This document shows, in pieces, positions 1-64,000 of a stretch of DNA of 64,000 bases. This stretch comes from Strigamia acuminata (lineage: Eukaryota; Arthropoda; Chilopoda; Geophilomorpha; Linotaeniidae), in NCBI GenBank assembly GCA_949358305.1, contig OX442317.1:15256491-15320490 (forward strand), in the 5' to 3' direction. Every line of letters starts with the position of its first letter. Position 1 is the first letter of the stretch. Made by a program: the position numbers and the translations under genes. The notes beneath the pieces are model-generated. The model was not told where the DNA came from. It saw nothing but the letters and a program-made list of their open reading frames with translations, and did no database searches.

Positions 1-772
1 GCTTCTTATATTTAGTAATAAAATAGTTGTAAGTCTTATTGCTTGTTACTTCTAAGTTTTATTTCTTAATGCTGCACTCATTGTGGAGTTGCACTCTCAT
101 TGGTTATAAATTCCTGTATTTATTCCTTTCCTTATATTCTGGCTTGATTGCTGTATTTTCAAGTGTGTTTATAGTTTTTCAATGAGTGTTTCACTTTGAA
201 AGTGTATGGAATATGTATTTATTTACTTTATTGTACATTTTCAGCTGTTAGGCTTAAGATTCTAGAGTTATCATTTTCTACGGTAGGTTTACTGTAACAG
301 TTATACATTTTTCTCCTTGAAATCCCTTGGAGACCTCTGTAGAAATTGAGTGCATTTGTCCTTAGACAATGCAGCAGTTATTGCGCTTGTCGCTGCTTAT
401 TGTTTTTGATCGTGCTGCATTGTTAGTACTTGTTGTTATGTATTTCCGAGAATAAATGGTTGCTTTTTATCTTCTCTCTTTTGGAAATACTTCTTCACTC
501 GCTTGACCACGATGGCGTGTGAGTAGGGCACCAATACGCGCTCTCTCTCCCCAGGGACAGCTCCAGATGCATAGTAGTTGAGTTCCTTTCATCTTTACCC
601 ACTGAAAACTACAGATTGGCGCCAATCTTCAGAGGAGATTCCAAGTCACGTTCTTACACCACTATACGCCATGTTTGAGTCATCTTGTGAGATGTCTCAC
701 GTCTCTTCTCGTTTCTGACCAGCCACGCTGTCACTTGAGAATCTTATTTAAGTTTCTACACCGCTAGAAACA
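1..772 (+). repeat. LTR of element G (5' part outside window)
   Basis: The right boundary is placed at the CA of gctagaaaca, because five bases later comes a primer-binding site (778). This makes the sequence the 5' LTR of a plus-strand element. An AATAAA polyadenylation signal lies near 450 (gagaataaatgg). The left end of the LTR lies before base 1 and the partner LTR is not in the window, so length and family are not fixed. Its layout resembles the LTR at 32571: AT-rich body, then a C/T-rich stretch ending in CCCAGGGA- or CCCTGGGA-like sequence, then a tRNA-His-type primer site. The sequence itself is different. Confidence 0.6.
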
Positions 773-777
773 TTTTC

Positions 778-788
778 TGGTGCCGTGA
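778..788 (+). other. Primer-binding site of element G (tRNA-His type)
   Basis: TGGTGCCGTGA complements the 3' end of animal tRNA-His (…TCACGGCACCA). It lies five bases after the LTR end. The following bases (accacgattc) only loosely match further tRNA-His positions. The same site type starts elements LARD-1, D and C in this window. Confidence 0.6.
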
Positions 789-1179
789 ACCACGATTCAA
801 ACCTGATCTAAGGATTAGCCGCATCAAACGCAAGTTGTTCTGACTTTTGAAGTCGCCAGTCGTTACTTTCTGGTCCCAAGACTCCAGGATTGTGTGCAGC
901 CGTGCGTGGATCATTCCCCAGTTGCGTGCAAGTGTGTGTGCAGCGCGAAGTGTGCAGTGCATCGTTCAGTCGTGACCAGATCGTTCGTTTTCGTCTGCAG
1001 CGGAGCGTCCAGTCTTCACGTGTGTCAGCACTGTGCGCAAGTGTTTGCATTCTTCATGTCGGTTGTTTTCTGTGCCATGTGCTTCCAGAATGCGTTGTCG
1101 TCAAGGTGGCATGAGTCACAAGAGCGAGGCATCAGCTGCATTTGTACGGAAGTCGCTTGGACATTTCAATCCACACCCT

Positions 1180-1219
1180 GGTTAGGTTAGGTTAGGTTAG
1201 GTTAGGTTAGGTTAGGTTG
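1180..1219 (+). repeat. Interstitial telomere-type repeat (TTAGG)n
   Basis: Seven perfect GGTTA units (1180-1214) followed by one GGTTG. TTAGG is the usual telomere motif of insects and many other arthropods. Here it is short and internal, flanked by element G sequence, so it is not a chromosome end. It may come from double-strand-break repair or be a chance microsatellite. Confidence 0.85.
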
Positions 1220-1652
1220 AATCTGACACACACACTAAGCTAGACTGACTCGAAATTAATCCCCAAAAACCATAAAACGACACTGAAATGTCATCTTCAC
1301 GAATGGAGAAGTCAAAAACACTCTGCGTTGTGTACACACGATGAAAACTGGACGTCAGGTGGCTGAAAACTCTGGTCGAATGCGTGGACTGGATGCGGCT
1401 ACTCTGCAACTCGTGTCGCCTAGGAGAAACCTCACTCCGGACACACACGACGACAGGAACTGAAGCGACACTGGCGCTTCCACTAACTGGACACTGACGC
1501 ATGAAGATCGCGGTCGCACACGGTGATCAAGCGCACACGAAGGCGAGAACTCACGTCGTATCCTGGTCAAACAAAACGGTACCAAGAAGAAGGAATGTTG
1601 CTGTCACGCGCAACAGGCCAGGACGGGGAAAGGAAGACGCTTGATGAAGCTC

Positions 1653-2497
1653 TGTTGCTTTTGAGTTACGGTAAGCAAAACTAACCATGGTCAAATCACG
1701 CTTTCTCTCGGCCGCCATTTTGAGATGAGATACGAATCTGTCGCAAGCGTCGGAAATAAATAAAAACGTCCGGCTTAAAAGCCAAGGAGCGATAAAAATC
1801 ACCTCCAGTTTAATTGAACACATAAAAACAACTGGCCACATGCCACTACAACAATATCACTGCTCGTATTAGAACAATCGAGCACGTAAATTCGTATTGT
1901 AAAGAGAAATGTTCGGCGGCCTCTTGCGAGCGAGACGCGAACTACATTTAACGTACAAACGGGCCAAAATCACCCAAAAACTCCCGAATTGATACAGTAA
2001 AAACATACATTGACTCTGTATGAATCCCGGATCAACTCGTGACCAAAACCCAGCGATTACCGACCCCCAAAACAATAAAACGAACACTCGAACACGTTTA
2101 GGCCTAGCAAGCCAACTCAAACGTAAACAACGGTTGCCCGGGCAACGCCCCGAACCGATGAAACTACCGTAGAACTTGCAGCACAAGCTCTTACACGAAA
2201 ACCCGATATCATTTAAACACGAAACACAAGAGACCACGAAATCCGAAATACAACGACAAACACGATCCAAACAAACTCGACCAATATTTCCGAAAACACC
2301 AAATGAACTCAACGCTCACTCAAGACCCGGCAGCGCTCACGAACCTCCTGCCGACAACTTAAATGCCAGTAAGCCCACTTAAAATTATCAAGAGAAAACC
2401 CATTTACTCAAAAACTAAAGACACCTTAAGAAACTAACTTTGCTTTAATTCACCAAAGGAAAAACCGCCATAACTTCCATCGCGGTTGCTAGCAACA
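1653..2497 (-). repeat. 3' LTR of LARD-1
   Basis: 845 bp, near-identical to 7018-7862, 39392-40235 and the split copy 51127-51638 plus 58494-58826. Ends are TGTTGC and GCAACA. It contains GCCGCCATTTT (1711-1721), a YY1/Pho-type motif when read on the minus strand. A 147-codon minus frame (1869-2312) recurs in the intact copies but shows no protein-like features. Confidence 0.9.
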
Positions 2498-5400
2498 GCG
2501 TATTGCCCAGCAGAAGAAGAGAGCGACCGCCAAAATAGACATCACCACGATGGGCAGTCCATCCCCCGACCGATCACGGCCGTAAGATCAAATCCCAGAG
2601 AGCAGAACCCAGAAGAAAGCTCTGCAAGTCCCCTCCCTTCTCCTTGGCGAGGAGAGACTTCTATAATTAGTTAAACTTGAAACAGCAAGGAATCTATCAA
2701 ATAAAAAACTGAAAACGCATTTTGGAAACCCAGCCGCGCCCATCCACTGCAACGCCTCGCTTGCAGCTGTTGACGACACACCCGTCGAACGCCTGGTTCT
2801 CTTACTGCCGAGGACATCTGCGAATAGTCCAACAACTTCAAGGGCTTGCCCAGTGGGCAGTGTGGATCAGCTGTTCTTTCCCGAAAACACTGACAGAAGC
2901 CACACAATACCGTACCCTCACCCACTTGCAGACAAGTTGAGAAACAACCTTAAACAACTAGTGATTAACTTAAAGCACTTAACACATTCACTTAGAACTA
3001 TTAACAAAGAAAGAGAAAAGCTTTATAACGACGAAAGACACCTGAGAAGCCACTGCAGAAGGGAGAAAGAAGTAAAACTGTTCAGAAAGAGATTTATGGG
3101 AACCAACCTTGTCCCCGGACGACGTGCACTTCGCCGGAAACTTGAATTAGCTAACTCCAACTCTCATCCCAGTCAGCCATCCACCAAGTCACCTCAGCAG
3201 CCCTTCCTCAGGCTCTCACCTAACAACTAAGGATACATCCTATAACGCTCATAGAACTGTAAACTGTTCCGACCACTAACTGTTTAAAAACGTCAAAGAG
3301 TAGCTTGTACGAATCTATTGACCTTAAACTCTAAAAGGACGGAAGCTAATGTCGTTTTCCAAAACAAGAACGACATGAATGGGGTCCAATGCATCAAGAA
3401 TTAAGCTGAACTTATGCATTAAACCGACGAGAAGAAGACTTCATTTCTTGGAGGGCAGGTTGCACCTCGATACTCTGTACTAATGTCGGCAATAAAGAAG
3501 CCAACACCATTTTTGTCAATTATTTGCCTTTTCAAATGTTATCTTTAAGGTTCTTGGGGGAGATTATGTTTGCACTGAGCAACCCATTGACACTTTCCGC
3601 CAAAAAATCAACCGCAGGATTTCCTACCCGCGAAAAGAAGAAGAAAGGAAAGGTTGAAGGAGCAACCGGACATCCCTTGGCGATACCCCTATCTCGGGAG
3701 ACTGAGGATATGGAATGGAAGAACTTCATAGAGCCCACCCATTAGGAAGCTCATCTAGAAACTTAACTCGCGACTATAAGAAGTATAAAAATGAAAGAGA
3801 TGCTTTAATATAGCTTGTAAAGGATTAATAATGAAGAAACAAACTCTCAACTGATTGCGAGTTCGGAAAGGACTGACACCACCGTCATTTCTCCGCGCTT
3901 GATCGTCGACTGCAGAAGAAACTGCCAGCCCTCAATGACGACCGCTCCATTGTGAGCAATTAGCGCAGCATGCGTGACAAAGGAGCAAAAAAAGACATTT
4001 CTTTTTCCCCCCTTTTTTTTTTTTTACTATTCAGAAAAGAGAGGAGAGGCAAGGATTATTTAGAATAATCACACTTGGTCAGATATCCAACTAAATCGGA
4101 GTTGATGAAAGAATACAACTTGATCAAAAAACCAACAGAAGGGAAAATTTGCGCCAAAGCATGACGCATCTCGTTTGAATAGAAGTAAGCTTTAGAATAG
4201 AAGAAGTTTATAACCTGTTATCTTGTATGTCCCCGTTGTCTAAACCCCCTGGTTCACTCTAATGGCATGATGCAACCACTGAAGGAAAAAGAACAACGTG
4301 CAGACTTGTTTTCTCGATTACCCCTAGCGTAACGGCCCCCTTTTCCCTCAACCGCTGTCGGTAGAAGGAAAGGCATCAAATCTTTCAATCAAAATGAGTC
4401 GCAGAAGAGCAACCATTGACTCAGGATTTTCGAGCGAAAATTCATCACAGGTGTGTGTGAAAATGACCGCCATCTATTCTAATTGTGTCATATCCCTTTG
4501 CAAGTCTAAGGACCCCAAAATTGTGTGCCACTTGAACTTCTTTAGCATCGAAAAAGATTTCACCTCTTAATCCCCCAAGCAACACACCCCAGTTTGCGGA
4601 ACAAGGGATAAGCTAAATCAAAAAAAGAGAAGCACCAACGTTGATCAGTTGTGCGTAACAATGGCAACAAAAAAACCAAAAGACGATAAGAGAATAGAAA
4701 GAAAGGATCATGCATGTTCGCCGACCAACCTGTCGCTGATCGCGACACCATGAATATTGAAAGAGGAAGAAGCGTTGACAAACTCATTTTTGTAAGGAGT
4801 CAAGACACGATCTGGCCGCATCAAATCCATCCCGTGTGACGAAAATGGCACTGATTCGCCACGACCTGGAGGGCGCCTATTTTAGTTTCCCACTTCCGGT
4901 TCTCACAAGCGCTCTATGGACGGACTCATGACCAAACCCCAGAAGGAACTACCGGCGAGAAGCCCTATTCGTAAATTTTCTCCTCTTAATTCGAGGAAAT
5001 ATGGGACCCGTGAACCCACACGAAGAAAGCATCAGGGAGCTTTACTAAGAGGAAAAATTACATTATTGTTTTTGATAAGAAGGGAGTCCATTCTGAATTC
5101 TCTCGCGTCCCCATGAAGAATTCACCTCTGTAATAGTGAATAGGACGGCTAGAATCAGGGACGTGTAGCCCTTTTGACTAACTAGATAGTCGTTCCATAT
5201 TGCTCTTCAACAAGAGAAAAAACTGGGAGCCCTCTTTGATTCCTCTCACCTAGCCCTCACAAGCACCGAAGATACGTACTCGAGCGCTATAAGGCGGAAA
5301 CCAAGGGCGGGATGCCCAAAGAAGGTCAAAGAACAGCTCTTAAAACTGTATTCGACCTGACATGTTTGCGCTCTTTGAGCCACAAAGAAGGCCATGCTTT

Positions 5401-6508
5401 CCTGGTACTGGAAGGGACGTCTCCGCATCCTCCAGGAGCGTACTGAACCCCAACTTCAACTTGTCCAAACTGACCAAGCCAGCTCACCCTTTCCCATGAG
5501 TTGGATGACCATCGACTTCAAGCATCGCTTGAACTCAAGAAACTTAGACGGTTTTGGTTGAAGACCAACCTCAAACCGAGGCTTTCAGATCGTAGAGACG
5601 ACCGAGCCCAATCCAAAATATCTTTTCCTGTTTTTCTAACCAACGGAAAGAACGTTAACTACTAAACCAAACCACACACTTTTTGCTTTACAAGAGATCT
5701 CACTGTTAAAGGAGAAGCCTGTTTCCGGCTGAACTTAATTTCCCAAAAAAAGAACGTGAGCAGGTTGCTTAACAACCCCGCTCACTGCGAGAGCACTCGC
5801 TTCACACGACACGTGGAGAGACTTTACCCATCTCGCTGGCTTGCAGACTGCGCCCAAGCGACACCGAAACGTAAACCCTTTCCCGAGCGGACCCCGAAAT
5901 GTGAATTCGAGCCCACTGACCATTTAATATAGAGTATAGAACCTAGAGCCCCTTATAGAAGACGAGACTCAACACGACAAAGAACAATACCACACACTAC
6001 AGACAAACGTTTATCACAGTTTACTTGGAAAAGAACGGGTTGCTTGCTCGGAAAAAGCGCACGAACTGTGCAAATTAACCCCAATAAGCCTTCGTACACG
6101 TAGGGTGAACCTATATGCACTTGAAACCCCCTTCGCAAAAGGAAATTCCCCCAAAAAACACTTAAATAGGACAAACGAAAAGCTCAAATGCAAATGTCGA
6201 AATTGCGACCCGTCTCTTTTCTTGACCGGTCCAACAACTTAACGTCAAACCGCACGGATTCACTTCTGCACCGACAAGACAATAACTTAACTACTGCTTC
6301 AAACCCCGTGACTGGAGGAAGCACAACTATCCGAGACCGTACCTTCGCAACCCAAACACACGCACTCGAACTTAACGTGAGGAAAATGACACTCTTATTA
6401 ATCTAACATCAAAATTCGAATTAAAAAGAAAAACAATTCAAAATCAGACTGAGAAAATAATATTCAAATTAAATTAAACAAAAACACAAGGAAAATAATA
6501 ATGTCAGA
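2498..6508 (-). other. Non-coding interior of LARD-1
   Basis: About 4 kb without any retroelement motif on either strand. Short frames occur, for instance a 125-codon plus frame at 2853-3230 with a Lys/Arg/Glu-rich central part. It recurs unchanged in copy D but lies antisense to the element. A long homopolymer run (ccc then about 14 T) sits near 4007-4024. Confidence 0.6.
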
Positions 6509-6997
6509 TCAATCTTGACGAACGACGTGTCCACGGGAGCTCTCGGACTTCCTTCCAGTCGCTGCTCCTTCCGTGCGCGCTGACCTCTTCACTGAATTCA
6601 CGTGACGTCCTCTCGCGTTGACACGACGGCGGCGTACATTGCGTTGTGTATCTTTACGTCCGAATCTTCGTCGAACTACTCGTTGCCAGCTCAGAAACTT
6701 GGCGTACTGTCGTCGGCACTTCCTGGCGACTTCAGCCCGTTGACGGCGTGTGAGCGGTTGCGGCTCACTTCGACGACCTTCGCCCGTCACCCACCTGGCC
6801 TTTTGATCAGACGACGTATTGTGCGGATTCTCCGCCTTCTCCACTAGCTGATCCATCTTCCGCATCGCCCGACAGCGACGCACCTCTGCACCACATCGCG
6901 TGTTGTCCACGATCGTCACTTGACGAACTGCTTGCCGAGATCCCGAAACGGCGCCTCGTTCAGATCCTGTCCATCGGGACACTAACCCGTAATCCAT
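6509..6997 (-). CDS. Possible small Arg-rich protein of LARD-1
   Basis: The first ATG after the primer site (6997, only a few bases downstream of it) opens a 162-codon frame, MDYGLVSRW…HVVRQD. The product is very basic (runs such as RRRFGRK and RRRRVNARGR) and has no recognised domain, zinc knuckle or membrane segment. It is kept in copy D (50618-51106) with only a few amino-acid differences, but the two elements are so similar overall that this proves little. It could be the eroded N-terminus of an ancestral gag, an RNA-binding peptide, or chance. Confidence 0.2.
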   Translation of the reverse strand: MDYGLVSRWTGSERGAVSGSRQAVRQVTIVDNTRCGAEVRRCRAMRKMDQLVEKAENPHNTSSDQKARWVTGEGRRSEPQPLTRRQRAEVARKCRRQYAKFLSWQRVVRRRFGRKDTQRNVRRRRVNARGRHVNSVKRSARTEGAATGRKSESSRGHVVRQD

Positions 6998-7000
6998 CCT

Positions 7001-7013
7001 GGTCACGGCACCA
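7001..7013 (-). other. Primer-binding site of LARD-1 (tRNA-His type)
   Basis: Read on the minus strand the site is TGGTGCCGTGACC, four bases after the LTR. Its first 12 bases complement the 3' end of animal tRNA-His. A looser GGAT match follows. It fixes the element's orientation as minus. Confidence 0.7.
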
Positions 7014-7017
7014 AAAT

Positions 7018-7862
7018 TGTTGCTTTTGAGTTACGGTAAGCAAAACTAACCATGGTCGAATCACGCTTTCTCTCGGCCGCCATTTTGAGATGAGATACGA
7101 ATCTGTCGCAAGCATCGGAAATAAATAAAAACGTCCGGCTTAAAAGCCAAGGAGCGATAAAAATCACCTCCAGTTTAATTGAACACATAAAAACAACTGG
7201 CCACATGCCACTACAACAATATCACTGCTCGTATTAGAACAATCGAGCACGTAAATTCGTATTGTAAAGAGAAATGTTCGGCAGCCTCTTGCGAGCGAGA
7301 CGCGAACTACATTTAACGTACAAACGGGCCAAAATCACCCAAAAACTCCCGAATTGATACAGTAAAAACATACATTGACTCTGTATGAATCCCGGATCAA
7401 CTCGTGACCAAAACCCAGCGATTACCGACCCCCAAAACAATAAAACGAACACTCGAACACGTTTAGGCCTAGCAAGCCAACTCAAACGTAAACAACGGTT
7501 GCCCGGGCAACGCCCCGAACCGATGAAACTACCGTAGAACTTGCAGCACAAGCTCTTACACGAAAACCCGATATCATTTAAACACGAAACACAAGAGACC
7601 ACGAAATCCGAAATACAACGACAAACACGATCCAAACAAACTCGACCAATATTTCCGAAAACACCAAATGAACTCAACGCTCACTCAAGACCCGGCAGCG
7701 CTCACGAACCTCCTGCCGACAACTTAAATGCCAGTAAGCCCACTTAAAATTATCAAGAGAAAACCCATTTACTCAAAAACTAAAGACACCTTAAGAAACT
7801 AACTTTGCTTTAATTCACCAAAGGAAAAACCGCCATAACTTCCATCGCGGTTGCTAGCAACA
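7018..7862 (-). repeat. 5' LTR of LARD-1
   Basis: 845 bp with the same ends as its partner at 1653. Differences seen from the left copy are few (for example gtcaaatc versus gtcgaatc near 1690/7055 and gcgtcgg versus gcatcgg). Insertion is therefore recent. Its left edge abuts the primer-binding site. Confidence 0.9.
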
Positions 7863-7866
7863 GCTC

Positions 7867-8444
7867 AAACAAATCCCAGAGGCAATGGCGGTGATATCAA
7901 AGATGGCGGTATAGTGGTTGTGTAAACGTGCTGTGCGACTCCAAACAAGGTTGGGCTCAAACAATGGCTTCGTTAGGGTTAAGGAAATGTTCGTACGATT
8001 CGAATCAACTCACTCAGTGGCGGCCAGTAGGAAGAGAAAGCACGCCTGGCCTTCTACTCACGATCCATGGGCTATTTAGTAATAATCCAGACTGGTTTGG
8101 GAATAAAACAAGCAGTTTTATTCCAGTGAAGAAGAGAGAAGAGAAATCTCAACCGTTAGGCTTAGATTCCTACAAGAGAAGAAGCACGCACTCATTGTTG
8201 GAATGCGTGACTATGGATACAGTCAAAATGAGGAGAAATGCATAAGTTACATTGGAAATAAAGGCAAAACATTGAAATAAATGCTTATACATAACAAATG
8301 CACTAGGGCAAAGCAACTATTTGCCCAAAAGGCTTATATCATAACATTAGGCACAACTCACACTTTTTGCAAAGACATGAGCAGTGTCACTTAAGTCAAA
8401 TAACACTTTAACATTTGCCAACAAGGCATCTCAACAATAATCAC
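7867..8444. other. Unassigned stretch between LARD-1 and Gypsy I
   Basis: Probably the continuation of element G after LARD-1 (target GCTC at 7863-7866). It contains two ATGGCGG motifs (near 7884 and 7902). A 105-codon plus frame (7928-8245) has no recognisable features. Nothing else is seen. Confidence 0.4.
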
Positions 8445-9857
8445 TGTGACGGTGACGACCACAACTCCCATTTGACAATGGTACCGGGAATAGATCGCAT
8501 TACAATACAGTGAATAATACAAGAGATAAAATACAAGACAGTTTATTGTTGGCAAACAATATAAATGCAACTAAATTATACATGAGACTAATGCCGACAT
8601 TTGGCAAGTTAAATCAAACTTACTAAACTATACAATGGTTTGGCTGTGGAAAACAGCCCTAAAATAATGTCAATTACGTGTCTGGAATATGGGAGCGGTT
8701 GTCCCATCGCTCGACCTGGTTATAGATGTCGTCTAAGCCGGATGGCTGTTTCCTCGAGTCCGATACGGCTTTGCTGGTTCCTTGGTTCGCTTTTGTGTAA
8801 TTATCGCACGTCGATAAATCGAATGATCTGAGAGGTACGGTTGACTCATTTGCACCGCCACAACTTAGGTTGGATATTGTTGTAAGTAAATGGATTCATT
8901 TACTTATCAATATTCCGGAATGAATTACATTTAATTCATAAGTCGTTGTGAGTTCTTTTCAGATGTTTCGCCGATAAGTTATTCTCAACTTATCGTTACA
9001 TTGGTTTTCATATATCGTGGTTAAGTCTCGTGACTTAATTTGATTAACTTGTATTCAAGTTAATATCTGCTTATTACTGTTGAAGATAAAACAATTAGAC
9101 TTCCCGTCGCAACACACAATTGCCGTCGATAGAATACGCCTTGCCATGCAGAACGGTATCAAGCGTCCCCTGCGTCGCAGCACGGTCGTTCGTCTAGCGA
9201 TTGACGGTACCACTTCACAGGAGTCGATAGCTCGCGGCTCCGCACAGCAGTTTAGTCCTTTGCGGTACTAATAACAAACCGACTGCTTTGGCACCGAATA
9301 CCATGAGAATTAGTTTACCAAACACTTGGTGCTACTCGTGGTTACTGTAAGTCAGACTACTTTGGCACCATCATGCGATGGAACAAACTCTCAACAATAC
9401 CGGTGCTTACTTACGGTAACAGAATGCTTTCATACCGAAAATGACCACTTAGACCTGCCCAGAGGATACTGAGTTGCACAGAAGGCGGGTTCTCCTTGGC
9501 GAGCCCGTATGACGGAAACATGAATAGTCCGAATCGTCGACTTCAATTGCCGGTGGTCGCATGATTCTGTAGAATCATGCAGCGGTTCTTTGTGAATAAA
9601 TCAACAAAGAACCAAATGGTTCGTGAACAATGAAATTTCTAGTTTTGTTAGTAAAAGTACCAAAACAAAACAGTCAAAATCAGAGCTGCGGGATCGCTTG
9701 TTGTCGGGGTATATATACCTCGACCGGATTAGTGATAGCCAATCAATCACCTGAATCCGTGGATTTGCAGGACACTTTTAGGGATTAAAGAGTCCGGACC
9801 TAGCAGAGAACTCTGGTCTGCAAGAGCTTGGCGGGTTCTCTACAATCCCACCAATCA
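8445..9857 (-). repeat. 3' LTR of Gypsy I
   Basis: 1413 bp, matching 30211-31623 at a constant offset of 21766 with about two differences. Match continues three more bases (tat) before J's LTR begins. A TATATATA box (near 9711) and, on the minus strand, an AATAAA signal (near 8542) fit an LTR read right to left. Confidence 0.85.
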
Positions 9858-9860
9858 TAT

Positions 9861-10373
9861 TGTCACGCGGTTGAGTTGCGTCGTCTGCCGACCAGCTCAA
9901 ACCAGCGATAGAATTAAAGAAGTTGTCAAAATCTATCACTAGCCAGCGTACGTGATGGTGACATCACGGGCTGGTCAATCTGGATTAACTCAGGGGGTGA
10001 CTCTAGTATAAAAGAGCCACTTTGGCTCTTAGAGCTCAGTCCATCCCGGGCTTCTAAACAGTTAGCACCAGCCAGCAAATGGCGTGGTGTGATTGTTTCC
10101 CTCCAAACTGAATCAAAGTGTTAATCATATCTTAGAGTATTTATTAGGTTTAGTTTAGATTTAGTCGTACATTTTGTATTTATGATTTAAGTGTTTTGAT
10201 TTAAAGAATAAAGACACTGTATTGTTTTCAATCTTAAAACTCTGGCTGTGTTTCATTTCACTCTTAGCTAATTAAGTCACTCTTTAGCTCAGCTAGTATT
10301 AGTGAAGCTAAAGGTCTAGTAGTAATAAGTAAATAAGTTACGTGGTCACTATTGGCCATTTGGCCACGTAACA
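9861..10373 (+). repeat. 5' LTR of Gypsy J
   Basis: The stretch runs from TGTCACG to CGTAACA, imperfect inverted ends, and is followed by aag and tggtggagatt, a plausible primer site of unknown tRNA. It has a TATA box at 10007 and AATAAA at 10207. There is no partner LTR in the window, so boundaries rest on these signals only. Confidence 0.65.
10007..10014 (+). promoter_or_regulatory. TATA box in the J LTR
   Basis: TATAAAAG, preceded by a G-rich stretch and about 200 bases upstream of the AATAAA at 10207-10212. Order and spacing fit U3-R of a retrotransposon LTR. Confidence 0.6.
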
Positions 10374-11487
10374 AAGTGGTGGAGATTGCGGTTTTCTTTT
10401 TAGATCCACTAATTGGTTTGATAAAAGTAGTGAAAGGTGAAAATTTACAGTAAAAATCAGCCAGTTTTGGGTAAAAATTGAATAATTAGAGCTAAAACCC
10501 CGTAAAAACTCAGTAAAAATAGTAGAAATTCTTATAAAATTTAGAAGGAGTGCAGATTAATTTGCATATTAGATAGAAATAAGAGTGAATCATAGAGTGA
10601 CTCAGAGTTTGAAGACAGTATAGTGATTGAATATTTAATTGAGTTGCATTGAATTAAATAATATTTTGGATTTAATTATTAAAGTTGTTTAATATTGTTG
10701 AATATTGAATTTTGCAGGAAAATTTATTTTGATAATAATATACTTAATAAAGTTTAATAAATTTAATTTTTTTTTACAGGAAATTGATAAATTAGTGATA
10801 ATTTATATAGATTCTGTTGTTGACTAATAATAATAATTGTTTATTTTCCAGAATTGTTAATAATTGTGAAACATAAAAATGAGAATATTTTTCAGAATAA
10901 GGATTTTGAATATTGAGTGTTTATTTAATGATAAAACATTGATTGATAACGATTACATTACAGGCAATGTGTTTTTTTTGATATATGTTGAGGTTTATGT
11001 TGATTTCAATGATTAATTGCATAAAGATTTGTTTCAGAATAAGTGATTGGTGAATTTTGGTTATAGTGAATGTGTGGAGGTGCATTATAGAGTAGTGAAA
11101 ATAAAAAATTATAGTGCATTTCAAGGCTTAATAGTGGATAAACCAGTGAAGCTTACACAGACACAAACGGACAATTTACTAGACTTACAGAAGCAGGAAT
11201 TACAAAGATTAGTGGATAACCCTAATATAACCAAAACTAGGAAGAAATCAAAATCACATTCGGGATCGGAAGTGAAGGAGGAAGATCCAGTTGTTGAAAT
11301 AAAGGAGGAAGATCAATTTCAAGATTCATTATCGCAACAAGAACTTGATTTGTCCTCACCTTTGAAATTAACAAAATCAAAAGAGTTAAAATCAATTTTT
11401 GAATTACTAACACCAATAAAGACTATACAAACACCTTTATTAAAAACTAATACACAAGGATCCACATCAAAAGGAATAGTATCCAAG
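10374..11487 (+). other. J leader, AT-rich
   Basis: Very AT-rich, with several T-runs followed by cagg or ccag (near 10780 and 10850) that look like splice acceptors. The gag frame is open from 11047, directly after a TGA, but has no ATG until 11488. The translated stretch 11140-11487 looks protein-like (Lys/Glu/Ser-rich), so an upstream start, splicing or a lost start codon is possible. Confidence 0.4.
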
Positions 11488-12489
11488 ATGGCGGACCCAA
11501 CGGCAGTACTAACTGATTTATTTAAGAGTTTGATGATACAAAAGCGACCTGTCGTTTGTTTTGATACGGAAAAAGGGAATATTGATCAGTGGCTCGTGGC
11601 TTACGAAGCAACAATAGGCACAGATGATGAGAGAGTTAAACAATTGCCATTAGCGTTAAAAACTGATGGTCTGGCTTGGTATGTGGAATTGCTCAAGAAA
11701 AATCCAACATGGACTTGGACAGAGTGGAAACCACAACTAGAAGATAAATTTCGTAGAGGCCAGGAAAATGTTTTAAATACTCTCCACTTTATGTCGCATA
11801 CAGAAGGAACAGCGGATGCCTATATGAAAAAAGTTTTGGCTGAGTGTGCATTTGTGAGGCCGGAGCTCACTGAACATCAAAAGATTAATTATGTTTATCA
11901 AGGGATGAAACCCGATATGAAGAAGATGATAATTACAGTATTCCCATCCACATTGGCAGAGATGGAACAGAGGGTGAAGTTGTACGAGACCCACAAGGTT
12001 AAGGATCCAGCGGATTTACTGCTCTCACTTTTCAAAAAGGTGGTGGATGAAAAGGTAACTCCAGCGACATCAGGTAAACTGAGTGGAACTGTGGAAACCT
12101 CATTAACCTACGCCGAGCTTTTAGCTGAAAATGCAATGTTAAGACAATGGTTATTAGCTCTTGAGACGGTAGAACCGACGTCAGAAGAACCCATCCTGAT
12201 AGGAAGTCAGTGGTATACGCCAATGAAGCGGGGAGGTCAGAATTTCCAGTATCAGAATTATCAGAGAGGTGGTAATAGAGGTGGTAATCAAAATTACAAT
12301 ACTAACAGTAACAACAATAGTAAAAATGATAATACGCGTTCTTGTGGATGCTACCATCACTTTACTTGCGAGTTCTATAATCCACCAAGGTACCAACAGG
12401 ATAGAGGTGGTAGGGCTGGGAGACCAAGAAGACGTAGAAGAGAAGGTCCTAATCCTACAGTTAACACCCAACAACAGACGGAAAACTAG
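11488..12489 (+). CDS. gag: Gag of Gypsy J
   Basis: From the first in-frame ATG (ccaagATGgcg) the protein is 333 residues, beginning MADPTAVL. The frame is open 147 codons further upstream without an ATG. The segment from WLVAYEA to VKLYETHK is a typical retrotransposon Gag capsid: Trp-rich helices, a LPLALKTDGLAWY-type stretch, then WTEWKPQLEDKF. It should form the particle that packages element RNA. The C-terminus is Asn/Gly/Gln-rich and then Arg-rich (RGGRAGRPRRRRRE) and holds CGC…C and HH residues, but not a standard CX2CX4HX4C knuckle. It ends in GAA AAC TAG, with pol overlapping in the -1 frame. The family is clear; the true start is not. Confidence 0.8.
   Translation: MADPTAVLTDLFKSLMIQKRPVVCFDTEKGNIDQWLVAYEATIGTDDERVKQLPLALKTDGLAWYVELLKKNPTWTWTEWKPQLEDKFRRGQENVLNTLHFMSHTEGTADAYMKKVLAECAFVRPELTEHQKINYVYQGMKPDMKKMIITVFPSTLAEMEQRVKLYETHKVKDPADLLLSLFKKVVDEKVTPATSGKLSGTVETSLTYAELLAENAMLRQWLLALETVEPTSEEPILIGSQWYTPMKRGGQNFQYQNYQRGGNRGGNQNYNTNSNNNSKNDNTRSCGCYHHFTCEFYNPPRYQQDRGGRAGRPRRRRREGPNPTVNTQQQTEN
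12480..12489 (+). promoter_or_regulatory. Probable -1 frameshift site between gag and pol of J
   Basis: The last gag codons are GAA AAC TAG. A one-base backward slip on G GAA AAC would enter the pol frame, which is open here. The heptamer is not a canonical X XXY YYZ site because the P-site triplet does not re-pair fully. The same position in Gypsy I carries the canonical A AAA AAC followed by TAG. Confidence 0.4.
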
Positions 12490-15400
12490 GAGGTCGGCCA
12501 CAGAGAAATTGTTACCATCCGAGTAGAAGTAAGAAGAAAAAGAATAAAAGATGGAGAAAGGATAACATTATAATAATTGACGCAAAAATTTCGGAATCAT
12601 TGTTGGAAATCCCGGTAATTGTAAAAAATTTGGAAATAAAGGCAGTCATGGACACTGGAGCTAAGAAGAACATTTTGAGTGAAGAGTTAGCAGAAATATT
12701 ACAGTTGGATTATCAACCTACACCCAACGTTAGATTACGAGGAATAGGAACTGATTTAATAACTCCAGTGGGTAAAACAAATTTGAACATTCAAATAGGA
12801 CAATTGCAGTATTCAGTAGAAGTATTGATAGTTAGAAGTTTCAATTACCAACTTTTATTGGGAGATCCATTTATGACTTTTGCAAGGTGTGTTGTTGATT
12901 ATGATTTACAAAAAATCTTTGTGGGCCGAAAAAGTGGATTAGAAGCGGTTTTCCCGATGAATAAGACGTATGTGGACCAGAATTACGTAGCAAGAGTGAC
13001 AAAAGGCATAGCAATTCCACCAATGCATGAATGTGTAGTTCCAGTTAATTTAAGCACAGCGTTAACGAAAGAAATGTTTTTGGAACCTTTAGGAAATGTA
13101 ATTGATAGGTTTGGTATTATGTGTTGTAAGACGTTAACAAAGTTTGAGAACGGCAAAGGCGTAATACGAGTGGCGAATCCAACATCTAAGTCCATTTTTC
13201 TGCAAGAGAAGTCTGCGATTGGTAAGGCACATTATATTATTGATATTGGGCTGATAGATGAAAAACAAGCAAATTGTTTTGACTCTAACTCCCCGAGTTC
13301 TAAGGTTGTTGAGTTGTCGAATGAAAAACAAGCAAATTGCTTTGATTTTGACTCCGCAATAGCCGAAGGTAAGATGACCAAGAACCAACAGCAACAAATG
13401 AAGCAGTTACTTCAGAAAAATCAGGACAGATTTGCCATGACAGATAAAGATTTAGGAAGAGTAACCAACTTTAGTCATAAAATTGATACAGGTGATCATG
13501 AACCTATTCACTTGCAGCCGTACAGACGATCAATTGCAGAAAAAGAAGTAGAAGCTGAGGAAACCAGAAAATTGTTAGAACAAGGAGTCATAAGGGAATC
13601 GGAAAGTCCTTGGAGCGCGCCAGTTTTGCTCATCAAGAAAAGAGACGGTAAATGGAGGTTTTGTGTTGATTGGAGAAGGTTGAACGCAATTACAAAGAAA
13701 ATGGTGTACCCACTGCCAAGAATAGATGACACGTTAGATCAACTAGCAGGGGCCCAGTTTTTCTCGATGATGGATTTAATCCAAGGATACCATCAAGTTG
13801 AAATAAATGAACAAGACCGAGAGAAAACAGCGTTCACCACTTCAACCGGACACTATGAATTTAATGTCCTTGGAATGGGGTTATGTAACAGCCCAGCAGC
13901 GTTTCAAAAATTGATGAATAAAGTATTGGGCAACCTCCTTGGAAAGGTCTGTATAGCCTATCTTGACGACCTTATAATTTTTTCTAAAACATTTGAACAA
14001 CATTTACAAGATCTGGACTCAGTCTTTGAAAAACTGCGAATTGCGAATTTAAAGGTAAAGCTAAGTAAATGCACTTTCGGGACGGATACAATCCGATATC
14101 TCGGACACGTGATTGATTCAGAAGGCATTTCACCAGATCCACGAAATCTCGAGTCTGTAGCAAAGTTTCCAATTCCATTAAATGTGAAGCAGTTAAGGGG
14201 ATTTTTGGGTTTGTGCTCATATTATAGAAAATTCATTTTAGGATTTGCTGATATTTCCAAACCCTTGGTCAACCTTACGAAGAAAGACGAGAAATTCGAC
14301 TGGGGACCGCCTCATGAAGAAGCATTTAAACAACTAAGAACAGCTTTGGTAACAGTGCCAGTTTTGGCTCATCCTAATTTCGCACAGCCTTTCATCATAT
14401 CAACGGATGCAAGCGCTTACGGTTTGGGAGCCATTTTGAAGCAAAAGCTTAACAACCAAGAGCATGTGATTTGTTATGCTAGTAGGTTATTGAGCAATGC
14501 CGAACAGAACTATAACGCGACAGAAAGGGAATGTCTGGCCATATTGTTTGGCATACAGAAATTTCGCCCTTATTTGTATGGAAAGAAGTTTACCATCATC
14601 ACGGACCATTCAGCACTTCAATGGCTGAAAAGCGTCAAAAATCCAAATGGTAGGTTAGCACGATGGAGTCTGCAGTTGGTTGACTATGATTATGAAGTAC
14701 AGCATAAGTCAGGCAAGAAACATACAGATGCCGATGCGTTAAGTAGGATTCCTGAGGACATTAGTGAAGAAGAGGTAATTATTCCTTCATTATTGCTCGA
14801 AAATCTCGATTTACCTGCAGAGCAGCGTAAAGATCAGAAGATTATGGAACTCATCACATCACTGCAGACAATAGAGCAACTTCCGCGCAAAAGAAGACGT
14901 CCGCTACAGCAGTACGTACTTCAAGGCGATATTTTGTTTAAGAAGAAATTTAATTCCTTGAACACGGAAGAATTACTGTATATTCCACAGCATTTGAGAA
15001 AAGATGTTTTAGTAGAAATGCATGATGGTCTTACAGGCGCTCATTTAGGCCTGAGTAGAACTTGGAAGAAAATTAGAACACGTTTCTTCTGGCCAAGGAG
15101 TTATAGGGACGTAAGGAATTACGTACTCTCATGTCCGAAGTGTGCAAGTGCAAAAACCATGACAACACCGCCAAAAGGATTGATGCAGCCGTGGTCGACA
15201 GTGTCTCGACCATTCGAACGAGTAGCCATAGACACGTTAGGCAGTTTCCCAATATCTGACACAGGAAACAAGTACGTTTTCATTATTACGGATTATTTAT
15301 CACGCACTGCAATAGCTAGAGCAGCACCAGCGTGCACAGCTATTGAAGCAGCGAATGCCCTTGTTTATGAAGTCATGCTGAAAGAAGGAAGCCCACGAGA

Positions 15401-16037
15401 GATTCTGAGTGATAAGGGAACAGAATATAGAAATGAAATGATTAAGGAAATATCTGCATTGTTTAAGTCCCTTCACAAATCCACTTCCGGATACCATCCA
15501 AGAACAAACGGTCTTACGGAAAGATTTAATGCGACAATAGCTAAAATGTTGCAGAGTTATGTAAATAAAGATCATACTGATTGGGACGCATTTTTACCAT
15601 TTCTTCTATTCTCTTACAACACTGGAGTCCATGAAACAACAGGTTACACTCCGTATTATTTATTACGAGGTTATGAAGCAGATCTCAACGTGGATGTCAA
15701 CTTAAATCTTCCTCGTAAGGAATTCACTTTGCGTACTTCCAGATTTATCAGGGAGGCAAGGAGAATTGCCAATGAAAGAATACAAGAACAAGGTGTGAAA
15801 AGCAAGAAAAGGTTTGATTTGGACAGAGTACACGTGGAATTCGATCCAGGGGAGCTAGTTTATTTGAAAACACCAAATAGAAAGGTTGGTTTAAGCGAAA
15901 AGCTCTTGCCACAATTCTCTGGGCCATATGAGATCGTACGACGAACAGCGCCGAATGACTACGAAATTCGAAGTTCATCAGGCAAAAAGATGGACATTGT
16001 GAACATTGTGGGGGTTCACAATTTTTCCTCTTCCTAA
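12483..16037 (+). CDS. pol: Pol of Gypsy J (protease, RT, RNase H, integrase), C-terminus lost
   Basis: The frame is open from the gag end. First comes a protease with DTGA (near 12655), then RT with the CVDWRRLN and YLDDLIIF signatures (near 13660 and 13960). RNase H shows STDASAYGLG (near 14400) and TDHSALQWL. The integrase has a zinc-binding HHCC region (near 15050-15150) and a core with AIDTLG, SDKGTEY and NGLTERFN; the D-to-E spacing is 35 residues, the canonical value. After the C-terminal GPYEIV motif the protein stops shortly beyond VGVHN with FSSS, at the fusion to Gypsy I. Normal copies should continue slightly further. All catalytic residues I checked are present. Confidence 0.9.
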   Translation, partial: KLGGRPQRNCYHPSRSKKKKNKRWRKDNIIIIDAKISESLLEIPVIVKNLEIKAVMDTGAKKNILSEELAEILQLDYQPTPNVRLRGIGTDLITPVGKTNLNIQIGQLQYSVEVLIVRSFNYQLLLGDPFMTFARCVVDYDLQKIFVGRKSGLEAVFPMNKTYVDQNYVARVTKGIAIPPMHECVVPVNLSTALTKEMFLEPLGNVIDRFGIMCCKTLTKFENGKGVIRVANPTSKSIFLQEKSAIGKAHYIIDIGLIDEKQANCFDSNSPSSKVVELSNEKQANCFDFDSAIAEGKMTKNQQQQMKQLLQKNQDRFAMTDKDLGRVTNFSHKIDTGDHEPIHLQPYRRSIAEKEVEAEETRKLLEQGVIRESESPWSAPVLLIKKRDGKWRFCVDWRRLNAITKKMVYPLPRIDDTLDQLAGAQFFSMMDLIQGYHQVEINEQDREKTAFTTSTGHYEFNVLGMGLCNSPAAFQKLMNKVLGNLLGKVCIAYLDDLIIFSKTFEQHLQDLDSVFEKLRIANLKVKLSKCTFGTDTIRYLGHVIDSEGISPDPRNLESVAKFPIPLNVKQLRGFLGLCSYYRKFILGFADISKPLVNLTKKDEKFDWGPPHEEAFKQLRTALVTVPVLAHPNFAQPFIISTDASAYGLGAILKQKLNNQEHVICYASRLLSNAEQNYNATERECLAILFGIQKFRPYLYGKKFTIITDHSALQWLKSVKNPNGRLARWSLQLVDYDYEVQHKSGKKHTDADALSRIPEDISEEEVIIPSLLLENLDLPAEQRKDQKIMELITSLQTIEQLPRKRRRPLQQYVLQGDILFKKKFNSLNTEELLYIPQHLRKDVLVEMHDGLTGAHLGLSRTWKKIRTRFFWPRSYRDVRNYVLSCPKCASAKTMTTPPKGLMQPWSTVSRPFERVAIDTLGSFPISDTGNKYVFIITDYLSRTAIARAAPACTAIEAANALVYEVMLKEGSPREILSDKGTEYRNEMIKEISALFKSLHKSTSGYHPRTNGLTERFNATIAKMLQSYVNKDHTDWDAFLPFLLFSYNTGVHETTGYTPYYLLRGYEADLNVDVNLNLPRKEFTLRTSRFIREARRIANERIQEQGVKSKKRFDLDRVHVEFDPGELVYLKTPNRKVGLSEKLLPQFSGPYEIVRRTAPNDYEIRSSSGKKMDIVNIVGVHNFSSS
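16019..16034. other. Fusion point of two convergent Gypsy elements
   Basis: Left of this point the plus strand codes for J's integrase C-terminus. Right of it the minus strand codes for I's pol C-terminus (HDYNLRKRK). Neither a stop and 3' untranslated region nor an LTR of either element lies between them. I's minus frame therefore reads on into antisense J sequence to 15748. Confidence 0.75.
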
Positions 16038-19000
16038 GATTATAATCATGCTTCGGGTTGTGAATTACAATATTGCTTTCTTCTGAAGCAGGTGTCGTAA
16101 TTTCTTCCGAATCTAATTCCATGCTAGTAGAATTATTCCCTAAATCTTGTTCGTTTAATTCTTCCGAATTATCCACGATTGATTCGTTATTCATCCAATT
16201 GGGGTTGGGATGATTTTCCAACTTTCCAGTCTTCTGATCAAGTGTCCATTTCTCGATCGGATAAGAAGGGATATAAGGTGTGAGATCATCAGTGTTTATT
16301 GATGGTTCTATTGATCCATCGACTAATTTTCTCAACTTATACGCGCCTCCTGGTAATATTTCCGTGATTTCCCACGGTCCGTCTCGTTTCTCCGCGAAAC
16401 CTTTCGTAATTCCTTTCTCTTTGTTAGAAAGGATGTGAGTGGCTTTCCATACCAAATCACCGACAGAATATTCACAAATGTGAAATTTATTCCTGTGGAT
16501 CTTATCGTGTCTTTCATAATTTTCTTGAATTCGTCGATGCATTTCTTGATGTGCTCGTCGTAGAATTCCAAGTAAATTATACACGTACTCTTCTGGATTA
16601 TTCTTGTCAAGTTTATTGGCATGTTGAATAATCCTTGGATCAAATGGCAAAGGTACAGATCGTCCCGTGTTTAACAAAAATGGGGTTGCACCGGTTGCCT
16701 CAGATTTTGCCGTATTGGAGGCAAAAGCAAATTCATTTAAGAATTTAGGCCAGTGGGAATGGATGTCGGAATAAATTGCCAACATCATCTTGATATTCCT
16801 GTTAGCTCTTTCCGTAGGATTAGCTTGAGCATGATATGGACTCACATGCGCCATTTTTATGTTGTGTTTTTTGCAAAACTCTTCATAAATCGTTGAAATG
16901 AATTGACTTCCGTTATCACTAACGATTTTCTTTGGGTATCCCCATCTGTGAATCACTTCTCCCAATCTATTTACGATAGATTCACTAGATGCTTTGGATA
17001 AAGCAAACAATTCTACCCACTTGGTACATTGATCGATAATTACCAGTACAAATCTGTATTGGTGTCTTCCTGTCGGCTTGGGCCCCATTAAATCTATGCA
17101 GATTACTTCCCAAGGATATGACATATTATGAGGAGTATAACTCGCTCTATGTTTCTTGTGCTGACAAGGTTTATATTGCTGGCAATGAATACAACTACGA
17201 ACATAATTGCGAGTATCTTTATTCATTCTCGGCCAGTAATAAATAAGTTTCGCTCTTTCGAGCGTCTTGCTTATTCCTGCGTGTCCACTCAGCGGGTGTC
17301 CATGACACGCAAACAATACTCGTCGTACCAATGAAAGTGGGATGACGGCTTTGAATCCGTTTCCGGAGTCATTCAATTCTTCTTCAAACGTTGGTTTGAA
17401 GTAAATCAGCATTTCATTACCATCTTCTTCTTCTTGGAAGTCTAATTGGTAGCCTTGGACTGCTTTCATCCATTCTTTAGTTTTCTTAAACTTTCTTTGT
17501 TCAATTTCATCTCGTTTGAGATGATCAATTATCATTCTACATTCCTTATCGGCCAGTTGAGCCTCTATAATCTCTTCTCGAGTAGGAGGAACTACTTTTA
17601 AAACTTCAGTCAAAGCACTAAACAATGTTTCTTCTGTAGCTTCATCTATCTCCTCCCCCTTTTCCAAAGTATCGTATGATAATTTGGAATAATCGAAATA
17701 AAGCTGCACGTTCGTTAAGAATTGGCAGTCTTCTCTCTTATTCCTTCGAATAATTTCTCTATTTCCGTCCCATTCTGGCCAAAATTGAGTGATCTCAATT
17801 GGTTCACAATAATCATTCTCTGGAATGTCTTCAATGTCCAAAGGAGCTCTCGAGAAGGCGTCGGCGACTTGATTCTGAGTGCCTCGTCGATACTTGATCT
17901 TAAAGGCACCGCACTGAAGTTTAATCGCCCAACGACCAAATCGACCTGATGGTTCTGGCGTTCCCATCAGCCATTTTAACGCTTCGGCGTCTGACTCCAA
18001 CGTAAAAGTTGTATATTCGATATACGGACGAAAACGTTCTACGGCCCATACTACCGCCAAACATTCGAGTTCGGGTGTGGAGTATCGCACTTCCGCTCCT
18101 CGTAATACACGACTAGCGTAAGCTACGGGTCTGGGAGTCATAATTATTTCTCCTTTGCTTTCGTCTAAGAATTCTACATCTTGACAAAGTACAGCCCCAA
18201 GTCCATCATGTGATGCGTCGGTCAGTATTACAAATGGCTTCATCATATCGGGCATCAATAAAACTTGAGTTTCGTCACATAAAATATCTTTTATGGTCTT
18301 AAAAGCATCTTCTTGAGCTTGTCCCCATTCAAATATGGCCTTATCGTGCATCATGCTAGTTAAAGGCCTAGCAATCTTTGCGTGTTCCGGAATGAACTTC
18401 CGAAAGAAATTCGATAAACCATGGAATCTTTGAATATCTTTCGAATTCTTAGGAGTTGGGTACTTCCTAACTGACGCTATCTTGTCTGGATCCGGAGCTA
18501 ATCCTGTAGGAGTTATTAAATGTCCCAAGAACTTAAGTGTAGTTCTTCCAAATTTGGACTTTTCTTTATTTACAGATAAATTAGCCTTATCTAATTTCTC
18601 CAAAACATCTTTGATGTGTCCTAAGTGTTTCTCCCAGGTGGTAGAGAAAATTATGACATCGTCTAAATAGACTAATGCATGTTTATATAATGCCTCGCCC
18701 ATTACTTGTTCCATTAGGAACTGAAATGTGCATGGCGCATTACAAAGTCCAAAAGGCATGCGAACAAACTGGTAATTCCCTTTTGGTGTATAAAAGGCGG
18801 TTTTTTGTCTATCTTCCTCATCCATCTCGACCTGGTAATAACCTTTGGTAAGGTCAAGAGAGGTGAAATACTTCGCCTGATTAGTATTATGGATCAGCAG
18901 ATCAATACTCGGCATTTGAATGGCGTTGATTTCAGTGATTGCATTCAGCCACCGATAATCGATACACAAACGGTAAGTACCATTTGGTTTCGCCACAATT

Positions 19001-19970
19001 ACTGGATGACTAATATAAGGTCCAGTAGCTCTTTCAATCAGATTGTCCGTTTCTAACTCCTCTACTAATTTAGTCATGATAGCTATTTTAGCAGGATTGT
19101 ACATTCGAAACGGTTGTTTCTTCCATTTCACATCTTTTTTAAAGATGATCTTATGTTTAATAATGTTGGTACAACCAACTTTGTCTCTAAAAACATTCTT
19201 AACACCAGCAATTACTTCTCGTAATTTACTTCTTTCTTCGTCGGAACAATCACAGTCTTTTACTAATAATTCTTCCCAATTATCTGGAGTGTGAGTGAGT
19301 GTTCCTTTGTCCGATAACATTTGTAGTCGAGCTAAATTGCAATTTAACTCGTCTGTCTCGTAAGGAGCAGTCCAATCGGGTTTCTTGTCGCAAGTAAATA
19401 CAGCTCTGGCTGGATTTAGATTAATCGTAGTTCGACACATAAAATTATGTCCGATAATTAGTCCACACACATCTTTATCTAATATAATAAAATTTATCGG
19501 TGTAAACTCTGCTCCATTTGCCCACTGAACACATAGAGTAATTTGACCCAAAGGAATATGAGTAACTCCAACGGCACAAACTCTCATGTGTTTAGGACAA
19601 TCTTGTATGAAGTCAGGAGAAGCACAAGTTTTACTTAACAATTGTAGCCCAATAAAACATTGCGTGGCTCCTGAATCCATCAACGCATTATAGGTGAGTC
19701 CACCTATCGTAATATTCATTCGGGGGTCATCGGTTTGATTGCCCAAACGATTAATACGCTCAACTCCATCTTTACGTTTTATTTGATGTTCGGTAACATA
19801 AGATTTTAATCTCCTAAATCGAGAAGATTCGGAGTCCGGATTTAGATTGTCAATCATCGATTTCAAATTCTCGAGAACTCCTCCACTAGAACTAGTAGGT
19901 TCTTCTTGAACATTAAGGTTAAGAGTAGCTTGTATCAATTGATTTAAAGCTTCGTCCCCCTTATCCGGAG
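16032..19970 (-). CDS. pol: Pol of Gypsy I, main part (protease to integrase)
   Basis: Read right to left: aspartic protease with DSGATQCF (near 19675), RT with CIDYRWLN and YLDDVIIF (near 18960 and 18670), and RNase H with LTDASHDGLG (near 18210). The integrase zinc finger follows (HGHPLSGHAG…CIHCQQ, near 17300-17180). The integrase core has CIDLMGP, SDNGSQF and NPTERANR. By my count 34 rather than 35 residues separate the second Asp from the Glu. A C-terminal GPWEI motif and a basic HDYNLRKRK end complete it. The first codons of the frame lie beyond Copia H at 27331-27577; excluding H and one AAAAC copy leaves the frame in register. The stop is lost at the fusion with J, so this is a recently disabled gene. 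Confidence 0.9.
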
Positions 19971-19975
19971 AAAAC

Positions 19976-20508
19976 TGTTGGTTTTCAGAAACCCAAATGA
20001 TTTATATCGATGTGATATAGAATCACATTTTGATTGTTTAGTTTAATTATCACAATGTATTATCTTATATATCTGTTTACATTTGATTTTATGTTTGCTT
20101 TATACGTTTAAGCATGAAGTACCATGCATTTGTTAGCATTAGTTTGTGTTTTCCTATTTTGTAATGCATAATACCGACACTAGGTGTCGTTGTTTACTGT
20201 TCTCTTGTTTTTCAACATGGCGGCACACAGTGCTTTTCTGCTTTGCCTTTTCTCAACTCCAGAATGGAGCCAATTTGTAAGTTGTTTGTTTTCAATTAAA
20301 TCTTTAGTTGTTTTAGTTGTTAATATTTATCATTAGAACACTTTTTGTGTTTAGTTTAAGCGCATATAAGCGGCCATAAGCCGCGCGCTCTTGTCTCGGC
20401 AATTAACGTCGTCATTACGTCCGTGTCGGCGACACGGTGCCTTTTCAAATTCGCTTCCACACTCGGCTACGCCGAATTTGCGCCGCTTGCCTCTGCTGCT
20501 AATGTTCA
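19976..20508 (+). repeat. 5' LTR of Copia H
   Basis: 533 bp from TGTTGG to GTTCA. It contains AACATGGCGGC (20214-20224), an exact YY1/Pho-type motif, and caatttGTAAGTtg, a possible splice donor. Confidence 0.95.
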
Positions 20509-20510
20509 AT

Positions 20511-20526
20511 TGGTAGCAGAGGATGG
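20511..20526 (+). other. Primer-binding site of Copia H (initiator tRNA-Met)
   Basis: TGGTAGCAGAGGATGG is a perfect complement of the 3' end of animal initiator tRNA-Met, two bases after the LTR. Confidence 0.9.
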
Positions 20527-21299
20527 TTGGCTAATGTGTATAACATTTTTCCCTTTTATCGCCGAAAGATTTCGCGAATTTCGCGAATTTTCGCGGCGAT
20601 TTGTGTTTTTTTTGCAGATTTCATCGGTTCTCGGGCCTATTTTCGTATCGCCGACGTGCTACCGACGTTTGGATACGACCAGTGTTGTCACACACACGTT
20701 CCTACGTTAATTTCGTCAAGAATTGCGCGGTCTCGCGAATTCTTAGGCGAATTTCGTTTATTTGCAGTTTTTTTCGTCGATTTCGAATCGGCGACGTATC
20801 CACGACGTTCGCAGGCAACCAGTGTTGTCCGCCACACGTTTCTATCGTTAATTTCGTCCAAAATCTCGCGGTCTCGCGGTTTTTGCGACGAATTTTTGTT
20901 TATTTTCAGTTTTTCGACGGATTTTTGTCTCGACGACGTTTATACGACGATTTTCGACGGAAACGAGACGTTTCTCGCTGTATACACCCCGGAGTGTATA
21001 CAGTATCGCCGAACTTACGACGATTTATTGATTTCGACGATTTTCAACACATTTTTGTGAAGAGCCTCATTTAATGAGAAGAATTTGGATTTTCGAATCC
21101 AAATTGCGCTTTTTCTCCGGTTTTTTCGAGAAAAACCGCGCCGTGCCTTCATTTGCACGAGGTCGCAACCGCGGCAGATTCAACTATTTCTCCTTCTTGT
21201 CGCAATACACTTTGTTAGATTTTAGTGGGTATTTTGGTTGGTTCCCTATTAGAATCGCAATAGCCCTTCGGACAAGTCTGTCCAAGCTATTGTTGTATT

Positions 21300-21384
21300 C
21301 TAGAGTAAGGCTGAGCCCTGCGCCACCTAGTATTCCCGCGATCCCAGGAGATCTCAAAGGACACTAGGGGGACACTTACTCTAG
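21300..21384 (+). promoter_or_regulatory. Structured leader RNA element of Copia H
   Basis: CTAGAGTAAG (21300-21309) and CTTACTCTAG (21375-21384) form a perfect 10-bp stem around 65 bases. The enclosed sequence, from GCTGAGCCCTGCGCC to CTAGGGGGACA, is about 89% identical to the equivalent 65 bases in Copia F. The stem itself differs at five of ten positions, all compensated. An inner CCTAG/CTAGG pairing is possible. It lies 184 bases before the gag ATG. Packaging, dimerisation or translation control are possible roles; none is shown. Confidence 0.7.
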
Positions 21385-21568
21385 GTTTTCAGCTGATTGT
21401 AGCATCGGCTCCCAATTTGTGGTTTTCCGCTTTGACAGTGCTTCGATTTAGTGTTTGTGATTGTGCCATCAAATTGTGCAGTGCTTCGGATTTCTACCGA
21501 CGCCTATATCACTCTCAAAGCCTTTGTGTTTTCGCGGTGTGGGAAATCTACGAATTTTTCACGTCAGG

Positions 21569-24500
21569 ATGTCGAAATACGCGGAACCAACAATTGGAAA
21601 ATGCCCGATGTTGGGCATAAACAATTACGAATCATGGCGCCGTGCGATGTGCATGCTTCTAAAGTCCGAAGGACTTTGGAGGCATGTAACGGAGGAAAAA
21701 GAAGCCGAATATTTATTGACTTTAACCCCGAAAGAGACAGAAAAGTATATGATGAAGAAGGATAAGGCGTTAGGACACATATATTGCCACGTGAGCGAGG
21801 CAAAACGCTCGACACTGGACAACGCTAATACTCCGAAACAGGCGTGGGATATTCTTACCAAAATCTTCGCCCCTAGTTCCCTGGCTCGTCAAGCAGCCAT
21901 GAGATGGCAATTTTTAAGTCTTCACCTCGAGCAAAACGAGGACATGGTCGATTTCGTCAGTCGCGTCGATCTCCATGTACGCCAACTCCGGGATATGAAG
22001 GAAGAAGTATCGGATAAGCATCACGCTTACCAATACCTAAATCGCCTGCCCTCGGAATACGCTCAGGCCACATTTGCCATCTATAACTGGCCTGAAGCGA
22101 ACTTCACACCGACAAAAGTGTCTGAACAGTTAATTTCCGAATACCTTCGCCTTAAATCAGTGGGTTTACACAACGTCTCATCGTCAGCTCATGCGTCTGC
22201 TCAGAATCAGCAGCAATCTCGTCAGGGTTCACGTCCGCGCCGTCCATTATCGCAAGTGAAATGCTTTAATTGTCAAGAAATGGGCCACTATGCTAACAAG
22301 TGCCCATATCCGAAGCGTGACGACCGGAATCAACAACCAACGGCAACATTCCAACGTTCTCGCAGCAAAAGCAAGAAGCGTGGCAAGAACTCGGCCTCCA
22401 AACCCGAGGACAATCGCCCAAGAGGAAGTTCCCATCCGGTTCGCAACGCGGTATTTTTCGTCAATGCCCCACAGATTGTTGAACGTCCTGTCGCCCACCT
22501 GATGCAATCCAACGAATGGATAGTTGATTGCGGCGCCACAGACCACGTTTCCCACGTGAGATCGTGGTTTTCCGAATTCATGAACATTGTCCCGTTTGAT
22601 ATCGAATTGGGACAGGGAAAATCACAGGTGACCGGCAGAGGAACCGTTGCGTTACAAACACGCGTGGACAATTCTCATTGCAACGTGACGTTGACAAATG
22701 TGCTTTATGCGCCAAATTTCGAGGCGAATTTAATCTCAGTGTCAAAAATTGACAAGACCCGTCTCCATATTCACATCTTTAACGGAGAAATCAACGTCTA
22801 CCAAACGGACATTACTAATGCTATTTTACGAGCGAAGGAAAAAGGAGGACTCTACTATGTGGATGGGTTGTGTACTAATCCGACCGTTGCTGTTACGACT
22901 TCACCGATTGTCCAACAATCACCCGTACAGACATTTGTCACGACGGAAGAGGACTTCGTGAAGATTCCGAAGCCGAAGAAACAGAAGTCACAGCAACAGT
23001 ACATCTCGGATTTTAGGATTCAAATGCCGCCATTACCTGCGACGGAGGCCCCGACGTCAATCTCGGTTGCCACCAATCCTGTTCCACAATCCTTGCCCGT
23101 CCTCATCAACCCTCCAACCCCATCCTATGCTGATGTTATCCAACACATCCCAAGCAGTCCTTTGCCTATTCCATCTCCTCTACCCGTCCAATCCGCTGGC
23201 AATTCTTCTCAATCACAAAAGAAGATTGTTGCCAATCCTGTCCAAGTACCAAAGAAAACCCTTGCCCATCCCGCTTCTGTCAAGGATGCAACCGGGTTGT
23301 GGCATAGTCGCCTTGGACATCTGCATACCAACGCGATGCGGTTATTAGCCAATAATGACCATGTTTATGGACTTGAACCTGCGGAAGTGTCGCAAGAATT
23401 GGCATGCAATGACTGTCGGATTGCAAAATCTACCAGGGCTTCTCATAAGCCGGATCCTCATCCTTGTACCTCCAAGCCTCTTGACCTCTTACACATGGAC
23501 GTTTGGGGGCCATATCCGGTTCCTTCATTTGGTGGTGCTCGCTTCGTTCTCACCGTCATTGACGATGCAACCAGATATACCTGGATCACCCCTTTAGCAC
23601 AAAAATCTCAAGTCTTCTCGTGCTTCAAAGAAATCGTCGCCAGAGTTGAGCGTGTCGCCAACACACGTGTCAAAGCCATACGTACTGATAGGGGCGGCGA
23701 ATTCTTATCGAATGAATTCCAACAATATTTGAAGGACAAAGGGATCCAGGGACAGCGAACCAATCCTTCGAGCCCCCAAATGAACGGCACAGCTGAGAGA
23801 ATCAACCGGACAATGGCTGACCACATTAGAGCTGTACAAGAGGAAACAAAGCTTCCAGCCGCTTTATGGGCAGAGATTGCTGTCAACTTTGCATACATTA
23901 AGAACCGGAGTCCACATTCTCGTTTGAACAATCAAGTGCCATATATTCTTTGGCGACAGCGTGCTCTTTCTTTGCGTCATCTGCGAAAGATTGGATCCAA
24001 GTGCTGGGTGCACTTCACTGCACCAGGACGCAGGAAACTCGACCCGCGAGCCTGGGAGGGATTTCTCGTGGGTTATGCCACTGGCACACGTGGTTACCGT
24101 GTATGGAATCCTCTGGACAATAGCGTAACGGAATCAACTCATGTACGCATTGACGAACATCAGTCTTATAAAAAGACATTGAGGAACCAAAACGGTAACC
24201 GCTATCCAACTTTCGAGGAACCCGACGTTGGTCAACAACATCACGTATCTTTTGATGACAGCGTTCAATATCTGGACTGGCCCAAACAAGATTCTGATGA
24301 AGACTCATCTAATGCATCGGATGATAGCAATGACGACCCTGATGATGACGATGACGATGGAAATGTTTCTAGGTCAATATCCATTCCTCTGGTACATCTT
24401 TCGCCACTTGCGACGCCTGAACGTCAATTACTTGAAGCGTGCGCACAGGCATTACCAGGTTCGGCAAATATGCGACGCTCGGCATCGTATCCCATCCTTT

Positions 24501-26578
24501 ACCAGGAGGGACAAGACACCGATGAAGATATTGATCAAATCGATGATGATGCTATTCGGTCGTACGCAGCTGAATCACAACAGTTTGACTCTCCGAATAT
24601 TTCATCGGCTCCTGCCAGCTCCCTTGATTTTTCCCCACCCGGCTCACCAAACCGCTTCATTACATTGCGTAGAAGACAAGGTGGGAACATCCTTCAGCAC
24701 ACCACGCCCATATTTGATCAAGGAGCAATGTCACCATTGCCAACTGGTTCGACGCTGGTTCCAGCTCAAGGAAACAGAACCTCTTTCATGTGGCGTTATG
24801 TGGGTGGAGATACAGTCTTTAGTAGGTGGGTTCGTGAAGAACACTTGAGGAAGGATCAACGGCCAGGCTCGATTGATGCGGATGTCTATTACTTTCCGCA
24901 ACCTGGCATGAGACTTCGATCCCGTAACGAAATTCAGGCATACTGCACCGTGAACGATCTTCCTTACGATTCTGAATTATTCTTCTTTGGCATTATGGAA
25001 CATTCATTACCGTTGATCCCTCCGGCCCGACATGCAGCTCACCTTTGCCGTACAGAGCCGTCATCATACTCTGAAATATCCACGTTCCCAGATGCCCCAA
25101 AATGGCGTGAAGCCGTTGATTATGAGTTGAACATTTTTAAAGAACGTCAAGTCTATCAAGAAGTTCCGAAGCCGCCCAATACTACAGTCTTAGGCTGTAA
25201 ATGGATTTTTAAGTTAAAAACGGATTTGAGCGGCAAAATATCGTGTTATCGTGCTCGACTTGTCGCACAAGGCTTCCGCCAAACCATCGGGGTAGATTAC
25301 GACGAGGTCTTCAGCCCAGTCGTGAATTTCGTGTTAATCCGACTTTTCTTCTGTCTTCTGGTCGTCCTCAGGGGATGGAAGGATGCTCACCTCGACGTCA
25401 AAAGTGCATACCTGTATGGGGACCTGAAGCACAAGGTATACATGCGCATCCCCGCAGGTGCCACCTGTTCGAATCCCGGGAACGTCTGGTTGCTTGTTAG
25501 ATCCCTCTACGGTCTCCACCAATCAGGGAGGGAGTGGTACGAAAAGTTGGATGGGACGCTTCGAGCCCTCGGTTTCCGGAAGATGCCCGCGTGCAATTGT
25601 GTGTATATTTACGGCAATTGCGCCATCATGCTTATCTACGTGGATGACATCGTTCTATTCTACGCTTCCGACACCGTATTGACTCGAATTATCCGACTTA
25701 TCTCGTCCAAATTCGACATTGTTAACCTTGGTCCCATCACGAAATTATTGGGAGTTGAATTTATTCGCGACGCCGGACGGACTTTCATCACACAACGAGG
25801 CTACATCACAAAGCTCGTTAAGAAGTTCGAAATCTCCATCAACCGTCTTGTAAAAGTTCCCGTCACACCTGGGACGACACTCGTGAAGGGGTCAACCGAT
25901 AATCTACCGGATTTTCCCTACCGATCCCTAATCGGTTCTCTTTTATTTCTCGCGTCGAGAACACGCCCCGATATCTTATTTTCGGTTATTTCACTGAGCC
26001 AATTCAACACGTGTTACAACAAAACACACATCCGAGCCCTCTCGCAAGTTCTCCAATACGTGGCTAACACCGTGGATTACCGAATCGAACTTTCAAACTG
26101 CAATTCTAGCCAGTTGTGGGCCTTCACGGATGCGTCGTGGGCAAGTGAACCAACAACGTCTCTAAGTTTCGGTGGTTATGTCAACTTTATCGGAAATGTG
26201 CCTATTGGCTGGTCGTGCCGAAAACAGTCAACGGTCGCATGTTCTACTATGGAGGCGGAATTTCTCTCTCTAGTTGAATGTGTAAAAGAATCCTTCTGGC
26301 TCGACCACATTTACTCCGAATTCCCAGTTCTCAATCGACAATCCCGACCAATGATCTATTCCGACGCTCTCTCGGCCATCCAGTTCACTGAGAATGACGT
26401 GGAAAATTCAAAGACCAAACATATCCGCGTCAAATATCATTGGCTGCGAGAGTGGTATAAGGCGGGATGTTTCGACCTTCATAAAGTATCCGGTGAACAG
26501 AATATTGCAGACATTTTTACCAAATGGCTCAGTTCTGAGCGTTTGAAGTCGTTGATCTCCAAGATCTTCCGGCACTGA
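21569..26578 (+). CDS. gag-pol: Copia H Gag-Pol polyprotein with an MBD-like domain
   Basis: 1669 residues from ATG 21569 (MSKYAEPTIG). The frame is open further upstream, but this start matches F. Gag comes first, with a CX2CX4HX4C knuckle at 232-245. The protease motif is DCGA at 320 (Cys in place of the usual Ser/Thr). The integrase HHCC region starts near H579, and its catalytic residues are D644, D707 and E743 (D-35-E). An acidic linker follows. Residues about 1085-1140 then match the methyl-CpG-binding domain: W1087, R1094, D1105-V-Y1107, and RLRSR with R1117. RT has YVDD (D1359, D1360) and RNase H has TDASW (D1521). The C-terminus ends IADIFTKWLSS. Everything looks functional. The MBD-like part is not standard in Copia and could direct the element to methylated DNA. 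Confidence 0.92.
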   Translation: MSKYAEPTIGKCPMLGINNYESWRRAMCMLLKSEGLWRHVTEEKEAEYLLTLTPKETEKYMMKKDKALGHIYCHVSEAKRSTLDNANTPKQAWDILTKIFAPSSLARQAAMRWQFLSLHLEQNEDMVDFVSRVDLHVRQLRDMKEEVSDKHHAYQYLNRLPSEYAQATFAIYNWPEANFTPTKVSEQLISEYLRLKSVGLHNVSSSAHASAQNQQQSRQGSRPRRPLSQVKCFNCQEMGHYANKCPYPKRDDRNQQPTATFQRSRSKSKKRGKNSASKPEDNRPRGSSHPVRNAVFFVNAPQIVERPVAHLMQSNEWIVDCGATDHVSHVRSWFSEFMNIVPFDIELGQGKSQVTGRGTVALQTRVDNSHCNVTLTNVLYAPNFEANLISVSKIDKTRLHIHIFNGEINVYQTDITNAILRAKEKGGLYYVDGLCTNPTVAVTTSPIVQQSPVQTFVTTEEDFVKIPKPKKQKSQQQYISDFRIQMPPLPATEAPTSISVATNPVPQSLPVLINPPTPSYADVIQHIPSSPLPIPSPLPVQSAGNSSQSQKKIVANPVQVPKKTLAHPASVKDATGLWHSRLGHLHTNAMRLLANNDHVYGLEPAEVSQELACNDCRIAKSTRASHKPDPHPCTSKPLDLLHMDVWGPYPVPSFGGARFVLTVIDDATRYTWITPLAQKSQVFSCFKEIVARVERVANTRVKAIRTDRGGEFLSNEFQQYLKDKGIQGQRTNPSSPQMNGTAERINRTMADHIRAVQEETKLPAALWAEIAVNFAYIKNRSPHSRLNNQVPYILWRQRALSLRHLRKIGSKCWVHFTAPGRRKLDPRAWEGFLVGYATGTRGYRVWNPLDNSVTESTHVRIDEHQSYKKTLRNQNGNRYPTFEEPDVGQQHHVSFDDSVQYLDWPKQDSDEDSSNASDDSNDDPDDDDDDGNVSRSISIPLVHLSPLATPERQLLEACAQALPGSANMRRSASYPILYQEGQDTDEDIDQIDDDAIRSYAAESQQFDSPNISSAPASSLDFSPPGSPNRFITLRRRQGGNILQHTTPIFDQGAMSPLPTGSTLVPAQGNRTSFMWRYVGGDTVFSRWVREEHLRKDQRPGSIDADVYYFPQPGMRLRSRNEIQAYCTVNDLPYDSELFFFGIMEHSLPLIPPARHAAHLCRTEPSSYSEISTFPDAPKWREAVDYELNIFKERQVYQEVPKPPNTTVLGCKWIFKLKTDLSGKISCYRARLVAQGFRQTIGVDYDEVFSPVVNFVLIRLFFCLLVVLRGWKDAHLDVKSAYLYGDLKHKVYMRIPAGATCSNPGNVWLLVRSLYGLHQSGREWYEKLDGTLRALGFRKMPACNCVYIYGNCAIMLIYVDDIVLFYASDTVLTRIIRLISSKFDIVNLGPITKLLGVEFIRDAGRTFITQRGYITKLVKKFEISINRLVKVPVTPGTTLVKGSTDNLPDFPYRSLIGSLLFLASRTRPDILFSVISLSQFNTCYNKTHIRALSQVLQYVANTVDYRIELSNCNSSQLWAFTDASWASEPTTSLSFGGYVNFIGNVPIGWSCRKQSTVACSTMEAEFLSLVECVKESFWLDHIYSEFPVLNRQSRPMIYSDALSAIQFTENDVENSKTKHIRVKYHWLREWYKAGCFDLHKVSGEQNIADIFTKWLSSERLKSLISKIFRH

Positions 26579-26797
26579 TTTCACCGTAACTTTATTGTGA
26601 CTTTTCTTCATTTATTATACCCGATTGTGAGCATCATCGAGTTCCAGTGGGAATATTCGGGCTTCCGTAGCGTTCTTCAATAACAGTACCCGGCTCGATG
26701 ATTCGACTTTATTATTTTCTGTTTTTATTTCATATACACTGTAATTCCAGTATTTGTCCATTATTTCCCCGATTCTATTTCCATCGAAAGGGGGAAT

Positions 26798-27330
26798 TGT
26801 TGGTTTTCAGAAACCCAAATGATTTATATCGATGTGATATAGAATCACATTTTGATTGTTTAGTTTAATTATCACAATGTATTATCTTATATATCTGTTT
26901 ACATTTGATTTTATGTTTGCTTTATACGTTTAAGCATGAAGTATCATGCATTTGTTAGCATTAGTTTGTGTTTTCCTATTTTGTAATGCATAATACCGAC
27001 ACTAGGTGTCGTTGTTTACTGTTCTCTTGTTTTTCAACATGGCGGCACACAGTGCTTTTCTGCTTTGCCTTTTCTCAACTCCAGAATGGAGCCAATTTGT
27101 AAGTTGTTTGTTTTCAATTAAATCTTTAGTTGTTTTAGTTGTTAATATTTATCATTAGAACACTTTTTGTGTTTAGTTTAAGCGCATATAAGCGGCCATA
27201 AGCCGCGCGCTCTTGTCTCGGCAATTAACGTCGTCATTACGTCCGTGTCGGCGACACGGTGCCTTTTCAAATTCGCTTCCACACTCGGCTACGCCGAATT
27301 TGCGCCGCTTGCCTCTGCTGCTAATGTTCA
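26798..27330 (+). repeat. 3' LTR of Copia H
   Basis: 533 bp, matching 19976-20508 with one difference seen. It is preceded by the purine tract cgaaagggggaat and followed by the duplicated target AAAAC. Confidence 0.95.
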
Positions 27331-27577
27331 AAAACAGGTTGTCGTCGAAAATTAGAAACGGGTTAGCAGTTTCTTCGGCCGTAAATGGTGTGTTTGTAGG
27401 CACTTTAAACTGATATTTCAAGTTTCTTTTGCGTGTCCTTCGGTTAGGACGGGCGCGACCAATTTGTTTATCTTGAATTACTAAATTGTCTAGAGTTTCC
27501 GACAACTCCTTGTCTAATTCTTCTGACAATATCTTATCAGATTCGTTCGTCGGGGGTGCAATGACCCCCTCCACTAG
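27331..27577 (-). CDS. pol: Pol of Gypsy I, N-terminal piece separated by Copia H
   Basis: It is the -1 frame entered at the slippery site 27577-27583. It codes for a Glu/Asp/Lys-rich linker (VEGVIAPPTNESDK onward) that ends at FDDNLF where Copia H begins. The rest of pol resumes in the same frame at 19970. The frame also runs by chance into H's LTR, to 27173. No catalytic motif lies in this piece. Confidence 0.75.
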
Positions 27578-27583
27578 TTTTTT
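27574..27583 (-). promoter_or_regulatory. -1 frameshift site of Gypsy I
   Basis: On the minus strand gag ends CCA AAA AAC TAG. A AAA AAC is the canonical -1 slippery heptamer and TAG follows at once. Slipping back one base enters the open pol frame. A downstream pseudoknot was not searched for. Confidence 0.75.
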
Positions 27584-28089
27584 GGAACTTGTGGGGTTTC
27601 TATACCTGGCGCCGTAGTGGCGTTCTTTGGGTCCAAGAATTTACTAAATAAATCCAAAACTGTCTTGCTTATCGTAGTTTGCATACTATTTTGCATATCA
27701 GTTTTTAGATCTTCCATCTTTTGATCAATAGCTTTGGCAGTTACCCAATTCTGACGCTGTCGCTTGAAATCATTTGGCTGCTGATTAGGGCTATTGTTAC
27801 TGGAATTATTATTTCCGGAGAAATTACCATTGAATTTTCGCTTCTGTAACAATGGACATTCTCTTTTGAAATGGCCTGGTTGCTTGCAGTGAAAACATTT
27901 CCCCGTCTGATTTTCAGACATGGCACATAATAAACTATCCATAGATACGTTATCGTTGACAATTTCGTTGATGTCAACTGGTTCGTCTTGTTGCTCTATT
28001 TCCATCATTTGAGTGGAACGAGCAGAAGTTGTCCTGACCTTTAAAAAAGGTTCTATTCGGTCCTGAATTTCCTTGTCTTTGAAATCCAC
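27574..28089 (-). CDS. gag: Gag of Gypsy I, C-terminal part with zinc knuckle
   Basis: 171 codons in a frame different from the N-terminal gag part. It contains CFHCKQPGHFKREC (CX2CX4HX4C, near 27870-27905), an RNA-binding knuckle, then an Asn-rich stretch and a helical tail ending VPKN at the frameshift site. The MDFKDKE start is only the first ATG after a stop; the real protein should run in from the left part of Gag. Upstream of the knuckle there is too little sequence for a whole capsid, so a deletion is likely. Confidence 0.7.
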   Translation of the reverse strand: MDFKDKEIQDRIEPFLKVRTTSARSTQMMEIEQQDEPVDINEIVNDNVSMDSLLCAMSENQTGKCFHCKQPGHFKRECPLLQKRKFNGNFSGNNNSSNNSPNQQPNDFKRQRQNWVTAKAIDQKMEDLKTDMQNSMQTTISKTVLDLFSKFLDPKNATTAPGIETPQVPKN

Positions 28090-29344
28090 TGTTTTGCTGA
28101 GTTTGAGCGAAACTTTTCATTCTACTATCCAATTGAGTTTGGAATTGGGTAGCCATATTACTTTGTAATCTCGTTATATGATCGAGAAAGTATTGTGAAT
28201 CCTGTTGAGGGTTACTCGTTCCTGAAGAACTATTACCCGACAATCTTATATTATCAGTAGACGAATGTGAGGCACCAGTACTTGAAGGATCTCGAGATTC
28301 ACTTCCATTATTAACATGAGTGGATGAAGCGGGATTAAGGGGAAAAATCTCTTTAAGAGTTTTCTCTCTTTCCCTCTGTTTCCCTTCCGCCCTTAATAGT
28401 CGTTGGCTTTCCTCATAGAGTTCATTTTTTTGTCGCTGAAGATCTTCCCTTTGTTGCTGAATATCATCCATGATCCTTTTCAGCCTTTGCTCCTCTAAAC
28501 GATCTTCTTCGTCTTTTGCCGCTTTCTTAAGGGCTTGATCTTTCCGGATATTTTCATCATTTAGTTGTGTTTGACGAATTTCTTCGTCACGAGTTGCAGT
28601 AGCTTCTTGTTGAAGTCTATCGCTTTCTTCCTTATCTAATCTCATTTGCTCCTGTTGAGCTTGAATGGAGATGGGTGAAGGTAACGGAGTTTTCCTTCGG
28701 TGAATAACGGACTTATTTCCGGGTCCCTTCGGCGTTGTCTTGGCAAAATGTCTGTTTCCATTCTCGATATAAATATGGGGATTGGAAGTCTCTTTTGCGT
28801 TTTCCGGTCGGAAAGATGAAAAGTTAGATCCGCCTGTCTTCGCTACGTTGGGTGAATTGTTGCAACTGGCGTTGCGGGAAGGAGGAGTTTTACCTCCTAT
28901 GCTTGATTGATTAAGCGATTCTTTACTCGAGGTTCTCAAGAATCCTCGAATATCTTGATGTTTAGAAGGCGTGGATTTAATCCTTGCTTGGTCTCCCAAC
29001 TTACGTTGAAGTGATTTAGATCGTGACTTCGATCCTTCGGGTGGATCTTTTGGCGAAGAACCTTGACTTGTATTAAGGTTTATTAACTCTTCTTCCGGAA
29101 GTTCTTTACGAATTTCGGGAGTCGGGTTAATACGCATATTTCGTTGCGACCGTTTCATTAGAAAATCGGCGGCTTCGATCACGTTGTTGAACTGAGTTTT
29201 ATCTAATTCATGATGGTTACAAAATTGCGTAAGTTCATCGGGAATCATGTCCGTCTGATCGCACAATTTGACATAACTTGAATCCAAGCTTTTATTTCCC
29301 TCTTCGGCGGCTTTCTCTTCGATAGGAAGATTCGGTTGATCCAT
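27974..29344 (-). CDS. gag: Gag of Gypsy I, N-terminal part
   Basis: 456 codons from ATG 29344 (MDQPNLPIEE). It is rich in Ser, Pro, Lys and Gln, with a long charged helix (EEQRLKRIMDDIQQQREDLQ and onward) that should form a coiled coil, then a Ser/Asn/Gln-rich part. No capsid domain is visible before the frame leaves the gag track (RATRRTS, stop at 27974). The last codons overlap the zinc-knuckle frame. The element probably lost its capsid-coding segment between about 28050 and 28150, with a frame change. Confidence 0.65.
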   Translation of the reverse strand: MDQPNLPIEEKAAEEGNKSLDSSYVKLCDQTDMIPDELTQFCNHHELDKTQFNNVIEAADFLMKRSQRNMRINPTPEIRKELPEEELINLNTSQGSSPKDPPEGSKSRSKSLQRKLGDQARIKSTPSKHQDIRGFLRTSSKESLNQSSIGGKTPPSRNASCNNSPNVAKTGGSNFSSFRPENAKETSNPHIYIENGNRHFAKTTPKGPGNKSVIHRRKTPLPSPISIQAQQEQMRLDKEESDRLQQEATATRDEEIRQTQLNDENIRKDQALKKAAKDEEDRLEEQRLKRIMDDIQQQREDLQRQKNELYEESQRLLRAEGKQREREKTLKEIFPLNPASSTHVNNGSESRDPSSTGASHSSTDNIRLSGNSSSGTSNPQQDSQYFLDHITRLQSNMATQFQTQLDSRMKSFAQTQQNSGFQRQGNSGPNRTFFKGQDNFCSFHSNDGNRATRRTS

Positions 29345-30190
29345 TATTTAAATGTAATCGCGTAGTAATTTAATACTTTTCGTGGGTTACGGTGTAAAGA
29401 ACTTCGGATCGTGACTGGAATCGGAACGGCGTGATCAGGATGGTTACTGGAACACGTCTGCTGGTCTGGTCTGGAAGCGAATGATCAATGTCCGATCTGG
29501 GTCCGCTTTAGTAGTAGGGGGCTGGGGATCCCTAGATCTCCTAGCTCCTGATTGGTGGAAATACCGTTGGTCAATTGTATAACGTACGTTATACAGAATC
29601 AACAGCTTTCTACTAAGTCCGCACTTTCCGAATCTCAATCTTTTTTGCCGATAGAATAATTTCCTTCGGGAAATTGTATTTCGCAAGATTTGCCAGTTTC
29701 GTAATTGTAAAATAAAAATAGCTTTAATTTTTACTTCAACTTTTCGATACATTTGTTTTCAAATTACTATGCAATTCTTCAGATGCTGGATTTTACTTCG
29801 AAATTCCAATTTTATAAACAATAATTTCACACATTATAAAATAACATGTTCGAACTTGTTTCTTAAATTCGTTCAAAATAAAACAAACATCAAATATATC
29901 TATTTTTTTTGCATTTCATTCGAAACTTTTTGATTTTTAACTTAATAAAAGTACTTTCCGACTTTCTACGATCTCAAATCGAATTAACTTATAACCTATC
30001 TCAATGATCGTGTGATAGATTAAATAATCGGTTGCAATTCCTTCGTAACGAATTGATTTTTCATTTTCTTTGAGAAAATAACTTATAACTTTCAAACTAT
30101 AACTTTTGTAAAACTTATCCCAAGTTTTTTAGTCTTTATTATTTATCTCAATGTTCACTGTTGCAATTCATTTTGAATTAATTGCAACCT
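29345..30190 (-). other. Leader of Gypsy I
   Basis: About 0.85 kb, AT-rich, between primer site and gag ATG. No frame or motif of note is seen. Short self-complementary stretches and T-runs occur. Confidence 0.5.
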
Positions 30191-30208
30191 ATCTCGGTGG
30201 GACCTCCA
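30191..30208 (-). other. Primer-binding site of Gypsy I (tRNA-Thr-like)
   Basis: On the minus strand TGGAGGTCCCACCGAGAT follows the LTR after two bases. It closely complements the 3' end of animal tRNA-Thr (…ATCTCGCTGGGGCCTCCA type), with a few mismatches. Confidence 0.6.
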
Positions 30209-30210
30209 CG

Positions 30211-31623
30211 TGTGACGGTGACGACCACAACTCCCATTTGACAATGGTACCGGGAATAGATCGCATTACAATACAGTGAATAATACAAGAGATAAAATAC
30301 AAGACAGTTTATTGTTGGCAAACAATATAAATGCAACTAAATTATACATGAGACTAATGCCGACATTTGGCAAGTTAAATCAAACTTACTAAACTATACA
30401 ATGGTTTGGCTGTGGAAAACAGCCCTAAAATAATGTCAATTACGTGTCTGGAATATGGGAGCGGTTGTCCCATCGCTCGACCTGGTTATAGATGTCGTCT
30501 AAGCCGGATGGCTGTTTCCTCGAGTCCGATACGGCTTTGCTGGTTCCTTGGTTCGCTTTTGTGTAATTATCGCACGTCGATAAATCGAATGATCTGAGAG
30601 GTACGGTTGACTCATTTGCACCGCCACAACTTAGGTTGGATATTGTTGTAAGTAAATGGATTCATTTACTTATCAATATTCCGGAATGAATTACATTTAA
30701 TTCATAAGTCGTTGTGAGTTCTTTTCAGATGTTTCGCCGATAAGTTATTCTCAACTTATCGTTACATTGGTTTTCATATATCGTGGTTAAGTCTCGTGAC
30801 TTAATTTGATTAACTTGTATTCAAGTTAATATCTGCTTATTACTGTTGAAGATAAAACAATTAGACTTCCCGTCGCAACACACAATTGCCGTCGATAGAA
30901 TACGCCTTGCCATGCAGAACGGTATCAAGCGTCCCCTGCGTCGCAGCACGGTCGTTCGTCTAGCGATTGACGGTACCACTTCACAGGAGTCGATAGCTCG
31001 CGGCTCCGCACAGCAGTTTAGTCCTTTGCGGTACTAATAACAAACCGACTGCTTTGGCACCGAATACCATGAGAATTAGTTTACCAAACACTTGGTGCTA
31101 CTCGTGGTTACTGTAAGTCAGACTACTTTGGCACCATCATGCGATGGAACAAACTCTCAACAATACCGGTGCTTACTTACGGTAACAGAATGCTTTCATA
31201 CCGAAAATGACCACTTAGACCTGCCCAGAGGATACTGAGTTGCACAGAAGGCGGGTTCTCCTTGGCGAGCCCGTATGACGGAAACATGAATAGTCCGAAT
31301 CGTCGACTTCAATTGCCGGTGGTCGCATGATTCTGTAGAATCATGCAGCGGTTCTTTGTGAATAAATCAACAAAGAACCAAATGGTTCGTAAACAATGAA
31401 ATTTCTAGTTTTGTTAGTAAAAGTACCAAAACAAAACAGTCAAAATCAGAGCTGCGGGATCGCTTGTTGTCGGGGTATATATACCTCGACCGGATTAGTG
31501 ATAGCCAATCAATCACCTGAATCCGTGGATTCGCAGGACACTTTTAGGGATTAAAGAGTCCGGACCTAGCAGAGAACTCTGGTCTGCAAGAGCTTGGCGG
31601 GTTCTCTACAATCCCACCAATCA
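30211..31623 (-). repeat. 5' LTR of Gypsy I
   Basis: 1413 bp, nearly identical to 8445-9857. The primer site lies on its left side and unassigned DNA on its right. Confidence 0.85.
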
Positions 31624-32570
31624 TATCAATCGAACGATTGATTGATTCACAAAAACCTCTTTTCTGTCGAAATAGAGATTCTAATCAACCGTTTATAAAT
31701 AACAACCATTAATATATATTTATATTAATGCTAATAAAGCTTCTTTTCGCTCTTAAATAAATATATTCTTATATTTATTTGCAAGATTTAACTCACATTT
31801 CGAATTTACCGCTAACTTGCGGTTACGCCATCTAGTGGCGGGTTTGAGCATTGACAAATGCGGGTTTTACCGATAACGTAAGTTTTCGGCCGTGATATTA
31901 AATAAATGACGCCTATAAACCGTCATATCACTAATTACAAAGCAGGCCAAGAGATGGCGCTCAAACACGGGAGGCCAAAAACTCATACTAACATAGGAAA
32001 ATCGCTCAAAGCGCTGCTAAAACTTAAACGCAAAGCAGTGACGAGTTGGCATGGCAACGCAGCTCGTCCTGACGGTCAAGACCAAGAAATCAGTGCAGGT
32101 AAGTGCTCCAATTTCCCGGCGATAATGCTAGAAAATGCTGAAATCAGACAAAAAGGTTAATAGAAAATTGAAGACACTTTCTGTCCAAAAAACCCAAAGA
32201 AGAACCGCTAATAAATCCATCGCGGTTGCTAGCAACATTGGGTCGCGCTAAACGGCGATCCAAACGCGTCACAGCATTGGAAAAAGGACGACGGTGGAAA
32301 AGTTTGATTTCCTCCATGAAATCCAAACAGATTCTCCTACAAACTTCAGCGAAGGCTAGTTCTGGTCCAATGAGCCAGAATAGCCAGTAAAACAAATAGA
32401 ATCGAAAGCGGAACAAAGGATTCATGGGGCGACGCCCGTTATTGCTCGAAATGGCGGTTGAGGTTTGAAAAACCTCCAAACTCGGTCTAAAACGATTGAG
32501 AATGGGCAAACACTTTATTTTCTATCTAATTTGGACTCAAGTAGTCCAAATTATCACTTGGAAATCGTCG
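31624..32570. other. Unassigned stretch between Gypsy I and element C
   Basis: AT-rich DNA with inverted and palindromic stretches near 31627 (caatcgaacgattg) and 31705-31770. From about 32160 to 32237 it resembles the end of the LARD-1 LTR. No gene is seen. Confidence 0.4.
32160..32237 (-). repeat. Diverged LTR end of the LARD-1 family
   Basis: The last 22 bases (ccatcgcggttgctagcaaca region, 32217-32237) equal the LARD-1 LTR end. Upstream sequence (gaagacac…aaccgc…aataa) matches loosely. The start of this LTR is not identified. Confidence 0.45.
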
Positions 32571-33583
32571 TGGGTCCTGCAAATGAGTTGAATTGGTCAG
32601 GTTTCAATGCCCAAGCACTGGGAAAGCTGTACTGACCGTTCTAAGACGCAGATCCATCGTTGAGAAGGCCTGTGAGTCGCTCGCGACCTTGTTTGGCTCC
32701 ATTCACGTCATTTTAGCAGTTGCATGGTCGCCATCTTGGATTTGGTGCTGCACTGTTGCCCTGTTATTATTTCTTTTGGGGTTTTAAGGAGACCTGGACA
32801 TAGGGAATATTTACTAGTTATTGTTTGTATAAATTACCAATATTAAGGGTTGTTAATCTAAGCTTTTACCTTTGTTATTGTATGGTTGTTACGGGTTAAG
32901 GTTTGTGACACTTTGCGCCCTCTTTTGGTGGCAATTGGGGTTTGGGCTCAGCATTGTGTTTTGAGTGCAGTTAATGTTAGTTTTAGCCTTTGAATTATCT
33001 GTTAAGTTTAAGTGAAGTGCTGTTTGCACAGGTCATACTGTTTTCAAGGTGTTAGGTTAAGTTTTGCCTTTATTTATGTTAAGTTTGACATCTGTTGTCT
33101 ACATACGGAAACCTTGTTGGCACTATTGTTATTATGCAAATCTGTATTGTTTGGTCACTGACATTTATTGTAATCAGGTGACCAGTTGTTGTGAGGTTGC
33201 TAAAGAAGCAGTCAGTTGTTATCAGTTGTTAAGTATTAAATCCAGTTGATGTTTTTCCTCCTTCTTTGGATAATTTATTCCTGGGTTTCTTTTACTTTAA
33301 CAAACATGAGCACTTGTGAGTAGAGAGCTTTGCCTGCTCTCCTCCTCCCTGGGAGCACAGAATTTCAACTCAGCAGCTAAAGAAGTTTTGCCAATCATTT
33401 CATCTAAATGCAGTTAGGCCTAGTTTCATGCAGTCAGGCCTAATCCTTCTTCAAGTTAGGCCTACGCTCTGAGAGAGAATTTTCAACTTGTTTCATCATC
33501 CACTATACAGTCTCGGGCGGTTTCCAGAGTTTGGTGACCAATTCGCCAGTTCTCCCCTGTGAGATCCAAGGTTGTTTGCTACA
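32571..33583 (+). repeat. 5' LTR of element C
   Basis: About 1 kb. The start (tgggtcctgcaaatg) is shared with 63503. The end is set at ctaca before the primer site but is uncertain by about a dozen bases because the partner's end is outside the window. It contains CGCCATCTTGG (32729-32739), close to a YY1/Pho motif. Confidence 0.7.
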
Positions 33584-33596
33584 GGGAGCTGTTTTT

Positions 33597-33610
33597 TGGT
33601 ACCGTGATTC
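33597..33610 (+). other. Primer-binding site of element C (tRNA-His type, one mismatch)
   Basis: TGGTACCGTGATTC, followed by caggatttcg, aligns with the LARD-1 and G sites (TGGTGCCGTGA…GGAT). It has one mismatch to the tRNA-His 3' end in the first 11 bases. Confidence 0.5.
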
Positions 33611-33869
33611 CAGGATTTCGTGCACGTTTGATCAGCGCGCATGGAAAAGAGGTCATTTGGACGTTCAGCAAGTGATTCAAGTGGTTTGGTGCGTGCCAGT
33701 TGGTTCGTTTGTGCGGCTGGTTCCGTGAGCGACCGGCATCAAGTGCGCACGCCAGAGAGTCACGTGAGAGCGGCCATTGACGTCCTGAGTCTGCCAAGTC
33801 AAACACAACGCAATGTGCAAGTTGAACAGCTACAGCCTGAAAGAAGAAGAACATTTTTAGTTATTAAAG

Positions 33870-34096
33870 TGTTATAATCGTGTGTGTCACCAGGCCGAAT
33901 ATGTATAAATCCCGAATGAGGGTCTCCGACCGCTAGGGGGAGTTGGTTGTATTTTCGGGTCACGGAGGATGACGCGACGTAAACGGGACTTCCGGTCACT
34001 TGTTCTTCTGGAGACGCGTGCTCTGTATATGCCGTGCGAATAAAACCCCTCATATCTTTTCATCCGAAGTTATCCAGTCTTTTCCCAAATACAACA
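33870..34096 (+). repeat. 5' LTR of Copia K
   Basis: 227 bp from TGTTATAATCG to ACAACA. It has a TATAAAT box at 33904 and AATAAA at 34039. It appears identical to 38387-38613. Confidence 0.95.
33904..33910 (+). promoter_or_regulatory. TATA box in the K LTR
   Basis: TATAAAT, 34 bases into the LTR and about 130 before AATAAA (34039-34044), the usual U3-R order. Confidence 0.5.
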
Positions 34097-34099
34097 AAG

Positions 34100-34110
34100 G
34101 GTTATGGGCC
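34100..34110 (+). other. Primer-binding site of Copia K (internal initiator tRNA-Met)
   Basis: GGTTATGGGCC, three bases after the LTR, matches the anticodon-region site used by Drosophila copia, where a half initiator tRNA-Met is the primer. Confidence 0.8.
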
Positions 34111-34249
34111 ACAGCATCTAACACTGCGTGAGTTTTTACATCTCGTATCGATTTTCCGGGCGTTTTGACGAAGGAGTGACCACTGACCGGACCACGAGAC
34201 GTTAGGCCTAATTTCCAACGCGTGGTAGATCGCCAATCAACCTTCAAAA

Positions 34250-37200
34250 ATGGCGGACAGAGATGCGATGAGGATCGAAAAGCTGGAGGATGAAAACTAC
34301 GCCACGTGGGCGTTCAAAATGCGAGTATTCCTGAAGAAGTCGGAATGGTGGACGGTCATCGTTGACGAAGCACCAGTGAACGGAGCAGCGGCGGCGAGGA
34401 ACGCGTGGCGTGGCAAGGACGAAAAAGCCATGAACGCAATCGTCCAGGCCCTGTCGCCAGCACAGACAGTGTACGTGATAAACAAAGACACGGCACGCGA
34501 ATGCTGGGAGAAATTGGAGGAAATCCACCGAGGGCGAGCGCGCCAAAGACAGACTATTTTGCGCCGAGAGCTGACCAAAACGAGGTGGGAAAAAGCTGAG
34601 ACGGCCACGAAGTTCCTGCAACGTGTGGAGTCGACGGTGAACCAGTTACGAGCTGTTGGCGGCGAAATTTCGGAGCAAGAGGTGGGAACTTTAATAATAC
34701 AAAACCTGCCAAAACCATACCACAGCATCCAGAGAGCGTTTGACATGTGCGACGAAGATGAAGTGACGATGGTCAAGCTGCGGCACATGATCATACAGGA
34801 GGAATCGCGACAAACTGGAGACGATGAAGTGGTCGAGAAACTGCATAAAGTGAACCTGTCCAGCCGCACGAAGAACAACTATCGGGGCGGCGAACGGAAC
34901 GGTGACCACGACGGAAAACGAGACCTGAAAAACGTAAGATGTTTCAATTGCCAGAAATTCGGGCACATGGCCAGAAATTGTCGCAGCCAGAAGGAGAGCG
35001 AGGGACGACGCGATAACAATTCCAAGCAGTCGAGAGGAAATGCCAAGAAGGAACAGCAGCCAGACGCCACCGCCAGGGCTGTGAAAGACAGACCAGAGTT
35101 TGCATTTCAGGTCAGAATCGACCAAACGGAAGGACGGCAGTGGAACCTCGACTCCGGAGCGACGAGGCACATGACGGCGAACAGGGACTTTCTCGAATCG
35201 TTCGTGGCAGATGACGGAAGTCGAAAGGTGACGCTGGCAGATGGGCGCCAAATCCCAATCATGGGCTGCGGAAACGTGAAATTCATTACGAACGACGCTG
35301 ACTTGATCGCGAAGGAGGTATTATACATTCCTGATTTAAATGACAATTTGATTTCGGTGCCAAAACTCGACGACGCGGGTTTACTCGTTGCTTTCGGAAG
35401 CGGGAAGTGTACGATATCGAGCGGGGACCGAGTGATAATGACTGCTACAAAGATCGGGGACGTGTATAGACTGAACGTGGAGACCGTGGTGGCCGCGCAG
35501 GCGAACACGTGCCAACAATCGACCGAGATCGATGTGTGGCACAACCGAATGTGCCACTTGAACACGGGAACACTGGCGAAAATGCACGAAACGGGTGCAG
35601 TTTACGGTTTGGGGCCAATACAGAAGGACGGGCGGGCATGCGACGAGTGTGCAGCCGGGAAGATGGCCAGAAAACCATTCAAAACGATCGTGAGCGACCA
35701 ATCGACCAAAATATTGGAACTCGTGCACATGGATCTGTGCGGGCCGCTGACGGAGACGATTGGCGGCAGCCGATATTTGTTTTTGCTAATAGACGACTTC
35801 AGTCGCAAAATGTTTGTCTATTTTATTAGGTCGAAGTCGGACGTTTTCGAGAACTTTAAGGAGTTTGTGGCGGCTGTGGAACGCGAAACCGACACGAAAC
35901 TTAAACGTATCCGATCCGACAACGGAGGCGAGTTCGTGAACCACGAAATGGGCGAGTTCATGAAGTCGAACGGCATCCACCACGAGCTTACGGTGCCATT
36001 CTCACCTGCCCAAAACGGCATCGCTGAACGCGGCAACAGAACGCTGATGGAGGCAGCACGCACGATGCTGACGGCGGCGGCTTTGCCTTCGAAATTCTGG
36101 GCGGAGGCAGTCGCGACGGCCGCACACGTGCGCAACAGATGCTCGACAAGAGGAAACGGGGACAGGATTCCACAAGAACTTTGGAGCGGACGGAAGCAGC
36201 AAGTTGGCTATTTTCGAACATTTGGCTGTGCTGCGCAGATGTGGATCCATAATTCCAAACGAAAGAAATTGGACGCGAAGTCGAAACCTGTCATTTTTAT
36301 GGGTTACTGCGTCAACAGAAAGGGCTACCGAGTCTACGACCCGAAAACTGAGAAGCTAGAGCCGACACGCGACTTGAAATTCAACGAGGCGAGATGGGGC
36401 GGAGAAATGCTGACTTCGCCTCAGGGTTCGAATTTCGTGTCGCCGTACGACGCCGAACAAGAGACCGGGGAGCAGACAACAGACAATCCAGAGCCCAACG
36501 AAACGGACAACGGTGCCACCGAAGACGAGGAGTCCACCACTGGAAACGGAGACGGAGACGACGAAGAAGCTAGCGAAAACACGACAACACGCAAATCAAA
36601 GCGCATCAAGAGGAAGCCAGACCGACTGGTGGTGCAGCCAAGAGGCGCCACTTACTGCAAGAGCGTGAAGCACGTCGAGCCAAACACCGTGGTCCAAGCA
36701 CAGGACTCTCCGGAACACAAGAAGTGGGAAAGCGCGATCCAGGAGGAACTGAAATCTCACGAGGAATTCAAGACGTGGAGACTGGTGAAAAGAGCCGTTG
36801 CAACAAATGTGCTGAGGTCAAGATGGGTTTTTAAAATCAAAAAGAACCAGCAGGGCGAGATCGAGCGTTACAAAGCCAGATTGGTGGCCGTCGGATGCGG
36901 ACAACGGCCGGGACTGGATTACGAGGACACATACTCACCTGTAATGCGACTTGCGAGCCTGCGACTACTTCTAGCCATTGCTGTCCAACAAAATTGGCGA
37001 GTACGACAATACGACGTGAAAACAGCGTACCTGCACGGGAAACTGCTTGAGAAGGTGTACATGGAGCAGCCACCCGGGAACGAGGAACGAGACCGAGAAG
37101 AGTGGGTGTGCGAGCTTCTAAAAGCCATCTACGGACTCAAACAGGCCGGACGCACATGGTACCTGACACTCGACAAAATACTCAGAAAAAATGGATTTCG

Positions 37201-38215
37201 GCGACTATACGCGGATGAAGGCGTGTACGTGCTCAACAATCAAAGCGGGACAACAATATTGGGGATTTTCGTCGACGACATGCTGAACGTGACGTCAAAT
37301 ATCGGGATCGAAGATTGGACGGCGGACTTGCTGAGAAAATCGGTCGAAATCAAGGATTTAGGCACACCAACGAGAATTTTGGGGCTTGACGTGGAATGCG
37401 ACATCGAAAATGGATCGATCACCGTGTCGCAAGAAGCCTATATCGAGGAGGTGTTGGAAAGTTTCCAGATGGGGCCATGCAAACCAGTGTCGACGCCGAT
37501 GGTCAAACACGACCAACCGAAGCCCGAAGACGACGTAAATCCAGACGAGGTGCCGTACCAGAGCCTGATGGGGTCGCTAATGTACCTCGTGCAGGGAACG
37601 AGACCGGACATCGCTTACGCAACTCACTACCTGTGCCGATACAATCACAGCCACGGATTGTCCCACTGGAAGATGGGAAAGAGGATTTTGCGTTACCTGA
37701 AGGGGACGAAGGGGAAGAAGTTGCGATTCGTACGAAACGAGGAACAGATGACGGGATACGTGGACGCGAGCTGGAATTGCAACACCGAGGATGCAAAATC
37801 GACAACCGGATTTATTTTTCTACTTGCAGGGGCCGGCGTAGTATGGAAGTCATCGAAGCAAACGTGTGTCGGGATGTCGAGCTGCGAATCCGAATTCATC
37901 GCCATTAGCGAGGCGGTAAAAGAAGGACTTTGGCTCAAGAAATTTCTGGAAGAGCTGGGGCTGAACGAATTGATGGGGGACGCTGCGAGGCTGTACACCG
38001 ACAGCGAGTCGGCCGAGATGTTGGCACGAGGACTGGCGCAGCATCAGCGGTCGAAACACATTAATTTGCGCTATTGTTTTATAAAGGACGAGGTCGAGAA
38101 CGGAGAAGTGGAGTTGCTGCACGCGGGAACCGACAAGATGGTCGCGGATATGCTGACGAAGGCGGTGACTTTGCAGAAGCAGTGCTGGTGTTCAAAGATG
38201 TGTGGACTGGATTAA
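34250..38215 (+). CDS. gag-pol: Copia K Gag-Pol polyprotein
   Basis: 1321 residues from ATG 34250 (MADRDAMRIEKLEDENYATW). A UBN2-type Gag leads to a CX2CX4HX4C knuckle at C231. The protease has DSGA at D301. The integrase follows with an HHCC region near 430-470, then D495, D557 and E593 (35 residues between the last two). An acidic Thr/Asp/Glu-rich linker and a basic KSKRIKRK patch, possibly a nuclear localisation signal, lie before RT. RT shows ARLVAVGCGQ and FVDDML, and RNase H shows GYVDASW and TDSESAEML. The end is VADMLTKAV. There are no stops or lost catalytic residues, and with identical LTRs it should be a functional element. Confidence 0.95.
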   Translation: MADRDAMRIEKLEDENYATWAFKMRVFLKKSEWWTVIVDEAPVNGAAAARNAWRGKDEKAMNAIVQALSPAQTVYVINKDTARECWEKLEEIHRGRARQRQTILRRELTKTRWEKAETATKFLQRVESTVNQLRAVGGEISEQEVGTLIIQNLPKPYHSIQRAFDMCDEDEVTMVKLRHMIIQEESRQTGDDEVVEKLHKVNLSSRTKNNYRGGERNGDHDGKRDLKNVRCFNCQKFGHMARNCRSQKESEGRRDNNSKQSRGNAKKEQQPDATARAVKDRPEFAFQVRIDQTEGRQWNLDSGATRHMTANRDFLESFVADDGSRKVTLADGRQIPIMGCGNVKFITNDADLIAKEVLYIPDLNDNLISVPKLDDAGLLVAFGSGKCTISSGDRVIMTATKIGDVYRLNVETVVAAQANTCQQSTEIDVWHNRMCHLNTGTLAKMHETGAVYGLGPIQKDGRACDECAAGKMARKPFKTIVSDQSTKILELVHMDLCGPLTETIGGSRYLFLLIDDFSRKMFVYFIRSKSDVFENFKEFVAAVERETDTKLKRIRSDNGGEFVNHEMGEFMKSNGIHHELTVPFSPAQNGIAERGNRTLMEAARTMLTAAALPSKFWAEAVATAAHVRNRCSTRGNGDRIPQELWSGRKQQVGYFRTFGCAAQMWIHNSKRKKLDAKSKPVIFMGYCVNRKGYRVYDPKTEKLEPTRDLKFNEARWGGEMLTSPQGSNFVSPYDAEQETGEQTTDNPEPNETDNGATEDEESTTGNGDGDDEEASENTTTRKSKRIKRKPDRLVVQPRGATYCKSVKHVEPNTVVQAQDSPEHKKWESAIQEELKSHEEFKTWRLVKRAVATNVLRSRWVFKIKKNQQGEIERYKARLVAVGCGQRPGLDYEDTYSPVMRLASLRLLLAIAVQQNWRVRQYDVKTAYLHGKLLEKVYMEQPPGNEERDREEWVCELLKAIYGLKQAGRTWYLTLDKILRKNGFRRLYADEGVYVLNNQSGTTILGIFVDDMLNVTSNIGIEDWTADLLRKSVEIKDLGTPTRILGLDVECDIENGSITVSQEAYIEEVLESFQMGPCKPVSTPMVKHDQPKPEDDVNPDEVPYQSLMGSLMYLVQGTRPDIAYATHYLCRYNHSHGLSHWKMGKRILRYLKGTKGKKLRFVRNEEQMTGYVDASWNCNTEDAKSTTGFIFLLAGAGVVWKSSKQTCVGMSSCESEFIAISEAVKEGLWLKKFLEELGLNELMGDAARLYTDSESAEMLARGLAQHQRSKHINLRYCFIKDEVENGEVELLHAGTDKMVADMLTKAVTLQKQCWCSKMCGLD

Positions 38216-38386
38216 TATTTTTCGTATTTCATATGTCTTGCAGCAATGTTATATTCCTTGATCTTTTATTATTCGATTGTATTAGTGTATTTCTGTTATT
38301 ACTTGCCCATTTTTAGTTTTTAGTAATGTCATTCATTGATTTTGTATTTGTTTGTTTTTACACATTGACCAGGTGAAGAAGGTGTA

Positions 38387-38613
38387 TGTTATAATCGTGT
38401 GTGTCACCAGGCCGAATATGTATAAATCCCGAATGAGGGTCTCCGACCGCTAGGGGGAGTTGGTTGTATTTTCGGGTCACGGAGGATGACGCGACGTAAA
38501 CGGGACTTCCGGTCACTTGTTCTTCTGGAGACGCGTGCTCTGTATATGCCGTGCGAATAAAACCCCTCATATCTTTTCATCCGAAGTTATCCAGTCTTTT
38601 CCCAAATACAACA
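38387..38613 (+). repeat. 3' LTR of Copia K
   Basis: 227 bp, same as 33870-34096, followed by the TAAAG duplication. Confidence 0.95.
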
Positions 38614-38618
38614 TAAAG

Positions 38619-39391
38619 TGTATTTTTGGTGGGCTGTTTTCTGGGTTTTTGATGTGTCCCTTCTGGGGGGAGGGGAAGTGTGCATTTTTATATTTAAGTT
38701 AGCGTTTAAGTGTTGCACTCCATATAACTGCTTAAAGCAGGGGAGTTTCTGTTTGAATTAAGTTAGAATTTAGTTTTGCCTTCCTGTTGATGGGCACTTC
38801 TTGTCCAGGAGGTGTCAGTGTGGTGCGTACGAGTCAAGTCAAGCTGAGCGGGACAATGCAGTTGTCTTTAAGAAGCTTGTGGTTGCAAGGTCGCATCATG
38901 TGGTTGGCAGATCAGGACGATGAAGACGGCTGGACAGTTAGCGATGCAAGCGGGTTTCTGGTCGGCGCAGACAAGTCAAAGGACAAGTCACGCTCCAGTC
39001 AACTGAGCATTAACGCCCAGCCGTACGGGAAGGTGGACGCCTGCCGTCAGGGCAGAAAAGAAAGAAGACAAACTTTGCTTTTATTAGTTTAGAAAGAAGT
39101 TTGTTAAGATTGAGAGTTTTATCCAGGTGTTTTTGCGGTGTTTGGTTTTTTTTTTGGTTTTGAAGTTGATACAGGCAGTTATGTTTAACGTTTTACTGTG
39201 TGAGCACACTCGGTGCTTTGCGTGGGAGCGACCTGAGAGTATGGTCCCCTTGTTCAAGCAATTTGAGAAAGAGCCAAGCTCCTGAATTTTCGAAATAAGT
39301 TTGGTTATAATATTTTGAAAAGCTGTAAGCACTTGGACACTTCTCTCAGTCTAAAATTTTGTTTGCTTGTGTTTGAAGTTCTTCCTAGCTT
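38619..39391 (+). other. Interior of element C, second piece
   Basis: It runs from the K insertion to the D insertion. A 101-codon frame (38787-39092) has no known features. Otherwise T/G-rich non-coding sequence. Confidence 0.5.
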
Positions 39392-40235
39392 TGTTGCTTT
39401 TGAGTTACGGTAAGCAAAACTAACCATGGTCGAATCACGCTTTCTCTCGGCCGCCATTTTGAGATGAGATACGAATCTGTCGCAAGCGTCGGAAATAAAT
39501 AAAAACGTCCGGCTTAAAAGCCAAGGAGCGATAAAAATCACCTCCAGTTTAATTGAACACATAAAAACAACTGGCCACATGCCACTACAACAATATCACT
39601 GCTCGTATTAGAACAATCGAGCACGTAAATTCGTATTGTAAAGAGAAATGTTCGGCGGCCTCTTGCGAGCGAGACGCGAACTACATTTAACGTACAAACG
39701 GGCCAAAATCACCCAAAAACTCCCGAATTGATACAGTAAAAACATACATTGACTCTGTATGAATCCCGGATCAACTCGTGACCAAAACCCAGCGATTACC
39801 GACCCCCAAAACAATAAAACGAACACTCGAACACGTTTAGGCCTAGCAAGCCAACTCAAACGTAAACAACGGTTGCCTGGGCAACGCCCCGAACCGATGA
39901 AACTACCGTAGAACTTGCAGCACAAGCTCTTACACGAAAACCCGATATCATTTAAACACGAAACACAAGAGACCACGAAATCCGAAATACAACGACAAAC
40001 ACGATCCAAACAAACTCGACCAATATTTCCGAAAACACCAAATGAACTCAACGCTCACTCAAGACCCGGCAGCGCTCACGAACCTCCTGCCGACAACTTA
40101 AATGCCAGTAAGCCCACTTAAAATTATCAAGAGAAAACCCATTTACTCAAAAACTAAAGACACCTTAAGAAACTAACTTTGCTTTAATTCACCAAAGAAA
40201 AACCGCCATAACTTCCATCGCGGTTGCTAGCAACA
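39392..40235 (-). repeat. 3' LTR of LARD D
   Basis: 844 bp, same ends and sequence as the LARD-1 LTRs. Confidence 0.9.
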
Positions 40236-43200
40236 GCGTATTGCCCAGCGGAAGAAGAGAGCGACCGCCAAAATAGACATCACCACGATGGGCAGTCCAT
40301 CCCCCGACCGATCACGGCCGTAAGATCAAATCCCAGAGAGCAGAACCCAGAAGAAAGCTCTGCAAGTCCCCTCCCTTCTCCTTGGCGAGGAAAGACTTCT
40401 ATAATTAGTTAAACTTGAAACAGCAAGGAATCTATCAAATAAAAAACTGAAAACGCATTTTGGAAACCCAGCCGCGCCCATCCACTGCAACGCCTCGCTT
40501 GCAGCTGTTGACGACACACCCGTCGAACGCCTGGTTCTCTTACTGCCGAGGACATCTGCGAATAGTCCAACAACTTCAAGGGCTTGCCCAGTGGGCAGTG
40601 TGGATCAGCTGTTCTTTCCCGAAAACACTGACAGAAGCCACACAATACCGTACCCTCACCCACTTGCAGACAAGTTGAGAAACAACCTTAAACAACTAGT
40701 GATTAACTTAAAGCACTTAACACATTCACTTAGAACTATTAACAAAGAAAGAGAAAAGCTTTATAACGACGAAAGACACCTGAGAAGCCACTGCAGAAGG
40801 GAGAAAGAAGTAAAACTGTTCAGAAAGAGATTTATGGGAACCAACCTTGTCCCCGGACGACGTGCACTTCGCCGGAAACTTGAATTAGCTAACTCCAACT
40901 CTCATCCCAGTCAGCCATCCACCAAGTCACCTCAGCAGCCCTTCCTCAGGCTCTCACCTAACAACTAAAGATACATCCTATAACGCTCATAGAACTGTAA
41001 ACTGTTCCGACCACTAACTGTTTAAAAACGTCAAAGAGTAGCTTGTACAAATCTATTGACCTTAAACTCTAAAAGGACGGAAGCTAATGTCGTTTTCCAA
41101 AACAAGAACGACATGAATGGGGTCCAATGCATCAAGAATTAAGCTGAACTTATGCATTAAACCGACGAGAAAAAGACTTCATTTCTTGGAGGGCAGGTTG
41201 CACCTCGATACTCTGTACTAATGTCGGCAATGAAGAAGCCAACACCATTTTTGTCATTATTTGCCTTTTCAAATATTATCTTTAAGGTTCTTGGGGGAGA
41301 TTATGTTTGCACTGAGCAACCCACTGACACTTTCCGCCAAAAAATCAACCGCAGGATTTCCTACCCGCGAAAAGAAGAAGAAAGGAGAGGTTGAAGGAGC
41401 AACCGGACATCCCTTGGCGATACCCCTATCTCGGGAGACTGAGGATATGGAATGGAAGAACTTCATAGAGCCCACCCATTAGGAAGCTCATCTAGAAACT
41501 TAACTCGCGACTATAAGAAGTATAAGAATGAAAGAGATGCTTTAATATAGCTTGTAAAGGATTAATAATGAAGAAACAAACTCTCAACTGATTGCGAGTT
41601 CGGAAAGGACTGACACCACCGTCATTTCTTCGCGCTTGATCGTCGACTGCAGAAGAAACTGCCAGCCCTCAATGACGACCGCTCCATTGTGAGCAATTAG
41701 CGCAGCATGCGTGACAAAGGAGCAAAAAAAGACATTTCTTTTTCCCCCCTTTTTTTTTTTTTACTATTCAGAAAAGAGAGGAGAGGCAAGGATTATTTAG
41801 AATAATCACACTTGGTCAGATATCCAACTAAATCGGAGTTGATGAAAGAATACAACTTGATCAAAAAACCAACAGAAGGGAAAATTTGCGCCAAAGCATG
41901 ACGCATCTCGTTTGAATAGAAGTAAGCTTTAGAATAGAAGAAGTTTATAACCTGTTATCTTGTATGTCCCCGTTGTCTAAACCCCCTGGTTCACTCTAAT
42001 GGCATGATGCAACCACTGAAGGAAAAAGAACAACGTGCAGACTTGTTTTCTCGATTACCCCTAGCGTAACGGCCCCCTTTTCCCTCAACCGCTGTCGGTA
42101 GAAGGAAAGGCATCAAATCCTTCAATCAAAATGAGTCGCAGAAGAGCAACCATTGACTCAGGATTTTCGAGCGAAAATTCATCACAGGTGTGTGTGAAAA
42201 TGACCGCCATCTATTCTAATTGTGTCATATCCCTTTGCAAGTCTAAGGACCCCAAAATTGTGTGCCACTTGAACTTCTTTAGCATCGAAAAAGATTTCAC
42301 CTCTTAATCCCCCAAGCAACACACCCCAGTTTGCGGAACAAGGGATAAGCTAAATCAAAAAAAGAGAAGCACCAACGTTGATCAGTTGTGCGTAACAATG
42401 GCAACAAAAAAACCAAAAGACGATAAGAGAATAGAAAGAAAGGATCATGCATGTTCGCCGACCAACCTGTCGCTGATCGCGACACCATGAATATTGAAAG
42501 AGGAAGAAGCGTTGACAAACTCATTTTTGTAAGGAGTCAAGACACGATCTGGCCGCATCAAATCCATCCCGTGTGACGGAAATGGCACTGATTCGCCACG
42601 ACCTGGAGGGCGCCTATTTTAGTTTCCCACTTCCGGTTCTCACAAGCGCTCTATGGACGGACTCATGACCAAACCCCAGAAGGAACTACCGGCGAGAAGC
42701 CCTATTCGTAAATTTTCTCCTCTTAATTCGAGGAAATATGGGACCCGTGAACCCACACGAAGAAAGCATCAGGGAGCTTTACTAAGAGGAAAAATTACAT
42801 TATTGTTTTTGATAAGAAGGGAGTCCATTCTGAATTCTCTCGCGTCCCCATGAAGAATTCACCTCTGTAATAGTGAATAGGACGGCTAGAATCAGGGACG
42901 TGTAGCCCTTTTGACTAACTAGATAGTCGTTCCATATTGCTCTTCAACAAGTGAAAAAACTGGGAGCCCTCTTTGATTCCTCTCACCTAGCCCTCACAAG
43001 CACCGAAGATACGTACTCGAGCGCTATAAGGCGGAAACCAAGGGCGAGATGCCCAAAGAAGGTCAAAGAACAGCTCTTAAAACTGTATTCGACCTGACAT
43101 GTTTGCGCTCTTTGAGCCACAAAGAAGGCCATGCTTTCCTGGTACTGGAAGGGACGTCTCCGCATCCTCCAGGAGCGTACTGAACCCCAACTTCAACTTG

Positions 43201-43913
43201 TCCAAACTGACCAAGCCAGCTCACCCTTTCCCATGAGTTGGATGACCATCGACTTCAAGCATCGCTTGAACTCAAGAAAATTAGAAGGTTTTGGTTGAAG
43301 ACCAACCTCAAACCGAGGCTTTCAGATCGTAGAGACGACCGAGCCCAATCCAAAATATCTTTTCCTGTTTTTCTAACCAACGGAAAGAACGTTAACTACT
43401 AAACCAAACCACACACTTTTTGCTTTACAAGAGATCTCACTGTTAAAGGAGAAGCCTGTTTCCGGCTGAACTTAATTTCCCAAAAAAAGAACGTGAGCAG
43501 GTTGCTTAACAACCCCGCTCACTGCGAGAGCACTCGCTTCACACGACATGTGGAGAGACTTTACCCATCTCGCTGGCTTGCAGACTGCGCTCAAGCGACA
43601 CCGAAACGTAAACCCTTTCCCGAGCGGACCCCGAAATGTGAATTCGAGCCCACTGACCATTTAATATAGAGTATAGAACCTAGAGCCCCTTATAGAAGAC
43701 GAGACTCAACACGACAAAGAACAATACCACACACTACAGACAAACGTTTATCACAGTTTACTTGGAAAAGAACGGGTTGCTTGCTCGGAAAAAGCGCACA
43801 AACTGTGCAAATTAACCCCAATAAGCCTTCGTACACGTAGGGTGAACCTATATGCACTTGAAACCCCCTTCGCAAAAGGAAAATCCCCCAAAAAACACTT
43901 AAATAGGACAAAC
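40236..43913 (-). other. Interior of LARD D, first piece
   Basis: It matches 2498-6175 of LARD-1 nearly base for base. No gene motif is seen. Copia E interrupts it at the CAAAC target (43909-43913). Confidence 0.7.
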
Positions 43914-44220
43914 TGTTGGCTTTTTGTTCCCCGAGATTACTGATTTAATGTTTATTCTCGATGTTTACATTAATGTTTGATATTTATCTGTCTATTACTT
44001 TGTAGACATCGTTTTTGATTGGATCAAATGAGATCCCGTACTTGTGCTTTTGTTTTGTATAGATTTCGTTTATCGGGTTTTAGTTCTGCCCGATTATGTA
44101 TCTCATTTTATCATTGCCTTTGTTATTACTTGCGTTTTCCTGTTTTTCAATGATGAGTGTGCTTAATAAAGCAGCTATGGATTTCTACACTTTTGCCTCT
44201 TTATTTATGGACAATCTACA
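43914..44220 (+). repeat. 5' LTR of Copia E
   Basis: 307 bp, TGTTGG to TCTACA, with AATAAA near 44164. Identical by eye to 49974-50280 (constant offset 6060). Confidence 0.95.
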
Positions 44221-44236
44221 TGGTAGCAGAGGATTA
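44221..44236 (+). other. Primer-binding site of Copia E (initiator tRNA-Met)
   Basis: TGGTAGCAGAGGATTA begins directly after the LTR and matches the initiator tRNA-Met 3' end at 14 of 16 positions. Confidence 0.85.
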
Positions 44237-45567
44237 AGGTGTATTCCATCACTGTGAGTTCAAATTTGTTGTTTTTGGCAGTTGCCAACATCGTTTTTCC
44301 CGTCAAATTTCGTCCGGGACGTTGCTGCTCGCCACTTATCATCGATTGCTCACTCCAATCCAAAATGGCCGACCTTGTTTCTTCACGCCGCTCGCCCGCT
44401 GATTTTGATGGTTTTTCGACAATTTGCAACGGATTTCAGCGCTGCTAATTTTCGTGGGTGTTGTGCTAGTGTAGTTGAAGCATTGTGAGTACTTTTTGGA
44501 ATTTAATTCCGTCGATTTTCGCCGATGATCACCGCAGACGCGCCCAATCGCGATGCGCCGAGTTTGCGATGATTTTCGCCACCTAATTCGAGGGATTTTC
44601 GAATTTTTTTGCGGTGCCTACGAGTTCAGTGGACCACCAGCAGTGTGTGTGCAACTCCACAGGATGTTTTCGAGTGGTTTTCCGTGAGTTTCACCGAGTT
44701 TTTGCGCCGATTTTCGTCCCGAATGTGCTGCATTTCTGCGCGCACGGTGCAGATCGTCGTTAGCGAGGATTTCATCACGGATTTTGTGCTCTTCGCCTGT
44801 GTTTTTGCAGATTTTCGTCTGTGTTGTGTTAATATTGGATTGTTTGCTTGTTTTCACAAGCAGTTGTGAGTACTGTAGAATTTATTTTGAGTGTTTATCG
44901 TCGATTTTTCGTCATTTTTCCGTGTTCGTTCGCAATACGAACACGAGGCGCCGTGTACGACGATTTTTTGAACTTTTCGACAATTTTCCAGCACACGAAC
45001 ATTTGTGAACTTTTTTCTAATGTTTCCATCTATTTTTCTAGCTGTTTTTCGTTGGATTATTCCCGCACGACGTGTGCGAAGCGGCTGACGATTGCCGAGG
45101 ATTTTCAACGATTTCGAAGGATTTTCGCACCCCGGTGTGCGCAACAGAGAATCTCCTGCGAATTTTGTTTAATTCGCCTCTTTTGTTTTCTTATTTTCAT
45201 ATTTTTCGCCTTCCCAGTCGTGAAACTTTGTGAAACTTTTGGGGGACCCTGTGTAGGATCCTGGGATTAATTCTGCAAGAATTTAATTATTTTTGCAGAT
45301 TTGATTCCTTGCCTTGGTCATTGCACTTTGACCATTGTATTTATTTTGCCGTGCCCGACAGTGGAGTATCCGGGGGCCACAGGGCCGTTAATTCCCGACA
45401 ACTCCTAAACGGCCATTGTTTAGACGGGTTAACTAGTAACCTGTATAGCCCATTTGTTGGATATCCGCCTCGAACATCGTCATCGGTTCCCAGCGCGTAA
45501 TTGCATTTTTCTTTGCCACGGTTGACATTTCTCAAAGTGACACCGCTCTTCATTACCGCTCTTCGAA
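44237..45567 (+). other. Leader of Copia E
   Basis: 1.3 kb, T-rich, with many short frames but no convincing protein. A hairpin GGCCGTT (45383-45389) with AACGGCC (45408-45414) lies about 150 bases before the gag ATG. The structured element found in H and F is not recognisable here. Confidence 0.45.
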
Positions 45568-48399
45568 ATGGCTGAATCCGACAAAGCAACCACGCATCAT
45601 TTCTCCATTGCACGACTTAATTCGGACAATTACGAATCGTGGTCGAGAAATATCCAGTTTTTATTACTGGAGAAAGGTGTGGACCAGTTTATTGACGAAA
45701 AACCTCCCGTGAAGGATGATACGTGGGATGAGACCAGGAAACAACTTCACGATGACCGCTCCAAACGCGCCAAGGCTTTGCTTGGCCTATTTGTTGAGCC
45801 GCAGTATCAGGACATCGTTCTCGCTGCGAAGACCGCTCGCGACGCCTGGGTTGCGTTGAAAGCCACATTTCAACCGACTTCTCTTGCCCGAATTGCGAAA
45901 CTCCGCCGTGATTTCCTCATGATGCGATTACTTCCAAATGAAGATATGTCAGTCTTCGTAAGCCGCGTGACCAAAGCCCGTACGGTTTTGATTGAATTGG
46001 ATGTCAAATTTTCGGATTCGGATGTCGCCTATCAACTTCTGGATTTTTTACCCGATTCGTATGAGGCGACCGTGCAAACGATCTACCATTGGTCCAAGGC
46101 GGATTTCACCTTAAAGGCAGTCACCGACCATCTTCTCTCGGAATTTAATCGTTTAAAGATGAAGAGTGCCAGTTCGGAATCGTCGACTAGTTTGCAGTCT
46201 ACTAGTTCGACTTCGGGTACGCCGAATAAGCCTTTTCGGCCGTTATCGCAAATTCAGTGTTTCAATTGCAAGGAAATGGGACACTACGCGAACAAGTGCC
46301 CCAAACCCCGTGTCCAAGGCGCTGCCTCTTCCGCTCCATCCGCCAATCGTGGTCGACGCTCGAATTCGCGCAACCGCAAGCGTGGACGCGGTGGTGGTGC
46401 TTCGCAGACGGCTACTGTTTCTTCGAATGTGGTGACCGGGATCAATTTCTTCGCGCGATCGGAATCGAATGTGTCTTCAGTTTCATCGAATGAGTGGCTC
46501 ATCGATTCGGGTTCTTCCGACCATGTGTGTCCAGTGCGTGATCGTTTCACCAATTACAAGCCGGTCTCCAATTATTTCATCATTTTAGGTGAAGGTCGTT
46601 CTCGAGTGGATGGTATTGGAGATGTGGTGTTGCGAGTTGGCCGTGGCGGCGCTGGGGGGTCTAATTTTCCCGTGACTATGCATAATGTTTTGCATGCCCC
46701 CGCTTTCTCGCGTAATTTGGTGAGTTTGTCGAAGATCGATCGTGCCGGACTGCATTTTGCAGCCGCTAATGGCTTAATGTCCATTTATCACCCTGATGAT
46801 AAGGCCAAACAATTTCTTTTAACGGCCAAACTGAAGGACGATTTATATTCCCTTCAGAATATTTTGCCCGCGGATCTTACATCTGCGAAGCCTCCTGCGG
46901 CTACATCCGCCCCAGTTCCCAAACAGGTTCGTTCTGCGTCGACTTTGAAGTCACCTGGCCGGCATGTTACTTTTGCCGAGGGACCTGTTTCAACCTCTTC
47001 TCCCAAACCCCCGAAGGGAAAGTTGTCTGATTTGGAGCTTTGGCACCGGAGATTTGGGCATTTTAATGCCGACGGTATCCGTCACTTGGCGAAATCTCCG
47101 AATGCATCCGGAATAGAAATTTCTACTTCCGCATTGCCAGCATGTGCTGTGTGTGCTCGCGCCAAATCCACCCGTGCTTCATTTCCAAGCATTAAGGAAG
47201 GTATTTCTTCCAAGAAGCCTTTAGATTTGCTTCATATGGATGTCTGGGGTCATTCGAATACCACATCCATCGGTGGCGCTCGTTATTTACTAACGATCGT
47301 AGACGACTTTTCCCGTTACTCCTTTGTTGTGCCCATGAAAACGAAGGGGGAAGTTTTCGAGGTTTTTAAGCTATTCCATGCTCGGATGGAGGTTTTATGG
47401 GGGGCTGGCTGCATTAAAGCAGTCAGGACTAATAATGGCATGGAATTTTGTTCCAAAAATTTCGAAAATTTCCTACTCCAGCGCGGCATCAAAGCACAGC
47501 GCACGAATGTGTATACACCCGAGCAGAATGGCGTCGCGGAACGCCTTAACCGCACCTTACTTGAGGGCGTGCGTTCTTTCTTTTTGTCGACGTCTTTGCC
47601 TCGAGTGCTGTGGGCTGAGCTCGCGGTTACTATGATTTATTTGAAGAACCGCTTCCCACATAAGTCACTGAACAATCTTGTCCCCTATTGCCTGTGGTAT
47701 GGCAAGACTGTTCCACTCAAACACCTTAGGGTGATTGGGTCACGGTGTTTCGTGCACATCCCGAAGCAAGTCCGCGGTTCGAAATTTGAATCCCGAGCCT
47801 GGACTGGCGTCGTGGTTGGCTATGCTTTTCGCACGCGGGGTTATCGCGTGTGGTGCCCTAGGCGCAGAGAGGTTTTCGAGTCGAAACATGTCCGTTTCGA
47901 TGAGGAATGCATGTGGGGACATCCTCGTTTTTATGAGGGCACCGAGATCACTGATAAAGGTGCGATATCGGTGGAGCTCGAGCCGGATTTTGGTTCTGAC
48001 CCAATTCCTCCTCCACTTCCTCCGCGTCCTCCTCTTGGTGGCCTTCCTCCACCTACAATTCCTCCTCCGCCTCCTCCTGGACTTCCACCTCCTGGACCTC
48101 CACCTCCTGGAATTCCACCTCTAGGTTCTTCTATTGCTATGCCACCCCCATTGAGAGCACATCCTTTGCCTCCACCTCCTGTTCACTCGCCACTGCGTCA
48201 GCCTCCGCCTGCTTCTCCGGCTGTGGGGGGCAAGTGGACTCGTTCTGAGGTGATTCGACAGTCTGGTGCGTCTATGGGTCACACTGATGTGTATTTTTTC
48301 CCGACCGTGTCCATTGGCAGAAAGCCATGGAGGAAGAGCTTGATCTCTTTCGTGAGCGAGGTGTTTACGAGGAAGTTGAAAAACCTCCTCCTGATGTAA
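45568..48399 (+). CDS. gag-pol: Copia E Gag, protease, integrase and half an MBD (frame ends early)
   Basis: The frame begins MAESDKATTHHF at 45568. Gag carries a CX2CX4HX4C knuckle (near 46257) and the protease motif is DSGSSDH (near 46506). The integrase has its HHCC region (near 47040-47160) and HMDVWG, but the second catalytic Asp (residue 622, codon 47431-47433) is Asn (RTNNG). The Glu in NGVAERLN is present 35 residues on. A Pro-rich stretch (near 48000-48220) precedes an MBD start: W890, R897, SGAS, D907-V-Y, with the spacing of vertebrate MBDs. The domain stops at YFFP (48306), where a deletion joins it to RT in another frame. The remaining codons to 48399 are out of frame. Confidence 0.85.
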   Translation: MAESDKATTHHFSIARLNSDNYESWSRNIQFLLLEKGVDQFIDEKPPVKDDTWDETRKQLHDDRSKRAKALLGLFVEPQYQDIVLAAKTARDAWVALKATFQPTSLARIAKLRRDFLMMRLLPNEDMSVFVSRVTKARTVLIELDVKFSDSDVAYQLLDFLPDSYEATVQTIYHWSKADFTLKAVTDHLLSEFNRLKMKSASSESSTSLQSTSSTSGTPNKPFRPLSQIQCFNCKEMGHYANKCPKPRVQGAASSAPSANRGRRSNSRNRKRGRGGGASQTATVSSNVVTGINFFARSESNVSSVSSNEWLIDSGSSDHVCPVRDRFTNYKPVSNYFIILGEGRSRVDGIGDVVLRVGRGGAGGSNFPVTMHNVLHAPAFSRNLVSLSKIDRAGLHFAAANGLMSIYHPDDKAKQFLLTAKLKDDLYSLQNILPADLTSAKPPAATSAPVPKQVRSASTLKSPGRHVTFAEGPVSTSSPKPPKGKLSDLELWHRRFGHFNADGIRHLAKSPNASGIEISTSALPACAVCARAKSTRASFPSIKEGISSKKPLDLLHMDVWGHSNTTSIGGARYLLTIVDDFSRYSFVVPMKTKGEVFEVFKLFHARMEVLWGAGCIKAVRTNNGMEFCSKNFENFLLQRGIKAQRTNVYTPEQNGVAERLNRTLLEGVRSFFLSTSLPRVLWAELAVTMIYLKNRFPHKSLNNLVPYCLWYGKTVPLKHLRVIGSRCFVHIPKQVRGSKFESRAWTGVVVGYAFRTRGYRVWCPRRREVFESKHVRFDEECMWGHPRFYEGTEITDKGAISVELEPDFGSDPIPPPLPPRPPLGGLPPPTIPPPPPPGLPPPGPPPPGIPPLGSSIAMPPPLRAHPLPPPPVHSPLRQPPPASPAVGGKWTRSEVIRQSGASMGHTDVYFFPTVSIGRKPWRKSLISFVSEVFTRKLKNLLLM

Positions 48400-49805
48400 A
48401 CATTGTGGGGAATAAATGGGTCTACTACATCAAGCGTGATGCAGAAGGCATTGTGCGCCGTTTTAGGGCGATGTTAGTGGCTCAGGGTTTCAGCCAGAAG
48501 TACGGAGTTGACTATTCCGAGGTTTTCAGTCCCGTGGTCAATTACGTCTTGATACGCCTATTTTTTGTGCTTCTAGTGGTCATTCTTGGCTGGCTAGACA
48601 CACACCTTGATGTCAAGGGTGCCTATCTTTATGGCAACTTGGATGAAGCCATCTTCATGAGGATTCCCAGGGGCTGGGAAACTCCTCAAAACACTGGGAA
48701 AGTGTGGAGGCTTCATAAGGCTCTTTACGGTCTTCATCAGAGCGGGCGACAATGGAATTTTCGTCTCGTCGAAGTCTTGTTGGAGATTAATTTCCACAAG
48801 CTTCTAGGTGTAAATGGCGTTTTCATTTCCGACACTTACGATGCCGTCATCCTGGTTTATGTCGATGACATGGTGTTATTCACCAAAGGACCCGGTCCTA
48901 GAGACCGAACTGTTAAGGCCCTTCGTGGATTTTTCACGATAACAAATCTTGGTCCGGTATCGAAGCTGTTAGGCGTCCAGTTTGATCGCGATGGTGGACA
49001 TATTTCCATTCATCAACGCGATTATATTGATCGGATCGCGGAAGATTTCGGAATTTCCTCCGAGCGTCTGTGCAGGGTCCCGATCACCGTTGGCACAATG
49101 GTGAATTGCGCTAGAGAGGGAGAACGTGTGCTAAACGACGACGAGTTCCCTTACCGTTCTCTCATTGGGTCGCTTCTGTTTTTGGCTTCTCGCACGCGCC
49201 CCGATATCCTCTTTCCGGTGATCTTGTTGTCCCAGTACAACACGTGCTTCACCTCAAAGCACGTGGCCCTTCTTCTTCAGGTTCTCCAGTATTTGAAGAA
49301 CACGCGGAATTATTCGATTTGCCTTTCCGCGGTCACTGGGGACATCCTGTCAGGGCACTCCGATGCTTCTTGGATCTCGGACCGAGATACAAGAAAGAGC
49401 TTCGGAGGATTTACGATTTCGATTTTCGGGGTTCCCATCTCCTGGGGCTGCTGTAAGCAGCGCTATTGTGCTTTAAGCATCATGGAGGCCGAGTTTTTGG
49501 CACTTCTCGATGGCGCGAAGGAGATCGTTTGGCTCCACGGCGCGATCGATCGGACCCGAATTTTTCGTTTGCCCACTCCGACGATGTTTTCTGATTCGTT
49601 GTCTACGATTTATTTTACGAGGAATGACATCGAAAATCGTCGGACCAAACATATCGATGTGCGCTATTTCTTTTTGCGGGATTGGCTTACCGAGGGCGTT
49701 TTTGTTTTGCGAAAGATTTCCGGCGATTTAAATCCTGCCGATATTTTTACTAAGTTTTTCTCGCCTGCCCGTTTGCAATTTTTATGCAAACATTTTTTCC
49801 GGTAA
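48327..49805 (+). CDS. pol: Copia E reverse transcriptase and RNase H (second frame)
   Basis: 492 codons from the first ATG; the RT frame is open from about 48306. It starts at the RT N-terminus (EEELDLFRERGVYEEV). It contains VAQGFSQKYGVDY, the catalytic YVDDM (near 48861), SDASW of RNase H (near 49360) and the C-terminal ADIFTKFFS. Relative to H about 60-65 codons (MBD second half and linker) are missing before it, and the frame differs from the upstream part. It cannot be made as a fusion without a frame change. RT and RNase H themselves look intact. Confidence 0.85.
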   Translation: MEEELDLFRERGVYEEVEKPPPDVNIVGNKWVYYIKRDAEGIVRRFRAMLVAQGFSQKYGVDYSEVFSPVVNYVLIRLFFVLLVVILGWLDTHLDVKGAYLYGNLDEAIFMRIPRGWETPQNTGKVWRLHKALYGLHQSGRQWNFRLVEVLLEINFHKLLGVNGVFISDTYDAVILVYVDDMVLFTKGPGPRDRTVKALRGFFTITNLGPVSKLLGVQFDRDGGHISIHQRDYIDRIAEDFGISSERLCRVPITVGTMVNCAREGERVLNDDEFPYRSLIGSLLFLASRTRPDILFPVILLSQYNTCFTSKHVALLLQVLQYLKNTRNYSICLSAVTGDILSGHSDASWISDRDTRKSFGGFTISIFGVPISWGCCKQRYCALSIMEAEFLALLDGAKEIVWLHGAIDRTRIFRLPTPTMFSDSLSTIYFTRNDIENRRTKHIDVRYFFLRDWLTEGVFVLRKISGDLNPADIFTKFFSPARLQFLCKHFFR

Positions 49806-49973
49806 TTTCGATTATAGTTTTTCGGGTTCCCGCATTTGTGCATTTGTCAATTGGTTGATCCTGATTTTTATCACTGCTTGTTCTGTACCGCAACCAATTG
49901 ACTATCGATATTGTTTTTGGGGTTTTTTCTTTCAACTGAGATTTGTTTATTATCTCGGAGAATGGGGGGCTCT

Positions 49974-50280
49974 TGTTGGCTTTTTGTTCCCCGAGATTAC
50001 TGATTTAATGTTTATTCTCGATGTTTACATTAATGTTTGATATTTATCTGTCTATTACTTTGTAGACATCGTTTTTGATTGGATCAAATGAGATCCCGTA
50101 CTTGTGCTTTTGTTTTGTATAGATTTCGTTTATCGGGTTTTAGTTCTGCCCGATTATGTATCTCATTTTATCATTGCCTTTGTTATTACTTGCGTTTTCC
50201 TGTTTTTCAATGATGAGTGTGCTTAATAAAGCAGCTATGGATTTCTACACTTTTGCCTCTTTATTTATGGACAATCTACA
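49974..50280 (+). repeat. 3' LTR of Copia E
   Basis: 307 bp, same as 43914-44220, preceded by ggagaatggggggctct and followed by the CAAAC duplication. Confidence 0.95.
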
Positions 50281-50285
50281 CAAAC

Positions 50286-51126
50286 GAAAAGCTCAAATGC
50301 AAATGTCGAAATTGCGACCCGTCTCTTTTCTTGACCGGTCCAACAACTTAACGTCAAACCGCACGGATTCACTTCCGCACCGACAAGACAATAACTTAAC
50401 TACTGCTTCAAACCCCGTGACTGGAGGAAGCACAACTATCCGAGACCGTACCTTCGCAACCCAAACACACGCACTCGAACTTAACGTGAGGAAAATGACA
50501 CTCTTATTAATCTAACATCAAAATTCGAATTAAAAAGAAAAACAATTCAAAATCAGACTGAGAAAATAATATTCAAATTAAATTAAACAAAAACACAAGG
50601 AAAATAATAATGTCAGATCAATCTTGACGAACGACGTGTCCACGGGAGCTCTCGGACTTCCTTCCAGTCGCTGCTCCTTCCGTGCGCGCTGACCTCTTCA
50701 CTGAATTCACGTGACGTCCTCTCGCGTTGACACGACGGCGGCGTACATTGCGTTGTGTATCTTTACGTCCGAATCTTCGTCGAACTACTCGTTGCCAGCT
50801 CAGAAACTTGGCGTACTGTCGTCGGCACTTCCTGGCGACTTCAGCCCGTTGACGGCGTGTGAGCAGTTGCGGCTCACTTCGACGACCTTCGCCCGTCACC
50901 CACCTGGCCTTTTGATCAGACGACGTATTGTGCGGATTCTCCGCCTTCTCCACTAGCTGATCCATCTTCCGCATCGCCCGACAGCGACGCACCTCTGCAC
51001 CACATCGCGTGTTGTCCACGATCGTCACTCGACGAACTGCTTGCCGAGATCCCGAAACGGCGCCTCGTTCAGATCCTGTCCATCGGGACACTAACCCGTA
51101 ATCCATCCTGGTCACGGCACCAAAAT
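50286..51126 (-). other. Interior of LARD D, second piece, with primer site
   Basis: It matches 6176-7017. The tRNA-His-type primer site lies at 51110-51122. The 162-codon Arg-rich frame of LARD-1 recurs at 50618-51106 with a few substitutions. Confidence 0.7.
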
Positions 51127-51638
51127 TGTTGCTTTTGAGTTACGGTAAGCAAAACTAACCATGGTCAAATCACGCTTTCTCTCGGCCGCCATTTTGAGAT
51201 GAGATACGAATCTGTCGCAAGCGTCGGAAATAAATAAAAACGTCCGGCTTAAAAGCCAAGGAGCGATAAAAATCACCTCCAGTTTAATTGAACACATAAA
51301 AACAACTGGCCACATGCCACTACAACAATATCACTGCTCGTATTAGAACAATCGAGCACGTAAATTCGTATTGTAAAGAGAAATGTTCGGCGGCCTCTTG
51401 CGAGCGAGACGCGAACTACATTTAACGTACAAACGGGCCAAAATCACCCAAAAACTCCCGAATTGATACAGTAAAAACATACATTGACTCTGTATGAATC
51501 CCGGATCAACTCGTGACCAAAACCCAGCGATTACCGACCCCCAAAACAATAAAACGAACACTCGAACACGTTTAGGCCTAGCAAGCCAACTCAAACGTAA
51601 ACAACGGTTGCCCGGGCAACGCCCCGAACCGATGAAAC
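51127..51638 (-). repeat. 5' LTR of LARD D, left piece
   Basis: First 512 bp of the 845-bp LTR in plus coordinates. It is interrupted by Copia F after GAAAC (51634-51638). Confidence 0.9.
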
Positions 51639-52112
51639 TGTAGCAGAGGAGGAGGCGCTTGGCGGTCTGTACGACCGTGTGGAAGCGTGAATAACGCAAA
51701 TGCGCGGCCGAAATGGCGGGCGCGCAACGTCGCCGCTAATGGCGAGCAGAAAAGAGCTGCCGCACGTGGAAAACGTGCTTATCTGCAGCTAAACAACAAC
51801 TAGGCAGTGTAAAAATAACATATATTTAATAAATAAAAGCAAAACTTACAATGTGAATCCATTTGGATGAAAAGCAATGATAAAGCACTGCATACGTGCA
51901 GGCTGACATCTTGGATTTGTGAAAAGTACAAGTGACACCATCTGGTGTTGGAAAAGGTAAACTTATATAATGCTAAGCTGCGGGCAGCATTATGCCCAAT
52001 GCTAAATAATCAATTAAAGACTAAATAAATATTGGAAGCAGCTTGATGCTGGGAAAAATACTAATAATATCCGTGATGACTACGGAGGACTATTTGGGAT
52101 CGGAAAACAACA
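51639..52112 (-). repeat. 3' LTR of Copia F
   Basis: 474 bp, TGTAGC to ACAACA in plus coordinates. It contains GAAATGGCGGG (51710-51720), near a YY1/Pho motif. Confidence 0.95.
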
Positions 52113-52313
52113 ATTCCCCCCTTCGATGCCAAATAGTAAAAGCTAATCGAACATAAGTGGGGACATCTCAAAATGTAACTTTACATTATACAATAAAGGA
52201 AAATAAAAGGGCGAACCATCAAGCCGGGTACTGTTAATACAATCGCTACGGAAGCCCGAAAATTCCCACTGGAACTTGATGATCCTCGAAGTTGGGTAAA
52301 TAAATAAGGAATG

Positions 52314-55300
52314 TCATGATAAGTTGAAGTTGAAGATCCGGGAGATCAGCAGACGTAGTTGTGTTGAGCTCAACCATTTGGTGAAGATGTCTGCTACATT
52401 CATTGGTCCAGGAATCTTTCTCAGTTCGAATGCACCTGCTGTGTACCATTCCCGAATCCAATGAAACTTCACTCGGATATGTTTCGTCTTACTATTCTCC
52501 ACGTCATTTGAAGTGAATTGGATGGAAGAAAGCGCGTCGGAGAACACTATTGGTTTTGTTGATCGATTCAACATCGGGACGGAACTATAAACATAGTCTA
52601 ACCAATACAGCTCCCGAACGCACTCAACGAGGGCGACAAATTCCGCTTCCATCGTTGAGCACGCCACGCTGGTTTGTTTTCGGCAACTCCATCCGATGGG
52701 GACATTTCCAATGTATGCAATATATCCGCCGAAACTTAATGACGTGGTAATGTCCGTGGCCCAGGACGCATCAGTATATCCCCAAAGCTGTCCACTAGTG
52801 CAGTTTGAAAGTTCAATGGCATAATCAATGGTATTTCCCACATAGCGAACCACTTGCATTAAAGCTTTGATGTGGGTGTGATCATAGCAGTTGTTGAACT
52901 GGGATAACAGGATAACTGAATATAGAATGTCAGGTCGTGTCCTGGACGCGAGGAAGAGAAGTGAGCCTATCAACGAACGGTATGGAAACTCGGGCAAATT
53001 CTCTTTTGACCCTTTGACGAGCGTCGTTCCTGGAGTCACGGGCACTTTGATGAGTTTGTCGGGTGTGATCTCGAACTTCTTAAGGATCTTTTGGATGTAT
53101 GACTTTTGAGAGATATAATTCCCTTTTGATGTGCGGATGAACTCAACGCCTAAGAGTTTCGAGATGGGACCCAAATTTACAATGTCAAATTTGGTACTGA
53201 TGAGAGCGATTAGGTGAGTCAGGATGCCGTCGGTTGCGTAGAATAAAACAATGTCGTCGACATAGATAAGCATCACGGCAGAGGTCCCGTAGATGTACAC
53301 GCAGTTGCACCCTGGTAATCTGCGAAAGCCTAAATCACGCAAGGTTTGGTCAAGCTTTTCAAACCATTGTCGCCCCGATTGGTGGAGTCCATAGAGCGAC
53401 CTAATTAATAACCATACGTGATTTGGATTTGAACATGTTGCGCCAGCTGGAATACGCATGTACACTTTATGTGCAAGATCGCCGTATAGGTACGCGCATT
53501 TGACGTCCAAATGCGCGTCCTTCCATCCTTTAAGGACAACTAACAGGCAGAAAAACAGGCGTATAAGAACGAAGTTGACAACAGGGCTGAAGACCTCATC
53601 ATAGTCTACTCCTAACGTTTGACGAAAGCCCTGTGCCACTAATCTGGCGCGATATCTCGCTGGTTTGCCCTGAGAATCCTCCTTTAGTTTGAAGAGCCAC
53701 TTGCATCCCAATATTGTCGTATTTTCCGGTTTTGGGACTTCTTCGTAGACGCCTCTCTTTGCAAAAGTGTCCAACTCCTCATTAATGGCTTCTTGCCATT
53801 TTGTCGCATCCGGAAATCTTACAGCCTCTGCGTAACTTGTGGGATCACGACGACAAAGGTGCACTCTGGGAAGTGGTGGTGGGAGATTCTCTAATTCATA
53901 TTCCATATTTCCAAAATAGAATAGTTCGGGATCATACGGAATGTTGTTCATGTGGCAGAATTCCTCAACGTCGCCTCTAGAACGTAGTCGGAGTCCTGCT
54001 TCCGGGAAATAATAAACATCTGTTTTTAATTTGCCAGGTTCCTGCACTTTACGCAGATGTTCTTCTCGTTTCCAGTGTCGGCACTCAGTATCTCCACCAA
54101 TGTAACGCCATTTGTAAGCCGTTGCGGCTCCAGTTGGAGGCGGACCATGGTGCGCCGCTTGATGAGCTTGAGGCGCATTGCCACGAGAGCCTCGACGAGC
54201 ATTTACAAAACTCGGAGGTGAACCTGGTGGTGTTCCTGGCGGTGTATGACTTGGAGTGTTGCCGGGAGTAATAACTGGACTCGGCACTGGTGTTATCACT
54301 GGAGTAATCAGTGGAGCTCGTATGGGAGATCCCGGAGGTGGAGTGACTGGCGGGGTCCGGTATTGAGCACCTTGCGGAGTTGAATCGTCAGAATCATAAT
54401 CCGTATCATTTTCGTCTTCTGAATCCGAAAATTTGGGCCAATCGGTATACTGCAGACCGTCGTCAAATCTCACTTGTGGTCGTGAAGACCGCTGCATTTG
54501 GCGATTATGCGAGATTGATTGCGTTTGGTCCAAATCTGGTCCCATCCATGGGTCTTGTGGACCGCGGTAATGGTTAGAGCGTCTATATGATTGCCGCTCA
54601 TCAATCTGGACATGGATCGACTCAATGACCTTATTATCCTGTGGATTCCAAACGCGATATCCTCTTGTTGTCGTGGCGTATCCGACTAAATAGCCCTCCC
54701 AAGCTCGTGGATCTAATTTGTCCCTGCCAGGCGCTGTATGGTGGACCCAGCACTTGGAACCTAATTTCCGAAGGTGTCGGAGTGAAAGGGCACGTCGTCG
54801 CCATAGGATATAGGGCACCTCATTTTTGAGACGAGAATGAGGGCATCGATTCTTTATATACGAGAATGTCACTGCGAATTCCGCCCAAAGTTCATTTGGA
54901 AGACCAGTTTCATCTAATATGGCACGAGTGTAATCTGCCATTGTGCGGTTTATCCGCTCTGCAGTGCCATTCATAGCGGGACTATGGGGATTGGTCCTCT
55001 GGGCTTGAATTCCAGTTTCCTTCAGATATCTCTCAAATTCATTCGACATGAATTCTCCTCCTCGGTCAGTTCGGATGGCCTTAACCCGTTTGTTAGTCAC
55101 TCGCTCTATTCGTGTGACATAATCCTTGAAAAGTCCAAATACTTGGGATTTCTGGGCCATCGGAAATATCCAGGCGTAGCGCGTGGCGTCATCTATTATA
55201 GTTAGCACGTAACGCGCGCCCCCGTAGGAAGTCGTTCTTGAAGCTCCCCACACGTCCATGTGCAGGAGATCTAAAGCCTTTGTGGAAATTGGATGTTCAT

Positions 55301-57134
55301 CCGGTTTGTGAGAAACACGGGTTGATTTTGCAATTCTGCAATGATTGCAAGAAAGTTCTTTATTTACTTCTGCCGGGGTTACTCCATACACTTGTTCATT
55401 TCCGGCCAGAAGTTTCATAGCATTGGTGTGTAGATGACCCAATCTGCTGTGCCATATCCCCGTCGCATCCTTCCGGACCGTAGGCGCTGCAACCGTCTTT
55501 GCGTTGGTTGGCCTTGAATTCGGTTTCGGATTTGAGGGAATTGCCTTTAATGTGTCGGCAAAGGACGGGACTTGAGGTAATGTCTTGGTAGGAATAGGCA
55601 TGGGAGGTGTCTTGGACTGGGTTGTCTTAACAGGAATAGGCGGAGGAAGTTCATTTGGCAAGGGAGGAAATTCAAGCCGAAAATCAGTAAAGAGTTCAGG
55701 ATCTTTTGACTTTTTCCTTGCCTTGGGATACTGGATGAAATCCTCTTCCGCTGTGACTAATGTTCGAGTCGGAGCGGTCGACTGCGCAATAGGCGCATCC
55801 ACTGTTGACATCAGTGTTGAAGGTGGGCACAAACCGTCCACATAATAGAGACCGCCCTTTTCTTTGGCTCGAAGCATTGGATGATCGATATCAGACTTGT
55901 AAACGTGAACTCCACCATCCCAAATGTGGATGTGATGTTTGGCTTTGTCCATTTTTGACACGGAAATTAGATTCGCTTCGAATTTTGGCGCGAACAGCAC
56001 ATCTTGAAGGTTTGCAACGCATTCTACATTGTTGATCATGGTGACAATTCGGACTTTGCCCTTGCCGAGAACTTCAGAGTGTCCTTGGCCTAATGCAATG
56101 TTAAAGGGCACAACCTTGACGAAATCCTGAAACCATGCTTGAACGTGGCACACGTGGTCGGTCGCCCCACAATCCACAATCCATTCATGTGACTGTGTAA
56201 AGTGAATTGTGGGCAACTGTATGGCTTGCGGAGCACTGGCGAAAAAGTTTGTTTCCCGCCTGGCGCTGGAATTCCCCCTTGGTCTGGAATCATCCCGGTT
56301 CGAGTTCTTGTTGCGTTTACGGCTTGAACTCCTCGGCTTCCTTTGAAGTGATGCCGTCGGTTGATTTTTGTCATCTCGGCGAGGTGGTAATGGGCATTTG
56401 TTAGCATAATGTCCATATTCCTGGCAATTGAAGCATTGCACCGAAGATAACTGTCTAGGGGGTCGAGATCGGTTTCTTCCACGCTGTTTTTCACCAGCGT
56501 AGGCACGTGATGATTTGGAACTGTCCAAATCGCGCGAGTCCATCGCTTTAAGTCGCATGTGTTCCGCGAGTAATTGCTCAGCCACTTTCTTTGGCGTAAA
56601 TTCACCGTTGGGCAAATGATATGTTGTGAATGAAATCTGTGAATATTCACGAGGCAATAAGTCCAAGTATTGGTAAGCATGGTGATCAGGCGAAGTTATC
56701 TCTCCGATGTCCTTCATTTGGCGGACATGGTAGTCTACGCGACTTAGGAAATCAGCCATGTCTTCGCCTTGTTCCAGGCGCAAATTCAGAAATTCACGGC
56801 GCATGGCTGCCTGTCGCGCACGTGATGATGGCGCGTAAATATTGGCTAAAATGTCCCAAGCCTCTTTAGGGGTTTTGCAGTCATCTAGCGCAGACTTTTT
56901 AGCCTCGCTCACGGAACAATATATGAGTCCTAACGCTTTGGCTTTGCGACGCTTGTATTTCTTTTTCTCTTTATCTCCGGCAGTTTTTAAGAATTCTTCT
57001 TCTTCTTCTTCCGTCACGTGGTCCCATAATTCCTCGCTTCTCAGCACCATGCGCATTGAGCGCTGCCAAAGTTCGTAGTTTCCTACGCTGAGAATTGGGA
57101 GACGTCCGGAATTGCCATCTGCGGATTTCGACAT
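52314..57134 (-). CDS. gag-pol: Copia F Gag-Pol polyprotein with an MBD-like domain
   Basis: 1606 residues from ATG 57134 (MSKSADGNSG); the frame is open 13 codons upstream. Gag ends with knuckle CFNCQEYGHYANKC and the protease motif is DCGA, as in H. The integrase has an HHCC region, HMDVWG, RTDRGGEF and NGTAERIN, with 35 residues between the last Asp and Glu. After a Pro/Thr-rich linker comes the MBD-like segment at about 1019-1075 (nucleotides 53910-54080): W1021, R1028, D1039-V-Y1041, and RLRSR with R1051. RT has YVDDIVLF, RNase H has YTDASW, and the C-terminus reads VADIFTKWLSS. No stop or lost catalytic residue is seen. Together with identical LTRs this suggests a recently active element. 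Confidence 0.92.
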   Translation of the reverse strand: MSKSADGNSGRLPILSVGNYELWQRSMRMVLRSEELWDHVTEEEEEEFLKTAGDKEKKKYKRRKAKALGLIYCSVSEAKKSALDDCKTPKEAWDILANIYAPSSRARQAAMRREFLNLRLEQGEDMADFLSRVDYHVRQMKDIGEITSPDHHAYQYLDLLPREYSQISFTTYHLPNGEFTPKKVAEQLLAEHMRLKAMDSRDLDSSKSSRAYAGEKQRGRNRSRPPRQLSSVQCFNCQEYGHYANKCPLPPRRDDKNQPTASLQRKPRSSSRKRNKNSNRDDSRPRGNSSARRETNFFASAPQAIQLPTIHFTQSHEWIVDCGATDHVCHVQAWFQDFVKVVPFNIALGQGHSEVLGKGKVRIVTMINNVECVANLQDVLFAPKFEANLISVSKMDKAKHHIHIWDGGVHVYKSDIDHPMLRAKEKGGLYYVDGLCPPSTLMSTVDAPIAQSTAPTRTLVTAEEDFIQYPKARKKSKDPELFTDFRLEFPPLPNELPPPIPVKTTQSKTPPMPIPTKTLPQVPSFADTLKAIPSNPKPNSRPTNAKTVAAPTVRKDATGIWHSRLGHLHTNAMKLLAGNEQVYGVTPAEVNKELSCNHCRIAKSTRVSHKPDEHPISTKALDLLHMDVWGASRTTSYGGARYVLTIIDDATRYAWIFPMAQKSQVFGLFKDYVTRIERVTNKRVKAIRTDRGGEFMSNEFERYLKETGIQAQRTNPHSPAMNGTAERINRTMADYTRAILDETGLPNELWAEFAVTFSYIKNRCPHSRLKNEVPYILWRRRALSLRHLRKLGSKCWVHHTAPGRDKLDPRAWEGYLVGYATTTRGYRVWNPQDNKVIESIHVQIDERQSYRRSNHYRGPQDPWMGPDLDQTQSISHNRQMQRSSRPQVRFDDGLQYTDWPKFSDSEDENDTDYDSDDSTPQGAQYRTPPVTPPPGSPIRAPLITPVITPVPSPVITPGNTPSHTPPGTPPGSPPSFVNARRGSRGNAPQAHQAAHHGPPPTGAATAYKWRYIGGDTECRHWKREEHLRKVQEPGKLKTDVYYFPEAGLRLRSRGDVEEFCHMNNIPYDPELFYFGNMEYELENLPPPLPRVHLCRRDPTSYAEAVRFPDATKWQEAINEELDTFAKRGVYEEVPKPENTTILGCKWLFKLKEDSQGKPARYRARLVAQGFRQTLGVDYDEVFSPVVNFVLIRLFFCLLVVLKGWKDAHLDVKCAYLYGDLAHKVYMRIPAGATCSNPNHVWLLIRSLYGLHQSGRQWFEKLDQTLRDLGFRRLPGCNCVYIYGTSAVMLIYVDDIVLFYATDGILTHLIALISTKFDIVNLGPISKLLGVEFIRTSKGNYISQKSYIQKILKKFEITPDKLIKVPVTPGTTLVKGSKENLPEFPYRSLIGSLLFLASRTRPDILYSVILLSQFNNCYDHTHIKALMQVVRYVGNTIDYAIELSNCTSGQLWGYTDASWATDITTSLSFGGYIAYIGNVPIGWSCRKQTSVACSTMEAEFVALVECVRELYWLDYVYSSVPMLNRSTKPIVFSDALSSIQFTSNDVENSKTKHIRVKFHWIREWYTAGAFELRKIPGPMNVADIFTKWLSSTQLRLLISRIFNFNLS

Positions 57135-57303
57135 AATGACGTGGAGACGGCGAAATAATTCGTAATGAAGCACACTGAACTAGGAATGGTACGTTTGAAG
57201 CACACGATGATTCCGGAGCACAACACTTCACAACACTTCACAATCCCACGTGGTTCTAAGCGGATAACCAGAAGGGGAGTCAATTCTAAGATTGACTGAC
57301 AAC

Positions 57304-57388
57304 CTGTGATTAGTGTCCCCCTAGCGTCCTTTGCGACCGCCTGGGGTCTCGGGAATGCTAGGTGGCGCAGGGCTCAGCCTAATCACAG
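57304..57388 (-). promoter_or_regulatory. Structured leader RNA element of Copia F
   Basis: CTGTGATTAG and CTAATCACAG (57304-57313 and 57379-57388) pair perfectly around 65 bases, the same length as in H. The enclosed sequence is about 89% identical to H (7 differences). Five of ten stem pairs differ, all compensated. It lies about 170 bases upstream of the gag ATG. Confidence 0.7.
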
Positions 57389-57996
57389 AATACAATGACA
57401 CTTGCCCGGATTCGAGCGTAGGGTGCCAAGGATTCTAATAAACCCACTCCAAAATCCCCCTTAATGCTAACAATAATTAAATCGACAAGAAGGCGAAATA
57501 GGTGAGTCAATTGCGGTTGCAATTCACGTGCAAATGAAGGCACGGCGCAGCTTTCTCGAAAAGCTGGTGAAAACGCTGATTCGAACGTTAATGCTCGAAT
57601 CCTTCTCGAAAAATTCGAGGCTCTTCTTCCACTTGAATAGATCGGCGTATAACGACCGTTCACCGGGGAACTAAGCCGCGAATAACTTGTATTCGATTCT
57701 AGTGGTAACTGCCGCAACTCGCTAAGCAGTGACGAGAATCGCATTTGACGTGAAATCTGAAAATAAATAAATTTTCGTCGCGGAATTTGCGAAACCCGCA
57801 CAATTCCGGACTAAAACAGGTTAACAATGATGCTATACACGACGTTCGTCGCTTGGAACGTCGGTGATACGTCGGCGAACGCGAATCGAGACGGAAATCG
57901 ACGATAGCTGAAAATAGACAAATTTCGGCGCAAAAATCGCGAATTTCGCGAAAATTACGTCGAATATTAGACAAATAATGGCCGGTTAGGTGGCAA

Positions 57997-58012
57997 CCAT
58001 CCTCTGCTACCA
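57997..58012 (-). other. Primer-binding site of Copia F (initiator tRNA-Met)
   Basis: Minus strand TGGTAGCAGAGGATGG, a perfect 16-base complement of the initiator tRNA-Met 3' end, two bases from the LTR. Confidence 0.9.
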
Positions 58013-58014
58013 CT

Positions 58015-58488
58015 TGTAGCAGAGGAGGAGGCGCTTGGCGGTCTGTACGACCGTGTGGAAGCGTGAATAACGCAAATGCGCGGCCGAAATGGCGGGCGCG
58101 CAACGTCGCCGCTAATGGCGAGCAGAAAAGAGCTGCCGCACGTGGAAAACGTGCTTATCTGCAGCTAAACAACAACTAGGCAGTGTAAAAATAACATATA
58201 TTTAATAAATAAAAGCAAAACTTACAATGTGAATCCATTTGGATGAAAAGCAATGATAAAGCACTGCATACGTGCAGGCTGACATCTTGGATTTGTGAAA
58301 AGTACAAGTGACACCATCTGGTGTTGGAAAAGGTAAACTTATATAATGCTAAGCTGCGGGCAGCATTATGCCCAATGCTAAATAATCAATTAAAGACTAA
58401 ATAAATATTGGAAGCAGCTTGATGCTGGGAAAAATACTAATAATATCCGTGATGACTACGGAGGACTATTTGGGATCGGAAAACAACA
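58015..58488 (-). repeat. 5' LTR of Copia F
   Basis: 474 bp, same as 51639-52112. The primer site lies on its left. Confidence 0.95.
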
Positions 58489-58493
58489 GAAAC

Positions 58494-58826
58494 TACCGTA
58501 GAACTTGCAGCACAAGCTCTTACACGAAAACCCGATATCATTTAAACACGAAACACAAGAGACCACGAAATCCGAAATACAACGACAAACACGATCCAAA
58601 CAAACTCGACCAATATTTCCGAAAACACCAAATGAACTCAACGCTCACTCAAGACCCGGCAGCGCTCACGAACCTCCTGCCGACAACTTAAATGCCAGTA
58701 AGCCCACTTAAAATTATCAAGAGAAAACCCATTTACTCAAAAACTAAAGACACCTTAAGAAACTAACTTTGCTTTAATTCACCAAAGAAAAAACCGCCAT
58801 AACTTCCATCGCGGTTGCTAGCAACA
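58494..58826 (-). repeat. 5' LTR of LARD D, right piece
   Basis: The remaining 333 bp of the LTR split by Copia F, ending gctagcaaca. Followed by GCTT, the target duplication of D. Confidence 0.9.
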
Positions 58827-60195
58827 GCTTTAAGAGTTGATTAAGTTTTGAGGTCAGGTCTATTGTGAACTGTTAGGTTGACTGACGGCAGATTGGCCAT
58901 GTTTGAGGCTGATGAGAAGCGATCCCGCGCTTGTTTGCTTGTTATTTCGATTGTGGCAAGCGAGTGGTCGCTCCTTCTCCCCTATTACACTCAGCCAGCT
59001 ATTTTGGGTTGCGGGAGAGAGTGGAGGCGAGGGATCCCGTCTCAATGGCCGCCGTGTTTGTCCGCCAGCCTTTCAGTGGACTGACCACCTGGAAGAGTGC
59101 GTTTTGATTGTGTTTTGGGGGATTTCCGCATTATTTAGTTGATTGTTTAAGCAGGTGTTAGTGTGTGAGGTTTTTCAGAACAACCTGTGCGTGGGTTGAG
59201 ATAAGATAAGCCACACTAGCTGTTTAATTAGAGAAAGCGGAAATTTAGGAATCAGTCCTCCATTCAGTCTCGTTTGTGATAAAAGGTTTTTGAGAAGTTA
59301 CTGCTCAGAATTTGTAGATGTTTCCACTTCCAGCGGGTTGTACCTTTGTTTTAGTGCGTTCACAATTGGTTAAGAAGTTTGGATGCGTTACTGGGTTCGT
59401 CATTATTTTCTCGGTGTAAGCCTTTTAATTATAACTTAGATTTCAGAGTTTTGGGAAAAATTGCTTGTTAAGTTCGCAGCCACCAAGCGTCTTTGCGAGG
59501 GCGCTTGTGGATCAGTTGGGTGGGTACCCCTTTTTTGGAAAGTTAGTTACTGCATGGTGAGGCTTGTTCAGGGTGAAACGACCGTCCAATAGGGTCAGTC
59601 TTTCAAGTTCGAGACAATTAATGAGAGTAAGTGCAGTCTCCACCTTGCACATGGTGTGGTTGGAAGGGATACAAGGGTGTTTAACTGATCAGGTCAGGGT
59701 TGTAAGAGCATTTTTCGAGACTCCAAAGTTGTAGAGTTAGATATTAGAGCTTAACTGTCTTTAAATTTATTTTTATTGAAAGCTGTATCTATTAGAATAG
59801 AAACGCGGTTTAGTTGGTTAACGGTGGTCCATCAAATCCAAGTATTAGATTAGAAAAGCGGTTTAGTTGTTACACCCCCAGGAGAAGAAAGAGGACAATA
59901 AGCCCCGTTGGTTCGGATTATGGTTAGAAAGAGCCAAAGAGAGATAAGTCTTATTTGTCAAAACAGAAAAGAGAGGTTGTTGAAGTACGCCGATAGGGCG
60001 GGGCATTCGTCAGTCAACCCTCAAATTCCCAAAGCAGCCTCGTGACGTTGCAATGTGTAACGTGATAAGCATGTGAGATCTCGTTACAAGGGTCGCGTTG
60101 GATAGGGAATTAGCATTAACATGTGAGTGTTGAGTTAAGGGTCACTTGCATAGGTTCATTTTGCACTGCTAACCAAAGTCAGTCGAACTGAACAA

Positions 60196-60473
60196 TAGAA
60201 AAAAGGCTTTAGTCGGTTAACAGTTGGTCCATCGAACCCAGAGAAAAAAGTTTAGTTGGTTAACAGTTGGTCCATCAAACTTCAAAGAAAAAAAAAAAGG
60301 CGTTTAGTTGGTTAACGGTGGCCCAACAAACCCAAAGAAAAAGGCTTTAGTTGGTTAACGGTGGCCCAACAAACCCAAAGAAAAAGGCTTTAGTTGGTTA
60401 ACGGTGGCCCAACAAACCCAAAGAAAAAGGTTTTAGTTGGTTAACGGTGGCCCAACAAACCCATAGAAAAAGC
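60196..60473 (+). repeat. Tandem array of a 43-bp unit
   Basis: Six to seven copies of a unit with core tttagttggttaacggtgg followed by cccaacaaaccc and a gaaaaaggc joint. The first two copies are diverged (aacagttggtccatc) and the last four nearly identical. A single stray copy lies near 59809-59845. Each unit can form a small GTTGG/CCAAC hairpin. Confidence 0.85.
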
Positions 60474-60483
60474 AATTAGGGAG

Positions 60484-60571
60484 TCTTAAGCGGATGATAG
60501 TTAAGTTCGTCAGGCTTAAGCGAATTAGAGGTTCTTAAGCGATTGATAGTTTAGTCTATCAGGCTTAAGCA
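60484..60571 (+). repeat. Direct repeat of about 39 bp, with CTTAAGC arms
   Basis: Units at 60484-60522 and 60533-60571 each start tcttaagcg and end caggcttaagc. CTTAAGC and GCTTAAG within each unit are inverted, so each could fold. Confidence 0.7.
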
Positions 60572-63236
60572 AGCACTTTTGTGCAAGCATTAGGGTTAGT
60601 GAAAGGTTAGGAGCCCAGAAGCAGAGTTCTTTCACTTTCTCGGTTGTTCTAGGAAAGGATACACTCGCCCTTAGTGACAAGGTGCGAGTCTAACAACCTT
60701 GATGTGAGAAGGGGTCAGGGATTCTATATTCTTTTCTCTTTTAGGCAGAGCCACGCGCTCTTTTTTTAGGTTTAGTTTCGTATACTTACTCGAGGTGCAT
60801 GGGGTAAAGTTCTTGAGGGTCCTCGTCAGTCGGGGCATGGTTTCGGTCTCGCGGGGGATGGAACGGAACAGTTTTTTGAGAGTGTCGGTTCTCTGGTGAA
60901 CACTCGTGTTATTGGACCCAATACACGAGGAGCTAATCGGTTTTAGAGGGTGAACTTCTTCACCATACTTTAATTCCTGTTGCTCACGTTCTCCTGAGCT
61001 CCTGCGCACTGTTCAACTTTCAGTCTCGTCCATTGCTCCTCCGAGATGGGCAGTAAGCTTTGCCTTGGTACTTAGATTGTGCAAGGAAGTCTTCTCCTCT
61101 TTTACCTATGCACGAGATTGAGTCTGTTAATTCGTCAAATGCGTCAAGCATTGGGAGATGTGCAATCAAAGTTAAGCGGATCGCAACTTGTTTTCACGCC
61201 CCCTCCTACCCAAAGTTTTGAGCACAGAAGCACAAGTGTTTTGGTTGAACACAGGTGCACAACTGTTTTTTTTGGGGTTCCTGAGAGAAAAGGTCGGGGG
61301 TTAGATCTGAAGAGTAAGTCGTGATTTCGAGTCTTCTTGGGCTAGCTTCCGATAGGAGGACGTAGAGGCGACGATATAGTAGAAATTAGTAATTAGTCTT
61401 TTTGTTAGTGTTTGATTTCAGAGCCTTTTTGCGACGAGTCTGACGGTCACACAACCATGGGGTTTGGGTTAGTGGCGTGTCGGATACTCGCGGGAGTCTT
61501 CTGAAACAAAAGCTTAGTTAGTCAAAGGTTAGTTAATTCATAGTTTATATCTTTAAAAGGTGGGTTTCTCTCACAAAGAAATTCACAGATGTTGTTTTTT
61601 TTTTGACCTTTTTTTGGCTCCGGCATTAATGTTTTAAACGCCGTGGCAGCTTTCTTTTTCTGTCAGGAGGAAAATGGGTTATGATAGAAAGGAAGGTTTA
61701 GCTGAGATGTTAGCCAGAGAGAGGGTCGGATGAAGAGAAAGCATGGAGGATAATTCACAGTGTCGGGAGATACCCCTAGTTTTTCGATAAAAAAGGGAAT
61801 TATGTGTTGTGCTCTTAGATTCAAATTTTTGGCTTGTCTTGCGTTAGTTTAGCAGAGCCCTGCTTGTAGTGAAAAAAAAATGAGGAAAGATTTTGTACTA
61901 GTAGTCGGGTGGGGCACGATTGAAGTTACCTGTCTTAAATTTAAGTGGCCGCTTCTCGTTGTGAGATTTCTAGAGAGGTTTGAATGGAGATTTCACTAAG
62001 GGAGGGGTTTCATTTTCTGCAATGTCAACGGGTAACTGTTTTTGAAAGTGAGCACAGTTTTCTTAATTTTTCGGGTGTATTTAGACCGGGGGTGTGTTCT
62101 TTGACATTGCGTATTGTTGGTTCCAATTAGTATTTTGGTTCATTACACAGTTTAGTTTAGTTCTTTCTAGTTGAAGATATTTAGTTTAAAGGAAATTGGG
62201 CACGAGTTTTTCTTTGCGGTGAGTTGCCGCCTGATTGGACGGTCGCTGGCTTGGCTGGTTGTTTATCTTCAAGTCGGGAGTTGATCGCCTATTTAGGTTG
62301 GTCGCTTGGTGTCCCAACGATGAATTGGTTGTTTTTGCTTAGTTAGATAGGAATCTGCTTTAGCTTTCTGCGGCATTTTCGTTTCAGTTGATGTCAACTT
62401 TGGCAGGCTTCCTGAATGGATCAATGGCTGAGCTCAGGTGCTTACGTAAGTCGGTGTCTTTAGGGGCGAATTTTTTGTCTGAGGATTCAAACTACCTCTT
62501 AAAGGAAGTGTATGAGAAGTCGGTTCGTTAGTTTAGCTTTAAGGTTATTTGTGGTTTAGTGGTGTCTTGTCGTTGACTGACCCCATTGGTTGTGAGTCTC
62601 AGTTTCCCAAAGTTGACTGCAGGTCAATCTCTATGGGAGAGACAAGCTCTATTTTTGTGATTGTTAGTCGTTTCTTTGTATTACGAGTTGCAGGTTAGAG
62701 TTCGGTTATTTTGCAGTATGTCTAGGATCTTCTCGTTTCAGGGGACCCGCTCCTGTTCGTGTTAATGTATTGTTAAGAGAAGAGTCAATATATTTTCGAT
62801 TTGGAAAAAGGGGTTCTATGTTTCGTTGTGGATTCTAGCCAAGGGATATAGGCATGGTGAAAGTCAGTATGCTCGGTCTTTTCTTCTTGAATGCGGTTCC
62901 TTCAGGGCGGCTGCTCTCTTCTTTTTTGGCCGGCAGCGATGTTGCGAGCAAGAACGCAACAAAAAAGATCTGGAGATTTCACGTTGTTCATCTTATGAAA
63001 GAAAGAAAAGGCTTTTTAATTTTGTTGTCAAGTTTGAATAGATTTTTAACACATATCTGACATGCCCAGTTGGTTTGCTGCCTTGTTGTCACGATCCTGG
63101 AAGTTCAAGGGAGTTGTCACTTCGCCTGCCACACCTGGAATGTTTGAAAGTTGTGTTTTTAGTCTTTTGTAATTAAATTATGTGTCTTTTTCACGTTTAT
63201 GAGTTATTTCTAGTATTTGTAAGTTCTCTCCTGTTT

Positions 63237-63302
63237 CCAGTTCACTTGCGAAGGAGATAGGTGTGCATCGGCAAGATGGCCGCCATAGCGCAAGTGAACT
63301 GG
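63237..63302. repeat. Perfect 14-bp inverted repeat around a YY1-type motif
   Basis: CCAGTTCACTTGCG (63237-63250) and CGCAAGTGAACTGG (63289-63302) are exact reverse complements, separated by 38 bases containing caagatggccgccat. It lies 200 bases before the 3' LTR of C. Confidence 0.8.
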
Positions 63303-63502
63303 GAGATGGGAAGAACCTGAAATAAGCACAATTGTAGTTTTTGGTGCTTGTTTTGCTTGTGATTTAATTTATACTAACTTCTTTTGGTGTTTAAGGTAGA
63401 CCACAGGTGTCTTGGGTCGCTGGATGGGCGTTGGACATCGTTTGTGAGCGTTTGTGAGCGTCGGGCGTGAGCGTACGCCTTGCGACGCCTCTCGTGGTCG
63501 TG

Positions 63503-64000
63503 TGGGTCCTGCAAATGAGTTGAATTGGTCAGGTTTCAATGCCCAAGCACTGGGAAAGCTGTACTGACCGTTCTAAGACGCAGATCCATTGTTGAGAAGG
63601 CCTGTGAGTCGCTCGCGACCTTGTTTGGCTCCATTCACGTCATTTTAGCAGTTGCATGGTCGCCATCTTGGATTTGGTGCTGCACTGTTGCCCTGTTATT
63701 ATTTCTTTTGGGGTTTTAAGGAGACCTGGACATAGGGAATATTTACTAGTTATTGTTTGTATAAATTACCAATATTAAGGGTTGTTAATCTAAGCTTTTA
63801 CTTTTGTTATTGTATGGTTGTTACGGGTTAAGGTTTGTGACACTTTGCGGCCTCTTTTGGTGGCAATTGGGGTTTGGGCTCAGCATTGTGTTTTGAGTGC
63901 AGTTAATGTTAGTTTTAGCCTTTGAATTATCTGTTAAGTTTAAGTGAAGTGCTGTTTGCACAGGTCATACTGTTTTCAAGGTGTTAGGTTAAGTTTTGCC
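63503..64000 (+). repeat. 3' LTR of element C (cut by the window end)
   Basis: 498 bp matching 32571-33059 onward with a few differences (atccattg versus atccatcg, tttacttt versus tttacctt, tgcggcc versus tgcgccc). Confidence 0.85.

Follow-up and report, generated by a model that had tools for sequence, protein, structure and literature searches.

Within the 64,000-nucleotide (64-kb) stretch of DNA analyzed here, hereafter "the window", a Copia element (Copia H) encodes a polyprotein with a methyl-CpG-binding domain (MBD) between the integrase SH3 domain and the reverse transcriptase (RT). The element is delimited on the forward strand by two 533-bp LTRs with TG...CA ends (5′ LTR, 19976–20508; 3′ LTR, 26798–27330), recognized by direct match to one another, and by the target-site duplication (TSD) AAAAC, which precedes the 5′ LTR (19971–19975) and recurs after the 3′ LTR (27331–27335). 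The repeat match itself (19976–20509 vs. 26798–27331) includes one mismatch over the 534 bp compared, and its last base was placed outside the LTR because of the TG...CA ends and the TSD. The small number of differences between the LTRs suggests a recent insertion. A primer binding site, TGGTAGCAGAGGATGGTTG, was placed by position at 20511–20529 (+), and probably resembles the 3′ end of an animal initiator tRNA-Met. The polyprotein is a single uninterrupted frame of 1669 aa starting from the Met at 21569 (21569–26578, +; open reading frame and Pfam), in which Pfam identified gag (PF14223), CCHC, Pol_BBD, gag_pre-integrs, rve, SH3_retrovirus, and RVT_2 domains. Copia H thus displays the hallmarks of Ty1/Copia elements, i.e., gag, an integrase ahead of the RT, an LTR pair, and a 5-bp TSD. 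Downstream, a 457-aa frame on the opposite strand (27974–29347, −) includes a long charged stretch and has no Pfam match at E 0.1; it could represent the gag of a further LTR element.

A methyl-CpG-binding domain in the Copia H polyprotein

The MBD of Copia H spans residues 1087–1140 (24827–24988, +) and was delineated from Pfam, alignment, PDB profile, and motif data. Counting from Met 21569, all residues named in the original prediction were found at the numbers given there, namely W1087 (codon 24827), R1094 (24848), D1105 (24881), Y1107 (24887), and R1117 (24917). The spacings it had described, with the first Arg finger seven residues after the Trp and the second twelve after the Asp, were borne out as well, and a Ser directly follows R1117. 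The additional residue noted in the middle of the domain shows up when it is aligned with MBD2 and MBD4, and distinguishes the Copia H type from these animal MBDs. A motif summarizing this arrangement (W-x6-R-x8..13-D[VI]Y-[YFLV]-x8-RS) did not occur in any of 20000 shuffles of the Copia H polyprotein, and was also present in a second Copia of the window (51639–58488).

When compared to PF01429, for which the curated Pfam cut-off is 21 bits, Copia H remained under the cut-off whether searched as a whole protein (14.2 bits, E 0.035), as a 110-aa cut (18.0 bits, E 0.0022), or as a 68-aa cut (19.5 bits, E 0.00077). The profile score is significant for the family, whose homologues exceed 21 bits, but marginal for the Copia H copy itself (14.2–19.5 bits). 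AlphaFold2 models built from window sequences, with two sequences each, were unreliable (pLDDT of 39.9 and 48.0). Taking Pfam searches, the alignment of six lineages, and PDB profile comparisons together, the predicted MBD-like domain is genuine, and the Copia H segment is, judging from its sequence, a true MBD carried by a Copia lineage. Nor is this segment a universal part of Copia proteins: a Copia located at 33870–38613 (+; LTR match and Pfam), with a 1328-aa polyprotein (frame 34229–38215) and LTRs identical over 227 bp, provided an in-window control, in which the motif was absent and the MBD profile gave no match up to E 1.

Two further MBD-Copias were found in the window. The minus-strand element at 51639–58488 (LTR match and Pfam) has LTRs identical over 474 bp, a GAAAC TSD, and a polyprotein at 52314–57179, in which the MBD (residues 1036–1089; 53913–54074, −; Pfam, alignment, and motif) brings the whole protein to 21.9 bits against PF01429, above the cut-off of 21. 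A third element, at 43914–50280 (+; LTR match and Pfam), has LTRs identical over 307 bp and a CAAAC TSD, and includes the first part of the MBD only (residues 896–920 of the open reading frame at 45541–48399; 13.2 bits), the frame being broken after this partial MBD and before the RT (open reading frame at 48288–49805). The third MBD-Copia seems to lie in the interior of a larger LTR element (LTRs from 39391 and 51126). The 3′ LTR of this larger element is apparently interrupted by the minus-strand MBD-Copia and continues beyond 58488, so that two of the window's three MBD-Copias are apparently nested in another LTR element. The likeness of the three TSDs in the window (AAAAC, GAAAC, and CAAAC) could point to a common target-site preference, which was rejected based on the TSDs found elsewhere (GGATT, TTCCG, GGCGG, CACGG, and CTCAG; clearly legible in five of nine element pairs outside the window). 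Finally, the window includes a copy of a Gypsy family (12465–16037, +) with no match to an MBD or a chromodomain.

MBD-Copias in the genome and conservation of their MBDs

We searched the 237.5-Mb genome assembly (157 contigs) for additional MBD-Copias. With PF01429, 150 of 1092 first-look candidates were scored, and all 150 listed matches were above the cut-off. The open frames around them reached 1280 aa or more in 125 cases and 1500 aa or more in 119. The Copia H segment, used as a query, yielded 150 listed places (scored out of 1260 candidates) that were 71–100% identical to it, with frames of 1280 aa or longer at 93 of these places. The two lists did not overlap within 2 kb, for a total of 300 distinct places. 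The MBD-like motif was detected in all 68 loci fetched as L001–L068, among which eight places were fetched twice. Copia domains beside the MBD were checked by Pfam for the window copies and by eye for nine loci printed in full frame, eight of which showed a Copia integrase, SH3, or RT; locus L010 is a 113-aa fragment. One relative of Copia H (L079/L080, C1:26.28–26.29 Mb) is bordered on both sides by GC-rich repeats with CGTTAACGGGCC-like units. Searches of viral contigs, by single sequence or by alignment, returned no relatives.

Alignment of ten MBDs from six lineages revealed six invariant positions: W4, R6, R11 (Arg finger 1), D22, R34 (Arg finger 2), and S35. The two Arg fingers, the Asp, and the Ser, which lie at fixed spacing, have known roles in MBDs, and the Tyr beside the Asp is involved in methyl sensing. 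Element MBDs resemble animal MBD2/3 and MBD4/MeCP2 in carrying both Arg fingers, the Asp, the Ser, and, in most rows, an F-x-F end. Scanned singly, all ten matched the Pfam MBD at E up to 1, and a profile of these ten members retrieved MBD2 from the PDB at 7.8e-14, along with MBD4, MeCP2, and MBD1. Because some of these ten sequences came from the Pfam search, we built a second profile from seven Copia H-type sequences selected independently of that search, for which MBD2 again ranked first (E 0.0023) and the 16 matches up to E 1 were MBD chains. Scores against PF01429 reached 50.3 bits in another Copia lineage of the same genome. Copia H and the other loci retrieved of its type (38 loci at 30 places, counting Copia H) have preserved the methyl-sensing Tyr, whereas among the 30 loci retrieved with Pfam this position was occupied by Val in 17 and by Ile in 8 (25 in total).

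In all 12 pairs compared, the MBD had a pN/pS ratio below 1 (0.05–0.59), and in 10 of them the linker ahead of it had a higher ratio. These pairs are not independent, and synonymous sites are saturated in several. In a phylogenetic tree of MBDs, the host and human MBD2/3 were split from the rest (support 89), with human MBD4 placed among element MBDs; the two window MBDs grouped together (support 100), as did L016, of the Ile lineage, and L021, of the Val lineage (support 86). The deeper order of this tree is poorly supported, and is compatible with a single capture as well as with several. Among PDB entries, MBD2 was the nearest relative of the L011 and L021 MBDs, while the MBD of L009 (C13:319953–320147) scored 42.5 bits to MBD4 and 39.4 bits to MBD2, and the L009 lineage could, by sequence similarity, represent a separate MBD capture.

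Genomic distribution of MBD-Copias

To describe the distribution of these elements, we used score-ranked lists of MBD-Copias (the best 150 of 1092 and 150 of 1260 candidates), of the MBD-less Copia type (150 of 2569), and of the Gypsy family (131 of 3743). Places were labeled MBD-less by type, the window copy being the one scanned for an MBD, and the 150 MBD-less places listed included 104 with frames of 1280–1420 aa, 44 with shorter frames, and two with longer frames. Neighbor and distance tests covered contigs C1–C13, rows beyond C13 being dropped. After 100-kb thinning, the nearest neighbor of a Copia (MBD vs. MBD-less) bore the same label more often than in permuted data, both for frames of at least 1280 aa (0.645 vs. 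0.516, reached in 4 of 2000 permutations) and without a frame filter (0.595 vs. 0.512, 33 of 2000). This excess was larger without thinning (0 of 2000 permutations with and without the frame filter), and gone after 500-kb thinning, with 949 (1280-aa filter) and 1915 (no filter) of 2000 permutations reaching the observed value.

Similarly, 23–38% of MBD-Copias were located within 200 kb of other MBD-Copias and 21% within 200 kb of the Gypsy family, and 3–8% were near the MBD-less type, compared to 8–12% when random places were used as targets or starting points (subsamples of 60 targets, frames of at least 1200 aa; the random control relied on guessed sizes for four contigs). Conversely, 25–26% of the Gypsy family were found near MBD-Copias, while the MBD-less type was near them about as often as, or less often than, random places (8% and 2% vs. 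9% and 8%). Listed MBD-Copias are thus concentrated in blocks in which the listed MBD-less type is not, and these blocks are common to the Gypsy family. The blocks used for a Fisher test were picked after the lists had been viewed. Since this Gypsy family, whose window copy has no match to an MBD or a chromodomain, occupies the same blocks, accumulation there does not require an MBD, and we do not claim MBD-specific targeting from the clustering alone.

Host methylation machinery and CpG content

The genome includes 54 matches to Chitin_bind_4, a cuticle domain, many of them in tandem clusters, and we take this family to mark arthropods. A search for DNMT1-RFD gave eight matches, seven above the cut-off, at five places (C3:35.916 [L089], C1:11.843, C3:32.741, C3:35.877, and C1:30.366 Mb), which would correspond to several paralogues or fragments of DNMT1 in an arthropod genome. 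One host MBD2/3 gene was found at C5:5.733 Mb (L090, 5.7333), with an intron inside its MBD and a Phe at the Tyr position. The same substitution is present in mammalian MBD3, a weak methyl reader. These sequence matches point to an arthropod host that possesses DNMT1 domains and an MBD2/3 of its own. Element MBDs are 28–42% identical to that of the host gene and, unlike it, intronless.

The CpG observed/expected ratio was 1.07 for the window, 1.09–1.23 for its three MBD-Copias, and 1.30 for its MBD-less Copia. As CpG is undepleted in the MBD-Copias and even higher in the MBD-less Copia, these values provide no sign of germline methylation of the elements or of a CpG bias peculiar to MBD-Copias. 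Flanking sequences had a mean ratio of 1.21, with no matched background beside it, across seven insertions of the nine element pairs (one pair was dropped for lack of an LTR pair, and one for its location in satellite-like repeats).

Discussion

We consider it probable that an intronless true MBD has long resided in a diversified group of arthropod Copia elements, where it would tether integration to methylated or CpG-rich chromatin. Steering integration is, we infer, the likeliest role of this domain, and targeting of insertions by the MBD is plausible. Produced in pol beside the integrase, the MBD would remain with the integrase or the preintegration complex, and could tether it to chromatin that is methylated or rich in CpG and dense in transposons. 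New copies would then settle in blocks where harm to the host is small, much as proposed for the chromodomains of some Gypsy elements. In the lineages with a Val or Ile, this tethering would perhaps be independent of methylation. In favor of this reading are the Pfam and PDB profile matches, the invariant residues, the low pN/pS, the Copia domains seen next to the MBD, the arthropod-like host with DNMT1 domains and an MBD2/3, the excess of same-label neighbors after 100-kb thinning, and the apparent nesting of two MBD-Copias in another LTR element. Counting against it are the sub-threshold score of Copia H alone, the unreliable models, the Gypsy family in the same blocks, the loss of the neighbor excess at 500 kb, and the undepleted CpG.

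An inter-domain linker resembling an MBD by chance, which the sub-threshold score of Copia H taken alone and the unreliable predicted models might suggest, is exceedingly improbable: the motif is absent from all shuffles, related Copias carry segments at this position with scores of up to 50.3 bits, MBDs top the PDB lists of both profiles, and pN/pS is lower in the MBD than in the linker in most pairs. A real MBD could instead act on the DNA of the element itself or on host silencing, for instance by shielding methylated copies or displacing the host MBD2/3. Accumulation in the shared blocks does not need an MBD, as illustrated by a Gypsy family without a recognized MBD or chromodomain, and a CpG observed/expected ratio above 1 within the elements offers many possible MBD sites, both in line with such a role; yet the place of the MBD in pol beside the integrase and the analogy to chromodomain Gypsy elements favor integration, and the listed MBD-less Copias are not concentrated in blocks, so that we regard this alternative as unlikely.

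The two remaining possibilities concern what the MBD recognizes. The best Pfam-scoring lineages may have retained the MBD fold and CpG or DNA binding while methyl-selectivity was lost or relaxed, as would be consistent with the Val or Ile predominating at the Tyr position in these loci, the Phe at this position of the host MBD2/3 (as in mammalian MBD3), and the undepleted CpG. This is doubtful, if slightly less so than a role on element DNA or host silencing, as none of the ten aligned rows has lost either Arg finger, the Asp, or the Ser, the fetched loci of the Copia H type (Copia H included) have preserved the Tyr, and DNMT1 domains are present in the host. A more specific scenario, in which MBD-Copias radiated into at least six lineages and those with Val or Ile, which fill most of the best Pfam matches fetched and retain both Arg fingers, now use the MBD as a methylation-independent CpG or heterochromatin tether, would suit a host with DNMT1, elements that are not CpG-depleted, and an MBD2/3 bearing a Phe, but also appears improbable overall. 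Tethering of integration to methylated or CpG-rich chromatin remains our preferred reading.

A retrotransposon family described in 2019 reportedly comprises Copia elements in a centipede and spiders, whose MBD is said to bind CpG-dense methylated DNA and whose insertions are said to be biased to methylated regions. By this description, Copia H would be an element of the same published kind. The original prediction knew of no described Copia lineage with an MBD, a view that is not supported: according to the title of de Mendoza, Pflueger, and Lister (2019, Genome Res 29:1277; PMC6673714), a family of arthropod retrotransposons has captured a functional MBD, and this family is reportedly of the Copia type. 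Both cases share an arthropod host, a Copia polyprotein containing an MBD, and preserved readout residues. Set beside this family, the present genome seems to add the number of lineages (six aligned MBD lineages in a single genome), the substitution of the Tyr by Val or Ile in two of these, the absence of CpG depletion, and blocks common to a Gypsy family.

The chromodomain of Gypsy elements sits at the integrase end. MBD-Copias are similar to chromodomain Gypsy elements as LTR retrotransposons with a chromatin reader in their polyprotein, but differ in the position of this reader, between integrase and RT, and in its target, which would be DNA methylation rather than histone methylation. Chromodomains are a known accessory domain of LTR elements (PMC6338049), and retrotransposons with captured DNA methyltransferases have also been described (PMC5890265). 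The latter similarly captured methylation machinery, albeit a writer, whereas MBD-Copias would carry a reader.

MBD-Copias may offer a natural test bed for asking if a retrotransposon can be guided in its integration by a methylation reader that it has captured. A single genome provides many long-frame MBD-Copias, several lineages, and variants at the methyl-sensing residue, and the MBD-less Copia type and the Gypsy family found alongside them can serve as controls.
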